Positions 1 through 52,602 of a stretch of DNA of 52,602 bases are shown here, piece by piece. Source of the DNA: a bacterium (GTDB taxonomy: Bacteria; Chloroflexota; Dormibacteria; Aeolococcales; Aeolococcaceae). Positions within the stretch are counted from its first letter, which is position 1; each line of letters starts with the position of its first letter. The notes below the pieces were generated by a model. That model had not been told where the DNA came from and searched no databases. It was given only the letters and a program-made list of their open reading frames with translations. The translations under genes were made by a program, and so were the position numbers. The stretch lies in assembly GCA_014874355.1 (NCBI GenBank), contig JACWAJ010000057.1, positions 1-52,602 of the forward strand, read 5' to 3'.

Positions 1-138
1 CCGACTCACCGATCTCGGCGTCGGCTTCTCCGGTTCTCCCACGAGTACTGCAAGTACGCGTGGTGCGATCCTCGTGCGCCTCCTTGACCTCGGCGGCCGG
101 TGCGGCACATCAGCGTCGCGTTACTGAGACAGGCTGCT
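1..138 (-). repeat. Diverged copy of the palindromic-ended element at 38065-38241 (cut by window start)
   Basis: Gap-free 138-bp alignment of 1-138 with the complement of 38065-38202; by hand count 116/138 identical, including ctccttgacctcggcggccggtgcgg. Confidence 0.85.
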
Positions 139-141
139 AGG

Positions 142-170
142 TCTTGATCCCGGTGGCCGGTGCGGCCCAT
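142..170 (-). repeat. Short partial duplicate of the same repeat (60 bp offset)
   Basis: tcttgatcccggtggccggtgcggcccat matches 82-110 (about 24/29) at an exact 60-nt offset. Confidence 0.55.
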
Positions 171-199
171 CGCGGAATCGCCAGGATTTCCTCAGGCGT

Positions 200-820
200 C
201 TAGCCGATCACCCGGGGAGCGGTTAGGGATGCCAACCGTTGGCGTTCCCGCATCGAAGCACGCTTGTTGCCAAGCCCGGGTCCCGCGGGACCGAATTCGG
301 CTTCGGGCACATTCTCGGCGTGGAGCGTGACCCCGGTACGTTTGCAGTCCATCAGGTGAGCTGAGCGCAGGTTGGTACCGGCGTTGGTGCGGGAGCCACT
401 GATGTCGCTCTCCTCAAAGAAGCCGCCCGTGGCGTTGAAGTCACCCAGGTCGCTGTTCCGCAGATCGGCCTTCTGGAAGTTGGCACGCGGTGTCGTGGCT
501 TGGACACACGAACTTCCGGGCATGATGTTTCGCGCCGCCGTGAGGCGGACGATCCTGCATTCGTCGAGTTGCAGCCGCGGCATGCAGTTTTCGGGGATGC
601 CGAGATCCTCGCCGTGAAGTCCCCGCATGTCTAGGTCGGGCATGAAAGAGCGTCGGATCAAAGTGTTGTCCGCCTGACCTCTGATCGTGACGCCTCTGCC
701 GGGTGCGTTGGCGACTTGAACCAGAGCAAGGCCCACGACCTGGCCGCGAATGCGCATGCCGTCTACCCGAGCGGCAATGTCGGCCATGTTGAGGGCGGCG
801 ACGTCGGGCGACTCATTCAT
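200..820 (-). CDS. Pentapeptide-repeat-like protein
   Basis: ANFQKADLRNSDLGDFNATGGFFEESDISGSRTNAGTNLRSAHLMDC has five-residue A(D/N)LXX periodicity; ATGA overlap with the upstream ORF. Confidence 0.55.
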   Translation of the reverse strand: MNESPDVAALNMADIAARVDGMRIRGQVVGLALVQVANAPGRGVTIRGQADNTLIRRSFMPDLDMRGLHGEDLGIPENCMPRLQLDECRIVRLTAARNIMPGSSCVQATTPRANFQKADLRNSDLGDFNATGGFFEESDISGSRTNAGTNLRSAHLMDCKRTGVTLHAENVPEAEFGPAGPGLGNKRASMRERQRLASLTAPRVIG

Positions 821-1191
821 TGAACAGCTACTTTGATGCGTTTGCTTCCAAAGATCTTTATGTTCTCGCCTTCATCGAGATCCCATACAGAGTTTCGCAG
901 ATCGCAATCCACAAAGGTCACTTCATGAATGCGGCGGGGCCACACCGTGTGCGAAAGGTCACATTCGACCCATCTTGTGTTGTCGAGGGACCCGAGTCTG
1001 AGTAGATCCTCACCGTGTGCGACGACATGGCGGAACACACGGATGCCCTCAAGCACGATCGGCTCCACCTCGCCGACGGGACGCAATTCCGCGTGAGCGG
1101 CTGGCGTCGTCACGGCGTTTCCCTCCTCATCTGCGCAGCGACCAGACATTGCAACCCCCCCTGGTGCGGACTTCCGCTCAGGGACGGACAC
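817..1191 (-). CDS. Small pentapeptide-repeat-like protein, translationally coupled to the next ORF
   Basis: LGSLDNTRWVECDLSHTVWPRRIHEVTFVDCDLRNSVWD; stop overlaps start of 200-820 (ATGA). Confidence 0.5.
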   Translation of the reverse strand: MSVPERKSAPGGVAMSGRCADEEGNAVTTPAAHAELRPVGEVEPIVLEGIRVFRHVVAHGEDLLRLGSLDNTRWVECDLSHTVWPRRIHEVTFVDCDLRNSVWDLDEGENIKIFGSKRIKVAVQ

Positions 1192-1279
1192 AATCTAGAT
1201 TGATGGTACAGGTCTGCCCGAGGGACCCCCACGTGGGAGGTTCCTTTGTTACACATTCGTGACATGGGTGGGTGCCAGA

Positions 1280-2683
1280 TCAGCCATTGGCCTTGGGTCT
1301 GGTTGGCCGTGCAACAGGGTTGCTGATGACAACCCGATTTCGGCCCTGTGCTTTGGCAGTGTAGAGAGCGGTATCCGCTGCCTGAATGAGTTTGTCGGCG
1401 GTACGTACGCGGTCGGAGATGGCGGCAACGCCGACCGAGACCGTCACCTCCTGAGCCAGTCCGAGCGTGGCGACGGTTTCCTTGATCTTGATACGCATCC
1501 TCTCTGCCACAGCGCGTGCCGCGGCAGTACCGGTTTCGCGGAACATAACGGTGAACTCCTCTCCCCCGAAACGGTATGCGGAATCCGTCTCACGTCCGCG
1601 TCCCAGTGTTGCCGCCACGAGTTTGAGCACCTCGTCGCCGACCTGGTGTCCAAAAGTGTCGTTGACCGACTTGAAGTGGTCAATGTCGATCATGAGGAGC
1701 GTCAGAGGGTGTCCGTACCGGACACTCCGAGCGACTTCCCCCTTGAGATCGGCATCGAGCCGGCGACGATTGAATAGCTTGGTCAGGGAATCTGTCTCGC
1801 TGCGTTGCCCGAGCTGATCGTAGAGTTGGGCGGCGGCTAGAGCAGTTGCGGCATGACTTGCCAGTGCCTCCAATGCGTCGATGGGACTTTCGACCATGGC
1901 TTCAGAGGTATTCTCGCCACGCAATTCGAGTACCCCAAGAATGCGCAATCCAACACCGCCGACAACCAGTGGCACTGCCAGTCCTTCCAGGCGGCCGTCT
2001 TCGGCGCGAAGCTGCACGGTCTGGCCGGAACTGGCCGCTCGCCCTGCCGCTGTGTGGGCAGCTTTGACGCGAGACAACTTGTCGGGTCCGGCGTCGAGGC
2101 GCTCGGGTGGGTACAGTGGCACCAGATCGGAGTCGAGTTCGTCGAAGCGCCAGACGACAACCTCGGAGTAGCCCCCCAACCGCTGAGCTCCCGTGGCAAG
2201 CTGAGCCACGATGAGATCCTGCTCGAGGTTGCTGCCGACGTGGCGTGTGATATCGAGAATCTCGCGCAGCCGGGCGTTCTCTCTGGCACCGGCCGAGCGG
2301 TCGGCAGTGTTGCGGCGGCGCTCCAGAACGATTGAGTTGGCGAGTATTCCCAGCGTAGATCCGATCTGCTTGAGTTCCAGCGCGCCATGCAACTCGCCCG
2401 TTGTCTCAAGATCGCCGCTCTCTAGTTGGCGGGCCAAGGTACTCAACTCGTCGAGCGGCTTGAGGGTGGTGTCGTGCAGTGTCGTGTACGTGACATACCC
2501 GAGAACGCCGAGTGCCAGCAGTGCCGCCAACTCAAGGGCCCCAATAATGCCGGTCAGCAGTGCGCCAGGAGTGCCCAGCCGGGTCATCACCAACGCCACG
2601 TCGACTGCCCCCAGCAGGAACGCCAGGCCCATCGCCATGAGCGTTGCCCGTAAGAACGCGCGGGCTTGGTCGGCTGCGGACAT
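1280..2683 (-). CDS. Membrane-anchored GAF-GGDEF diguanylate cyclase
   Basis: N-terminal TM segments, HAMP-like region, GAF-like region, YRFGGEEF active site with RETD (RxxD I-site) upstream. Start trimmed to MSAADQ to avoid the divergent gene. Confidence 0.85.
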   Translation of the reverse strand: MSAADQARAFLRATLMAMGLAFLLGAVDVALVMTRLGTPGALLTGIIGALELAALLALGVLGYVTYTTLHDTTLKPLDELSTLARQLESGDLETTGELHGALELKQIGSTLGILANSIVLERRRNTADRSAGARENARLREILDITRHVGSNLEQDLIVAQLATGAQRLGGYSEVVVWRFDELDSDLVPLYPPERLDAGPDKLSRVKAAHTAAGRAASSGQTVQLRAEDGRLEGLAVPLVVGGVGLRILGVLELRGENTSEAMVESPIDALEALASHAATALAAAQLYDQLGQRSETDSLTKLFNRRRLDADLKGEVARSVRYGHPLTLLMIDIDHFKSVNDTFGHQVGDEVLKLVAATLGRGRETDSAYRFGGEEFTVMFRETGTAAARAVAERMRIKIKETVATLGLAQEVTVSVGVAAISDRVRTADKLIQAADTALYTAKAQGRNRVVISNPVARPTRPKANG

Positions 2684-2829
2684 GGCGTCCCTGAGGACAG
2701 CCCGGCGCAGCCAGGCCAGGCTCAACACTGGCTGCACGACAGCGAGGGGCGTGCCAAAACAGGCTCCGCGCTGGATTCGGGCACAATTAGCTTCCCGCAC
2801 AGTGGCATCGAAGTTAGGATAGCAGCGAC

Positions 2830-3936
2830 ATGCTTGATTCACCTGACGAAATGGACACCCCCCCAAACTCCGAGGTTCCCAATCCCCCTGTCGAGCACGA
2901 TGCTGACGCGCCGGCGCCCGAGGCCGAAGTGCGTCCCAGTATCGATGACCTCCTTCCAGTCCTCCCCAAGGGCGACCCACTGTTTGCCAACATCCCCACG
3001 CGTGCGGTGGTCTTGGAAGAACTCGCTCCCGCACTCGGCGACGGCGCACTCGTAGTCTCGCGTGGCGATGAAGTGGGCGTGGTTCTAATTCGCGAACGCG
3101 TCCTTTTCGAGAACTATTGCTTCAGCAACACCGAGCGTCTGTACGGCAAGGTCGCCATGGATCGGATGAAGACCTGGGACGACGCCACTGTCTCCGCGTA
3201 CCGACTCGACCCCGAGATGGTGGACATCTGCCCGTCGCTGCTCCGCGGCGACTCGCTCTACAGCGACCTCCGCCTCGAATGGACGGATTGGAACCAGCTT
3301 CTCACCGAGCTTACCGGGCGCGATGGCAACTTCGTCGTCGAGGTGCGAACCTCCAAGGGGCGCGGCGTTACATGCATTGCCAACGGCAAGCAGATTGCGA
3401 CATTCACCGAAGCCCATCCAGAGTTGGGTCCACCCAGCCTTCTCGACACCTTGGCGGCGGTACGCGATGGCAGTGTCTGGGTGCACTCCGAGCCGCCCAG
3501 CCTCGAAGAACTGGAGGTTGTTACCCCGCCGTCTGACACGTCCCTGGATGCGGAGGACCGCGATTTCAAGAATCCCTTTGCCGCCGCTGCGGGAGGAACC
3601 GGGGAGAACGGCGCCGGCGAGGACTACGTCGACGACGAGTACACCAATCCCTTCGCCACGGTCTTCGGGCCCAACCCCAGCGAGACTGATTCGAGCGATA
3701 AGGTGAACCCCCCAATTCAGGAGTTGCTGCCCGAACTCAAGGCCATTGTGCACAACCGGCTGCAACGCTCTGCCGCTCGGGTCGAGGCGATGCTCGACGA
3801 TGCCTCTGAGGCTGACCGGCCGCTCGATGAGGTTCTCGACGAGATTCGCGGTCTCGTAATCCGTGGCATCATGCAGTCGACACTCGACGAACTCGTTGAC
3901 GAAATGCAGAGCCTCGCATCAAGTAGTACTGCCTGA
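2830..3936 (+). CDS. Conserved hypothetical acidic protein
   Basis: Long ORF with ATG start, divergent from the GGDEF gene; no family recognised. Confidence 0.6.
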   Translation: MLDSPDEMDTPPNSEVPNPPVEHDADAPAPEAEVRPSIDDLLPVLPKGDPLFANIPTRAVVLEELAPALGDGALVVSRGDEVGVVLIRERVLFENYCFSNTERLYGKVAMDRMKTWDDATVSAYRLDPEMVDICPSLLRGDSLYSDLRLEWTDWNQLLTELTGRDGNFVVEVRTSKGRGVTCIANGKQIATFTEAHPELGPPSLLDTLAAVRDGSVWVHSEPPSLEELEVVTPPSDTSLDAEDRDFKNPFAAAAGGTGENGAGEDYVDDEYTNPFATVFGPNPSETDSSDKVNPPIQELLPELKAIVHNRLQRSAARVEAMLDDASEADRPLDEVLDEIRGLVIRGIMQSTLDELVDEMQSLASSSTA

Positions 3937-4052
3937 CGGGCGAGAGAACTTCGCGATGTCGCGATTCGCGTGGAAGGATTACAACCGCCTTGTCTGGCGT
4001 GCCAACCTAACCTCGGTCGACGGCCTGCCGTTTCAAGGCGTAAGCGAAACCC

Positions 4053-5837
4053 CTACGAAGCCTGTTTATAGGAGACGTAGTCTGCGTTCTTGAAGAAGCG
4101 GCGTCGGGCAAGTTCGGAAAACTGCTTATCAAGGAACCACGGTCGAAGCCGTACGATTGTGGGCGGCTTGCCGCGGTACAGGACGATGCCGGTGCCGTCT
4201 TGCAACTGGCGGAGCGCGTCGGGAGTCGCCATCTGATCCTGACGCACGGAATACGAACGGTTGGTCTTGCCTTCGTTATGGCTGACGCTGACGTCGGTGT
4301 ACTCCTGCCGGCCGACCATCTTGGCAACGATTTCAGTCGTTTCTGGGTCGGAGATTCCGGGCAAAATGATTTTGCATGGGTGGTTGTTGAGGATCGAGTT
4401 AGCTTTGTCGTTGCCATAGCGGGCTCGCAACTGCGAGAAGTCCTGGACGATCGACATGAGGATGACACCACGCCCTCCACCCTGCGACGCCATCGACGGC
4501 AATTCCTCGATGGGCACGACATTGGCTAACTCGTCCAGGAAGAGACCTAACTCCGGGTCGAGCCGGCCTCGAGACATGAAGTTGGCCTTGCCGTAGGCGT
4601 GCGTGACGATGGTCATGAGAATTCCGACGAAGAGCGACGCGACACGTTCCGGTGACTGGCGTGGAGTGCAAAGGTAGAGCGTGCCACGCCGGTTGATGAA
4701 GTCCTCGGGGTTGAGTCTGGAAGTCATCGCCGACTTTGCCACCGGCCCTTCATTGAAGAGGTTGAAAAACCGTGAGACTGTCGAAAAGACCGTCCCCCGC
4801 TCCTTCTCGGGGCGCTGATCGATTCCCGTGAGCATGCTGATGGCGCGCTCAGGGTCGCTGTTTTCGGGATGCTCCTCCTCGGCGAGCATCTCCTGAAGAA
4901 TCGTCATGGGAGTATTGAGGTCGTACGACTGGACCCAGTTCTTGACATCGATGATGGAATGGGTGCCGGTCGACGCCGCCGTGTAAAGCAAGGGCGCGAT
5001 GAGCTGCTTGCCGGATTCCGCCCAGTGGGCCCAGTCGTTGTCGCCCTTGCCGCCACCCTGGTTCATTCCGGCGGTAAGCCACGCGCCAACCATGATTGCG
5101 TAGTCGAGTTTGTCGCAACCGCTGATCGGTGACCAGGTGACGGTTTGGTAGTTGTCGCTGATCTCACCGGTGGGGTCGTAAACGTAGACCGGTCCGACTG
5201 ACTGACGATAGCCACCGGTAATGTCGACCAACTCGCTTTTCGTCGATGTGACAATGGCGGCTCCGAACCACTCGAAGAGATTGGGGATGACCAACCCTGT
5301 GGTCTTGCCGGAACGGGTGGGGCCGATGACCAGTGTCGACACTTCACGTTCGGTTGCAATCAGTGTGGACCCGCGCCGACCGAGGATCATCCGGCCAGAC
5401 GACGGTCCGCTGACCTTCATGGACCGAAGGTCCATGAAGGTGGCCCACTTCGACGAGCGCTTGAGGTTCCTGGGTGCGAAGTAGCGCGATGCTCCGAAGC
5501 TCGGCATCCCCCCCTTCCAGAAGAGCATGAAGAAGGCGATGCCCCCCACCGTACCGACGATGAGGAAGATGATGAATCCCCAGAACAGGAAGTAGCTCAT
5601 GTCACCGAATGCGCCTACCAGGTGGGGCCATACGATCTGGCCACCGTCTTGGGTGTAATTGTCGGCCACATGGGTGAATATGTCGATGGGGCCGTAGGTT
5701 GGGTTGCCGCCGGCAACTTTCGCGGCCAGCCAGAGCAGGCTGAACGGAACCAGCCACATCGCTGCGATGGACCCGATCAGCATCAGATCGGCCTTGCTTT
5801 TCGCCGCGCTCCCGCGGGGCGACTGAGTCATGGCCAT
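4053..5837 (-). CDS. VirD4/TraG-type type IV coupling ATPase
   Basis: Two N-terminal TM segments; Walker A VIGPTRSGKTTGLVIPNLFEW; Walker B LGLFLDELANVVPIEELPSMASQGGGRGV. Confidence 0.9.
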   Translation of the reverse strand: MAMTQSPRGSAAKSKADLMLIGSIAAMWLVPFSLLWLAAKVAGGNPTYGPIDIFTHVADNYTQDGGQIVWPHLVGAFGDMSYFLFWGFIIFLIVGTVGGIAFFMLFWKGGMPSFGASRYFAPRNLKRSSKWATFMDLRSMKVSGPSSGRMILGRRGSTLIATEREVSTLVIGPTRSGKTTGLVIPNLFEWFGAAIVTSTKSELVDITGGYRQSVGPVYVYDPTGEISDNYQTVTWSPISGCDKLDYAIMVGAWLTAGMNQGGGKGDNDWAHWAESGKQLIAPLLYTAASTGTHSIIDVKNWVQSYDLNTPMTILQEMLAEEEHPENSDPERAISMLTGIDQRPEKERGTVFSTVSRFFNLFNEGPVAKSAMTSRLNPEDFINRRGTLYLCTPRQSPERVASLFVGILMTIVTHAYGKANFMSRGRLDPELGLFLDELANVVPIEELPSMASQGGGRGVILMSIVQDFSQLRARYGNDKANSILNNHPCKIILPGISDPETTEIVAKMVGRQEYTDVSVSHNEGKTNRSYSVRQDQMATPDALRQLQDGTGIVLYRGKPPTIVRLRPWFLDKQFSELARRRFFKNADYVSYKQAS

Positions 5838-5910
5838 GTTATGTACATACTAGGCTGTTCGAAGGGACAGGGAGCGGACAGTTTGACAGCCGGGCCAATG
5901 CAATGTCTCA

Positions 5911-6633
5911 TCATCGGCCCACCGGGAACGGGACCGGCACGATCCCGCCTTTGCCTGACGGAACCGCGATCTCGACAGTAAGACCATCGGTGTAGCGGCG
6001 TGTCCAGTGGCCGGTCTTCGTATCGAACGTGTCCGTACTCTTGAATGTGGGTTCGCTCGTGATGGGAGTTCCAATCCAGAATCGGCAGGTTTCGCTGCTG
6101 GGCGTGGTGCCGGTCGAGGGGGTCATATTGCACCAACCGGCCACGTTGTGATTGTGAGAGTACGTGGATGCGGTGGCCAGTGTGGTCGTGCCCGTCAATC
6201 CGTGAGCGGGTATGGGGACGATGACCATTGCGGCGTCGCCTACAAAAAGGCTGTCGGTCTGCCGGGTCAGCACACTGTTGCCAATGTGGATGGACGAGCC
6301 TTCGGGGGTGATGTAGACGGACACGGCTTGTTGCGTCCATGACAGGTAGGCTCCCGCAACAGCGGCGAGAAGACCTATCCAAGTCAAGATGCCAGGGCTG
6401 TATCGACGCCACCACTTGCGTGCGGCGTGCGGACGTCGCTTCTGGCGAAACGAGCGCAATCCACCGAGCGGCAGCGGCAGGTTTTGGGGCGTCCGATCGA
6501 TGAGGGCGCGTTTGGCGGGGTCGGAGATCTTCCCGGGGAGAGCGCCTTCTGCGTCAGCGCGTGTCTCGGCCTCGGTGTTGCGCGAATCAGACCGTGCCGG
6601 CAGGCGGACGCGAGGCTTTTCTCGGGCGAACAT
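5911..6633 (-). CDS. Single-pass membrane protein of the Tad/VirD4 operon
   Basis: Basic N-terminus, TM GILTWIGLLAAVAGAYLSW, extracytoplasmic-looking C-terminus; ends abut the next ORF. Confidence 0.6.
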   Translation of the reverse strand: MFAREKPRVRLPARSDSRNTEAETRADAEGALPGKISDPAKRALIDRTPQNLPLPLGGLRSFRQKRRPHAARKWWRRYSPGILTWIGLLAAVAGAYLSWTQQAVSVYITPEGSSIHIGNSVLTRQTDSLFVGDAAMVIVPIPAHGLTGTTTLATASTYSHNHNVAGWCNMTPSTGTTPSSETCRFWIGTPITSEPTFKSTDTFDTKTGHWTRRYTDGLTVEIAVPSGKGGIVPVPFPVGR

Positions 6634-7112
6634 CAGTCGGGACGGGCGACCGGGACCAGGGTGTAGTCGTTAACACCCCGGCAACTGGGGTCGATGATGA
6701 GCGTCAATAACATGCGTCGCTTACCAGTTGAGACGAACTCACCCTCGGCCGTTTCTCTCACTGACTGGTCGTCAAACTCGATGTGGGCGTGGATCGGGCG
6801 ATCGAACGCCAGCAGGTTGCCCTCGACACGTAACTCTCCGTATTCCCCGAAGTTAGGGCGCATGGCATCGCCGCTGGCCAGGAACGGTTCCAGGCTGCCG
6901 CGCAGCCGCGCTGCGGCCTGGGCGGTTACGTAGCTTTCCAACTCGACGGGATGACCGGCAATGAGTAGGGCCAAGTCGTACGTGAAACGCTCTGCCAACT
7001 GCCGGATCTGATCGAGCCGTTGTTCTCGAATCTCGTCATTGGACGGTCCGATCTGCTCGCTGGCGGGCTTCTTCTTCCCGAATATCGGTGCCATAAAAGT
7101 GAATTGACTCAC
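6633..7112 (-). CDS. Uncharacterised protein, 'PNFG' family; paralogue of the 51405-52184 product
   Basis: YDLALLIAGHPVELESYVTAQ...MRPNFGEY...DRPIHAHIEFDDQSVR...KRRM aligns with the 51405-52184 product. Confidence 0.65.
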   Translation of the reverse strand: MSQFTFMAPIFGKKKPASEQIGPSNDEIREQRLDQIRQLAERFTYDLALLIAGHPVELESYVTAQAAARLRGSLEPFLASGDAMRPNFGEYGELRVEGNLLAFDRPIHAHIEFDDQSVRETAEGEFVSTGKRRMLLTLIIDPSCRGVNDYTLVPVARPD

Positions 7113-9043
7113 GTCCTGGCCCGCGGCGGGACCCGGACGATGACCTCGGTGAGTTGGTGGTAGGCCGCTTTTAGCGTTGACGACACCTGTTCCACAGGCA
7201 CCCCCTCCATGCCCGCAAAGCGCACCTTGTCGGCCTCGTCGGGGATGTTGACGATGCTGTGGACGCGTCCGCGGATCTCCGTGAGGTATCGCTGGGTCAC
7301 GGGATGCTCGCGATTCTTCTTGACCTTCGGAATGATGTAGGGGACTACGGTCGGAGGCAGGCCGTGGACATCGAGGTAGTCCAGCACGCCATTGAAATCC
7401 TGCTTCGAGGATGTCGTGGGCAGAACCAGGACGTCGGCGTGCTCCAGCCAGTACGCGGCAACCGCCGCCTCGGGTCCAGCCATGGGGTCAGGTAACCGGT
7501 TGCTCATGTCGACGACAATGAATGCGAAGCGGCGGCGCAGATAGTCGGCGAGTCGCTTGATGTCCGTCTTGGAATACTCGGTCGTCTCCCGGGACTCGGG
7601 GTAGACGGCAAGTGCCGGGGTGGTCGAGTGAATGGGCGGCGGCGGCTCATGGTTGGTCGTCAGTGCTGCGACAGTCTCGCGAACGGTTGCAGCGCCTTCG
7701 CGAAGGTTCATCTGACCCCAGGCATCGGGATTGGCGATGTTGGCATCAACGATGGCGGCCTTGTGTCCCACCGTGTCCAGGAGGGTACCCGCCACAACTG
7801 CAATACCTGCGGCGTAGCTGGTCTTGCCGACACCGCCCTTTCGGGATCCCATGACGACGATGGTGGGAGCACGATCTACGATCAGGTTGGCAAGTTCCCG
7901 AGGCGGGGTCTCTACGAAGCCGCCTCGGGACCCTCGCTTGCCAAGCAGCGAGAGGTTGGGCAGTGAGATCTTGGGTACTTTGGCCCGGTTCTTGCGTCCG
8001 CGTCCAGAGGAAACCTCAACAGGTGCGGAATAACCGGCCTGAGGGCGTGTGGTCGCCGGTTCCGAACTGCTGTCGCGCTCCGAAGCAGGCCACGCCGCCT
8101 TGGGTTTCTCATCGATAAGGCTCGGCAGTGGCGTCTCGAACAGCTCGGCTCGCGGCGTTGAGTGCGGGGCTGGCCGGCTGGCTTTCACGGCGCCACCACT
8201 GCTACTGGACATAAGGTCGAAAGGGTGAGCCGTGGTGGTTTCGACGGATTTCTTGCGTGGCGCGACCGGGGTCGGCCCGCTGCCGGGTCCGAACCCACCC
8301 TGCCTGGCCTCTTGTGGTTCGCCGAATGGCGATGGTCCGCCTCCGAGGGCACTGGCAAAGCTGTCGAAGGGATTGGCAGCTTCCGCTGGGACTTCCACAG
8401 GCGGCACAGAAGTGGTTGGCTGCGGTTCGAACTGTGACGGTGAGGGTCCCGGGTCGGGGATTGGTCGTGGCGGTGGCGCAGCCGTCGGTGCCGTTGCCGA
8501 ATCTCCGAAGTCGAAGGCGCTGTCGCTCAGATCGATGGGGAAGTCAGAACTGAGGGCCGCCATGCGCAGCGCCTCGCCCTCGTCGAAGATGATCCCGCTG
8601 CTGCCGTTTCCGCCGGAGAAGTCGCGCATGATCACCGACGCAAAGTCGAGAGGGCCGCCCGAAAGGAACGTCTTGATTTGTGCCGAACTGCCGTACTGAT
8701 CCGCGACACCCGGATTGGGCATTCCGATGTAGAAGGTTCCGTCAACGCCTTTGATCCAGTCGTCGAGAGAGTTCTCGTGGTCGAGAAGGTAGATCGGAAG
8801 CGCATTGCCTTTGATGTTGGCGGCCCACCACTGGTCGAGGCGTGCCTGGCTGGCTTCATCGGCGAAGAAGTCGACACCTCGTACCGGCGGAGCCACGAAG
8901 TACGAAGGCGTTGTGGCATGCGGCAGGCGAACATCTTCCAGAAGACGTGCCAAGCCGGTGGCATCGTCGCTGTCACGCAGCAAGATTACGAACGCGTAGC
9001 CTCCTTCATCGAGATTCGGCAAGCTGCTGTGCCTCCGCAACAT
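7109..9043 (-). CDS. Multidomain protein with C-terminal MinD/ParA-type ATPase
   Basis: Novel N-terminal region, Pro-rich linker, then VVMGSRKGGVGKTSYAAGIAVVAG deviant Walker A and FIVVDMSNRLPDP. Start trimmed to MLRRHSSLPNLDEGG. Confidence 0.8.
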   Translation of the reverse strand: MLRRHSSLPNLDEGGYAFVILLRDSDDATGLARLLEDVRLPHATTPSYFVAPPVRGVDFFADEASQARLDQWWAANIKGNALPIYLLDHENSLDDWIKGVDGTFYIGMPNPGVADQYGSSAQIKTFLSGGPLDFASVIMRDFSGGNGSSGIIFDEGEALRMAALSSDFPIDLSDSAFDFGDSATAPTAAPPPRPIPDPGPSPSQFEPQPTTSVPPVEVPAEAANPFDSFASALGGGPSPFGEPQEARQGGFGPGSGPTPVAPRKKSVETTTAHPFDLMSSSSGGAVKASRPAPHSTPRAELFETPLPSLIDEKPKAAWPASERDSSSEPATTRPQAGYSAPVEVSSGRGRKNRAKVPKISLPNLSLLGKRGSRGGFVETPPRELANLIVDRAPTIVVMGSRKGGVGKTSYAAGIAVVAGTLLDTVGHKAAIVDANIANPDAWGQMNLREGAATVRETVAALTTNHEPPPPIHSTTPALAVYPESRETTEYSKTDIKRLADYLRRRFAFIVVDMSNRLPDPMAGPEAAVAAYWLEHADVLVLPTTSSKQDFNGVLDYLDVHGLPPTVVPYIIPKVKKNREHPVTQRYLTEIRGRVHSIVNIPDEADKVRFAGMEGVPVEQVSSTLKAAYHQLTEVIVRVPPRART

Positions 9044-9398
9044 GTTGCGCTTGGGTGCCGCAGCACATCGAGTAGCCGGTGCCCGAGTGATGGAGCGTGC
9101 CCACACCCAAGAGTACTGCGCCGGCGGCGACAAACATGGTGGCGCGGGCCCAGCGGCGGTGAACCATCTGAGCCTCCGTTGCAGCCGTGACGGAAAGGGC
9201 GATGCTTGTGATGGCAACCATGACGATGACGGACCAGCACACCAACACGGCTACCGCCAGAGCCGCTTGCTCCGTCGGGAAATTGCCGAAGAGGTACTGT
9301 GAGGCAAGCTTCCAGTCGGGCATGCCAAGGCTTACCGCGGCGGCCACGACCAAAATCGTGGTCATGACGAGGCTAGGTAGTACGCGGCGCAGCTTCAT
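9006..9398 (-). CDS. Small multi-pass membrane protein
   Basis: Hydrophobic segments; within the operon. Confidence 0.55.
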   Translation of the reverse strand: MKLRRVLPSLVMTTILVVAAAVSLGMPDWKLASQYLFGNFPTEQAALAVAVLVCWSVIVMVAITSIALSVTAATEAQMVHRRWARATMFVAAGAVLLGVGTLHHSGTGYSMCCGTQAQHVAEAQQLAESR

Positions 9399-9414
9399 TA
9401 CGATAATTCCTCGC

Positions 9415-10374
9415 TCAGGAGCTTCCCAATCCTGAGGTGATGGCGGAGGCGGCCGGTGCGCCTATGAGCAGCAGCAGTGGGATTAGCATGCCTGCAACAG
9501 GGAGGGTAACAAGGATCTTGGCGCGTGCGGCCCTCATCTTGGCCTCGGCCAGGCGCTGCTGATAGATTGTTTTGGAGAGGCGGGTGAAAGTATCCCGCTC
9601 GCCAAGGCCGACGTTGGCATTGGCTGCGGCGTCGGCGACCATGCTGAACACGGGCATGTCATAGGCTTCAGAAATGAGCCGGTACAGTTCCACTGTGTTG
9701 TGATGCGGCGTCTTGATGATCTGTCGGTAGGCTCGGCGGTCGACTATGTACTCAAGATCGTTAGTGTCGACACACCGCGACAGGATACGAACGGCGTCTT
9801 CAAGTTGAAGGCCGCGACTGTCCGTCATTATCGAAACCAGCATCATCATGTCGCCAAGCGCCTTGCTTGCGTTCTCCCGCCGCTTCTTCACCTTGCTTCT
9901 CAAGTCGGTAATGACAGCCAGAATCGTCAGTATTCCGACGCCAAAGGCGGCGACCGGGGGCAGGCCGAACAGCCATTCCCCGCTTCGTGCATGTACAAAG
10001 ACGTCGATGGCCAGACAACCGGCCGTGGTGACTCCCCCAAGCAGCACGGCCCTAGCCAGGAACCCCAGCGGACTTGCATTCTTCCCGGCTATCGCGAGGA
10101 AGCGAGCTAGGTCGAGCTCGTCCTGGAGCCGGCGGATCAAAGACGAACCTGAGGCGAGTTTTTCCAGCCGGCCACGCGGTGTGGCATAACCGCGGAGTGC
10201 GGCGAGACGCCGCCAAGCCCGGACGTCGTTGGGCGTGAAGGCGTCCATCCAAGCAAAGAGTCCGGCCCAGAAGGCTACTAACAGCACTACGGCTCCAGCA
10301 TATGGGAGGAGACTAGCCACCGATATGCTCCTGCTGCTCGGCGAGTTTGCGTAGATTCCATCTCGTCCAGCCAC
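9415..10374 (-). CDS. TadC-like / type II secretion F-family membrane protein
   Basis: C-terminal GLGERDTFTRLSKTIYQQRLAEAKMRAARAKILVTLPVAGMLIPLLLLIGAPA typical of TadC; position next to TadB and CpaF. Confidence 0.75.
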   Translation of the reverse strand: MAGRDGIYANSPSSRSISVASLLPYAGAVVLLVAFWAGLFAWMDAFTPNDVRAWRRLAALRGYATPRGRLEKLASGSSLIRRLQDELDLARFLAIAGKNASPLGFLARAVLLGGVTTAGCLAIDVFVHARSGEWLFGLPPVAAFGVGILTILAVITDLRSKVKKRRENASKALGDMMMLVSIMTDSRGLQLEDAVRILSRCVDTNDLEYIVDRRAYRQIIKTPHHNTVELYRLISEAYDMPVFSMVADAAANANVGLGERDTFTRLSKTIYQQRLAEAKMRAARAKILVTLPVAGMLIPLLLLIGAPAASAITSGLGSS

Positions 10375-11206
10375 GTGTCTTGACGATTAAGCCGAGCAAC
10401 CAAACGAGGACGCTAAAAATGCCAATTACGCTGAGCAGAACGATGTTGCCCGTCCAGGTCTGGTAGTAGGTGCGGAAGGTGTCGACGCGCAAAATCATGA
10501 CAAGCATGAATACCATCAGCCCCGACATGGCCATGGTCACGGCGCGTTGTTGGGTCAATGTGACCATGGACTCTTCCTCTACCTCCAACTGGGCGACTCC
10601 GATAGGCAGAAGAATGGTGTCGATCGATTCGATGAGTGCGTCGAGGCTGCGACTGCGTGCCCAAATCAACACTCCGCAAGCATATTCGACCACGGGTGAT
10701 CGCGACCGCTGACCAGCCTCTACGATGTTGGCTACGATCGATCCGCCTTGTGCCAGGGGCGCCAGGACATGCTTGAGATCCTTGCCAGGATTGCGACCGA
10801 TTTCCTGGAGTGCAGTGTCGAGAGATTGATTGCTGACCGCCATGCGGTCGCGAAGATCGCGTAGTCGTTCCAGAAAAGCCCGCTCCATTTTGATCCGGCG
10901 CGACGCCGAGCGTCCGGCGAGCAGGAAGCCCGAGGCCAACCAACCAATGAAAGGTCCGGCTATGTAGAGCAGGGCAATGTTGGACGAGAAGGCCAGGAGT
11001 TCACATGCGACACAGCAGCCTATACGAAAGGCAAGCCAGTACTTCCAGGGCCAACCAAGTCCTGCGGCGATGTCCTTCTGTGCTTCCAATCCGGGGAAGT
11101 TGCGTTCGCGAGACGGGATGCTGGTTCGCAACCTGCCCCAGTCGACCAAACACGCAGCAACACCGAGACCGCCGAGCAGCATGACGATGAATAGGACGAG
11201 GATCAT
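10313..11206 (-). CDS. TadB-like / type II secretion F-family membrane protein
   Basis: ATGA-coupled to cpaF; membrane topology and RLRDLRDRMAVSNQSLDTALQEIGRNPGKDLKHVLAPLAQGG. Confidence 0.7.
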   Translation of the reverse strand: MILVLFIVMLLGGLGVAACLVDWGRLRTSIPSRERNFPGLEAQKDIAAGLGWPWKYWLAFRIGCCVACELLAFSSNIALLYIAGPFIGWLASGFLLAGRSASRRIKMERAFLERLRDLRDRMAVSNQSLDTALQEIGRNPGKDLKHVLAPLAQGGSIVANIVEAGQRSRSPVVEYACGVLIWARSRSLDALIESIDTILLPIGVAQLEVEEESMVTLTQQRAVTMAMSGLMVFMLVMILRVDTFRTYYQTWTGNIVLLSVIGIFSVLVWLLGLIVKTRGWTRWNLRKLAEQQEHIGG

Positions 11207-12600
11207 GGAAGCGGAATCTCGTCGCTCCAGAGGAATGGGCGAATCCGCGGAGCCAGCCTCTGGAGGTTGCCCACCAACTCGGTCATCCTTTCCCAGCCTC
11301 CGGAATCGGTCTGCCGGTAGACCCACTTGTGATTGCCGCCCCGTTCGACGGCGAGGATCCCTGTGAGGCGCCGCTTGCCTTCTTGATTGGCCAGGTGGAT
11401 GACGACGTGAATCGCCTGTTCGACGACACGCTTGGCCATCTTCTCGTTGCCGGAGAACCGGCGGTTCTCCATGACGTATTGCATGGCCTGGTCGACGGCG
11501 AGTTCGGCATCCTCAGCGTGAATAGTAGTCATCGAACCATCATGGCCTGTCATCAGCGCCTTACAGACGGCCGCCATCTCTTCCCCGCGAGACTCTCCCA
11601 GGATAATGCGGTCCGGCTGGAAGCGCAGAGCGTGCCGAACCAACTCGAACATGGATAGATGTTGGGCATCGGCATCAGAGCGGATGGACGGGATCGTAGA
11701 TATTGCCGAGGTGAGCGAGTGCCACGGCGTTCCATCACCACGATCTTGGTCCAGGTGGAGTTCGGCGCCATCCTCGACGACAACGAGGTGGTCGGACTCG
11801 CTGACCATGCCGGCGAGCACGCGCAGCAGGGTCGTCTTGCCGGTGGATGTCCCTCCGGCGACCATGATGTTGGCCCGGCCTCGTACCAAGGCTTCGATGA
11901 ACTTGGCTGTGGCATCGGGCATCACATGGCTGGACACGTAGTCGTCGAGCGTGCGGACCTTGAACCGAGCCGGCACGCGGATTGCGGCCTTGAGCCCGGC
12001 TTGACCCGAAACAGCAGGCTTCTTGGCGATGCACACGCGAATCACCGCGCCGACGTTGGCTTCGGCAATGGGCATGGCATCGGTGACCGACTGGTCGCCG
12101 GTGACGCCACGCAGGCGAATCACCTTGCGAAAGAACTCGATGCACTCATCGTCATTGTGGTACGGGCTGTTGCCGACCAGCGACAGCTTGCGGCCGACGG
12201 TCGACACGAGCCAGTGGTCGTATCCGAGGCATGTGATGTTCTCGAGATCGGCGCCGTAGATGAGCAGTGAAAGCGGGTATAGGTGCGACGCGAGAATCAC
12301 GGCATTGCGTTTGGCAATCTCGCGATATTGTGCGTTGACGGCAAGTTCGGACACCACGGCCAGCGGCAAGCCCGAGGTTTGCGGCGATTCGATGGCGCGG
12401 GTAATGACCCGGTTGACGTCGTCAAAGAGACGTTCTTCGTGTGCTACCGAGGCCGGTTCTCCGCCGCGCATCTGGGCGACCTTGTCGGCGAGAATCTGCG
12501 CGACATCATGCTCCTCGGCCGGAATCGACGGCCAGGGGCTTACCGGGACGTTACTGGGATCGGAGGCGGCGGGGCGCGTGGGGACGGTGGTGGCGCTCAC
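11203..12600 (-). CDS. cpaF: CpaF/TadA-family secretion ATPase
   Basis: GRANIMVAGGTSTGKTTLLRVLAG Walker A; DRIILGESRGEEMAAVCKALMTGHDGSMTTIHAEDA. Confidence 0.92.
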   Translation of the reverse strand: MSATTVPTRPAASDPSNVPVSPWPSIPAEEHDVAQILADKVAQMRGGEPASVAHEERLFDDVNRVITRAIESPQTSGLPLAVVSELAVNAQYREIAKRNAVILASHLYPLSLLIYGADLENITCLGYDHWLVSTVGRKLSLVGNSPYHNDDECIEFFRKVIRLRGVTGDQSVTDAMPIAEANVGAVIRVCIAKKPAVSGQAGLKAAIRVPARFKVRTLDDYVSSHVMPDATAKFIEALVRGRANIMVAGGTSTGKTTLLRVLAGMVSESDHLVVVEDGAELHLDQDRGDGTPWHSLTSAISTIPSIRSDADAQHLSMFELVRHALRFQPDRIILGESRGEEMAAVCKALMTGHDGSMTTIHAEDAELAVDQAMQYVMENRRFSGNEKMAKRVVEQAIHVVIHLANQEGKRRLTGILAVERGGNHKWVYRQTDSGGWERMTELVGNLQRLAPRIRPFLWSDEIPLP

Positions 12601-13313
12601 AGGTTCAGATCCTTACCAATGCCGGGCAATGTCATGGGAACGCCGCTGTCCCCCATTCGCGTGGCCTTGCGCTCGTCCCAAAGCCAGATGTCGCGGACCG
12701 GAAGGTCCGGGAGTTCACGCTCAATGCTCTCGATGATTTCCTTCTTCATCGCCCGACTGCGCTGGTGGCAGATGATGATCTCGCCATGGGGTGGACGCGC
12801 CACACGCAACACATTGATGCTGCGCGAGATCAGCGATGGGTCATCACGGATGACCACGAAAGCCCGGTGAAAGACTGCGCAAATTGCCTCGGCTCCGGCA
12901 CGCGGCGAGCGCAAGCCCGGATGAGACAGCGGGTGACCAAGATCGGCAATCGTGATCTCGAATTCGTGGTCGCTTAGGCCTTCGAAGGCGGGCTGCAGTT
13001 TGCGAAGGCTGTCCGAGATCTCGTACCCGTAGCTGCTCTGCAAGCCTGGAACTACCGACAGGTTGGGTCGTTGGGGGACGACCAGGGCCTGGTCCGCCAA
13101 CTCGTCAGGCATTGCCGGTCGATCTCCGAAGCAGTTGCCGATGCTGCGATCATCGTTCTTCAGATAGAGGGTGTCGGCGATCGTGCCACCCTCCATGTCA
13201 CAGTCCACCAGCATGACGCGGCGTGTCTCCGCCAGCGTCCATGCCAGCGACGTCGCCCAGTAGGACGACGTCTGACCGGCCCGAGTCGTGTAGACGGCGA
13301 TTAAGGTGCCCAT
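12597..13313 (-). CDS. CpaE/TadZ-like MinD-fold protein with degenerate P-loop
   Basis: MGTLIAVYTTRAGQTSSYWATSLAWTLAETRRVMLVDCDMEGGTIADTLYL has MinD layout without KGGxGKT lysines. Confidence 0.7.
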   Translation of the reverse strand: MGTLIAVYTTRAGQTSSYWATSLAWTLAETRRVMLVDCDMEGGTIADTLYLKNDDRSIGNCFGDRPAMPDELADQALVVPQRPNLSVVPGLQSSYGYEISDSLRKLQPAFEGLSDHEFEITIADLGHPLSHPGLRSPRAGAEAICAVFHRAFVVIRDDPSLISRSINVLRVARPPHGEIIICHQRSRAMKKEIIESIERELPDLPVRDIWLWDERKATRMGDSGVPMTLPGIGKDLNL

Positions 13314-13315
13314 GA

Positions 13316-14026
13316 CTACGGGGTCGACGTGCTGGTGGGCACGGGCTGCGCTGAAGGTGAGCCGGACCCCTGCTGCGTGGTTGAATCCGAGCCGAGGAAG
13401 GCGGCCAGGCTGGAGATGTCGGTGTACTGAAGTACTGGAACAGGACCCGCAATCGTCTTGACCACGAAGACCTGCAGTTTCGAGGTGGTGTTGGGGGGAA
13501 TGTGCATCCATCCGGAGCTAAGCAGCACGGGCACCAGAACGGTCAAGGATCCCGGCGCCACCGATTGCACCCGAATGGCGTGGGCCGCTCGCTGTGGTGG
13601 GATGAGAGCTGGGCATGAAGCATCGGGGGTCGTGCCCGAAGCGCAACCCATCCAAAGGTAGACGTCGATCAGATCGCCAGGTGCCACCGCCGGGGTGCCG
13701 GAGATTGTGAGGGTGAGGGGGACGTTCTGATTGAGCGGGATGAGGTCGTCGTCACGCACGATGTCGCCTTTCTTCAGGCTGTCCGCAAACTGGAGCGAGC
13801 CGTCGGGAGACTTGCTTGTGAAAGTGAAGTCACTCTGGGCGCCTCTGAGTTGGGTCTCCTCGACCACGGGCTTGTCAAACGCCGCCCCGGCGTTGACGTT
13901 GTCCTTGACCCTCCATACGTGGAAGGTTTGCGAAGCGTTTTTGCTGGCCACCAAGAGGAGGCCGATCAGTGCGGCGACGATGACGATGCTGAAAAAACTA
14001 ATGGCGATCACACGGCGCCTGTCCAT
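13316..14026 (-). CDS. CpaB/RcpC-like (SAF-domain type) pilus assembly protein
   Basis: N-terminal TM, NVNAGAAFDKPVVEETQL...KKGDIVRDDDLIPL, then VAPGDLIDVYLWM; adjacent to the cpaE-like gene. Confidence 0.65.
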   Translation of the reverse strand: MDRRRVIAISFFSIVIVAALIGLLLVASKNASQTFHVWRVKDNVNAGAAFDKPVVEETQLRGAQSDFTFTSKSPDGSLQFADSLKKGDIVRDDDLIPLNQNVPLTLTISGTPAVAPGDLIDVYLWMGCASGTTPDASCPALIPPQRAAHAIRVQSVAPGSLTVLVPVLLSSGWMHIPPNTTSKLQVFVVKTIAGPVPVLQYTDISSLAAFLGSDSTTQQGSGSPSAQPVPTSTSTP

Positions 14027-14184
14027 TATGCCTCCTCCGCTAGTCCAACATGCCCTGCGGGCAACGATTCTTGAAATGCCACAACAGCTTCCTTTACGAC
14101 AACTTTCAATGGTGTTGGTCGTTCAAACCGGTGATTTCGAGGGGATCATACCAAGAGTGCCAAGCGCATCCAGGGCGCATTCGA

Positions 14185-14934
14185 TCAGCCTTGCAGCAGG
14201 CCGAGCGGCTGCTGACGCTGGGGGAGTGCAGCGACGGGGACATCTTGCCCGTAGGGTGGGTGCCAGTAGAGGGCCACTACTTCAACTCGGGAAATCGAAG
14301 CCGGGCGACGGAGATGTGCTTCGAGGGTGCGGTGAAGTGCCCGGCGTTGCCGGAAGGGACGGCGCAGCCGTACGCCAACACCGCCGAGAGACGAGGCCAG
14401 GCGAATCGCCACCTGTCCGGGATCCGGGCCGATGGCAAACGCCGATAGCGAGACAAGGAACTGCAGGTTGGGCATGGATCGCAGCGTCAACCCGAGGCCG
14501 GCCATGGTCTGCGAATCGATGTTGGCCAGTGCGTTGTAGGCTCCTCGGAGCGGATCGGTTCGCTGCCAGCCGAATGTCTGGCTCTCGAGAGCCAGGTTGC
14601 GCTCGGTCGGGATCATATTGACGAGTGCCACATCTTCGGCGACATCAATCATCTGCGAGATGACCCAGCCGGGCTCAACCGTGCCACCACAATGATCGGC
14701 GATGGTCGAGGCCGCGATGTCTTCGACATAGGCTTGTTGACAGTGAACGCCGAGCATCACGCGCTCACCGCGCAGCCCCAGCAGATAGAGGCCCAGCGCA
14801 CGTCCCGACGTCAACTGCCACAGGTCAGCGACAAGGCGCTCGGCGTCGGCCGGTGTAGGTATCGGGTAGGCTTCGACAAGATGCATCTGGCTCAGGTTAA
14901 CCTTATCTGGCAACGAAGGACATTTGACGGACAA
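14185..14934 (-). CDS. Uncharacterised protein; may correspond to the N-terminal domain of conjugative HerA/TraG-like ATPases
   Basis: C-terminal SRVEVVALYWHPPYG resembles the (E)xxxLxHxP segment preceding the ATPase domain in such proteins; no P-loop here. Start may be 14886. Confidence 0.4.
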   Translation of the reverse strand: MSVKCPSLPDKVNLSQMHLVEAYPIPTPADAERLVADLWQLTSGRALGLYLLGLRGERVMLGVHCQQAYVEDIAASTIADHCGGTVEPGWVISQMIDVAEDVALVNMIPTERNLALESQTFGWQRTDPLRGAYNALANIDSQTMAGLGLTLRSMPNLQFLVSLSAFAIGPDPGQVAIRLASSLGGVGVRLRRPFRQRRALHRTLEAHLRRPASISRVEVVALYWHPPYGQDVPVAALPQRQQPLGLLQG

Positions 14935-15517
14935 TCTTGTGAAATCTGTGAACTCTTCCAGACACTTTCACGGTGGCCACAGGCTTAGAGTTTCACGCAT
15001 ACGTGTGCGGCTGTGGTTACGCATCGCCGTTTTGAGTATCGCCGGCCTCTTCCTGGCCGGTTTCATGGTTGTCTATGTCGGGATGCCGCTCTGGGCCCGT
15101 CACGAGTTGCTGCCGGCCGGCTCCCCGGCACCGTCAGTCCGTCTCTCCGACACCGGCGGTAAGACTGTAGACGTTTTCGCGGTGGCCGATGGTCGCCCTG
15201 TGCTCATCAACTTCTTCGACACGGAGTGTCCCGAGTGCCGTACCGAGGTGCCAACCCTTTGCCGGGTGGTCCGCGACCATCCTGAGATCTACATCGTGGG
15301 TGTGGAGTCCGCCGGTCATGGGGCGGTGGCCGTCAACTCGTTCCGGCGGGCCAACGGTCAAGGCTGTCTGGGCATCCCGCTACTCCTCGACCCCGGCCAT
15401 CGGGTGACGGATGCGTACCAAGTAGCCGGTACACCGACTGCCTATCTGGTCAAGAACGGGCGTATCAGCGCCTCAGCGGTTGGTGCCGATGAGATCGGCG
15501 CGCTGGTGGGAAAGTGA
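14924..15517 (+). CDS. Membrane-anchored TlpA/thioredoxin-like protein
   Basis: N-terminal TM; VLINFFDTECPECRTEVPTL CxxC motif; VAGTPTAYLV cis-Pro region. Confidence 0.8.
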   Translation: MTDNLVKSVNSSRHFHGGHRLRVSRIRVRLWLRIAVLSIAGLFLAGFMVVYVGMPLWARHELLPAGSPAPSVRLSDTGGKTVDVFAVADGRPVLINFFDTECPECRTEVPTLCRVVRDHPEIYIVGVESAGHGAVAVNSFRRANGQGCLGIPLLLDPGHRVTDAYQVAGTPTAYLVKNGRISASAVGADEIGALVGK

Positions 15518-15548
15518 GCGCGCCGTCAACGGGTGCCCGGCGAGCGGT

Positions 15549-16658
15549 CTAGTCGAGATATGCCTCAAGCTTGCTGCGTCGCGACGGATGACGCATCTTG
15601 CGCAGCGCCTTGGCTTCGATCTGGCGGATGCGCTCACGGGTGACGCCGAAACGCCGGCCGACCTCTTCGAGGGTGCGGGGATGCCCGTCTATCAGGCCGA
15701 AACGCAACTGAACGACGCGTCGCTCACGGGGTGTGAGCGTGTCCAGGACGTCTTCGACCTCGTTCGAGAGCATCGACAGCGATGCGGCCTCGACCGGTGC
15801 CACAGCACCCTTGTCCTCGATGAGGTCGCCCAGGTTGGAATCGCCTTCGTCACCGACGGGCGTCTCCAGTGAGACCGGATCGCGCGACACCTTGCGGATC
15901 TCGCGTACGCGCTCGGGCGTTAGACCGAGTTCCTCGGCAATCTCCTCGTCGTCGGGTTCGCGACCAAGTTCTTGGAGCAGGCGACGCGACACGCGCACCA
16001 GCTTGTTGACCATTTCGACCATGTGGACAGGTATGCGAATGGTGCGGGCCTGATCGGCAATGGCACGGGTGATGGCCTGGCGAATCCACCACGTTGCATA
16101 CGTCGAGAACTTATAGCCGCGGTGGTAATCGAACTTGTCCACGGCGCGCATGAGGCCCAGATTGCCCTCCTGGATCAGATCCAAGAAGGGCATGCCGCGA
16201 CCAAAGTACTTCTTGGCGATGCTGACGACAAGCCGCAGGTTGGCCTCGGCGAGGAGGTTCTTGGCCTCGTCATCACCGGCCTCGATGCGCATGGCGTACT
16301 CGACTTCCTGGTCCTTGTTGAGCAGGGCGACTTCGCCGATCTCCCTCAGGTACATGCGTACCGGGTCGTCGAGCGACGCGCCGGCGTCGACCAGCGCGAG
16401 CTTCTCGTCATCGAGTTCGTCGGCGGCATCTAGAGTTCCTTCCGCATCGCCGACGGTGATGCCCATGTCTCGGAAGAGTTGGAAGAGACGCTCGAACTGG
16501 TCGGGGTCGGCATCGATATCCGGAAACCCGCCGAGAATGTCGTCAGGGGAGAGTTCCCCGTGATCCTTACCCTTGACGATAAGTTGCTCTGCGATTTGGA
16601 TCAACGGATCGCTCGCGGCTGCTGTCGCCAGTGCCGCCTGCTTGTTTCCCGACGCCAT
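15549..16658 (-). CDS. rpoD: RNA polymerase primary sigma factor
   Basis: [57 protein letters not shown] and [25 protein letters not shown]. Confidence 0.97.
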
Positions 16659-16781
16659 CAAGGTTTCCTCGCGCGCTTTTAGATGAGGCGGGCCACATCC
16701 CCACACCCCTGGGATTCTGGCAGCTTCCGTCACAACCAGGTATGAACCACTCGCCATGGCGTCGGCGATACTTGTCGCGTC

Positions 16782-17537
16782 ATGCCTTGGTTCATGCGCC
16801 ACAAGAGGCGCGCCGTTGCGGCTCGGAGTTCGTTTGCCGAGGGTGTCCTGGCGATTCCCGCTGGAACCACATGCCTGGCAGTGGGTTGCTCCAGCGCGGA
16901 TGTCACGGCTTGCCACTATGTGGATGGCCGTGGGCGCCGCTGCGAGACGTACTGGTGCCCGGAGCATGTCCGCAGTGTCGCGTCGCAACCGTACTGTCCC
17001 AGGCATGCGGGCATCGTCATGGCGCTCAACCTCTCGGCCCGAAAGGGCCACCGTCCCGACATCGACAACCGTGCACCATCGCTGGCCAACTGGATCGGGA
17101 ACGATATGGACTTGGGACTGCGCAAGATTCTTCGCGAGGTCCTGGACCGGCACGATGCCGAAACCATAGTCGTCGAGCCGATCTGCTATGTATTCCGGGC
17201 CGGCAACAGGGAGCATGCCTGGGAACGGACATGGACACTTGCCAACCATGCGGGCATTACGCTCAGGATCTCCATCGGCGTTGTTGAATCAGCCGATGCG
17301 GTGGTGCGCGTTCGAGTAGGGGAGCGAACCCTCGAGGAGGTGGTTCCTCCCTGGGTGGAGCATCATCGCAGGCGCGAGGGTCTCGATCCGCATACGGATC
17401 TGCAGGAGCGTCGCGAGTTCTACATTCACCTGTTCGATGTCATTGGCGAGGCGGTGGGGCAACAGCGTTGCCGCCGTCTAGGGCTTGACGGCGGGCCAAC
17501 CGACATCTATCCGGACATCCCATCCGCGTCTGACTGA
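16782..17537 (+). CDS. Hypothetical protein with Cys/His cluster
   Basis: [47 protein letters not shown]. Confidence 0.55.
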
Positions 17538-17548
17538 TGCCCGGGCTT

Positions 17549-18997
17549 TTACCCTTGGGCTAGCCGCCGGTGTGCGGCCCGCAAGCGAGCCGTCGTGGCC
17601 TTAGCGCCGATGAAGGCCATGGCGGCGAATACGGGCAGGCCTTGGGGCTTGCCCAGGATGGCGATGTAGAGGACGCGAAAGCCGTCACGCGCCTTGACAC
17701 CGGTCGCTCCCAGCAAATCGTCGAGTTCGAGCCGGAGCTGGTCGAGATTGTCCAGACCGCCGGCTTCAACCCGTAGCACGCACGCGTCAAGGAGCATGGC
17801 CGCAGTTGCCGTGTCCACCTTCTTGGGGGGGAAGGCCACATCGGGATCGTCTTCGATCTCGCCGAAGAGCGGTGCGGCCAACTTTGTGGCGTCGCGCAGT
17901 GTCACCATCCGTTCTTGGAGCAAAGGAACCAGTTGACGCCGGATCTCCTGGCTCGTGCCTGGCAGGTGGAATTCGAGGAGTTCGATGAGCCGGGAGGTAT
18001 CGCAGCGGCGAATGTGGAGACCGTTGATGGCGTCAAGTCGCTTCGGGTCGAAGATTGCCGGGGCGGGATGAACCCTATCCAGGGAGAACCTGGCTACCAG
18101 CTCCTCGGGTGTGAAGAACTCTTCCTCTGTCCCCGACGACCACCCCAGCAGGGCCATCGCATTGACTATGGCCTCGGGTAGGTAGCCCATTTCGCCGTAT
18201 TCCAGGATGGCAGGTGCGCCGCGGCGTTTCGACAGCTTGAGTTTGTCAGGCCCCAGGACGACTGGAACATGGGCGAATCGTGGCGGCTCCCAGCCCAGCG
18301 CCGCATAGAGCGCGAGGTGCTTTGGCGTTGAGGGAATCCACTCTTCGGCGCGGATCACGTGGGTGATTTGCATGAGGTGGTCATCGACGACGACGGCAAG
18401 GTGGTAGGTGGGGTATCCGTCCGATTTGAGCAGTACGGAGTCGTCGATGTCGGCGTAATCGAAGCTGACCTCGCCGCGGATGGCATCGCTCCAGATGCAA
18501 CGGCCTTCGGGCATGCGCTGGCGCAGTACGGCGGGCATGCCGGCCTCACGCTGTGCAATGACCTCATCTTGGATGTGGAGGCAGTGCCGGTCGTAGCGGG
18601 TCGGGAGTTTGGCGGCCCTTTGGGCGTCGCGCATGCCGGCGAGGCGTTCAGGCGTACATGTGCACCAATACGCGGCGCCGCTTTTCGCAAGTCGTGCGGC
18701 ATGCTCTTGGTAGTGTTCGAGACGCGAGGATTGGACGTAGGGGCCGTATGGCCCGCCGACGTCGGGTCCCTCATCCCAATTGAGCCCCAGCCAGGTGAGC
18801 GATTCGACTATCTGGGCTTCACTGCCGGGAATGAAGCGTTCCTGATCGGTGTCTTCGATACGGAGCACGAACTGACCACCCGTGGATCGCGCCAGCAGCC
18901 AGGCGAAGAGAGCGGTTCGGACCGAGCCCACGTGCAGAGCACCTGTGGGAGAGGGCGCGAAGCGCACACGTACGGCATCTGGAGCTTGAGGCATCAC
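17549..18997 (-). CDS. gltX: Glutamyl-tRNA synthetase
   Basis: RFAPSPTGALHVGSVRTALF and KLSKRRGA signatures. Confidence 0.96.
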   Translation of the reverse strand: MMPQAPDAVRVRFAPSPTGALHVGSVRTALFAWLLARSTGGQFVLRIEDTDQERFIPGSEAQIVESLTWLGLNWDEGPDVGGPYGPYVQSSRLEHYQEHAARLAKSGAAYWCTCTPERLAGMRDAQRAAKLPTRYDRHCLHIQDEVIAQREAGMPAVLRQRMPEGRCIWSDAIRGEVSFDYADIDDSVLLKSDGYPTYHLAVVVDDHLMQITHVIRAEEWIPSTPKHLALYAALGWEPPRFAHVPVVLGPDKLKLSKRRGAPAILEYGEMGYLPEAIVNAMALLGWSSGTEEEFFTPEELVARFSLDRVHPAPAIFDPKRLDAINGLHIRRCDTSRLIELLEFHLPGTSQEIRRQLVPLLQERMVTLRDATKLAAPLFGEIEDDPDVAFPPKKVDTATAAMLLDACVLRVEAGGLDNLDQLRLELDDLLGATGVKARDGFRVLYIAILGKPQGLPVFAAMAFIGAKATTARLRAAHRRLAQG

Positions 18998-19004
18998 GTC
19001 GGCT

Positions 19005-19220
19005 TCAACGCGGCGCGAGCCCGATCAGCGCTACGAGGGTCCAGATAAACAGGGTGCCGATGACGATCGGAACGTCGAAGTGGCGCATTTCCACGCGCAT
19101 CACCTTGACCGATCCCTTGGCAACGTACTCGGGCGCTACGGGAGATTGGAGATCCCTCTCCTCGCCTACGAGTTTGGTGGCGCACATCGCTACAACGATA
19201 ACAATGCCGCCGGCGGCCAC
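19005..19220 (-). CDS. Small membrane protein
   Basis: Two hydrophobic segments; directly upstream of gltX. Confidence 0.4.
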   Translation of the reverse strand: MAAGGIVIVVAMCATKLVGEERDLQSPVAPEYVAKGSVKVMRVEMRHFDVPIVIGTLFIWTLVALIGLAPR

Positions 19221-19290
19221 GGTGCTTGTCTCCGCCGGGCATCTGCGGACCGCGCTTCAAGGCACGTCGATTACGATGCTGTCTCGCCAG

Positions 19291-19362
19291 GCCCGCATCG
19301 TCTAGCGGTTAGGACACCAGCCCTTCAAGCTGGTAACCGGGGTTCGATTCCCCGTGCGGGTA
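19291..19362 (+). tRNA. tRNA-Glu (TTC)
   Basis: Cloverleaf by hand: GCCCGCA acceptor, CCAGC CCTTCAA GCTGG anticodon arm, GGGG TTCGATT CCCC T arm, discriminator A. Confidence 0.95.
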
Positions 19363-19466
19363 CGTCGGCCAATGGGCAGACTCATCCCAATCCTTTCTAT
19401 AGACCAATCCCTTTCCGGCCTCGAAATGAGACAGGTCGACGGGACCCCAATCACTACGTCACGGGA

Positions 19467-19726
19467 TTACCAGGGTTCCGTTCGGCGTCGGGCATCGACA
19501 ACAGCGGTGATGACCAACTCTGTCCTGTCGGCACCGGTCCTATAGAAGACGCCTTGCGGCGGCACCGGCCAGTAGAGCCCAGCATCGCCGGAGACACGGC
19601 GTCCCAAGGAGTAGCCAAGCGCGGCCATCCATTCCACGCCTGAACCACTGCGGCGGCCTGAGCGGGCGCCCGGTTGACGAGCGCCTCCAACTGCACCAGC
19701 GCCTCGGGGCGCCAGACCAGCCTCAA
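19467..19726 (-). pseudogene. ParE/RelE-like toxin with a 1-nt frameshift
   Basis: Frame 1 gives MRLVWRPEALVQLEALVNRAPAQAAAVVQA; the other frame continues VEWMAALGYSLGRRVSGDAGLYWPVPPQGVFYRTGADRTELVITAVVDARRRTEPW*. Confidence 0.65.
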
Positions 19727-19941
19727 TGAACGTCGGGTGGAAGATCGACCCCCCAGGCCTTGAGCCGGTTCCGAACCTCGTCGTGAGGTACCAGCGTTCC
19801 GGTAGGCACCTGCCCGCTGTCGTACGCGCGGCCGGACTCCTCGAGATCCTTGCGAAGTCCGGGCTGCTCGCTCAGGATACGTTCGGCCTCGTCCTCGATC
19901 GGGTCATGCTCAGCGTGTATAGCCACGACCACAGGATACAC
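19723..19941 (-). CDS. Putative antitoxin of the adjacent ParE/RelE-like toxin
   Basis: 72-aa ORF, stop overlaps the TTG start of the toxin (TTGA). Confidence 0.55.
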   Translation of the reverse strand: MYPVVVAIHAEHDPIEDEAERILSEQPGLRKDLEESGRAYDSGQVPTGTLVPHDEVRNRLKAWGVDLPPDVH

Positions 19942-20382
19942 CCCGCCTTCGACCCGGTTGACGCCGATTCAGGCCTGCGACGTGGGACTATGCGCCAAAC
20001 GCGGGCTGCCATCCACTGGACAAGTCCGGCGACCGTGGGCACTACTCCTCAGTCGCCGAGCATCTGCGGAACCCCGGTCTTTCGGAGCGGCGATGGGCAG
20101 CTCTTGGCCGGACGGAAGTGGGCCGGGTTCTTTTCGTGGCTTTCGGTCGGCAAGGAGGTTCACTCCGGGTCGTGTCTGCTCGAGATGCAACCACCAAAGA
20201 GAAACGCCGCTTCCAACGACGTGGAGGCAAATAATCATGTCTAAGAGGCGGAGGAGGATGCCTTTTGGGCAACACATGAGTTGTCGGACGGCCTCGCATC
20301 TTCGAGTGAACCGTTCCCTGAAGACTTGCTGCCACCATCACGGCCGCGTACAAGCCCCGTGCTGAGTTCGTCCTGTCTTTCG

Positions 20383-20442
20383 AAGGCCGATCACCGACCC
20401 GTCCACGATCACCATCGGGGGTTCGTCTTGTGACAACGTAGG
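20383..20442 (-). repeat. 60-bp dispersed repeat, copy A
   Basis: About 51/60 identical to 34331-34390; core accatcgggggttcgtYttgtgacaacgtagg. Confidence 0.75.
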
Positions 20443-20450
20443 TAACCGAA

Positions 20451-21596
20451 CTACAGGGCGCAGGAGGCTTCGTCGTACGCTGCCGTAAGATCCGCTCCCG
20501 GATCCTCGCCACAGGACGGACAATCGGGGCGGCGGCGGGCGGTGAACTCGCGAAACGTCATCTCCAGCGCGTCGAGGCAGAGCACGCGGTCGGTCAGAAG
20601 ATCCCCCACCCCGAGGATGACCTTGAGTGTTTCAGCCGCCTGGAGAGTGCCCACTATCCCCGGCAGTACCCCAAGCACTCCGACGTCCGCGCAGGACGTG
20701 GTTTGCCCGGCCGGAGGAGGGACGGGATGGCGGCAGCGGTAGCACGTCGAGATTCCGGGAACCACGGTGGTCACCTGGCCTTCGAATCGGTAAACCACGC
20801 CGTCTACCACCGTCTTGCCGGCGTCGACCGCGGTGTCGTTGACGAGGTAGCGGGTGGCGAAGTTGTCGCAACCGTTGACCACAACGTCGTAGCGGCCGAG
20901 AAGTTCGGCGGCATTCGCGGGGCTCAGCCGCACCGGGTGTTCCACGACGTTTACGGCGGGGTCGAGTGCTTCCAGCGCCCGCCGCGAGGACTGCGTTTTC
21001 GAAGTGCCGATGCGGGCAGTCGTGTGTAGCACCTGACGATGGAGGTTGGAGCGGTCCACGACATCGGAGTCGACTATGCCGATGGTGCCCACTCCCGCCG
21101 CCGCCAGGTAGAGAGCGGCGGGCGAGCCGAGGCCGCCGGCACCGATGATCAGCACGCTGCTGTCAAGCAACTTGCGCTGACCCTTGGTGCCCACCTCCGG
21201 GAGCAGCAGATGACGGCTGTAGCGTTCTCGCTGCTCGGTGTTGAGCAGCGGAGCGCCCACACAGTCGTGGCCTTGCCGGCACCAGTCCGATAAGCCACCC
21301 GCCAGTGACGCCACGTCGAGATAGCCGAGTTTGCGCGCGACACGAGCGGCGGCCAGAGAGCGTGACCCGTGGGAACAGTAGAAGAGCAGCGGTGCCGACG
21401 GTTCGGGGACCAAGCCGCACAGCCGCGATTCCACCGTGTCGAGACTTACGTGTAACGCCCCGGGCAGATGTCCGGCCTCCCACTCGCCAGCGTCTCGGAC
21501 ATCAATCAGCAGCCAACCTTCCGGCGTGGGGTGCAACTCGGCGACGCTGATTTCGCGGATGTCACCCGCTTCCGCAGGGCGAGTCGATGCGGTCAT
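20451..21596 (-). CDS. moeB: Rhodanese-ThiF/MoeB-type sulfur carrier adenylyltransferase
   Basis: N-terminal rhodanese (LLIDVRDAGEWEAGHLPGA...FYCSHGSRS) then RYSRHLLLPEVGTKGQRKLLDSSVLIIGAGGLGSPAALYLAAAGVG. Confidence 0.9.
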   Translation of the reverse strand: MTASTRPAEAGDIREISVAELHPTPEGWLLIDVRDAGEWEAGHLPGALHVSLDTVESRLCGLVPEPSAPLLFYCSHGSRSLAAARVARKLGYLDVASLAGGLSDWCRQGHDCVGAPLLNTEQRERYSRHLLLPEVGTKGQRKLLDSSVLIIGAGGLGSPAALYLAAAGVGTIGIVDSDVVDRSNLHRQVLHTTARIGTSKTQSSRRALEALDPAVNVVEHPVRLSPANAAELLGRYDVVVNGCDNFATRYLVNDTAVDAGKTVVDGVVYRFEGQVTTVVPGISTCYRCRHPVPPPAGQTTSCADVGVLGVLPGIVGTLQAAETLKVILGVGDLLTDRVLCLDALEMTFREFTARRRPDCPSCGEDPGADLTAAYDEASCAL

Positions 21597-22807
21597 GTCG
21601 TCGCCGGAACCCGATTTGCCCGGCCCAGGGCGTGTTCCAATGCGGCGAGGCTCCACCAGCAGGCGAGCCCCAGAGCCAGCGCCAAGGCCAGGTCGAACCG
21701 GAAACCAACGGCGCCCACAGCGAGTGCGAGGCACCACTCACGCCCACCTTTGAGGTCGCGGAGCAGACCGATATGCAGTCCGCCGGTGGCGATGAGCAAT
21801 CCCCCCAGAATGGGCAGCGGAAATGCCGCCAGCGGGGCCGCCAGGCCCGCCCCGGCACACAACGCCAGAACCGTCGCGGCCAGTCCCATGACCAGTGGCG
21901 CGCCTCCGCTCCGGGCTCCGAAAGCGCGATGGGCGGTGAGACCTCCGGCGCCGTGGCAGACCGGCATTCCACCGATGGCGCCGGCGAGGAGATTGGTCGT
22001 CCCCATCGACACCGCCAGCCGCCCGGGACGTACCCGGCCCGCACGCGAGCCGAAATAGCTCTGGGCTGCGTCGGCGGTGGCGAGGCAGGAATTCGCCAGC
22101 GACAGCGGGAATTGGGGCAGCACCAGCACCACAAGGGCGGTCGAGAACGTCGTCCACGAGAGTCGCGGCAGGCGCAATGGCGACGGACCGAGTGCTGCCA
22201 GATGCCATCCCGAAGCCATCATCGCGGCCAGCCCGGCGCCCAGCACCAGGGCCAGAGTGATCGAACGGCGCCGCCACAACAGGGCCGCTGCCGCCACCAC
22301 AATTCCCGGGCCCAGCAGCACTGCGACCGGCGCACGATGCTCGGTGAAGATGGCGGGCGGCTGGGTTAGCAGTCCTGTGCCCACCGACAACAGCAGCAGA
22401 CCAACGGTCAACTGGACGCCCCGCACCAGGCAGCGCGGGAAGACCCTGGCGATGCGATCAATCAGTCCCAAGCCGCCCAGAACGAGGAATAGCACGCCCA
22501 TGAGCAGGGCGGCGGCGGCGATGGTGTCCTGTCCCAGACCTTTGGCTACGGCGATGACTCCCACTGCCTTGAGTGGCTGCACGGGGATGGGCAGCCGGTA
22601 AGCGAAGGCGATAACGACCCCGAGCAGGCCGGCCGGTAGCAGCACGGCGGTGGGCGACAGCCCGTTGCGGACTATCAGAGCGATGGCGATGGGCACGAAG
22701 ACACCGACATCGGCCACCGCGCCCGAGAGTTCCCGGTGGTCGAAACGGAAGCGGTCGCGATGCCGAGTGTCCTTGGGTTGCCAATCGCCGGCGGTGCCAC
22801 CTATGAT
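21593..22807 (-). CDS. MOT1-like sulfate/molybdate transporter (start uncertain)
   Basis: ELSGAVADVGVFVPIAIALIVRNGLSPTAVLLPAGLLGVVIAFAYRLPIPVQPLKAVGVIAVAKG and many TM segments, inside the MoCo cluster. No ATG/GTG/TTG found in frame at the expected start; 22807 is approximate. Confidence 0.7.
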   Translation of the reverse strand: MIGGTAGDWQPKDTRHRDRFRFDHRELSGAVADVGVFVPIAIALIVRNGLSPTAVLLPAGLLGVVIAFAYRLPIPVQPLKAVGVIAVAKGLGQDTIAAAALLMGVLFLVLGGLGLIDRIARVFPRCLVRGVQLTVGLLLLSVGTGLLTQPPAIFTEHRAPVAVLLGPGIVVAAAALLWRRRSITLALVLGAGLAAMMASGWHLAALGPSPLRLPRLSWTTFSTALVVLVLPQFPLSLANSCLATADAAQSYFGSRAGRVRPGRLAVSMGTTNLLAGAIGGMPVCHGAGGLTAHRAFGARSGGAPLVMGLAATVLALCAGAGLAAPLAAFPLPILGGLLIATGGLHIGLLRDLKGGREWCLALAVGAVGFRFDLALALALGLACWWSLAALEHALGRANRVPATT

Positions 22808-22813
22808 GGCGCC

Positions 22814-23323
22814 ATGTCCGAGGCCCGCCCCGTCTGTCGCGCTGCCATCATCACCGTCAGCGACACCCGCGCCCGTAACAGCAGCGTCGGCGACGAAAGC
22901 GGGGATGTCATCGCGGCCTTCCTTCACGAGTTGCCCGCCGGCGTCCGCCACCGTGGCGTTGTCGCCGACGATGCCGCGGCCATCATCGCGATCACGCGCG
23001 AGCAGGTTGCCGGAGTCGATCTGCTCGTGCTCACCGGCGGCACCGGCCTGGGGCCGCGAGACGTCACCCCGCAGGCTCTCAGCGCCGTGCTCGACTACGA
23101 GGTTCCGGGCTTGGCCGAGGCCATGCGTCATGCGGGCCGGCACAGAACGCCACACGCCATGCTCTCGCGGCAGGTGACCGGCGTTGCCGGGCGTTGCCTG
23201 ATCCTGGCTCTGCCCGGTAATCCTCGCGCCGTTGGCGAATCGCTTGAAGCCGTCCGGCCTGCTCTGCATCACGCCCTTTCGCTCCTGGCCGGAGGCGGTT
23301 CCGTACACGAGTCGCCCCGCTGA
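22814..23323 (+). CDS. mog: Molybdopterin adenylyltransferase (MogA/MoaB type)
   Basis: AAIITVSDTRARN...LLVLTGGTGLGPRDVTPQAL...ALPGNPRAVGESLE. Confidence 0.9.
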   Translation: MSEARPVCRAAIITVSDTRARNSSVGDESGDVIAAFLHELPAGVRHRGVVADDAAAIIAITREQVAGVDLLVLTGGTGLGPRDVTPQALSAVLDYEVPGLAEAMRHAGRHRTPHAMLSRQVTGVAGRCLILALPGNPRAVGESLEAVRPALHHALSLLAGGGSVHESPR

Positions 23324-23844
23324 GTCGGCACTCGGGAAGCGTTGCCGGCCTCGTCTGGTGCGGCATCTGGACGTAGCAGCGCGCCGCTCTTGCCGCCCTC
23401 CTTGCGAAGAAGGCAAACATCGGTGATGGTCGCCCAGCGATCGACCGACTTGACCATGTCGATGATGGTCAGGCCGGCCACCGCCACCGCCGTCAGGGCC
23501 TCCATCTCGACCCCGGTGCGGCCGGCGAGGCGGACCGTTGTCGAGATGCGAACTCCCGGCAGAACTTCGTCGAGCTCGAGGCCGATCTCCACGTGCTCAA
23601 CGGGCAGGGGGTGACAGAGTGGGATCAGTTCCGCGGTGCGCTTGGCGGCCATGATGCCGGCCACGCGCGCGGTGGCCAGAACGTTGCCCTTGGCGATGCG
23701 GTCAGCGGCGATGAGCTCGAGTGTCGCCGCCTTACAGACAACGCTGCCGGTGGCGGTGGCGCTGCGCAAACTGGGAGTCTTGCCCGAAACATCGACCATC
23801 TGCACGTCGCTGGCGGCATTCAAGTGCGACAGTGATTGGCTCAT
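23269..23844 (-). CDS. moaC: Cyclic pyranopterin monophosphate synthase
   Basis: MVDVSGKTPSLRSATATG...AAKRTAELIPLCHPLP...GVEMEALTAVAVAGLTIIDMVK. Confidence 0.95.
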   Translation of the reverse strand: MSQSLSHLNAASDVQMVDVSGKTPSLRSATATGSVVCKAATLELIAADRIAKGNVLATARVAGIMAAKRTAELIPLCHPLPVEHVEIGLELDEVLPGVRISTTVRLAGRTGVEMEALTAVAVAGLTIIDMVKSVDRWATITDVCLLRKEGGKSGALLRPDAAPDEAGNASRVPTQRGDSCTEPPPARSERA

Positions 23845-24536
23845 GGGACTGAGGCCTCGCTCACGCAGCGCGCGTCAACCCAGCACGTCTGGGCACCGCG
23901 ATGTTCACGCTTCCAGATCGGCACGCGGCGCTTCAGTTCCTCGATCGCGTCGCCGCAACCACGCAGTGCCGCAGCCCGATGTGGCGCGGCCACGGCGATG
24001 ACAACACTGGTGTCGCCGACCCGCAACGAGCCCACCCTGTGGATGATGGTCACGGCACCGATGTCGCCGCGACCGCGCAATTCCTCCGCGATGTTGCGCA
24101 GTTCGAGCAAGGCCATGGGCTCGTAGGTTTCGTAGTCGAGCCTGTCCACCGCGCTACCCTCATTGTGATTGCGGACCCGGCCGACAAATGTGGCTACCGC
24201 GCCATCCTCGTCCGAGGCCACGCTGGCGAGCATCTGAGCGACGTCGATGGGCTCCCAGGTTATCGCGACGTGGACCAGTTCGTCGCTCGAACTACCGCCC
24301 GCCACCGGGGGGATAAACGCGACAGTGTCGCCGGGCGCAAGCGCCGCCTCCCACTCGCAGTAGGTGAGGTTGACGGCCGGCCGCACCCACTCGCCCATGG
24401 TCGCTGCATCGGGATGGCTGGCGACCACCGCCTCCCAAGCCGCCCGCACGTTGGCGCACGGTTCGATGTGCATTTCGCGCACGCCGGTCACATCGCGCAG
24501 AGGTCCGAAGAAGAGGACGGCTACGGTGTTCCCCAT
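23841..24536 (-). CDS. MoaD-MoaE fusion protein
   Basis: MoaD-like domain ends ...FIPPVAGG then runs into MoaE (SDEDGAVATFVGRVRNHNEGSAVDRLDYETYEPMA...RVGSLRVGDTSVVIAVAAPHR...PIWKREHR). Confidence 0.9.
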   Translation of the reverse strand: MGNTVAVLFFGPLRDVTGVREMHIEPCANVRAAWEAVVASHPDAATMGEWVRPAVNLTYCEWEAALAPGDTVAFIPPVAGGSSSDELVHVAITWEPIDVAQMLASVASDEDGAVATFVGRVRNHNEGSAVDRLDYETYEPMALLELRNIAEELRGRGDIGAVTIIHRVGSLRVGDTSVVIAVAAPHRAAALRGCGDAIEELKRRVPIWKREHRGAQTCWVDARCVSEASVP

Positions 24537-24540
24537 GGCT

Positions 24541-25575
24541 TCAGCCTCCGATGTATGACATGGCCACCCGGTCGGCGCTCGCAGTGAGCGCTGATCGTGT
24601 ATCCGAGTAGCGGTCGCCACGCGCTTGCCAACACTCGGCTATGGCCCGGTCGAGCGCTTCATCATAAGCGCCGGCGCGCAGCAGTTCTCTGAGATCGAGG
24701 CCGGCGGCACCGGCAAAGAGGCAGGTGTAGAGGCGTCCGTCGGCACTCAGGCGGGCGCGGATGCAGCCGCCGCAGAAAGGCCGACTGACAGATGTGATGA
24801 GGCCGAACTCGCCGCCACCGTCGAGAAAGCGGTAGCGGCGGGCCACCTCTCCTGGGGCCTGAGCGCACTCCTCGGCCGGGTGCACCTGCGTGATGCGCTC
24901 CAGGATCTCCTGGGCGGTGACCACCTCGTCGAGACGCCAGCCGCTGCTGCCGCCGACGTCCATGTACTCGATGAAGCGGACCGTCAGACCATCGCGGCGG
25001 GCCAGTTCCACAAGTTCGAGGATGCCGGTGTCGTTGGTGCCGCGGCGGACCACGCAGTTGAGTTTGACGGCCGCAATCCCGGCGGCACGCGCTGCGGCAA
25101 TGCCCCCCAAGACGGCATCCAAGGGCACCTTGGATGCGCTCATGGCGGCGAAAACCGCGGGATCCAGCGAGTCCAGGCTGATATTCACCGAATTCAAACC
25201 CACGTCGTGGAGACGCCCGGCCCAGCGACCGAGCAGAGCGCCATTGGTGCTGAGACCGAGACGCTGCAGGGGCAGCCCGGCCAGCGCGGCCACGATGCCA
25301 TCGACATCGGGCCGTAGCAAGGGTTCCCCGCCGGTGATCCTGATTCGGTCCACGCCCATGGCAACGAAGACGCCCGCCAGGCGGGAGATCTCGCTGACGC
25401 TGAGCAGTTCTCCGCCGGCCAGGAAGCGGTGCCCCGCCGCATAGCGTTCGCGGGGCATGCAGTAACGGCAGCGGAAGTTACATCGATCGGTGACCGAGAT
25501 CCGCAACGCGCCGAGTGGCCGGCCGCAACGATCTTGCACAGCCGTTGGGATCAGGTTGAGCGTGCCGGTGTTCAT
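24541..25575 (-). CDS. moaA: GTP 3',8-cyclase
   Basis: Radical SAM CNFRCRYCMP; ITGGEPLLRPD; C-terminal Cys cluster FCGGCIRARLSADGRLYTCLF; C-terminal GG. Confidence 0.96.
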   Translation of the reverse strand: MNTGTLNLIPTAVQDRCGRPLGALRISVTDRCNFRCRYCMPRERYAAGHRFLAGGELLSVSEISRLAGVFVAMGVDRIRITGGEPLLRPDVDGIVAALAGLPLQRLGLSTNGALLGRWAGRLHDVGLNSVNISLDSLDPAVFAAMSASKVPLDAVLGGIAAARAAGIAAVKLNCVVRRGTNDTGILELVELARRDGLTVRFIEYMDVGGSSGWRLDEVVTAQEILERITQVHPAEECAQAPGEVARRYRFLDGGGEFGLITSVSRPFCGGCIRARLSADGRLYTCLFAGAAGLDLRELLRAGAYDEALDRAIAECWQARGDRYSDTRSALTASADRVAMSYIGG

Positions 25576-26765
25576 CGCAGTGGGATCGCCTCGACGACCG
25601 TGCCAGGACCGGCCTCGGCAGTCTGCTCGTCGAGCACCAGCAGGCAGTCGGCCCTGGCCAGCGAGTGGAGCATTCCGGAACCCTGCGACCCGGCCGAGCG
25701 GCCGATGGCCATGCCACCGGGGCCGTCGGCGAGCACACCTCTCACATAGGCGCGCAGACCGACGGGCTTGGCCATCGCCTCGGCGAGATGGACGTGCAGC
25801 CGCCGCCGCTGGAGCGCCGCAGCGCCCTGGAGGGCGCGGATGGCGGGGCGGCCGAAGAGTTCGAAGGTCACCGAACTGCTCACCGGGTTGCCGGGCAGGC
25901 CCAGGTAGGGAACTCCTCCGAGCCGGCCGATGAGCAGCGGCTTGCCAGGCCGCATGGCGATGCGCCAAACGCCTACCGACCCCAGGTCATCAAGTACGGC
26001 GCGGACGTGGTCGTGGTCGCCCACGCTCACCCCGGCGCTGCTGATTATCAGGTCGTAGCCGGTGGGGGCCTGGATGTGTTCACGGATGGTCTCAGGGTCG
26101 TCGCCGGCAATGCCCAGCATCACCGGCTCGCCGCCCGCCTCGATTACCGCCGCCGCTAGCATGGGTGAGTTGGCATCGGCGATCTGGGACGGTCCACAGG
26201 CGGAGCCTGCCGGGACCAACTCATCACCGGTGGCCAGGATGGCCACGCGCGGGCGGCGATGGACGAGCAGACGTTCCCGGCCCAATGCCGCGGCCACACC
26301 GACATCAATGGCGGTCAGCCACCGGCCCGGTTCGAGGACGATCTCACCGGCGGCGATGTCCTCGCCGCGGCGGCGCACGTTGGTGCCAAGCGCCACGGGC
26401 GCCGATACCGCAATGGTGCCGCCATCGCGCCGCACGTCCTCCTGGCGGACCACGGTGTCGGCTTCCTGTGGCAGCGCCGCTCCGGTCATGATCCTGACAG
26501 CCGTGCCGGGCTCAAACTGCGGCGCCGGATGCCCGGTTCTGGCCTCACCCCGCACGGGCAGGACTGCCGGCGCCTCCGGGGTTGCGCCCCCGATGGCCGA
26601 GGCCTGCAGGGCATAACCGTCCATTGCCGAGTTGTCGAAGCCGGGCAATGGCGTGGCTGCCATCACCGGCTCGGCCAGGACGCGTCCGGCTGCCGCGCCG
26701 ATCGGCACCGGCTCGGCGGGCAGCGGTGTGATCGTCTCCAGGAGGTGGCGCAGGGCGGTGTCCAC
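25572..26765 (-). CDS. moeA: Molybdopterin molybdenumtransferase
   Basis: LPGFDNSAMDGYAL; GTAVRIMTGAALPQEADTVVRQE; ISSAGVSVGDHD; GLPGNPVSS. Likely GTG start (approximate). Confidence 0.93.
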   Translation of the reverse strand: MDTALRHLLETITPLPAEPVPIGAAAGRVLAEPVMAATPLPGFDNSAMDGYALQASAIGGATPEAPAVLPVRGEARTGHPAPQFEPGTAVRIMTGAALPQEADTVVRQEDVRRDGGTIAVSAPVALGTNVRRRGEDIAAGEIVLEPGRWLTAIDVGVAAALGRERLLVHRRPRVAILATGDELVPAGSACGPSQIADANSPMLAAAVIEAGGEPVMLGIAGDDPETIREHIQAPTGYDLIISSAGVSVGDHDHVRAVLDDLGSVGVWRIAMRPGKPLLIGRLGGVPYLGLPGNPVSSSVTFELFGRPAIRALQGAAALQRRRLHVHLAEAMAKPVGLRAYVRGVLADGPGGMAIGRSAGSQGSGMLHSLARADCLLVLDEQTAEAGPGTVVEAIPLR

Positions 26766-26808
26766 GCTGGTGACTGCGGCTTCCGCAGGTGAGCTAGTCT
26801 TGGTCAAC

Positions 26809-27420
26809 GTGCACACCACCGAAGTCGTGCCGAGCGATGGGCTCACCGGCCTGCTCCTCTGCGGCGGGTCGAGCCGCCGCTTTGGACGTGACAAGGCGCT
26901 GGTGCGTGTCGGCGCCACCACCCTGGCGGAGCGCGCGGTCATGCGACTGCGGGCCGCGTGCGATCCGATCATCCTCGCCCACGGCGACCGCCACCTTGAC
27001 GTGGAGGGCTGCCTTGGGGTTGTTGACGCCGTTGCTGATGCGGGCCCGCTCGGCGGCTTGGTGGCCGGCCTCGAAGCCTCGCCCCACCCGCTGCTGGCCG
27101 CCGTCGCCGTCGACATGCCCTTCATCGACGCCGCACTTCTGACGCTGCTGGCCAGCAGTTGCGCTGGCTTCGATGCCGCCGTACCGGTGACCGAGCGTGG
27201 GCCCGAGCCGCTGCACGCGGTGTACTCGCGACCGGTCGCGCAGGCGGGCCGCCGGCTGGCGGCGCGTGGCGAGCACTCTCTGCGTGCGCTCTTGGGCGAC
27301 CTTCACGTTTGCTACGTCCCCGAAGCCGCTTGGAGAGATGCCTGGGTCTCGCCGCTTTTCGCCCTCAACCTCAATTCTCCGGCGGACCTGGGGGCACTGG
27401 GGCCGGCGGCCGGCTCGTGA
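26809..27420 (+). CDS. mobA: Molybdenum cofactor guanylyltransferase
   Basis: GTG start; GLLLCGGSSRRFGRDKALV...VAVDMPFIDAALL. Confidence 0.9.
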   Translation: MHTTEVVPSDGLTGLLLCGGSSRRFGRDKALVRVGATTLAERAVMRLRAACDPIILAHGDRHLDVEGCLGVVDAVADAGPLGGLVAGLEASPHPLLAAVAVDMPFIDAALLTLLASSCAGFDAAVPVTERGPEPLHAVYSRPVAQAGRRLAARGEHSLRALLGDLHVCYVPEAAWRDAWVSPLFALNLNSPADLGALGPAAGS

Positions 27421-27664
27421 GCTCCAGGACTGCTTGGCGGGCCTCGTTCAGAGCCGTGGCCTCAGCCACTCCGGCGACGCGACGCGCTTCCACGTAACGG
27501 CCGATCAGGTAGGTGGCCAATGGTGCCTGCTTGCGTTCGGAATTGTGGGCGACTTCACCCGCGATCTCCAGGAGCAACTCCTGATCCGGCGCGGACGGTT
27601 CCCCCTCCGTGCATTCAAGGCGCGCCGCCAATTGCCAGAGCAGCGTCGATTCGCCGTCCATCAA
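27371..27664 (-). CDS. Small hypothetical protein associated with the MoCo genes
   Basis: 97-aa ORF convergent with and overlapping mobA 3' end. Confidence 0.45.
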   Translation of the reverse strand: MMDGESTLLWQLAARLECTEGEPSAPDQELLLEIAGEVAHNSERKQAPLATYLIGRYVEARRVAGVAEATALNEARQAVLELTSRPPAPVPPGPPEN

Positions 27665-27703
27665 TTCTCCTCCGTCGGTTCGAGCGGGGCGGGTTGTGTA
27701 GGG

Positions 27704-27895
27704 TCAGTTGCCCCGCTCGTTGAGATTCTTGACCGCGCCGCCGACTTCGTCCTTGACGTCGCGGCCGGCACTGCGGAACTCGCGGATCCCCCGGCCCAAT
27801 GCCGAGCCGATGTCCGGGAGCTTGCCCGGGCCGAAGATGATGAGAACCAGCACCAGCAGAATGCCCACCATCCAGAGATGACCAGTGGAAATCAT
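27704..27895 (-). CDS. tatA: Sec-independent translocase subunit TatA
   Basis: LWMVGILLVLVLIIFGPGKLPDIGSALGRGIREFRSAGRD: TM, FGPGKLP hinge, amphipathic helix. Confidence 0.92.
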   Translation of the reverse strand: MISTGHLWMVGILLVLVLIIFGPGKLPDIGSALGRGIREFRSAGRDVKDEVGGAVKNLNERGN

Positions 27896-27986
27896 GCGCC
27901 GGACGATAGATGACCGCAGGGGTTTGTCGCCAGGGCCATTCGTCAGTGTCTCGGTGTTATCACGTACACCGAAAGCTATAAGGTGG

Positions 27987-28005
27987 TAGGGCCGTTTGGC
28001 CCTTA
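27987..28005 (+). promoter_or_regulatory. Inverted-repeat operator-like site 1 (TAGGGCC-GTTT-GGCCCTTA)
   Basis: Dyad GGGCC/GGCCC; second version with compensatory changes at 28074. Confidence 0.6.
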
Positions 28006-28073
28006 CGTTTGACACGGGCTTACGACAGGCGTTCTCGGCACAGAACCCGGGTTTATCCAAAGATATAGGACCG

Positions 28074-28092
28074 TAGGGTCCTTCGACCCTTA
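28074..28092 (+). promoter_or_regulatory. Inverted-repeat operator-like site 2 (TAGGGTC-CTTC-GACCCTTA)
   Basis: Dyad GGGTC/GACCC; shares GTAGGG...CCCTTACGT with site 1, centre spacing 87 bp. Confidence 0.6.
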
Positions 28093-28188
28093 CGTAATTA
28101 ACTCGCCTTCTCGTAACGTGCGGCAGGAGTTCGGTGACGACTCGACGACTCATATATCCCGTACGCCGCTGAGAAGAGGGTGTTCCAG

Positions 28189-28239
28189 ATGACTACGCAG
28201 TTGTTCAACTCTGTTTGGGGAGCACGGCATCATGGGTGA
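28189..28239 (+). CDS. Putative 16-aa leader peptide overlapping the ferredoxin-subunit start
   Basis: [26 protein letters not shown] upstream; stop lies just inside the 28232 gene. Confidence 0.35.
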
Positions 28240-29209
28240 ATTGCAACCCGAGGGCGCTACCGAGCCAACTCAGGAGGTTGATGAGTCGGCCAGCCGCCGC
28301 GACTTCATCGCCAAGGTCGGATCGGCGGTTTTTGGCGGCGTCGTGCTCGCCGGCATCGGCCTCGCCCAGCGCGGTGCCACCGATGTCCTGGCCACCGGCG
28401 TGGCGTCGGCGACAGATGGACCGGCGCCGCCATTCCATATCGCCACCCAGGCCAGCGAGGACGTCCTCATCAAGATGCAGCGTGAACTGAGCCGCGCTCT
28501 GGCCAAGACGATGGATCAGCGCCGCTGGGGCATGGTCATCGACACGCGCAAATGCATCGGCTGTTCGGCCTGCACCGTCGGCTGCGTCATGGAAAACAAG
28601 CTGCCACCGGGAGTCGTGTACAGGCCGGTCCTCCAGACCGAGGTGGGCACCTACCCCGATGTGACGCGCAAGTTCATCCCGCGTCCCTGCATGCATTGCG
28701 ACAACCCACCATGCGTGCCAGTCTGCCCGGTGGGTGCAACCGGAAAGCGGTCCGACGGCATCGTCTACATCGACTACGACCGTTGTATCGGCTGCCGCTA
28801 CTGCATCACCGCCTGCCCCTACCAGGCGCGAACCTTCGACTTCGGCGGCAAGTGGACCGATGGCGCGGCTGGAGGCTCGGACGGCGCCCTGGCGCTGGAG
28901 TCCGGGCGGGAGTACCAGGATCCGCCCAACTTCGAGTACGGAGAATCGTGGACCCGGCCCCGCGACGGGGTGCTGGCCGGCACCGCGCCCCACAGCCCCA
29001 TCGGCAATGCCCGCAAGTGCCACTTCTGTGCCCATCGGCTTGCCGAGGGAATGCTGCCGATGTGTGTGAGCACCTGTGTCGGCCGCGCCACGTTCTTCGG
29101 CGATCTCAATGACCCCGAATCATTGGTTTCGGAACTGGCGGCCGGCGCCAATGCCACCCGTCTCAAGGAAGACATGGGCACCGAACCCAAGGTCTACTAC
29201 CTCGCATGA
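28232..29209 (+). CDS. 4Fe-4S ferredoxin-type electron transfer subunit (TtrB/PsrB-like)
   Basis: [10 protein letters not shown] Tat-like motif; [45 protein letters not shown]. Confidence 0.92.
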
Positions 29210-30462
29210 GGAGCCAGCAAATCGTGAAGCGCGCAATTCTCTGGACACTCTGGATCTGCATCGCCGTTGTCGGCGGCATCGGCATCGTGGAGCGCTTGAT
29301 ATCCGGTCATGACCTGGCCGGCTACACCAGCTACGTCCCGTGGGGGCTATGGGTAGCCACCTACATCTACTTCATCGGCCTCTCGGCCGGAGCGTTCCTG
29401 CTCTCGAGCATGGTGTACGTCTTCAAAGTGCGCCGCCTGGAGCGAATAGCCAAGCTGTCGCTGTTCGTTGCCGTGATCACCCTGGTGATGGCACTGCTGA
29501 CCATCCTCTTCGACATCGGTCACATGGAGCGGTTCTTCTTCGTCTACATCCATCCCCAGTTCCACTCGATGATGGCCTGGATGGTGTGGCTGTACACCGC
29601 CTACTTCCTGCTGTTGCTCGGCGAAATGTACTTCGCGCTCCGGCGCGACGTCGTCGCCGCGGCTACAGACGGCGGTTCGGGCCACCGGGTGGTGTCGTTC
29701 CTGGCGCGCGGCCGCACCAAGCCGCTCTCGACTGCCGAGGTCGAGCGTGACGACCGGGCGCTGCGTGTCCTGGGAACCATTGGGGTGCCGCTGGCCATCG
29801 CCTTCCACGGCGGCGTTGGCGCCCTTTTCGGAACCGTGGCGGCGCGGGTTGTCTGGCACAGCCCGATCTATCCCATCCTGTTCCTCACCGGTGCGCTGGT
29901 ATCCGGTGGCGCGCTCATGACCTTCGTGGTTGCATTCCTGTGGCCGCGGCGCGACCGTGACTGGCGTGAGCTGATCGTCTATCTCGGCCGCATCGTGCTC
30001 GGCCTGGTGCTGCTCGACGTCCTCCTGGAATGGGCCGAGTACTCCATCCCGCTCTGGTACGGCGTGGGATCCGAGGTGGAACAACTCAAGAACATGCTCT
30101 TCGGCTCTTACTGGTATGTTTTCTGGATATTCCACGTCGCCATGGGCGTGATCATTCCGGTCTACCTGCTGGTCCGCTACCGCGGTCCGCGGGTGATCGG
30201 AGTGGCATCGGCGCTGGTGGCCGCCAGCTACCTGGCCGTGCGCCTCAACCTGGTCATCCCGGGATTGGTGACGCCCGAACTCAAGGGTCTGGAAACCGCA
30301 TACCTCAGTGACCGGCTGAGCTACACATACTTGCCGACACTGTTCGAGTGGCAGGTGGTCATCGGGGTCGCCGCCCTGGGGACGGCGCTGTTCTACCTCG
30401 GATACCGACACCTGCCTCTGGTCCGTGAGAGCGGCACAGGCATTGGGGGGATCGCGTCATGA
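29206..30462 (+). CDS. NrfD/PsrC/TtrC-type membrane subunit
   Basis: [29 protein letters not shown] and multiple TM segments; coupled to neighbours. Confidence 0.9.
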
Positions 30463-33400
30463 GAGTCACGCGCCGTACCGCGCTCAAGATGGGGGCGGGG
30501 ACAGGAGGTGCAGCGCTGCTGGGCCCGGCGGGCCTGCAAATTCTCAACCTCATCGGCGAGACCGGCGAGGCGGCATCACCATACGAACTGGCGAGGCCCG
30601 AGAACATCGTTCCCGCGCTCTGCCTCCAGTGCAACACGCAATGCACACTGAAGGTGAAGATCCAGAACGGGCTAGCCGTCAAGCTCGACGGCAATGCCTA
30701 CAGCCCCTTGAACCTGCAGCCGCAGCTTGGCTACGACACTTCTCTGGCCGATGCCGCCAAGGTCGACGGCGCGATCTGCTCCAAGGGGCAGGCCGGCATC
30801 CAAACCCAGTACGACCCGTACCGCCTGCGCAAGGTACTCAAGCGCGCCGGCCCTCGGGGCAGCGGTAAGTGGAAGACGATCTCGTTCGACCAGGCCGTTG
30901 CCGAGATCGTGGACGGTGGCAAGCTGTTCGCCGACGCCGGTGAGGCACGAGACGTTGCCGGGTTCAAGGATGTGTTCGTGCTCCGCGATGCCAAGGCCGC
31001 CAAGGCTATGGCCGCCGACGTCGACAACATCCGTGCCGGGAAGATGACGGTCGCCAATTTTGCCAGCGCCCACGCCGCCAATCTCGACACCCTCATTGAT
31101 CCCAAGCATCCCGACTTCGGTCCCAAGAACAACCAGTTCGTGTTCATGGGCGGCCGGGTGGCGCCGGACCGCGAGTTCTACGCGCAGCGCTTCACCAACG
31201 GTGGCCTGGGCTCGGCCAACTGGTTTGCCCATACCACCATCTGCGAGCAGGCCCACCATGTGGCCTTCCAGTACGCCACCGCGCAGTGGGTGGCCGATCC
31301 TGTCACCGGCCAGTTTAGCTGGTCCAAGGACAAGGCCATCAACCACATGAAGCCCGACTACACCAAGTCGGAGTTCGTGATCTTCTGGGGAACCGGAGCT
31401 TTCGAGGCCAACTTCGGACCGCCCTCGCTGGCCCCGCAGATCACCCAGGCGCTGGTTGACGGTGGCCTCAAGATTGCCGTCATCGACCCCCGTCTCTCCA
31501 AGACCGCGGCCAAGGGTTGGTGGATACCCGTCAAGGCGGGCGGCTCGGCCGACAACGCCCTGGCCATGGGCATGATCCGCTGGATCATCGAGAACAACCG
31601 CTACACCGAGAGCTTCCTGCGCCCGGCCAACAAGGCCGCGGCGGTGGCGGCGAAAGAGCCGTCTTGGACCAACTCGACCTGGCTGGTCAACACCGCCAAC
31701 GGCGCGCTGGTGCGCGCCGCCGATGTTGTTGCCGGCAGCAGCAAGGATCACTTCGTGGCCTCGGTCAACGGTGTGCTCACCGAGGTGGATCCCGACGATG
31801 CCACCAACGCCTTGGTCGGCGACCTCGACGTCACCACCACCGCCAACGGTCTCAACCTAAAGACCGGCTTCACCCTGCTCAAGGAGGCCGCCTTCGCGCA
31901 GACGCTCGACCAGTACGCCAAGACCAGCGGTGTGGGGCTTAAGACCCTAGTCAACCTGGCCACGGAGTTCACCAGCCATGGACGGCGGGCGGCGATTGAC
32001 TTCTATCGTGGCCCGATCAAGTACTCCAACGGCTACTACACCGCCCAGGCCATCATCCTGCTCAACGCACTGATCGGAAACATCGATCACCAGGGCGGCC
32101 TCATCGCCGGCGGCGGCGGCTGGGATGCCAAGGGTGCCAAGCCCGGCCAGCCCTTCCCCATGGCCAAGCTGCACAACGGAGCGCTGACGCCGTTCGGCGT
32201 CAAGCTCACCCGGGAAGCCAGTGGTGCGTATGAGAAGTCGACGCTGTTCGCCAAGGATGGCTACCCGGCCAAGCGGCCGTGGTTCCCCTTCACCTCGGAT
32301 GTCTACCAGGAGATCATCCCGGCAGCCAACGCCGGCTATCCCTATCCGGTCAAGATCCTCTGGCTGCACTACGGCACGCCGGCCTACGCCAATCCCTCAG
32401 GCCATCTGCAGATCGAGATGCTGCAGGACACCCAAAAGATTCCGCTCTTCATTGCCACCGACATCGTCATCGGCGAGTCGAGCATGTATGCGGACTACAT
32501 CTTCCCCGACCTGGCCTATCTGGAGCGCTGGGGCAATCCGCTCGGCACCAGCCCGGTTACAATGACCAAGCTGACCAAGCTGCGTCAGCCGGCGGTGGCT
32601 CCGGTACCCGAGATCGTCAAGGTAGGCGGCGAGGCCATGCCCATCGGCATGGATTCACTGATGCTGGCCATCGCTCAGCGCCTCGGCGCGCCCGGCTACG
32701 GCAAGTCGGGCTTCGCCCCGGGCCAGGACTTCCAACGGCCCGAGGATCTCTATCTCAAGATGGTCGCCAATGTGGCGTGGGGCGACCAGGCCGGCGACGC
32801 TGCGGCCGACGCCGACGATGCGGAACTCGCGGTCTTCAGCCGCAGCCGCCGCCATCTGCCGCCGGCGGTGTTCGACGCAGGCAAATGGAAGGCGGCGGTG
32901 GGTGACGCCAACTGGCGCCGGGTCGTCTACGTGCTCAACCGCGGCGGGCGTTTCGAAGCCGCGGCCAAGGCCTACCAGGGCGACGCCATCGGTCATCCCT
33001 GGGGCAAGCTGTTCAACCTTTACGTCGAGAACGTCGGCAAAGGCAGGCATTCCATCACTGGCAAACAGCTATCGGGGGTTCCGATTTCCCAGTCCCTGCA
33101 ACACTTCGACGGCACCCCGCTGGTGTTCCCCGCGGAGTATGACCTCAGCCTCATTACCTACAAGGAGATCTTTGGCGGGCAATCGCGCACGGTTGGTAAC
33201 TACGCGGGTCAACTGGCGTTGATGCCCGAGAACTTCGTGGTCCTCAACTCCGTTGATGCCATGCGCCTGGGGCTGTCCGATGGCGACCTGGTCAAGGTTA
33301 CATCACCATCGTTCAGTGGCGAGTTCAACGTCGGCCCTGGCCAGGAAGTGATGAAGGTGCAGGGCAAGATCAAGACCATTGAGGGCCTGCGCCCCGGCAC

Positions 33401-33617
33401 GGTCATGATCTCTTCGCACTACGGTCATTGGGCCTATGGATCGCGCGATGTCGTGATCGATGGCACCACCATCAACGGCGAGGCTCGCCGCGCCAAGGGC
33501 CTGGCCCCCAACGCGGTGATGGCGGTCGACGCCTATCTCAAGGACCTATGCGTAACCGACCCGATCGCCGGAGACTCCGCGTTCTTCGGAACGGGAGTGC
33601 GACTAGTCAAAGTGTGA
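30459..33617 (+). CDS. Molybdopterin oxidoreductase catalytic subunit (DMSO reductase superfamily, tetrathionate reductase-like)
   Basis: Tat signal [46 protein letters not shown]...GAICSKGQAGIQTQYDPYRL; B-C-A order as in ttrBCA. Confidence 0.85.
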   Translation: MRVTRRTALKMGAGTGGAALLGPAGLQILNLIGETGEAASPYELARPENIVPALCLQCNTQCTLKVKIQNGLAVKLDGNAYSPLNLQPQLGYDTSLADAAKVDGAICSKGQAGIQTQYDPYRLRKVLKRAGPRGSGKWKTISFDQAVAEIVDGGKLFADAGEARDVAGFKDVFVLRDAKAAKAMAADVDNIRAGKMTVANFASAHAANLDTLIDPKHPDFGPKNNQFVFMGGRVAPDREFYAQRFTNGGLGSANWFAHTTICEQAHHVAFQYATAQWVADPVTGQFSWSKDKAINHMKPDYTKSEFVIFWGTGAFEANFGPPSLAPQITQALVDGGLKIAVIDPRLSKTAAKGWWIPVKAGGSADNALAMGMIRWIIENNRYTESFLRPANKAAAVAAKEPSWTNSTWLVNTANGALVRAADVVAGSSKDHFVASVNGVLTEVDPDDATNALVGDLDVTTTANGLNLKTGFTLLKEAAFAQTLDQYAKTSGVGLKTLVNLATEFTSHGRRAAIDFYRGPIKYSNGYYTAQAIILLNALIGNIDHQGGLIAGGGGWDAKGAKPGQPFPMAKLHNGALTPFGVKLTREASGAYEKSTLFAKDGYPAKRPWFPFTSDVYQEIIPAANAGYPYPVKILWLHYGTPAYANPSGHLQIEMLQDTQKIPLFIATDIVIGESSMYADYIFPDLAYLERWGNPLGTSPVTMTKLTKLRQPAVAPVPEIVKVGGEAMPIGMDSLMLAIAQRLGAPGYGKSGFAPGQDFQRPEDLYLKMVANVAWGDQAGDAAADADDAELAVFSRSRRHLPPAVFDAGKWKAAVGDANWRRVVYVLNRGGRFEAAAKAYQGDAIGHPWGKLFNLYVENVGKGRHSITGKQLSGVPISQSLQHFDGTPLVFPAEYDLSLITYKEIFGGQSRTVGNYAGQLALMPENFVVLNSVDAMRLGLSDGDLVKVTSPSFSGEFNVGPGQEVMKVQGKIKTIEGLRPGTVMISSHYGHWAYGSRDVVIDGTTINGEARRAKGLAPNAVMAVDAYLKDLCVTDPIAGDSAFFGTGVRLVKV

Positions 33618-34084
33618 TCGAGGCCGGACGCGGCGATCTCGTCGCCATCGATTGTGGTGACGGCGAGATCCGCTGCGTCGCGGCCGTGCTCGATGACATC
33701 GCTGCCTGGTCGGCTCGTGCCTATCCCGTCGAGGCCTGCGGTGTACTCCTCGGCGAGAGGGCTGAGACTTTGCCGGTGTTGGCAGCCACGCTGGCGGCCA
33801 ACGTCGCCGGTCCAGAGGCGGAGCGGCGCTTCGAAATGGACCCAGGGTCGATTGTCTTCGCGGAAATTCGTGCCCAACTCATGGGACTCGAGGTGGTCGG
33901 CTTCTGGCACAGCCACCCGGGCGGGACCTTGGCACCATCCGCGCTCGACAGGGAACTGGCGTGGCCGGGGTTCGTGCAGTTGATTTGCGCCGTATCGTCA
34001 AGCGGGACTGGGGACTTCGGCTGGTACCGAGCGCCTGCGCAGTCACCTACCTATGCTGCACCGCTGCGGGCTCCGTCCCGTTGA
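33614..34084 (+). CDS. JAMM/MPN+ metalloprotease-like protein
   Basis: GTG start overlapping oxidoreductase stop (GTGA); YPVEACGVLLGE...GFWHSHPGGTLAPSALD, full HxH(x)7SxxD motif. Confidence 0.85.
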   Translation: MIEAGRGDLVAIDCGDGEIRCVAAVLDDIAAWSARAYPVEACGVLLGERAETLPVLAATLAANVAGPEAERRFEMDPGSIVFAEIRAQLMGLEVVGFWHSHPGGTLAPSALDRELAWPGFVQLICAVSSSGTGDFGWYRAPAQSPTYAAPLRAPSR

Positions 34085-34330
34085 TGTCGAGCGCTCCCCC
34101 TGGACTACCGCCGTATCGTGGCATGACCCTCGCCTACCGGCAGGGGCTCGCTTTTACCCGATGGCACCTCTGCTCACGATGCTCACTCAGAGTGTCGTAG
34201 CCATCCTCATCTAGAGTGGCGGTCTACAAGTGGTGGCCGAGCCGCGCTGGCCGCAATCTCCTCCGATGCGGCCGACAGGCCGACACGTAGCCGCCAAAGG
34301 CTGAATAAACGCCTTCGCTCTGGCTCGGCA

Positions 34331-34390
34331 AAGGCTGACGACCGGCCCATCCACCATAACCATCGGGGGTTCGTTTTGTGACAACGTAGG
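34331..34390 (-). repeat. 60-bp dispersed repeat, copy B
   Basis: About 51/60 identical to 20383-20442. Confidence 0.75.
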
Positions 34391-34544
34391 GGTACTCGCT
34401 ACGCTCGCACCCGCACGGGGTGCCCCTTTGCTTTTACAGGGGAAGGTCTCCTTCCCCTCGCACGTCCGGCAAAGCCGGCCGCGCTCACCCCATCCTGGTG
34501 CGGGTACCAAGCCTCTCCAGCATGATCCCTTAGACTTGCCGGTT

Positions 34545-34844
34545 ATGTCGTGGCTTAGTCGCATCTTCGGCGGCGCCGGGGCGCTGGCGGATCCTCCTCT
34601 GCCGAGAAATGCGGTGGTCATCCCTGATGACATTGCCGCAGCGCTCATCGCCGGCTTTGGCGACCTCGGCAGTGCGGTCGAGACGGCGCTTCGCGCTCAT
34701 CTGGCGGCCGAAGCCAAGTTGGCCGCGGCGCGGGGCGATGGGATTCCCTTCTGGCTGCAGCGCGATGCCGCTCAGGTTAGCGACATCGAGGACGAGTTGC
34801 GCGACCGGGTCACCCAACGGCGAACGGGCGAAACCGAGAGTTGA
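34545..34844 (+). CDS. Small hypothetical protein
   Basis: ATG start, overlap with the downstream channel gene. Confidence 0.5.
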   Translation: MSWLSRIFGGAGALADPPLPRNAVVIPDDIAAALIAGFGDLGSAVETALRAHLAAEAKLAAARGDGIPFWLQRDAAQVSDIEDELRDRVTQRRTGETES

Positions 34845-35860
34845 ACCTGAAGTCGCGCCCCAAGCATCCGTTGCGGCGCCTTGGCGCCGCCGTCTTTGGT
34901 GTGGCTTTGCTGCTCGTATACGGCACGCTCGGCTACGTCCTCATCGAGCATTACTCCGTCTTGGACGGGCTGTTCATGACTGTGATCACAGTCACGACTG
35001 TGGGCTATGAGGAGGTTCACAAGCTCGACGCCGCCGGTGAGATATTCACCATCAGCGTCATCATCTTTGGGGTTGGCGGATTTCTCTACACTTTCAGCGT
35101 TCTCGTCGAGGCGATATCGAGCGGTAACTACCGCGAATACCGGAGGCTGCGCAAGTTGGAGGCCACGATTCGGGAGCTGAGTGATCATGTCATTGTTTGC
35201 GGCTATGGCCGTACTGGCACGCAGGTTGTCAAAGAACTCCAGGCTCTGCGTCAGCCGTATGTGGTGGTCGAGATCAATGATGCGCCCCTTGCCGATGCCG
35301 TCCGGGCCAACGAACCCCACATCGTCGGCGACGCGACGTCTGGCGAGGTTCTCGAAGCCGCCGGCATCGACCGGGCGCGGGCACTGGTGTGTGCCGTGGA
35401 CAGTGATGAACGTGCGGTCTACATCGTGCTGACGGCCCGTTCGCTCAACTCCGACATCTACATCGTGGCGCGTTCGGGACATACCGGGGCACATTCCAAG
35501 ATGCGTCGTGCCGGTGCAGACCGGGTTGTGAATCCATACCTGCTCAGCGGTGAACGCCTTGCCGCTCTGGCCATGCAGCCCGCGGTCGTCGATGCGCTTG
35601 ACATGGTGCGCAGCGGAGTTGCCGCCACCATGCGCATCGAGGAGATGATGGTGTCCCCGGGTGTCGTTGCCACGGATGCGGCGGCGCTCAGGCGTTCGGG
35701 CTCAACGCTGCTGGCACTGGGTCACGACGATGGCAGCATGGTGGTGGGACCGATCGATACCGAGACGGTCATGGCCAACGACATCGTGGTGGCCATGGGC
35801 ACGCGCGAACAACTCAATACTTTGGCGACGATGTTGCGGCCTGCCGTTCCGGTTCGTTAG
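34841..35860 (+). CDS. RCK/TrkA-N domain potassium channel protein
   Basis: Two-TM pore with TVTTVGYEEVH filter; VIVCGYGRTGTQVVKEL Rossmann motif. Confidence 0.9.
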   Translation: MNLKSRPKHPLRRLGAAVFGVALLLVYGTLGYVLIEHYSVLDGLFMTVITVTTVGYEEVHKLDAAGEIFTISVIIFGVGGFLYTFSVLVEAISSGNYREYRRLRKLEATIRELSDHVIVCGYGRTGTQVVKELQALRQPYVVVEINDAPLADAVRANEPHIVGDATSGEVLEAAGIDRARALVCAVDSDERAVYIVLTARSLNSDIYIVARSGHTGAHSKMRRAGADRVVNPYLLSGERLAALAMQPAVVDALDMVRSGVAATMRIEEMMVSPGVVATDAAALRRSGSTLLALGHDDGSMVVGPIDTETVMANDIVVAMGTREQLNTLATMLRPAVPVR

Positions 35861-35871
35861 GAGACGAAGCC

Positions 35872-36915
35872 ATGCGTGCGCTGGTCTTCACCGACTTCGA
35901 TCACGTTGAAGTGGACGACGTTGCCGAGCCGCAGATCGAGGAGCCCACTGACTGTGTGGTGCAGGTGACGCGCACCGCGATCTGCGGCAGCGATCTCCAT
36001 GTGGTTCACGGTCGCATTCCCGGTGTTGTACCGGGGACGGTTCTAGGGCATGAGTTTGTCGGCGTTGTCGACAAGGTCGGGGCCGGAGTCCAGCGCTGGC
36101 ACGAGGGCGATCGGGTGCTGGCGTCGTTCATCATCCCCTGCGGCGACTGCTGGTACTGCCGGCATGGCTTCTTCAATCGCTGCCCGGAGTGCCGGGTCTT
36201 TGGCTATGGAGCCTTCTTCGGCGATGTTGCCGGTGCCCAGGCCGAGCGGGTGCGCGTTCCCAACGCGGACATCTGCCTCCATGCGCTCGATCCGTCGCTT
36301 GGCGACGAGCAGGCTCTCTTCGCGGGCGATATCTTCACGACCGGTTACGATTGCGCGGTCGAGGCACGCATCGAGCGGGGCGAGACCATCGTTGTGCAGG
36401 GCTGTGGTCCGGTCGGTCTCATGGCCATTCAGGCTGCTCTGACATTCTCTCCGGCGACCGTCTATGCAATTGACACGGTGCCGGATCGGCTGCAGAAGGC
36501 GAAGGAACTGGGTGCCCTGCCGGTCGATGCCGCCAAGGTCCACGTTCCGTCCTTCATCCAGGACGCGACTGACGGTCGCGGTGCCGACGCCCTGCTCGAG
36601 TGCGTCGGGGCGATCCCTGCTTTGCTGGGCAGCATCGACATCGTCCGTCCTGGCGGCAGGATCAGTGTCATCGGCGTGTACTCCGAGCCGGAGATCGAAC
36701 TGCCGCTCAACGTCATGTTCGTCAAGGGTCTCGACCTCAAGTTCTGCGGCACAGCCAACATCGTGGGGCGCTGGGACACCGCATTGCAGCTAATTCGCGA
36801 CGGCGTTGCCGACCCTGCCGCCATCATCAGTCAGCGTTTGCCGCTTGACGCCGCGGCGCAAGGTTACGAACTCTTCGAATCGCGCGCGGCGTTGAAAGTA
36901 GTGCTGACTCCCTGA
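35872..36915 (+). CDS. Zinc-dependent alcohol dehydrogenase family protein
   Basis: ICGSDLHVVHG...GTVLGHEFVGVVDKVG...CGDCWYCRHGFFNRC; QGCGPVGLMAIQ. Confidence 0.92.
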   Translation: MRALVFTDFDHVEVDDVAEPQIEEPTDCVVQVTRTAICGSDLHVVHGRIPGVVPGTVLGHEFVGVVDKVGAGVQRWHEGDRVLASFIIPCGDCWYCRHGFFNRCPECRVFGYGAFFGDVAGAQAERVRVPNADICLHALDPSLGDEQALFAGDIFTTGYDCAVEARIERGETIVVQGCGPVGLMAIQAALTFSPATVYAIDTVPDRLQKAKELGALPVDAAKVHVPSFIQDATDGRGADALLECVGAIPALLGSIDIVRPGGRISVIGVYSEPEIELPLNVMFVKGLDLKFCGTANIVGRWDTALQLIRDGVADPAAIISQRLPLDAAAQGYELFESRAALKVVLTP

Positions 36916-36929
36916 CGAGCGACCTTCAC

Positions 36930-38063
36930 TCAGGCTGTGAGCGCCTCGATCTCTTCGAGCATGGCGTGGATTTCGGGCTCGGCAAAGTGCCGGCGTGCCG
37001 GTTCGAGTCGATCGATGAGACGGTCAGCCAGGGCCGACTTCGCGTCCATGGGGTGGAGACTGCCGGCAGCGAACGCTGCCTCGACCTCGCTGTAGTCGGC
37101 GAAGGTGATGGGGCCGCCGTTGTCGGCGGCGCGTTCTACGTGGAACTCGGTATCGCCCAGCCCGAAGACAAGATGGTGGATCCAGTCCAGAATCGGATTG
37201 AAGGTGATCTCGCCGGGCGGGCAGAACGCTTTGAAAACCTTCTTGCGGATGACGTCGGGTTCGTCATGGATGAAAACCGCGGAGTTGGGGTTTGACTTGC
37301 TCATCTTCATGGCGGTGAGGACGTAGCCCTGAGTCGGTTCGGGGATGGGCCACACCGGCGGTTTGGAGAGGCCGAGGATGAGTGGGTGATGCACGGCCAG
37401 CGGCTTGATGACCCGGCCGTTGTTGTCGCGCAGGGCGTTGACTGGCATCTGGGAGGCGACGTCACGTGCGATTACGTGCGCTTTGCGCTGATCCATGCCG
37501 GCATGGGCGAGGTGGATGCCGAGCGCAAAGATGTCGGCCGCCTGCATGGCCGGATACATGAGCTTGGCGAAGTCGACATTGTCGCCCTCGCCACGGCCGA
37601 GGATGGTGATCGAGCGCTGCATGCGTGCCAGCGTTGTGTGCTTACCAACCCCGATGACCGTCGCCCAATAGTCCGGGTGGTTGGCATAGAAGTCCGATGC
37701 CACCACGAATTCGACGGCGTCGGGATCGCCTCCGACACACATGAGACCGGCGCGCATACCTTCCGTGAAGTAGCCGGTTGCGATGCGGTGGATGACCTCG
37801 GGGTTGCCTCCGAGCTTGTCGTTGATCCAGGTGTGCCAGTCGGCGAGCAATACGTTGCAGTGGATGCCCGCCTGCATGAAGTCGCGCATCTTGCTGGCGG
37901 CGACAAGACCGGTGCCGAGATGGACTCGGCCCGAGATCTCGAAGCCCAGGTAGTGGTGCAGCGGCATCCCCGAGTCGAAGAGGGCTTCGAGTTCGTTGTG
38001 TGTCAACAGTTCCGCGGTGTTCCGCGAAACCAGCTCACAGCGTTGCGCGGTCGTCAGCGCCAC
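36930..38063 (-). CDS. tyrS: Tyrosyl-tRNA synthetase, archaeal/eukaryotic type
   Basis: YLGFEISGRVHLGTG, LLADWHTWINDK, YPAMQAADIFALGIHLAHAGMDQRKAHVIAR, KMSKSNP, SLHPMDAKSALADRLIDRLEPARR; closely follows the archaeal TyrRS pattern, incl. Tyr-site Y..Q..D. GTG start at 38063 proposed. Confidence 0.9.
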   Translation of the reverse strand: MALTTAQRCELVSRNTAELLTHNELEALFDSGMPLHHYLGFEISGRVHLGTGLVAASKMRDFMQAGIHCNVLLADWHTWINDKLGGNPEVIHRIATGYFTEGMRAGLMCVGGDPDAVEFVVASDFYANHPDYWATVIGVGKHTTLARMQRSITILGRGEGDNVDFAKLMYPAMQAADIFALGIHLAHAGMDQRKAHVIARDVASQMPVNALRDNNGRVIKPLAVHHPLILGLSKPPVWPIPEPTQGYVLTAMKMSKSNPNSAVFIHDEPDVIRKKVFKAFCPPGEITFNPILDWIHHLVFGLGDTEFHVERAADNGGPITFADYSEVEAAFAAGSLHPMDAKSALADRLIDRLEPARRHFAEPEIHAMLEEIEALTA

Positions 38064-38064
38064 T

Positions 38065-38241
38065 AGGAGCGTGTCCCAGTAATGCACCGCCGATGGGCCG
38101 CACCGGCCGCCGAGGTCAAGGAGGCGCCCGAGGACCGCAGCCCGTGTACTTGAAGTACTCGGGCGAGGACCGCAGAAGCCGGCGCAAAGATCGGCGAGTC
38201 GGGGTGGATGCAGTGGTGGTGCATTACTGGGACACGCTCCT
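38065..38241. mobile_element. 177-bp MITE-like element with perfect 23-bp terminal inverted repeats
   Basis: aggagcgtgtcccagtaatgcac (38065-38087) and its exact reverse complement (38219-38241); related copy at 1-138. Confidence 0.75.
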
Positions 38242-38267
38242 CAGTTTCGATACTCCTTTTGCCAAAG

Positions 38268-38341
38268 TCCCAGGGGATGGACTCGAACCATCGATACACG
38301 GTTTTACAGACCGCTGCCTTGACCAGCTTGGCTACCCTGGG
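38268..38341 (-). tRNA. tRNA-Tyr (GTA), archaeal-identity type
   Basis: Cloverleaf by hand: CCCAGGG/CCCTGGG acceptor (C1:G72), GCGGT CTGTAAA ACCGT anticodon arm, 5-nt variable loop GTATC, GATGG TTCGAGT CCATC T arm, A73. Confidence 0.95.
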
Positions 38342-38364
38342 GGAGCGGCTAGGATAGCGTTTGG

Positions 38365-38754
38365 CTAGTCCTGTGGGGCGGTGATGTGGCGCTGGCGGGC
38401 TGCGGTGGCGACAAATCCGATGGCCATGCAGGCGACACTGACAAAGGCAAAAATCGCGCTTATCAGGACGCATTGGAAGCCTCGGTAGCCGGTGTCGAAC
38501 ATCTGTCCCAATGGGTTGACAAAGGCGTTTTCCGCGGGTCCTGCCCACACCAGGGCGACTAGGGCCAGCGCGAGCCAGAACAGTGCCAGGAGATGCCAGC
38601 CGGCCATCATGTGGGAGCGGTCGTGGCGTGGCCGCGACATGGAGTGGAACGCCCCGAGACCGAACACAATCAGCACAAAGTAAAACGTGAAAAGTCCGAT
38701 GACAAGCCAGCTCGAGAGGGTCTGGGCGGAAGACAGTCCCCAGAACATGTTCAT
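38365..38754 (-). CDS. Hypothetical multi-pass membrane protein
   Basis: Four hydrophobic segments. Confidence 0.6.
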   Translation of the reverse strand: MNMFWGLSSAQTLSSWLVIGLFTFYFVLIVFGLGAFHSMSRPRHDRSHMMAGWHLLALFWLALALVALVWAGPAENAFVNPLGQMFDTGYRGFQCVLISAIFAFVSVACMAIGFVATAARQRHITAPQD

Positions 38755-38813
38755 GGGGCAGCAATGATAGGGATCGCGTAACCGCGACGGCCGCGGCGAC
38801 CTTCTGGACTCCA

Positions 38814-39791
38814 ATGAGTGCTGAGTTGTATACCCATGCCCGCCACGCCGCGATCAGCGGCGTAGGCGTGTACCTGCCCGCGGATGTCATCACCAACGCC
38901 GATCTCGCGAGCATGGTCGAGACGTCGGACACCTGGATCATGGAGCGCACGGGCATTCGCAACCGGCATCGCGCCGGCAGTGGCGAAACTGTTGCCCAGA
39001 TGGGGGCTCAAGCCGCCCGCAAGGCAATGCTGATGGCGAATACGACCACCGTGGACGTCATCATTTGTGCGACCTGCTCTCCCGACACCCTGTTTCCGTC
39101 CGCAGCGTGTTTGATTCAGCGCGAGTTGGGACTGGCTCCCATTCCGGCCTTCGACCTCAATGCCGTCTGCAGCGGTTACGTCTACGCTCTCCAAGTGGCG
39201 AAGTCACTGGTGGAAGGTGGCGGTGCCGGCTCCGTCTTGGTGGTGGCTGCCGAAGCCATGACCCGTCTGGTCGACTATGGCGACCGCTCGACGTGCGTCC
39301 TATTCGGCGACGGCGCCGGCGCCAGTGTCGTCAGTCAAAGCTCGGTTCCAGGTATCCGGGCTGTGCAATGGGGGGCCGACGGTGGCCAGGCAGAGTTGAT
39401 CTACTTCGGCCCCAAACAGGATGCCGCCACGCCTAAGGACGCCATTCGTATGGAGGGGCGGGGCACCTTCCGTCTTGCGGTGGACCGCCTCTGCGCTACG
39501 GCGGAGGAACTGGCCGCTGCCTGTAGGTGGTCGCTCAAGGACATCGATCACTTCATCCCGCACCAGGCGAATCTTCGAATCATCGAAGCGACGGCCAAGC
39601 GCCTCAACATTCCCATGGACAAGGTCTTCGTCGATGTCGAAGACATGGGCAACACCTCAGCCGCTTCGATATCCCTGGCTCTGGCCGACGCATATGACTC
39701 AGGCCGGCTGAAACGAGGCGACAAGGTCGTCTGCGCCGCCTTTGGCGCGGGTGCCACCTGGGGTGGGGTGGCGTTGGAATGGACGCTCTGA
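38814..39791 (+). CDS. fabH: 3-oxoacyl-ACP synthase III
   Basis: SDTWIMERTGIRNRH; AFDLNAVCSGYVYAL; FIPHQANLRIIEA; GNTSAASISLAL. Confidence 0.95.
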   Translation: MSAELYTHARHAAISGVGVYLPADVITNADLASMVETSDTWIMERTGIRNRHRAGSGETVAQMGAQAARKAMLMANTTTVDVIICATCSPDTLFPSAACLIQRELGLAPIPAFDLNAVCSGYVYALQVAKSLVEGGGAGSVLVVAAEAMTRLVDYGDRSTCVLFGDGAGASVVSQSSVPGIRAVQWGADGGQAELIYFGPKQDAATPKDAIRMEGRGTFRLAVDRLCATAEELAAACRWSLKDIDHFIPHQANLRIIEATAKRLNIPMDKVFVDVEDMGNTSAASISLALADAYDSGRLKRGDKVVCAAFGAGATWGGVALEWTL

Positions 39792-40663
39792 TGGACCGTA
39801 GGGGTGGATTGCCCCTGCCGCACCGGCGCTTCGCACCACGTCTGGTGCCGGCACCGGGCCCTAAACCCCAACCGGTTGCCCCCACAGGCACGGTCGCCTG
39901 CAAGGGCTGCAACCGTCGTTTCGTCACCGAACGGTACGAACGGGCGCTTCGGGTCTGTTCCCTCTGCGGTTACCACGGTGTGGTCCCCGCCACCCTGCGC
40001 GCCACCCAACTGGCCGACCGTGGTTCACTCCACCTCGCCGACTTCTCAGACGTTGAAGATCGCGATCCACTGCATTTCAACGACGGCGTCGCCTATCCGA
40101 AGCGCATCGCTGAAGCGCGTGCCAAGACAGGCTTGCGTGAGGCATTCATGGTGGCGCGTTGCCTGATTGGCGGAAACCCAATCGTTATCGCGTGCATGGA
40201 TTTCGGGTTTCTCGGTGGCTCACTCGGATCTGCCGCCGGGGAATGCTTCGCTCGGGCGTGTGAAATGGCCGTGGCCGAAAACCGTTCGCTGGTGGCGGTA
40301 TGCACCTCTGGTGGTGCACGGATGCAGGAGGGGATTGCGGCGCTGGCCCAGATGGCACGCTGTTCACAGGGGGTGAGCGGCGTTGCGGCTGCCGGTTTGC
40401 CCTATATCTCGATCCTTGCCGATCCTTGCTTCGGTGGTGTCACCGCATCGTTTGCCGTTCAGTCCGACGTGATTCTCGCCGAACCAGGAGCGCGAATCGG
40501 CTTTGCGGGCGGTCGGGTCATCGAGCAGGCCACTCACGACAAGCTCCCTGACGGATTCCAGACTGCAGAGTTCTTGCTGGCTCACGGGATGGTCGACCAG
40601 GTGGTCTTGCGTGCCGATCTGCGCGACACCGTCGCCAGACTGCTGGGGGTCTACTCAAGATGA
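39791..40663 (+). CDS. accD: Acetyl-CoA carboxylase carboxyltransferase subunit beta
   Basis: Zn ribbon CKGCNRRF...CSLCGYH; MDFGFLGGSLGSAAGE; CTSGGARMQEG; AEPGARIGFAGGRVIEQ. Confidence 0.95.
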   Translation: MDRRGGLPLPHRRFAPRLVPAPGPKPQPVAPTGTVACKGCNRRFVTERYERALRVCSLCGYHGVVPATLRATQLADRGSLHLADFSDVEDRDPLHFNDGVAYPKRIAEARAKTGLREAFMVARCLIGGNPIVIACMDFGFLGGSLGSAAGECFARACEMAVAENRSLVAVCTSGGARMQEGIAALAQMARCSQGVSGVAAAGLPYISILADPCFGGVTASFAVQSDVILAEPGARIGFAGGRVIEQATHDKLPDGFQTAEFLLAHGMVDQVVLRADLRDTVARLLGVYSR

Positions 40664-41496
40664 CCCGCAGCCCAACCAAGATGGCCGAACAGGAGCGGGC
40701 TGCCTTCCGGGCGGTCGAACTGGCGCGCCATCCTGGCCGGCCGCGCACGCTTCAAGTCATAGCCGGCTGCTTTAGCGACTGGACCGAGCTTCACGGTGAC
40801 CGCCTCTTTGGCGACGATCTCGCGGTCGTCGGCGGACCGGCTTTCCTTGAATCGCCTGGGGGAGAGCGGCGGCAGGTGATGGTGATCGGTCAGGAGAAGG
40901 GGCGCGATGCAGAGTCTCGCGCGTTGCGCAATTTTGGGATGCCGCACCCCGAGGGCTATCGCAAGGCGCAACGGCTCATGAGGCAAGCTGCCAAGTTCGG
41001 CATTCCGCTCATCTGCTTGGTCGACACGCCTGCAGCTCATGCCGGAATCGGTGCCGAGGAGCGGGGCCAGGCTTGGGCAATCGCCGAGACGCTGATCACC
41101 CTGCTGGAGCTTCGTGTTCCGGTCGTCTCGGTCGTCCTCAGCGAGGGTGGTAGCGGAGGTGCCTTGGCGCTTGCCGTTGCCGACCGGGTCCTGGGACTGG
41201 AGCAGGCGATTTACACCGTGGCCCCGCCCGAGACGTGCGCCGCCATCCTCTACCGCGACGCCGGTCAGCGCGCGCGCGCTGCACTCGCACTGCGTCCTGG
41301 AGTTGCGACGGCGTGTGAGATCGGTCTGGTCGACGAACTCATCCCTGAGCCTCAGCCGGGAGCCCACGTCCATCCCGAAATGGTCATTGCCGCGCTTCGC
41401 GGTTCCCTGCTGCGTCGCCTTGACGAACTCTGTGCCATTCCTATCGAGGAACTGCTTGCGGCGCGACGCCGACGCTACCGCCACGCCGGCGGGTAG
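40660..41496 (+). CDS. accA: Acetyl-CoA carboxylase carboxyltransferase subunit alpha
   Basis: ELHGDRLFGDD; RNFGMPHPEGYRKAQRLM; VDTPAAHAGIGAEERGQ. Confidence 0.95.
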   Translation: MTRSPTKMAEQERAAFRAVELARHPGRPRTLQVIAGCFSDWTELHGDRLFGDDLAVVGGPAFLESPGGERRQVMVIGQEKGRDAESRALRNFGMPHPEGYRKAQRLMRQAAKFGIPLICLVDTPAAHAGIGAEERGQAWAIAETLITLLELRVPVVSVVLSEGGSGGALALAVADRVLGLEQAIYTVAPPETCAAILYRDAGQRARAALALRPGVATACEIGLVDELIPEPQPGAHVHPEMVIAALRGSLLRRLDELCAIPIEELLAARRRRYRHAGG

Positions 41497-41506
41497 CCTT
41501 GCGCGT

Positions 41507-42421
41507 ATGGCAAGTCGGATGCGCCCAATTGCGGACGTGTCGTTACCGCTTACTCGATCTCCGCGATCTTGGATCGCTCCCTATGGTTGGATCGGGGTCG
41601 GGTTGGTGGGCGCGGCGTGGGCGGTCTCGTGGACCCACCTGCGTCCCTTAAGCGATTGGGGTTTCTTTCCGCTATGGCTGGGCTACATCATCACGCTGGA
41701 TGCCCTGGTGCGGACCCGTCTGGGACGCTCCCTGTTCCAGGCAGGCCCGCTCAGGGTCTTGCGGCTCTTCGCCATCTCTGCGGCGGTGTGGTGGATCTTC
41801 GAAGCGTTCAACCTGCGTACGGACAACTGGCACTACCTACACCCTGAGCCGGTCGGCTCACTGCGTTTCGCACTTGAGGCAACGCTGGACTTCAGCACCG
41901 TCCTGCCGGCGATTTTCGAAACCGCAGCATTTCTGCACGCCATCCTGCCAGGACAGTGCCTCCCGCAACGTGCCACCCTGCCGGCCGGGACGGCAAGAGT
42001 TTGGATGCTCGCCGGACTCATCTGCCTGGGGTTGTCGCTGCTGCTGCCGCGAATCTTCTTCCCACTCATCTGGGGCTGCCTGTTTTTGCTCGTTGATCCG
42101 CTCAATGCACGCCTGCACCGACCATCGCTGCTGGCTGGCGTCCACAGCGGGGTCTGGCGTCCGGTTGTCGTGCTGGCCCTGTCGGGAATCGTGTGCGGCT
42201 TCTTCTGGGAGATGTGGAACTCGCTCTCCATGCCCAAGTGGGTCTACACGGTTCCCGGCATCCCGCAGCAGCGTTTATTCGAGATGCCGTTACTCGGCTA
42301 CCTGGGCTATCTGCCGTTCGCCCTGGAATGTTTCTCCCTCTACATATTCGTCTCGTATTGGCTCTCGTCGCGCGGCAGTGACCTAACGGATGAGAAGTCT
42401 CCATACGTCCCGATGCGCTGA
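41507..42421 (+). CDS. Hypothetical multi-pass membrane protein
   Basis: Multiple TM segments; ATG start. Confidence 0.65.
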   Translation: MASRMRPIADVSLPLTRSPRSWIAPYGWIGVGLVGAAWAVSWTHLRPLSDWGFFPLWLGYIITLDALVRTRLGRSLFQAGPLRVLRLFAISAAVWWIFEAFNLRTDNWHYLHPEPVGSLRFALEATLDFSTVLPAIFETAAFLHAILPGQCLPQRATLPAGTARVWMLAGLICLGLSLLLPRIFFPLIWGCLFLLVDPLNARLHRPSLLAGVHSGVWRPVVVLALSGIVCGFFWEMWNSLSMPKWVYTVPGIPQQRLFEMPLLGYLGYLPFALECFSLYIFVSYWLSSRGSDLTDEKSPYVPMR

Positions 42422-42446
42422 TCCTTAGTACCTGTGAAGGGATGAC

Positions 42447-43595
42447 ATGGCCTTCCGCATTCTCCATCTAGCCGACCTCCACCTCGACCGCGCTTTTGCG
42501 GCGATGGGCTGTCAGGGTGATCTGGCGCGGCGCCGGCGTCAGGGGCTTCGCGATGCGCTGCGTCGCGCTGGAACTTTGGCGAAGGAGCGCGACTGCAACG
42601 TCATTTGCATCGGCGGCGACCTCTATGAACAGGAACGCGCCGGCGCCGACACGGGACGTTTCCTGGCCGACACCTTCGCGAGCTGGCAGCCGCTGCCCGT
42701 ATTCCTCGCCCCCGGCAACCATGATGCGCTGCTGCCCCAAAGTCTCTACGCCCGTACCGAATGGAGCGGCAACGTCCATCTCTTCACCTCGCCCACATTG
42801 GAGCCCTGTGACCTCACCGACGGGATAACCCTCTGGGGGCTGGCCCATCGCGAGCCGCAGTGGCAGGGTGACCCCCTGGCGGCGTCGCCCATCGATGCCG
42901 GCGGCATCCATCTGGCGCTCTTCCACGGAGCCGAACTCGGATCCCGCCCGACTGACTCGCCGATCCACGGACCGTTTCACGCCGCCGGCATTCGCGAGCA
43001 CGGCTTTGCCGCAGCACTCTGCGGCCACTACCACAAGCGCCGTCTCGACACCAAGACCGGACTGCTATATCCCGGGAGCCCGGAACCGCTGAGCTTCGAT
43101 GAGCCGGGCGGTCGAGGTCCGGCGATCGCAATCATTACCGACAGTGGCATGGTGGAGTTCGAGGCGCTCGACGTCAACGTCTGGAGGGCGCTGACAGTGA
43201 ACGCCGAGGTCGGGGGTAGTGCCTCGCTCGACTCGCTTGTCGACAGTGCTTTGGAGAGCATCCACACTGCGGCTGCCACGCTGGATCCCGAACACACACT
43301 GGTGCGGGTCGACCTCACCGGCGATGTCGCCGCTGCTGTCAGCCTGGATCTCGTCACCGTGGAGACTCGCCTCCGCGAACAGACTTCGCTGGCAGTGGTG
43401 CGCGTTCGCGATCTGACCCGTCCTGGCATCGACATCGAGGCGGCCGCGACCGAGCGCACGGCTCGTGGCGCCTTTACCCGCACTGCACTTGAAGCCATGG
43501 CCGGAACCGATGATCTTGAGGAGTCCGCCATTCTCGAAGACGCCTTGCGCTACGGCCTGATGGCGCTGAGTGGCGCCGAGGTCGGTCTGCGATGA
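42447..43595 (+). CDS. sbcD: SbcD/Mre11-like metallophosphoesterase nuclease
   Basis: LHLADLHLD, GGDLYEQ, APGNHDALL, LFHGAE, CGHYHKR. Confidence 0.88.
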   Translation: MAFRILHLADLHLDRAFAAMGCQGDLARRRRQGLRDALRRAGTLAKERDCNVICIGGDLYEQERAGADTGRFLADTFASWQPLPVFLAPGNHDALLPQSLYARTEWSGNVHLFTSPTLEPCDLTDGITLWGLAHREPQWQGDPLAASPIDAGGIHLALFHGAELGSRPTDSPIHGPFHAAGIREHGFAAALCGHYHKRRLDTKTGLLYPGSPEPLSFDEPGGRGPAIAIITDSGMVEFEALDVNVWRALTVNAEVGGSASLDSLVDSALESIHTAAATLDPEHTLVRVDLTGDVAAAVSLDLVTVETRLREQTSLAVVRVRDLTRPGIDIEAAATERTARGAFTRTALEAMAGTDDLEESAILEDALRYGLMALSGAEVGLR

Positions 43596-46426
43596 GGATC
43601 GAATCGGTTGACGTCCGTGGCTTTGGTCAGCTTCGCGATCTGGTCGTCGCCTTCCACCCACGCGTCACCGTCATTCTTGGCGACAACGAGGCGGGCAAGT
43701 CCACGGTCCACCGAGTCATCCGCGCTGCCCTGTACGGCTTGGACGCCGGAGGCCAGGGGCGGGCTGTGGAACGCAGCGATTGGGCGAGATGGGTTCCGTG
43801 GGCTGGAGGGCCGTACGGTTTTGCGGTTACCTTGGTAACCGATTCGGGGAGCCGTCTGCGCATAGCCGCCCGCCTCGACAAGCGTGAGCAGCGAGTTCAG
43901 GTTTTCGAGGTGGGTGGCGGCGACGTAACCGCAGATATGCGCCAGGGCAAGCTGATCGTGCCGGGTCTGCACCTGCTGGGTATCGACGAAGCCGTCTTCT
44001 GCGCCACGGCCTGGCTTGGTGAGGACGGCCTGCGTCTCGGGGCGCCCGATGCCGCGGCACAGCGTGCCCAGGAGCTCCAAGAGGCGGTGGAGCGTCTGGC
44101 CGACTCGGGTAAAAACACGACTACGACTGAGGCTGTCGGCCGGCTGCGCGACGCGCTCGAACGGGTCGGCTCTGAACGCCGTAGCCAGAGCCCGTTGGGG
44201 GTTGCCGCCGCGCGACAGCGCCAACTCGAGAAGGAGATCGAAGCCGCTCGCCGTCGGGTCGAGGCCTACGCCGCCGATCAGGCACAACTGCGCTATCTCG
44301 AACAGGCTGCAGAGCTTGCCCAGCAGCGGCAGCGTGACAGTGAACGTGCCTGGCTTGTTGGGCGTCTTGCGGCTCTAGGCTCTGAGCGTCTCGAATTGCA
44401 GCGAGTCGTGGCAGAGAGGGCCGAACTGATGGCCGTTCTCGACGCCACCGCGAGTGCTGCGGACTTTCCCATTGAGGACGAGCCCCGGGTGCTGGCGCTG
44501 GCGGGCGAATGGCACCAGGCGGTGAGTGGTTCGCGAGAGGTCGAGGTTCGCTGGCAAGCAGCCGCGCCAACGCTGGAGCGCACGCAACGTCGCCGTGCCG
44601 AAATCCTCGCGGGCGTCGAAGCGCTCGGCGAGCCGGTCGTAATCGACACCACCATCGAGCGGGAACGCAAGGTCATTGTCGCCGACCTCGAAACGGCCAG
44701 GGCAGAGGTGCGCCGCCTTGGTGATGCCGCCGGTATTGAGAGCCGTGCCGAGGCGCTGCGCCGTGAAATCGCGGCCACGGGGATGGGCAGTATTCGTGTC
44801 GGAAGCATCGAGGCCGTAGCTCCCCTCATCACTTCCGCCCAAAGCACGGCGGGGTCGCACCTGCCCTCGCTTCTGGCCGGGGGGCTGGCGATTCTGAGCC
44901 TGATGGCGGCGGCAGGAATGGGGGCGGTGCATCAGATTGCCGCCGCATCCGCCACGGCGACAGCCGGGTTGGTGGTTGCGTTTTGCATCTTCCTGCTTGC
45001 CCGGCGTGGTGCTGGTGGGAGCGCTCAGGCCCGGCGCCAACTGGCGCGTATGTGTCCCGACCTTGACGTGAGCGATACCGGGCTGGTGCGTGCTCGCGAG
45101 CAGCTGTCTGCGCTTACGGCGCTGCACCAGGATCTGCTGCGCCAGGAGGTTCGTGCTGCCAGTTGGCGGGAGGAGCTGGCCGCTGCAACCACGCAGCTTG
45201 CCGCCATTGCCATTCGTGCCGACCGGCTCGCCAGCGCCTTGGATGTGGTCAATACCAACGATGTTGCCGGCGATGATCCCGCCGCCCATGCCAAGGCCAT
45301 CCTGGACCGGATCGATGCTATTGCTGAGGCCGAGTCGCGAAGGGTTGAACTGCTGGCCGAGGACGCCGGGCTAGTCCAGACCGAAGCTGCGCTGAATCTG
45401 CTGGCCGATGAGGCTCGCCACACCCGTGCCGCCGTCGCCGCGATTGAGGTCCGGTTGCGCCAACGGTTGCGCGTAGCGGCGGAAAGTCCCGATGTCGAGG
45501 CTGCGATCGCCGCCTTCTCGGAGGCCTGTGCAATGCGTCGCCGGCACGATATTGCAGCCGCCCAACTGGCCTCGCTCCGACCCCGCCTGGGGGAGGGCGA
45601 TTCGGACTCGCATCTTGCCGAAAGAGCGGCGCAGTTCAGTCGCGACCTCCTCGCCCGCGGTGGCGATCTGGCGCAAGTCGCCACGGCTCCGCCACTCGAC
45701 CAGATGGCGCTCGGTCAGCTCGAACGCGATGTCGAGGCTGCGCGCCAGCAGGCTTCGGCCGCCTCGCTGGCGGCGGGGGAGTTGCGCAGCCGTCTCCATG
45801 CGGCTTTCGACGGCCTGCCCGTCCTGGCCGACATCGAGGACGAGTACGCACTGTGTCGGGCCGCTCGCGACCGGGCCAATCACCAGCGCGCAGCGCTAAA
45901 CCGTGCCATCGAGCTACTCACGACTTCCACACGCGGAGTCCACCGGGACATGGCCCCCCGTCTCGCGGCATCCATCTCGGCGCGTCTTTGCGAACTCAGT
46001 CAGGGGCGCTACCAGTCGGTCAACGTCGATACCGACCACTTCGGCATTGCGATTGCCGGCGACAACACACCAGACCTCATTCCACTCGATCAGATGTCGC
46101 ATGGCACGCGCGATCAGGTTGCGTTGCTGCTGCGCCTGGCACTGGCCGATGTACTCAGTGACAGCGGCGAGCTGGTCCCGCTGTTCCTGGACGAACCGCT
46201 GCTCACCGCCGATCCGCATCGTCGCGACATGGCGCTCGACTTCCTCGGTGAGCTGTCAAAGCGCCATCAGGTGGTGCTTACCACCAGCGACCCCGCACTT
46301 GCTGATGACGTCCGTGGCCGGCTCGGCGACGCCGCGGGTGTGGTGGAATTGGTCAAGCGTTCGTCGTCGCGGACCGATGGCGGGTCCGGCGATGGTTCCT
46401 CGGGCACTCGCGCCAAGCAAAGGTAG
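43592..46426 (+). CDS. SbcC/Rad50/YhaN-like SMC-type ATPase
   Basis: ILGDNEAGKSTVHRVI Walker A; long coiled coils; VPLFLDEPLLTADPHRR Walker B; central hydrophobic double segment. Confidence 0.85.
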   Translation: MRIESVDVRGFGQLRDLVVAFHPRVTVILGDNEAGKSTVHRVIRAALYGLDAGGQGRAVERSDWARWVPWAGGPYGFAVTLVTDSGSRLRIAARLDKREQRVQVFEVGGGDVTADMRQGKLIVPGLHLLGIDEAVFCATAWLGEDGLRLGAPDAAAQRAQELQEAVERLADSGKNTTTTEAVGRLRDALERVGSERRSQSPLGVAAARQRQLEKEIEAARRRVEAYAADQAQLRYLEQAAELAQQRQRDSERAWLVGRLAALGSERLELQRVVAERAELMAVLDATASAADFPIEDEPRVLALAGEWHQAVSGSREVEVRWQAAAPTLERTQRRRAEILAGVEALGEPVVIDTTIERERKVIVADLETARAEVRRLGDAAGIESRAEALRREIAATGMGSIRVGSIEAVAPLITSAQSTAGSHLPSLLAGGLAILSLMAAAGMGAVHQIAAASATATAGLVVAFCIFLLARRGAGGSAQARRQLARMCPDLDVSDTGLVRAREQLSALTALHQDLLRQEVRAASWREELAAATTQLAAIAIRADRLASALDVVNTNDVAGDDPAAHAKAILDRIDAIAEAESRRVELLAEDAGLVQTEAALNLLADEARHTRAAVAAIEVRLRQRLRVAAESPDVEAAIAAFSEACAMRRRHDIAAAQLASLRPRLGEGDSDSHLAERAAQFSRDLLARGGDLAQVATAPPLDQMALGQLERDVEAARQQASAASLAAGELRSRLHAAFDGLPVLADIEDEYALCRAARDRANHQRAALNRAIELLTTSTRGVHRDMAPRLAASISARLCELSQGRYQSVNVDTDHFGIAIAGDNTPDLIPLDQMSHGTRDQVALLLRLALADVLSDSGELVPLFLDEPLLTADPHRRDMALDFLGELSKRHQVVLTTSDPALADDVRGRLGDAAGVVELVKRSSSRTDGGSGDGSSGTRAKQR

Positions 46427-46435
46427 ATGTTGAAT

Positions 46436-46465
46436 GGGTTCAGATGATGCGCTACACCTGAACCC
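46436..46465. terminator. Possible terminator hairpin between convergent genes
   Basis: GGGTTCAG...CTGAACCC 8-bp stem; no obvious T-tract. Confidence 0.35.
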
Positions 46466-46532
46466 TCTCACGAGGGAGTCCCTGCCCCGCTCGTGCTGTA
46501 CACTGGCGAGCGATGCGGTCGGGTTCGCGTTC

Positions 46533-47678
46533 TCAGAAAGCGGCGCCGATATGGGCCAGCGCCTCCAGGCCCGACACGTCGCCGGCGATCAATGGCACGG
46601 ACGCCACCGGAACCTCCCCAAGCGCGGCAAGCCGGCTCAACTGGCGTGCATCACGCGTTGCGATCCGGTGATAGGCCAGAAAGAGTTCGCCAATCGGAGC
46701 CAGCGTCTCAGAACTGACGTGTTCGCCGAGCAGATGGGTGAGCCATGCCGCAATCCCGTCGTCGGTGCCAAGTGTGGTGGCGGCTTGAGCGGCGTCGGCA
46801 TCACGCAAGAAGTCGGGCAGCACCCGGTTTACGACTAGCGCGCGCAGGGGCATCGAGAACTCGCGCAACTTGGTCGCGAAAAACTCCGCCTCCCGGTAGG
46901 CGGCCGGTTCGAGTGTGGTCACGACGACGAAACCTACGGCGGGACTGCGCATGAGCCGGTAGATCTCGTTGGCGTGGCGTTGCACACTGCCCTGGAGTAG
47001 TTGAACGTGTTTGACAAACTCGGCAAGCTCATCGAGTACGTCGGAGCCCACCAGCCGGTCGGCAATGCTCAGGAACGGTCGCGCGGCGAAGTTCATGGCG
47101 CGGAATCCGAATCGCGATCCACCGGCGAGCCAGCTGAGCAATTTGGCGCCGGCGAAATCGTTGAAACGTGTGGGCGCTTCGAGGAAATCCAGTGCGTTGC
47201 GAGACGGCGGTGTGTCGACAACGATGCAGTCGTACTCTCTGTCGGAGTGGAGCTCGTAGAGCGCCTCCATGGCCATGAATTCGTGCGACCCGACAAAGGC
47301 TTCGCTGATCCCCTGGTAGAACTTGTTGCCGACAATCTTGCCTGCAACATCGACCGAGGGGGCGTAGCGATAGACCATCCGGTCCCACACGGTCTTCATG
47401 TCAAGCATCGCCGCCGAAAGCTCCCCCTTCGGGGTGGCGCCGGCTTTGTGGAGACGCATCTTCGGCACCACGACGGGATCGACGCCAAGCTTGCCGATGC
47501 CAAGTGCCGTGGCCAGACGGCGGGCGGGATCGATGGTGAGAACCAGGACGCGTTTGTCGTAGCGAGCCGTGATCGCCATCGCCAGCGCGGCGCTGATCGT
47601 GGTCTTGCCCACCCCGCCTGAGCCGCAGCACACGACGACTTCGAGACGTCCCAGGGTTGCGGGCAAACCTTCGCTCAC
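46533..47678 (-). CDS. ArsA/Get3-like ATPase (first of tandem pair by position)
   Basis: VVCCGSGGVGKTTISAALAMAIT; VLTIDPARRLATALG; CIVVDTPPSRNALDFLEAP. Confidence 0.88.
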   Translation of the reverse strand: MSEGLPATLGRLEVVVCCGSGGVGKTTISAALAMAITARYDKRVLVLTIDPARRLATALGIGKLGVDPVVVPKMRLHKAGATPKGELSAAMLDMKTVWDRMVYRYAPSVDVAGKIVGNKFYQGISEAFVGSHEFMAMEALYELHSDREYDCIVVDTPPSRNALDFLEAPTRFNDFAGAKLLSWLAGGSRFGFRAMNFAARPFLSIADRLVGSDVLDELAEFVKHVQLLQGSVQRHANEIYRLMRSPAVGFVVVTTLEPAAYREAEFFATKLREFSMPLRALVVNRVLPDFLRDADAAQAATTLGTDDGIAAWLTHLLGEHVSSETLAPIGELFLAYHRIATRDARQLSRLAALGEVPVASVPLIAGDVSGLEALAHIGAAF

Positions 47679-48640
47679 GGGGCCGCTCTCACGATGGCTG
47701 TGGCAATGGCGCGACTTGTCGACAACCCCTCTTTGGCCACCTGCAGCGGTACCTCGACCATGCCGACATCCAGGGCGTGGCGCAGCCGCAGTCGCTGTCG
47801 GTCGGCGACGAGGCAGACGCTCCCGGCCAGATCTACGCCGGCACCCACAGTGGCAATCGGTCCTCCAAGACGCTGGCTGATCGCAGGCGCACGCATCTGG
47901 TCAGTCATGTGCGTAAGAAGCCGGCGCTGGCGCGGATGGAGCCGGACAGGCGGTGTTCGATTGAGAAAGCATGCGGCCACGGCGATGTGGTGGGCCGCAC
48001 GCGCTGCATCGTGCAGTTCGATCGCCTCGACGACGGGCATCTCTTCGGCCAGTGCGGTGATGATGAGTGCCGATTTGGCCGAGTCGCAGAGGATGGCGTC
48101 GATCCATTCCAACTGGCCGCGGATGAGCCCTCCGTGAGTCAGTTTGCGCATTTCGCGAGCAGCAGTGATTTGCGCCATGACGTGACCGGTCGCGGGGCAA
48201 TCCACGACGATGAAATCCCACATCGGCTTGCCGTCATCGGTGGTGCGGCGCTCCTCGTAGGCGATTTTGCCAATGGTGAGCATGTCCTTGGGGCCGGGCA
48301 CGCTGGTGGCGATGACATCGAAGATGCGCGATAGCGGCGTCATCGACACCATCTTGGGAATCTTGAACATTACTTTGAGGTACTCGCGTAGCGATTCCTC
48401 CGGGTGCAGCGCCAGCACGGAAATGTTGGATTGCACCAGTTCGGGCTCGAAGCCGACCGGTTCGGCGCCCAGCGCGGCCGCCAGGTCTCCCTTGGCGTCG
48501 ACCTCGATACCGAGAACCCGCTGGCCCTGACGCGCCGCCAGTAGCAGCAGAGCGGCGCTGATGCTGGTCTTGCCACTGCCACCCTTGCCGGCGACAAAGA
48601 GAATCCGTCGCGAAAGCAGGTGGTCTAATAGTCCAGTCAC
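47675..48640 (-). CDS. ArsA/Get3-like ATPase (second of tandem pair)
   Basis: ILFVAGKGGSGKTSISAALLLL; IEVDAKGDLAAALG; FIVVDCPATGHV. GTG start at 48640 proposed. Confidence 0.86.
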   Translation of the reverse strand: MTGLLDHLLSRRILFVAGKGGSGKTSISAALLLLAARQGQRVLGIEVDAKGDLAAALGAEPVGFEPELVQSNISVLALHPEESLREYLKVMFKIPKMVSMTPLSRIFDVIATSVPGPKDMLTIGKIAYEERRTTDDGKPMWDFIVVDCPATGHVMAQITAAREMRKLTHGGLIRGQLEWIDAILCDSAKSALIITALAEEMPVVEAIELHDAARAAHHIAVAACFLNRTPPVRLHPRQRRLLTHMTDQMRAPAISQRLGGPIATVGAGVDLAGSVCLVADRQRLRLRHALDVGMVEVPLQVAKEGLSTSRAIATAIVRAAP

Positions 48641-48669
48641 AGTCGGTCGTATCGCGCGGCGTGGCACTG

Positions 48670-49485
48670 TCAGTTGAGCGCGGCGCGCAGTCGTGCCAGC
48701 ACGTCTTCGATGCTGGACCGATCTGCCGCATCGGGGACTGTCTCGAGATAGTCGTGGAGATCCTGGGCCGCAGAACTGGTGTGCCCCAACCGCCAGTGGA
48801 TCAGGCCACGATCTCGCCGCTCTGTGGCGGCATCGGGAAGCAGGTCGACGCACCGATGTGCAGCGCGAAGCGCCAGTTCCCAGTTCTCTCTGGCGGCGTA
48901 GCAGCCGCGCAGATTGCGTGACATTCGTGCCAGGATCGAGCGGGTCGACGTGGGCATCAACCACACCGGGTCCAGCTCATCGGGTTCGTCTCCCAGGGCA
49001 TGACCGACTATGCGGCGGATTGCGGCTGTGCCGAGCTGTTCGCCGCCGGCGAACGGGTCGGCAAGCGCGCCATCGACGCGAACGACGAAGTGGCCCGGAA
49101 TACTAACGCCTTCGACATCGATACCGGCGCGACGACCGACCGCCATCCAGATGACTGAACAGGCAATCGGGACGCCTGCGCCACGTGCCAGCACACTGTG
49201 CAGATAGTGAGCCTGAGGATCCCCGCCGCCGGCACCGCGAAGGTTTATGCGCTCGCGCAGTAGTTCGGCGAGGACTGGGACCAAATCGGCTCCGCCGGTA
49301 CTGCCAGTCCGGGTCCGCAACTCCGCGGCAAGTGCGTCGAGACGAGAGATGCTGCCGTCGATATCGACTCCGGCACAGTCCTCGGCCGCCATGAAGAGCG
49401 CGCCGGACGCGACGTCAGCATTCTCGGCTGCGGCACATGCGAGCAGGCCAGCGCGGAAGTCAACGGTCATCAGGCCTCGTATCAT
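48670..49485 (-). CDS. SirB1/transglutaminase-like protein with TPR-like C-terminus
   Basis: GVPIACSVIWMAVGRRAGIDVEGVSIPGHFVVRV; C-terminal helical repeats. Confidence 0.75.
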   Translation of the reverse strand: MIRGLMTVDFRAGLLACAAAENADVASGALFMAAEDCAGVDIDGSISRLDALAAELRTRTGSTGGADLVPVLAELLRERINLRGAGGGDPQAHYLHSVLARGAGVPIACSVIWMAVGRRAGIDVEGVSIPGHFVVRVDGALADPFAGGEQLGTAAIRRIVGHALGDEPDELDPVWLMPTSTRSILARMSRNLRGCYAARENWELALRAAHRCVDLLPDAATERRDRGLIHWRLGHTSSAAQDLHDYLETVPDAADRSSIEDVLARLRAALN

Positions 49486-49521
49486 GCGCGCATGGCGCGC
49501 AGAGACCGATAGACTCAGCGA

Positions 49522-51402
49522 GTGCTTCTTGAGAAGATCCAGTCTCCGGCAGACCTGCGCTGGCTGGGATCAGATGACCTGACCCGGCTCTGCGCCGAGA
49601 TTCGGGAAACCCTGGTGAAGACGGTGGCGCGCACAGGTGGACACCTGGGCCCCAATCTGGGCGTGGTCGAACTCACCGTCGCGATCCACCGCGTATTCGA
49701 CAGTCCGCGGGATTCGATCGTCTTCGACACGGGTCATCAGGCGTACGTCCATAAACTTCTGACCGGCCGCTTGGCCGAATTCGCGACGTTGCGTCAATAC
49801 GGTGGACTGTCGGGTTACCCCTCACGTTCCGAGTCCGAACATGACCTTGTCGAGAACTCGCACGCTTCGACGGGACTTAGCTATGCCCTGGCGCTTGCCA
49901 AAGCCAGGAGTCTCCAGGGCGAGCCGGGGAAGGTGGTGTGCCTGGTGGGTGACGGCGCTCTGACGGGCGGCATGGCCTACGAGGCGCTCAACAACATCGG
50001 CCAGATGAAGCCCGACATGGTCATCATCCTCAACGACAACGGCCGCTCCTACGCACCGACTGTCGGAGGCCTGGCGGACCACCTCGGACAGTTGCGGCTG
50101 TCGCCGAAATACGAGGCGATGAAGGACAGGGCCGGAACCGCCTTGCGCAGTCTTCCTGTGGTTGGTCCTTCTGCGTACGAAACCGCCAAACGGATGAAGA
50201 ACTCTGTCAAGCAACTGATCACGCAGACATCGTTGTTCGAGTCGCTCGGGCTCAAGTACGGCGGACCAATTGCCGGCCACGACATCCGTGCGGTCGAGAA
50301 GGCGCTTCGCGATGCCGCACTTTACCGGGGCCCGGTGGTGGTGCATGTGGTCACGGAGAAAGGCCACGGCTACCAGCCGGCTATCGACGACAGTGTCGAC
50401 AGGTTCCACGGCGTTTCCAGCTTCGACATCGACACCGGGCGTCCGAAGGTGAAGCATCACACCTGGACCGATGTGTTTGGGGAGGCTCTCTGCGATGCAG
50501 CCGAAACCGACGATCGAATCGTTGCTATAACTGCGGCAATGGCGTCGTCAACCGGACTAATCGAGTTTTCCCGACGTTTTCCCGACCGCTTCTTCGACGT
50601 GGGTATTGCAGAGCAGCATGCCGTTACGTTCGCGGCGGGTTTGGCGATGAAGGGACTGCGTCCCGTTGTCTGCATTTACTCGTCATTTCTACAGCGCGCA
50701 TTCGATCAAGTCATCTGTGACGCAGGGATTCACAAGCTTCCGGTTGTTTTCGTTCTTGATCGTGCCGGTGTCACCGGCGACGATGGCGCATCGCACCACG
50801 GCATGCTCGACCTTGCCTATCTGCGCTGCGTTCCCGGCATGACTGTGACCGCACCGAGCAGCCCCGACGAGCTGCGCCGTCTGCTTGCCACGGGCCTGGC
50901 GCATGACGGGCCGTTTAGCATTCGATATCCTCGCGGTGCGGCTCCGTCTCGCGGCACTGCACCGATGGAGCCTGTGGCAGTGGGGCGCGCGCGGATTCTT
51001 CGTGAAGGCACAGATGTGGCACTCGTTGCCGCCGGGAAGATGGTGCCAGTGGCCAGTGCCGCCGCAGTGGAACTCGACGCCGAAGGGATTGGGACCAGCG
51101 TCGTGGATGTGCGCTTCATCAAGCCGCTCGATCCCACGCTGGCGACGTTCTGTTCACGGCACCACCTGATCATGAGCATTGAGGACGGCAATCGCATCGG
51201 TGGTCTGGGCAGTGCGCTGGCGGAACTTCTCGGCGACACCGGCATCGCGTTGCCAGTGCACCGAATTGGTCTGCCAGACCGCTTCCTCGAGCACGGCAAC
51301 CAAGCACTCCTGCTTGAGCAGGCGGGACTTACCGCTCCGACGGTTGCTCAAGGCGTCTTAGAGCTTCTAGTCGCGCAACGACTAGGAACCCCTGTCATCT
51401 GA
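49522..51402 (+). CDS. dxs: 1-deoxy-D-xylulose-5-phosphate synthase
   Basis: TGGHLGPNLGVVELTVAIHRVFDSPRDSIVFDTGHQAYVHKLLTGR; GDGALTGGMAYEALNN. Confidence 0.96.
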   Translation: MLLEKIQSPADLRWLGSDDLTRLCAEIRETLVKTVARTGGHLGPNLGVVELTVAIHRVFDSPRDSIVFDTGHQAYVHKLLTGRLAEFATLRQYGGLSGYPSRSESEHDLVENSHASTGLSYALALAKARSLQGEPGKVVCLVGDGALTGGMAYEALNNIGQMKPDMVIILNDNGRSYAPTVGGLADHLGQLRLSPKYEAMKDRAGTALRSLPVVGPSAYETAKRMKNSVKQLITQTSLFESLGLKYGGPIAGHDIRAVEKALRDAALYRGPVVVHVVTEKGHGYQPAIDDSVDRFHGVSSFDIDTGRPKVKHHTWTDVFGEALCDAAETDDRIVAITAAMASSTGLIEFSRRFPDRFFDVGIAEQHAVTFAAGLAMKGLRPVVCIYSSFLQRAFDQVICDAGIHKLPVVFVLDRAGVTGDDGASHHGMLDLAYLRCVPGMTVTAPSSPDELRRLLATGLAHDGPFSIRYPRGAAPSRGTAPMEPVAVGRARILREGTDVALVAAGKMVPVASAAAVELDAEGIGTSVVDVRFIKPLDPTLATFCSRHHLIMSIEDGNRIGGLGSALAELLGDTGIALPVHRIGLPDRFLEHGNQALLLEQAGLTAPTVAQGVLELLVAQRLGTPVI

Positions 51403-51404
51403 CC

Positions 51405-52184
51405 ATGATGACCCCACGCGAAGCGACGCCGACCCCACCCAGCGACGAATCGTCGCCTGAGCCGGTTGACTTCGACCAGATGCCAACTACCCATGAAACA
51501 AGCTCTCCAACCGTCTCTCTGCGATCGGGGATCACTCCCGGAACTGTCCTCATGCTCGTTGTCCTCATCGTTGCAGGCGAGGGCTGGGTCGTGCAGACCT
51601 ATGTTGTCGGAGGCAATGTGGTCACCGGTGCGCTCACCGGTACGGGCATTCTCGTCGTCGGCATCGCAGCTCTCTGGTGGGTGAGGGCATTCCAATGGCT
51701 CCGCAGCCACCCACATGGACGGAAGCGGTCGAAGAAATCGAAGGTGTCTGCGACTCCGGGCTCTCGCGACAGCAAGCCGAGCGCCAGCGACATGCAGGCC
51801 GATTACCGGCGCGTCGCAACGGTTCGCATCAATGAACTGATCGAAGAACTCATTTACGATTATGGTCGGTTGCTGGCAGGCTATCAGCCCGATCTTGAAT
51901 ACGTCTCCCCGCAGGTGGCCACGATGATGGCTCAAGCTGTTGCGCCCATCCGTCGCTCTGGCGCACGGATCAAGCCCAATTTCGGCAGTTACGTAGACGT
52001 TGACATCGACTGGAGTTCATCCGACGTGCATCGACCGGTGACGGCTACAGCAACCTTTGTGGATACGTCGACCCGCATCGGGGAAGGTGGCCTTGGCGTG
52101 CAGATGCCCCGGCGCAATGTGCACTTCACCGTTGCATTCGACCACTCGTTCAGCCGGATCATCGACGCCAGTATCGAGCCGTAG
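51405..52184 (+). CDS. Membrane-anchored 'PNFG' family protein; paralogue of 6633-7112
   Basis: TM segments then YDYGRLLAGYQPDLEYVSPQ...IKPNFGSY...HRPVTATATFVDTSTRIGEGG...RRNVHF. Confidence 0.65.
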   Translation: MMTPREATPTPPSDESSPEPVDFDQMPTTHETSSPTVSLRSGITPGTVLMLVVLIVAGEGWVVQTYVVGGNVVTGALTGTGILVVGIAALWWVRAFQWLRSHPHGRKRSKKSKVSATPGSRDSKPSASDMQADYRRVATVRINELIEELIYDYGRLLAGYQPDLEYVSPQVATMMAQAVAPIRRSGARIKPNFGSYVDVDIDWSSSDVHRPVTATATFVDTSTRIGEGGLGVQMPRRNVHFTVAFDHSFSRIIDASIEP

Positions 52185-52501
52185 TGATCGCACCTGTCCG
52201 CAGAGATCTCTTACGTCGCGCTCTGGACGTATTTATATTGATCATGTCACTGGGAATGGCGTGTACTGGCACCTATGCGCTGCTGCTCCGGGATGGTGAC
52301 AACCTCCACCTATTGGGGGGCACCATGCTGGTGGGTTTGGGCTTCACCCTATTTGTGGTGCACCCGGTCTTTTGGCGCCTGCCAGGCCGGTGGCAACCAA
52401 AGCCGGGGAGCCTGGTGGAGCACTGGCAAAGTCGGGAAGACCAACTGGCCGCCATGCTGCGGTTCCGGCCACTACGTTTTGGAATGACCCCCGGAAACTG
52501 A
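52184..52501 (+). CDS. Small membrane protein, possibly truncated by IS insertion
   Basis: Two hydrophobic segments; stop TGA coincides with the putative IS end. Confidence 0.5.
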   Translation: MIAPVRRDLLRRALDVFILIMSLGMACTGTYALLLRDGDNLHLLGGTMLVGLGFTLFVVHPVFWRLPGRWQPKPGSLVEHWQSREDQLAAMLRFRPLRFGMTPGN

Positions 52502-52602
52502 TCCACCTGAAATGAGTGATCCTTGCGGCCCTAAAGGGCAGGAGGAGCCATATGAAAGGCAGGAAGCACGCACCGGAGCAGATCGTTAGGAAGCTGCGGG
52601 AG
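52499..52602 (+). mobile_element. Left end of an IS3-family insertion sequence (cut by window end)
   Basis: 52552-52602 encodes MKGRKHAPEQIVRKLRE, typical N-terminus of IS3-family OrfA; upstream GGAGGAG; outer boundary at TGATCC is inferred. Confidence 0.75.

Follow-up and report, generated by a model that had tools for sequence, protein, structure and literature searches.

The stretch of DNA analyzed here (the window) is an entire 52.6-kb chromosomal contig of a MAG from Dormibacterota, an uncultured phylum. Eleven minus-strand genes run from position 14886 to 4053 as one operon, which is faced at its 3' end by a convergent gene, c4. The features, in the order of transcription, are as follows.

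14185 to 14886, minus strand: g1, the upstream gene, 233 aa, family unknown; in the window's subclade only (G000, G021, G022, and G001)
13316 to 14026, minus strand: CpaB/RcpC-like membrane-anchored protein, by position and homologues
12597 to 13313, minus strand: CpaE/TadZ-like protein, weak TIGR03815 match
11203 to 12600, minus strand: CpaF/TadA assembly ATPase, PF00437 (T2SSE) 2e-29
10313 to 11206, minus strand: TadB-like membrane platform protein, divergent, by its match to a standard TadB and operon position
9415 to 10320, minus strand: TadC-like membrane platform protein, divergent, by the module profile and PF00482 (T2SSF) 6e-4, which is under the curated cut-off
9006 to 9398, minus strand: small membrane protein, family unknown, conserved within the module
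7109 to 9022, minus strand: TadZ/MinD-like fusion, minD_arch 1e-7 and ParA 5e-4, kept in homologous operons
6633 to 7094, minus strand: "PNFG" protein, predicted NTF2/Tim44-like fold, AlphaFold pLDDT 91
5911 to 6633, minus strand: single-pass membrane protein, by sequence features
4053 to 5837, minus strand: VirD4/TraG-type coupling ATPase, PF02534 (T4SS-DNA_transf) 5e-48
2851 to 3936, plus strand: c4, the convergent partner gene, 361 aa, no Pfam family, a recurrent neighbor

The original prediction described a co-directional, tightly overlapping gene string, and every gene that it named was indeed found on the minus strand at tight spacing: from cpaB to the single-pass protein gene, the successive gaps are 2, -4, -4, -8, 16, -17, -4, and -1 bp, and the VirD4 gene starts 73 bp after the single-pass protein gene. 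One assignment was mistaken, in that the ORF at 14185-14934 is not CpaB (which is encoded at 13316-14026) but an additional protein without a known family. A promoter and terminator scan of the locus gave a signal no higher than that of shuffled sequences. The gene order is not due to chance because two families of the class share it, at CpaF identities as low as 35-45%; an assembly artefact or a broken conjugative module was likewise rejected, as the operon recurs in other genomes and its neighbors on the one contig are housekeeping-type genes.

Several of the proteins by which a Tad system is recognized are present in the operon, namely a CpaF ATPase, a divergent TadB/TadC platform, and CpaB-like and CpaE/TadZ-like accessories. 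CpaF has intact motifs (Walker A is GGTSTGKT) and matches TIGR03819 at 3e-38, under the curated cut-off. The P-loop of the CpaE/TadZ-like protein is degenerate, reading TTRAGQTS with Q in place of K, and this motif is conserved across the clade. TadB has no Pfam match and can be aligned collinearly, over 223 columns (E 7.5e-4), with its counterpart in the standard Tad locus of the genome; TadC matches a standard TadC with an E value of 6e-6. CpaB itself has no Pfam match, and one of its homologues carries a SAF domain over the cut-off. Module TadC and CpaF occur in an identical set of 15 of the 32 genomes of the family.

The remaining proteins are less familiar. No match to g1 was found in Pfam or the PDB, and a profile comparison gave no support to its being the N-terminal domain of a T4SS ATPase. 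The MinD fusion consists of an N-terminal region, a low-complexity linker, and an ATPase domain with a canonical KGGVGKT motif. In Foldseek, the predicted fold of the PNFG protein resembled Tim44 (TM 0.63) and, more weakly, the VirB8-type CagV (0.49); an NTF2/Tim44 fold is, however, non-discriminating because VirB8-type domains were resembled as well as Tim44. The single-pass protein has a TM helix, a beta-rich ectodomain with two invariant Cys residues, and a conserved C-terminal PFPVGR-like tail; a search of its fold against the PDB returned no significant match.

The locus had been thought to lack both pilin and prepilin peptidase. This is correct for the operon region, in which neither was found, but not for the genome, where an unlinked three-gene TadE/TadF-type cassette lies on contig C76 (found by TadE profile search) and the one copy of an A24 prepilin peptidase lies on C31. 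Outgroup copies of the operon, namely the second one of this genome and those of genus g14 and family f4, have TadE-like genes immediately upstream of cpaB, and two of the pilin proteins match Pfam TadE and Tad over the cut-off. TadE/TadF cassettes are thus ancestrally linked to the operon and are unlinked in the window's clade. An unlinked triad in the same order was detected with the TadE profile in G000, G002, G011, G013, G014, G016, G020, G021, G023, and G024; because such triads are found also in genomes without the module, e.g., G002, they may serve other Tad machines. We infer that the C76 pilins are used by the CpaF/TadB/TadC machine of the window. The proposal of a distinct pilin-less machine is not borne out, since the ancestral cassette is present, though unlinked, in the same genome; as pilin cassettes and the peptidase exist elsewhere, the machine is better described as a divergent Tad type whose parts are dispersed.

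Actinobacterial Tad/Flp systems (TIGR03815 Ssd/CpaE, TIGR03819 TadA; Micrococcus luteus tad-1/tad-2, PMC4322843) similarly combine CpaE-, CpaF-, TadB-, and TadC-like proteins with TadE/TadF minor pilins, and they share with the system of this genome a distribution of tad genes over two loci and a cluster without TadV. The window differs in that its CpaE and CpaF score far under the curated cut-offs (TIGR03815 and TIGR03819) and in the addition of the MinD fusion, the NTF2/Tim44-fold protein, the single-pass protein, and a VirD4 gene at the 3' end.

The motifs of VirD4 are intact in alignment (Walker A GPTRSGKT, Walker B LFLDE), and its relatives in the PDB are Cag5 and TrwB. The gene is found at the 3' end of the operon in several genera: it adjoins the module or part of the module in G000, G021, G023, G019, and G026, and likewise in each of the five g14 operon copies whose context could be read. 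In G019 and G026, an intact VirD4 stands beside the MinD-PNFG-single-pass part, and CpaF and TadC are absent. Elsewhere, VirD4 is unlinked to the module (G001, G018, and G020), undetected (6 of the 15 family genomes with the machine: G011-G014, G022, and G024), or present without the machine (seven genomes). Across the 32 family genomes, the presence of VirD4 and that of the module are uncorrelated (Fisher p = 1.0); the view of VirD4 as a defining part, taken from the original prediction, is not supported. The link to the Tad platform is nevertheless real and not an assembly error, given its recurrence across genera and the two unrelated VirD4 clades that occupy the same 3' slot in the same orientation. 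A single clade of Tad-adjacent VirD4s is rejected (p-AU 0.0019), and by this phylogeny VirD4 was added to the 3' end of the operon at least twice independently. Repeated recruitment suggests functional coupling to the Tad machine, and addition at the end of the operon hints at a pilus machine handling DNA or protein cargo. A search of the available literature library found no case of a Tad-VirD4 operon.

Were VirD4 instead a chance neighbor, the remnant of a decayed conjugative element with no joint function, the lack of correlation with the module, the interrupted VirD4 genes of G003 and G028, and the VirD4-type proteins that sit with relaxase and integrase genes in another family of the class would all be accommodated. 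(A minD fragment beside VirD4 in G028 was unconfirmed on checking.) We nonetheless regard this as distinctly unlikely: no integrase or relaxase gene was seen near the window VirD4, the protein is conserved over several genera with its motifs intact, and two independent clades share position and orientation. The convergent gene also argues against it, as c4 links VirD4 and the module. It adjoins VirD4 in seven other genomes and a VirD4-less module in four, and in the genome's standard Tad locus, a c4 homologue adjoins the CpaF genes; judged by these neighborhoods, c4 belongs to the locus, tying VirD4 and the module from both sides. A match to DUF4388/PATAN was weak, below the cut-off, and confined to a larger homologue on C23; no such identity is claimed for c4.

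Components of type IV secretion were sought both in the operon and in the rest of the genome. The claimed absence of VirB4 and relaxase holds for the operon region: no VirB4-type ATPase is among the operon proteins, a genome-wide AAA_10 search gave no match on the window contig, and no relaxase was recognized by Pfam among the operon proteins, so that of the marks of a conjugative T4SS, VirD4 is present at the locus and VirB4 and relaxase were not found there. It does not extend to the genome, which has two VirB4-bearing T4SS loci outside the window, with VirB4-like proteins on C45 and C59 and a Replic_Relax match on C59. C45 encodes VirB4-like and SCO6880/EccE-like ATPases, two TrbL/VirB6 proteins, a pilin, an M23 peptidase, and an SSB, and it has a chromosomal orthologue in G021 (83% VirB4 identity).

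The main rival explanation is that VirD4 is the coupling protein of this dispersed conjugative-type T4SS and merely adjoins an ordinary Tad operon. Neither the C45 locus nor its G021 orthologue has a coupling protein in the stretches read, and all three genomes that gave the best full-length matches to VirD4 (G000, G021, and G001) have a C45-type T4SS. Coupling proteins of actinobacterial conjugative plasmids are of the same VirD4 family (about 24-28% identity). In one of them, Streptomyces pSGE, SCO6880 and VirB4-like T4SS genes immediately precede the VirD4 gene, but none of these was recognized beside the window VirD4. There is, moreover, no close match to the C45 T4SS in 10 of the 13 family genomes with a close VirD4, nor in the g14 genomes with a Tad-adjacent VirD4; the association between VirD4 and the C45 T4SS has a Fisher p of 1.0, the T4SS of G001 is adjoined by its own distant VirD4 homologue (22% identity), and Tad-adjacent VirD4 arose twice. 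This explanation is judged unlikely.

The locus is a variant Tad machine with a recurrent T4SS-type ATPase. On balance, it is probably a chromosomal form of the Tad (type IVc pilus) machine that is specific to this Dormibacterota lineage, with dispersed pilins and VirD4 most likely coupled at its base. CpaF would power the TadB/TadC platform to build a short filament or pseudopilus of three TadE/TadF-type pilins, which would come from a separate cassette (in this genome, that on C76) and be processed by the one A24 peptidase, whose gene lies elsewhere. The VirD4-type hexameric ATPase would most likely be seated at this machine's base, where it would load or pump DNA or protein, with the pilins acting as a piston or channel guide. 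Physical coupling of VirD4 to the Tad machine, with DNA or protein as the substrate, is what we infer, and the earlier notion of a TadC/B platform fed by a coupling ATPase is a plausible hypothesis. It is possible, though doubtful, that the Tad machine has repeatedly been made into a cargo translocator by its recruitment of a T4SS coupling ATPase: docked on the TadC/NTF2-like base, VirD4 would export DNA or protein along the TadE/TadF pseudopilus or through it, and would need neither VirB4 nor a T4SS channel.

VirD4-type ATPases move DNA, and in known systems, coupling proteins of this kind export it. The direction of transport bears on a further alternative, that the Tad machine works in DNA uptake, as a competence pilus on which VirD4 pulls or handles incoming DNA. 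Transformation of Micrococcus luteus requires both of two separate tad clusters that lack TadV (PMC4322843), which favors uptake; the export function of known coupling proteins goes against it, and we rate it as very unlikely.

The Cutibacterium acnes plasmids p15.1.R1 and pIMPLE-HL096PA1 (PMC5696575) carry a tad locus and DNA-transfer genes on one replicon, but the neighboring genes there encode FtsK-domain, VirB4, and TcpC-like proteins, whereas in the window, the Tad operon is chromosomal and VirD4 comes straight after it. The Kil Tad-like killing apparatus of Myxococcus (PMC8460266, PMC12075869) likewise joins a Tad-like platform to a second secretion-type complex; its partner is a needleless T3SS rather than a VirD4. 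If VirD4 feeds the Tad platform, type IV filaments and type IV secretion, which count as separate families of envelope machines, would share a working interface, and DNA or effector transfer would become a candidate role for the Tad clusters of uncultured soil bacteria. Should the coupling of VirD4 prove false, it would still hold that apparently pilin-less Tad operons can keep their pilins in a detached cassette, and this affects the annotation of such loci. A smaller point of annotation is that the mechanically called ORF starts are too long for CpaE, TadB, TadC, and the MinD fusion.

The locus is a new variant of the Tad system with a recurrent type IV secretion system (T4SS)-type ATPase, VirD4, as a candidate for substrate handling. 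Eleven genes run along the minus strand from 14886 to 4053, and six of the eight junctions from cpaB to the gene for a single-pass membrane protein overlap by 1 to 17 bp, which is operon-type spacing; VirD4 follows after a 73 bp gap. The tight, co-directional string of Tad-type genes and VirD4 originally noted is present. Three genes at its ends recur in the text:

14185-14886 (-), g1, the upstream gene, 233 aa, many residues invariant among four genomes
4053-5837 (-), VirD4, coupling-type ATPase
2851-3936 (+), c4, facing VirD4

Pfam identified CpaF and VirD4 clearly and TadC weakly, the TadB and CpaB identities rest on homologues, and no relatives of g1 were detectable in Pfam or PDB. The degenerate P-loop of CpaE is conserved clade-wide; KGGVGKT is intact in the MinD fusion. 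For the PNFG protein, a high-confidence prediction gives an NTF2/Tim44-like fold; the single-pass protein combines a TM helix with a beta-rich ectodomain, for which no known relatives were found. At the opposite contig end, beside a dxs-like gene, 51405-52184 (+) encodes a second PNFG-domain protein (96.7 bits against the PNFG profile), the domain being fused behind hydrophobic segments resembling two TM helices.

The module, from cpaB to the single-pass protein gene, was sought in 32 family and 110 class genomes. Its order, cpaB-cpaE-cpaF-tadB-tadC-small membrane protein-MinD fusion-(PNFG)-single-pass protein, is kept in two families of the class; 15 of the 32 family genomes carry CpaF, and module TadC occurs in exactly those 15. 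A second, diverged whole-module copy lies on contig C12 of the window's genome (L029, 1-9561; CpaF identity 48%), with three pilin genes in front, and the contig stops just past the single-pass gene, at the expected place of VirD4. Contig C38 holds an orphan CpaF-like ATPase (L074, 7956-9335; 35% identity); a 341-aa protein of no recognised family precedes it, and neither TadB nor TadC was recognised nearby.

Two or three TadE/TadF-type genes directly precede cpaB in the C12 copy, another genus (g14) and another family (f4), and are absent there from the window's clade. However, a search with A6, a profile of the second pilin used to find unlinked cassettes, located three adjacent genes on C76 in the order of the linked sets, and likewise unlinked cassettes in G011, G013, G014, G016, G020, G021, G023 and G024. 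One C12-set protein (TadE) and one C76-set protein (Tad) exceeded the Pfam cut-off. Since the genome also encodes one A24 prepilin peptidase, with additional TadE genes on C1 and C69, the noted lack of pilin and peptidase stands only for the operon itself and is a question of location. From gene order and ancestry, we infer that the C76 pilins serve the window operon; this is not proved, because G002 has a similar triad and no module.

Close VirD4 orthologues (about 44-70% identity) occur in 13/32 family genomes, VirD4 was undetected in six module genomes among the 32, and the presence of the two is uncorrelated. Adjacency recurs across gene neighbourhoods: G021 has the entire operon and VirD4 arranged as in the window, two genes separate VirD4 from the module in G023, and VirD4 follows the MinD-PNFG-single-pass part in G019 and faces it in G026. 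Both are present but unlinked in G001, G018 and G020. In g14, a different VirD4 follows the single-pass gene in 5/5 operon copies with context; the tree sets it apart from the window type, and the AU test rejected one clade (p 0.0019). This is good evidence, not final because the tree has long branches, that VirD4 was recruited twice. G003 and G028, neither of which carries the module, have an interrupted VirD4; this fits dependence on the module but could instead be sequence error.

Homologues of c4 flank VirD4 in seven further genomes, and in four that lack VirD4 they flank the 3' end of the module; one more adjoins the CpaF genes of the window genome's standard Tad locus on C23. These patterns tie the Tad module, VirD4 and c4 together as pieces of one ancestral locus, though the wider c4 family is common (85/110 class genomes at E 1e-12). 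In the C23 locus (L030, 2215-4562), two adjacent CpaF genes lie on opposite strands, with a large homologue of c4 located upstream.

No VirB4 or relaxase was found in the operon, as noted, but the genome has two T4SS loci elsewhere. That on C59 (L140) is compact and conjugative-type; besides its own coupling-type ATPase it encodes a T4SS pilin and Replic_Relax, along with a lytic transglycosylase-like gene, and two DNA methyltransferase-like genes adjoin it. The chromosomal-looking locus on C45 (L160) has VirB4-like, SCO6880/EccE-like, two TrbL/VirB6, pilin, M23 peptidase-like and SSB-like genes. The window VirD4 could serve this C45 system, in which, as in its G021 orthologue, no coupling protein was found; however, most VirD4-carrying genomes gave no close match to it, and the C45-type system of G001 has its own VirD4.

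No published Tad operon ending in VirD4 was found in the literature searched, subscription papers lying outside coverage. Micrococcus luteus requires split tad loci for transformation (PMC4322843), and Cutibacterium plasmids carry DNA-transfer genes next to a tad locus (PMC5696575). Plasmid relatives of the window VirD4, at about 24-28% identity, are for the most part actinobacterial coupling proteins; the VirD4 gene of pSGE comes after SCO6880 and VirB4-like genes. Relatives bearing names are mostly Candidatus Dormibacterota MAGs, including Ca. Aeolococcus gillhamiae.

The genome (1.45 Mb, 76 contigs, 98.8% complete) contributes all of contig C42 as the window. Sigma-factor-like and glutamyl-tRNA-synthetase-like genes flank the operon on one side and a GGDEF protein gene on the other; because no integrase or relaxase was recognised nearby in the window, it was treated as chromosomal. 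Elsewhere in the window, 28232-33617 (+) holds consecutive genes for an Fe-S protein, NrfD and a 1052-aa molybdopterin oxidoreductase, with molybdopterin-synthesis-like genes close by.

Follow-up and report, generated by a model that had tools for sequence, protein, structure and literature searches.

The bacterial and archaeal identities of tRNA-Tyr are textbook incompatible sets, and the orthogonal pair classically used in genetic code expansion is an archaeal tyrosyl-tRNA synthetase (TyrRS) with its tRNA-Tyr. Archaeal-type TyrRS accompanied by a tRNA-Tyr with a C1:G72 pair has been described in CPR bacteria (Mukai, Reynolds, Crnkovic and Soll 2017; PMC5370408), the reports being limited to Parcubacteria, Microgenomates, Dojkabacteria and Katanobacteria; a first-pass annotation of the present locus had alluded to such a report, for some bacterial lineages, and the work concerns CPR only. 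Two further precedents concern the synthetase. Opisthokonts carry a haloarchaeal-type TyrRS (Huang, Xu and Gogarten 2005, as cited in PMC3191353), according to that citation an ancient lateral transfer of archaeal TyrRS that serves as a clade marker, and bacterial TyrRS occurs as homeoalleles, that is, as two bacterial forms (PMC3191353).

How does the locus described here compare? The window, by which we mean the whole stretch of 52,602 nucleotides analysed, belongs to a genome of 1.45 Mb (G000; 76 contigs, 98.8% complete, 0.68% contaminated) that rpoB puts inside one family, f1, whose class belongs to a large phylum; judging from sequence, family, class and phylum are most likely Ca. Aeolococcaceae, Dormibacteria and Chloroflexota, respectively. 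At a probability of roughly 0.9, we read its archaeal-type TyrRS without S4 domain and its tRNA-Tyr of archaeal identity as the sole housekeeping tyrosine-charging system, which would have displaced the resident bacterial pair. As in CPR, an archaeal-type TyrRS and a C1:G72 tRNA-Tyr are found in bacteria, lateral transfer is the inferred origin, and DPANN and CPR sequences are the nearest relatives. Many CPR tRNA-Tyr, however, are long-armed, whereas every tRNA-Tyr found in a Chloroflexota carrier is short-looped, and the Chloroflexota case additionally offers sister genera with the bacterial pair still in place. The opisthokont transfer, as far as the citing text goes, reached a eukaryotic recipient that was already C1:G72, so that no tRNA identity switch was needed. 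The homeoalleles likewise represent alternative forms exchanged without lasting coexistence, but both are bacterial, while in Chloroflexota the tRNA has been replaced as well.

We found no report of archaeal TyrRS in Chloroflexota or Dormibacterota in the open-access literature. As far as that literature shows, the kind of system is thus known from CPR, and the novelty lies in the lineage, in the clean exchange of both genes together and in how synthetase and tRNA types co-segregate among sister genera.

The pair and the element between its genes

Table 1. Features of the tyrosine locus, in window coordinates
Feature	Position	Strand	Identified by
tyrS, archaeal-type TyrRS, class Ic, without S4 domain	36930..38087	minus	NF006330, Pfam, 2cyc match
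MITE-like element between tRNA-Tyr and tyrS	38065..38241	.	inverted repeat search, genome copies
tRNA-Tyr(GTA), archaeal identity	38268..38341	minus	ARAGORN, Rfam, sequence, alignment

The synthetase, 385 aa long when read from the GTG at 38087 and 377 aa from an alternative in-frame GTG at 38063, carries the motifs YPAMQAAD, MDQRK, LHPMDAK and KMSKS. It scores 388.4 bits against NCBIfam NF006330 (PRK08560, archaeal-type TyrRS; cut-off 220) in a nearly full-length alignment (residues 13–376 on profile positions 3–337 of 342), compared with 97.6 bits against the bacterial model TIGR00234 (below its cut-off of 113.8), and it also remains below the cut-offs of the TrpRS models. The archaeal TyrRS signatures named in the first-pass annotation are borne out. 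Pfam recognises the catalytic/anticodon-binding domain PF00579 alone, and a C-terminal S4 domain was not found in the Pfam search. The protein shares this domain layout with the closest solved structure, Pyrococcus horikoshii TyrRS (2cyc, E=2.4e-123), and with other archaeal TyrRS, although its host is bacterial. When aligned with a Methanocaldococcus jannaschii TyrRS sequence, the residues corresponding to Y32, R132, Y151, Q155, D158, Q173, R174, H283 and D286 are conserved; in the M. jannaschii complex, we take R132 and R174 to be assigned to the 1:72 pair and H283 and D286 to G34. The position aligned with F261, presumably an anticodon contact, is N (or S or H) in the Chloroflexota clade and F or Y in the archaeal TyrRS compared.

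The tRNA gene matches this enzyme in type. ARAGORN calls a tRNA-Tyr(GTA) at 38267–38341 on the minus strand, and the Rfam model RF00005 matches 38268–38341 with 65.5 bits (gathering score 29). The acceptor stem, CCCAGGG/CCCTGGG, gives C1:G72, the discriminator is A73, the anticodon is GUA, and the variable loop is the 5-nt GTATC, which agrees with the earlier description of the fold. The archaeal/eukaryotic identity set (C1:G72, A73, GUA and a short variable loop) is thus present in full, while the G1:C72 pair and long arm of bacterial tRNA-Tyr are both absent; C1:G72 and A73 are tabulated as archaeal tRNA-Tyr determinants (PMC9976931). From these features, the enzyme would be expected to charge its own short-loop C1:G72 tRNA-Tyr and not a bacterial tRNA-Tyr, making the pair a putatively orthogonal counterpart of the bacterial one. 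If charging is mutually exclusive in this way, both genes must be swapped together. The CCA end is not genome-encoded in the window tRNA-Tyr, whereas most relatives in the family do encode it.

The co-directional tyrS lies downstream of tRNA-Tyr, both genes being on the minus strand. The two had been described as adjacent, and they are indeed co-directional neighbours, but they do not abut: a MITE-like element of ~177 bp with 27-nt terminal inverted repeats (38065–38091 and 38215–38241) lies between them. The genome contains about 20 full or partial copies of this element, of which many lie at contig ends and probably broke the assembly; positions 1–140 of the window were noted as another site. 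The dinucleotide TA at or beside the ends of several copies accompanies what we infer to be an IS630-type element. The GTG at 38087 sits inside the terminal repeat and the GTG at 38063 just outside, such that the 5′ region of the essential tyrS is made up of a copy of the element. An AGGAG at 38257–38253, on the tRNA side, may, as a conjecture, be the former ribosome-binding site of tyrS, severed by the insertion. Neither a T-box nor another known leader was found between the two genes, the Rfam matches in the window being two tRNAs only.

Linkage of the two genes, which the same annotation had singled out, holds for this contig but appears less notable, being limited to a minority of genera. 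The tRNA-Tyr gene adjoins tyrS in the window genus, in g181 and g185 and at one Anaerolineae locus (L082), and the three linked genera group together in the TyrRS tree (94/70); in g3, g4, g5, g6, g7, g180 and g184, the genes lie on separate contigs.

The only pair found in the genome, and its distribution in the family

Is this the only tyrosine system of its host? The genome has 43 tRNA genes covering all twenty amino acids, with a single tRNA-Tyr, and a genome-wide search for the second, bacterial-type tyrS and long-arm tRNA-Tyr whose presence would have spoken for an ordinary pair found neither, nor any second tRNA-Tyr. The one other PF00579 protein, encoded on contig C19, is a bacterial-looking TrpRS, its HIGH-like and KMSKS motifs having been read directly from the open reading frame. 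Since the tRNA-Trp has G73, the bacterial identity, tyrosine alone appears to have switched among the tyrosine and tryptophan systems. The only tRNA-Tyr and the only TyrRS of a genome this complete would thus make up a housekeeping pair. Many relatives have a TrpRS-like gene within a few kb of the archaeal-type tyrS, on the opposite strand (G043 C10, G117 C39, G149 C32, G304 C59, G319 C40, G322 C121, G323 C6 and G324 C11); in the window genome, the two genes are on different contigs. The window genome is also small, 1.45 Mb as against 2–4.4 Mb in most family relatives, even incomplete ones, and combines genome reduction with expansion of the MITE.

Metagenome bins are often contaminated, and a likely case exists in the same family (G301, below), so the contig or the gene pair might stem from an archaeon or a CPR bacterium. 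We regard such an origin as extremely improbable and reject it. The genes around the pair, encoding a JAB-domain protein, a TrkA-type channel, an alcohol dehydrogenase, FabH, a carboxyltransferase and AccA, are ordinary bacterial ones; the MITE-like element is common to this contig and many others of the genome; and the TyrRS groups within the clade formed by the family, in which 22 separately binned genomes have the same pair.

Across the phylum, TyrRS above the archaeal-type cut-off occurs in 9/301 sampled genomes: five of f1 (G000, G043, G052, G117 and G149), two of f75 (G250 and G292) and two of f78 (G275 and G289). A further f1 genome, G213, encodes the protein as two pieces below the cut-off and stands outside this count. 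Within f1, for which 32 genomes were available, TyrRS is archaeal-type in 25 (23 above the cut-off plus G213 and G311, where it is in pieces), bacterial-type in five (G301, G034, G305, G306 and G221) and of neither type detected in two incomplete ones (G314 and G315); none has both. The broken genes (G213 C19:4806–5775, in two overlapping frames; G311 C285:8309–9041 together with pieces on C240) reflect either a frameshift or an assembly error.

This distribution bears on whether the pair could be accessory, serving as a back-up in stress, under antibiotics or in regulation while a canonical bacterial pair exists but escaped assembly. An assembly in 76 contigs leaves room for gaps, and TrpRS-A in CPR can coexist with canonical TrpRS (PMC5370408). 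Yet no bacterial TyrRS exceeds the cut-off in any of the 25 archaeal-type f1 genomes; G250, G292, G275, G289 and the window genome likewise come without one, while it is present in 16/16 other genomes searched alongside. Independent gaps in every such genome being very unlikely, and the search of the window genome having returned one tRNA-Tyr only, we consider a back-up role very improbable.

Does the type of tRNA follow that of the synthetase? Of the 25 f1 genomes with archaeal-type TyrRS, 22 yielded a tRNA-Tyr, and in 22/22 it starts with CCCAGGG, ends with CCCTGGGA and has a short loop. Outside f1, 12 Chloroflexota genomes that carry an archaeal-type TyrRS all show the same combination of C1:G72 and short loop. 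Conversely, bacterial-TyrRS genomes with a located tRNA-Tyr show G1:C72 and a long arm in 9/9 cases (G034, G221 and G305 from f1; G109, G125, G004, G093, G016 and G069 from sister families). The two f1 genomes for which no TyrRS was detected have an archaeal-type tRNA-Tyr. The sole exception is G301, with a bacterial TyrRS and an archaeal-type tRNA-Tyr; this bin is 6% contaminated and its TyrRS falls outside Dormibacteria, and the mismatch looks like bin contamination. This co-segregation across Chloroflexota supports the notion, voiced on the basis of the window, of a matched and co-inherited pair, with the qualification that the tree holds 2–3 independent switches only and thus no statistical power (sign test, p 0.5).

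Did the tRNA travel with the enzyme, or was a bacterial tRNA-Tyr remodelled in place, losing its arm and flipping its 1:72 pair in adaptation to an acquired TyrRS? The latter finds a parallel in the many CPR C1:G72 tRNA-Tyr that retain the bacterial long arm (PMC5370408), as do those of the CPR-type relatives L092, L100 and L118 in our set. However, the f1 tRNA-Tyr is almost the same as in Dehalococcoidia-type relatives sharing the same TyrRS and unlike the long-arm tRNA-Tyr of the sister genera over its whole length, and remodelling therefore seems unlikely to us.

A probable replacement and its history

In a careful tree of archaeal-type TyrRS, from which six long-branched rows had been left out (a quick tree was made as well), the f1 proteins are united in one clade (100/96), as are all Chloroflexota archaeal-type proteins (96/94), whose neighbours are CPR and DPANN sequences. 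Sampling relied on a search requiring shared short peptides, with distant archaeal branches thin as a consequence, and the trees hold archaeal-type sequences alone. The phylogeny proposed earlier as a check thus places the protein in a Chloroflexota clade within the archaeal-type TyrRS tree, while its separation from bacterial TyrRS and TrpRS is provided by the profile scores. In the tree of bacterial TyrRS, the f1 sequences, from genera g2 and g8, have f2 as their sister group, with f3 and f4 placed elsewhere, in agreement with rpoB. The bacterial gene of g2 and g8 is thus inherited, and the archaeal pair would have displaced, as a unit, an inherited bacterial pair. The base of f1 is not resolved by rpoB, with which a grouping of all archaeal-type f1 genomes into one clade is compatible (p-AU 0.56); a single replacement and coexistence followed by differential loss both fit these data.

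Could the archaeal identity instead be ancestral in Chloroflexota or older still, most lineages having later taken up a bacterial pair? A single clade of all Chloroflexota archaeal-type TyrRS is what one ancient presence would leave behind, and an archaeal-type ancestral state has been raised before (Mukai 2017; PMC5370408). Such retention nonetheless strikes us as quite unlikely: just the 9/301 sampled Chloroflexota noted above exceed the cut-off, bacterial TyrRS of f1 and its sister families tracks the rpoB tree, and the Chloroflexota archaeal-type clade sits among CPR and DPANN sequences.

Replacement of the resident pair, the reading we prefer, might have proceeded as follows. An incoming pair orthogonal to the resident one could have coexisted with it briefly without cross-charging, after which the G1:C72 long-arm tRNA-Tyr and the S4-domain TyrRS would have been lost together, either shortly after the family arose or in an ancestor common to most of its members, with g2 and g8 retaining the bacterial pair they had inherited. 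The incoming pair would have come most directly from the TyrRS lineage common to Dehalococcoidia/Anaerolineae-type Chloroflexota, and ultimately from CPR or DPANN archaea. Replacement of this sort is tolerated by E. coli, according to work cited in PMC5370408. On a broader scale, we consider it rather probable that this is a domain-crossing tyrosine identity switch outside CPR, in which a co-travelling pair spread between Chloroflexota classes as a unit and, in most Aeolococcaceae genera, took the place of the vertically inherited bacterial one, the original being kept by sister genera.

A phenomenon known from CPR is thereby extended to an ordinary bacterial phylum. Closely related non-CPR genera that use either pair open the natural swap of an essential identity set to study, and the carriers represent a source of archaeal-type TyrRS/tRNA pairs naturally adapted to bacteria that might be harnessed for engineering. 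They also come with a warning for genome curation: a bacterial bin is not contaminated merely because it contains an archaeal-type TyrRS. Separately, among the database relatives, a record titled Alphaproteobacteria (L104) contains an archaeal-type TyrRS of 47% identity whose long branch joins an Andersenbacteria sequence, and is probably a misnamed CPR bin.
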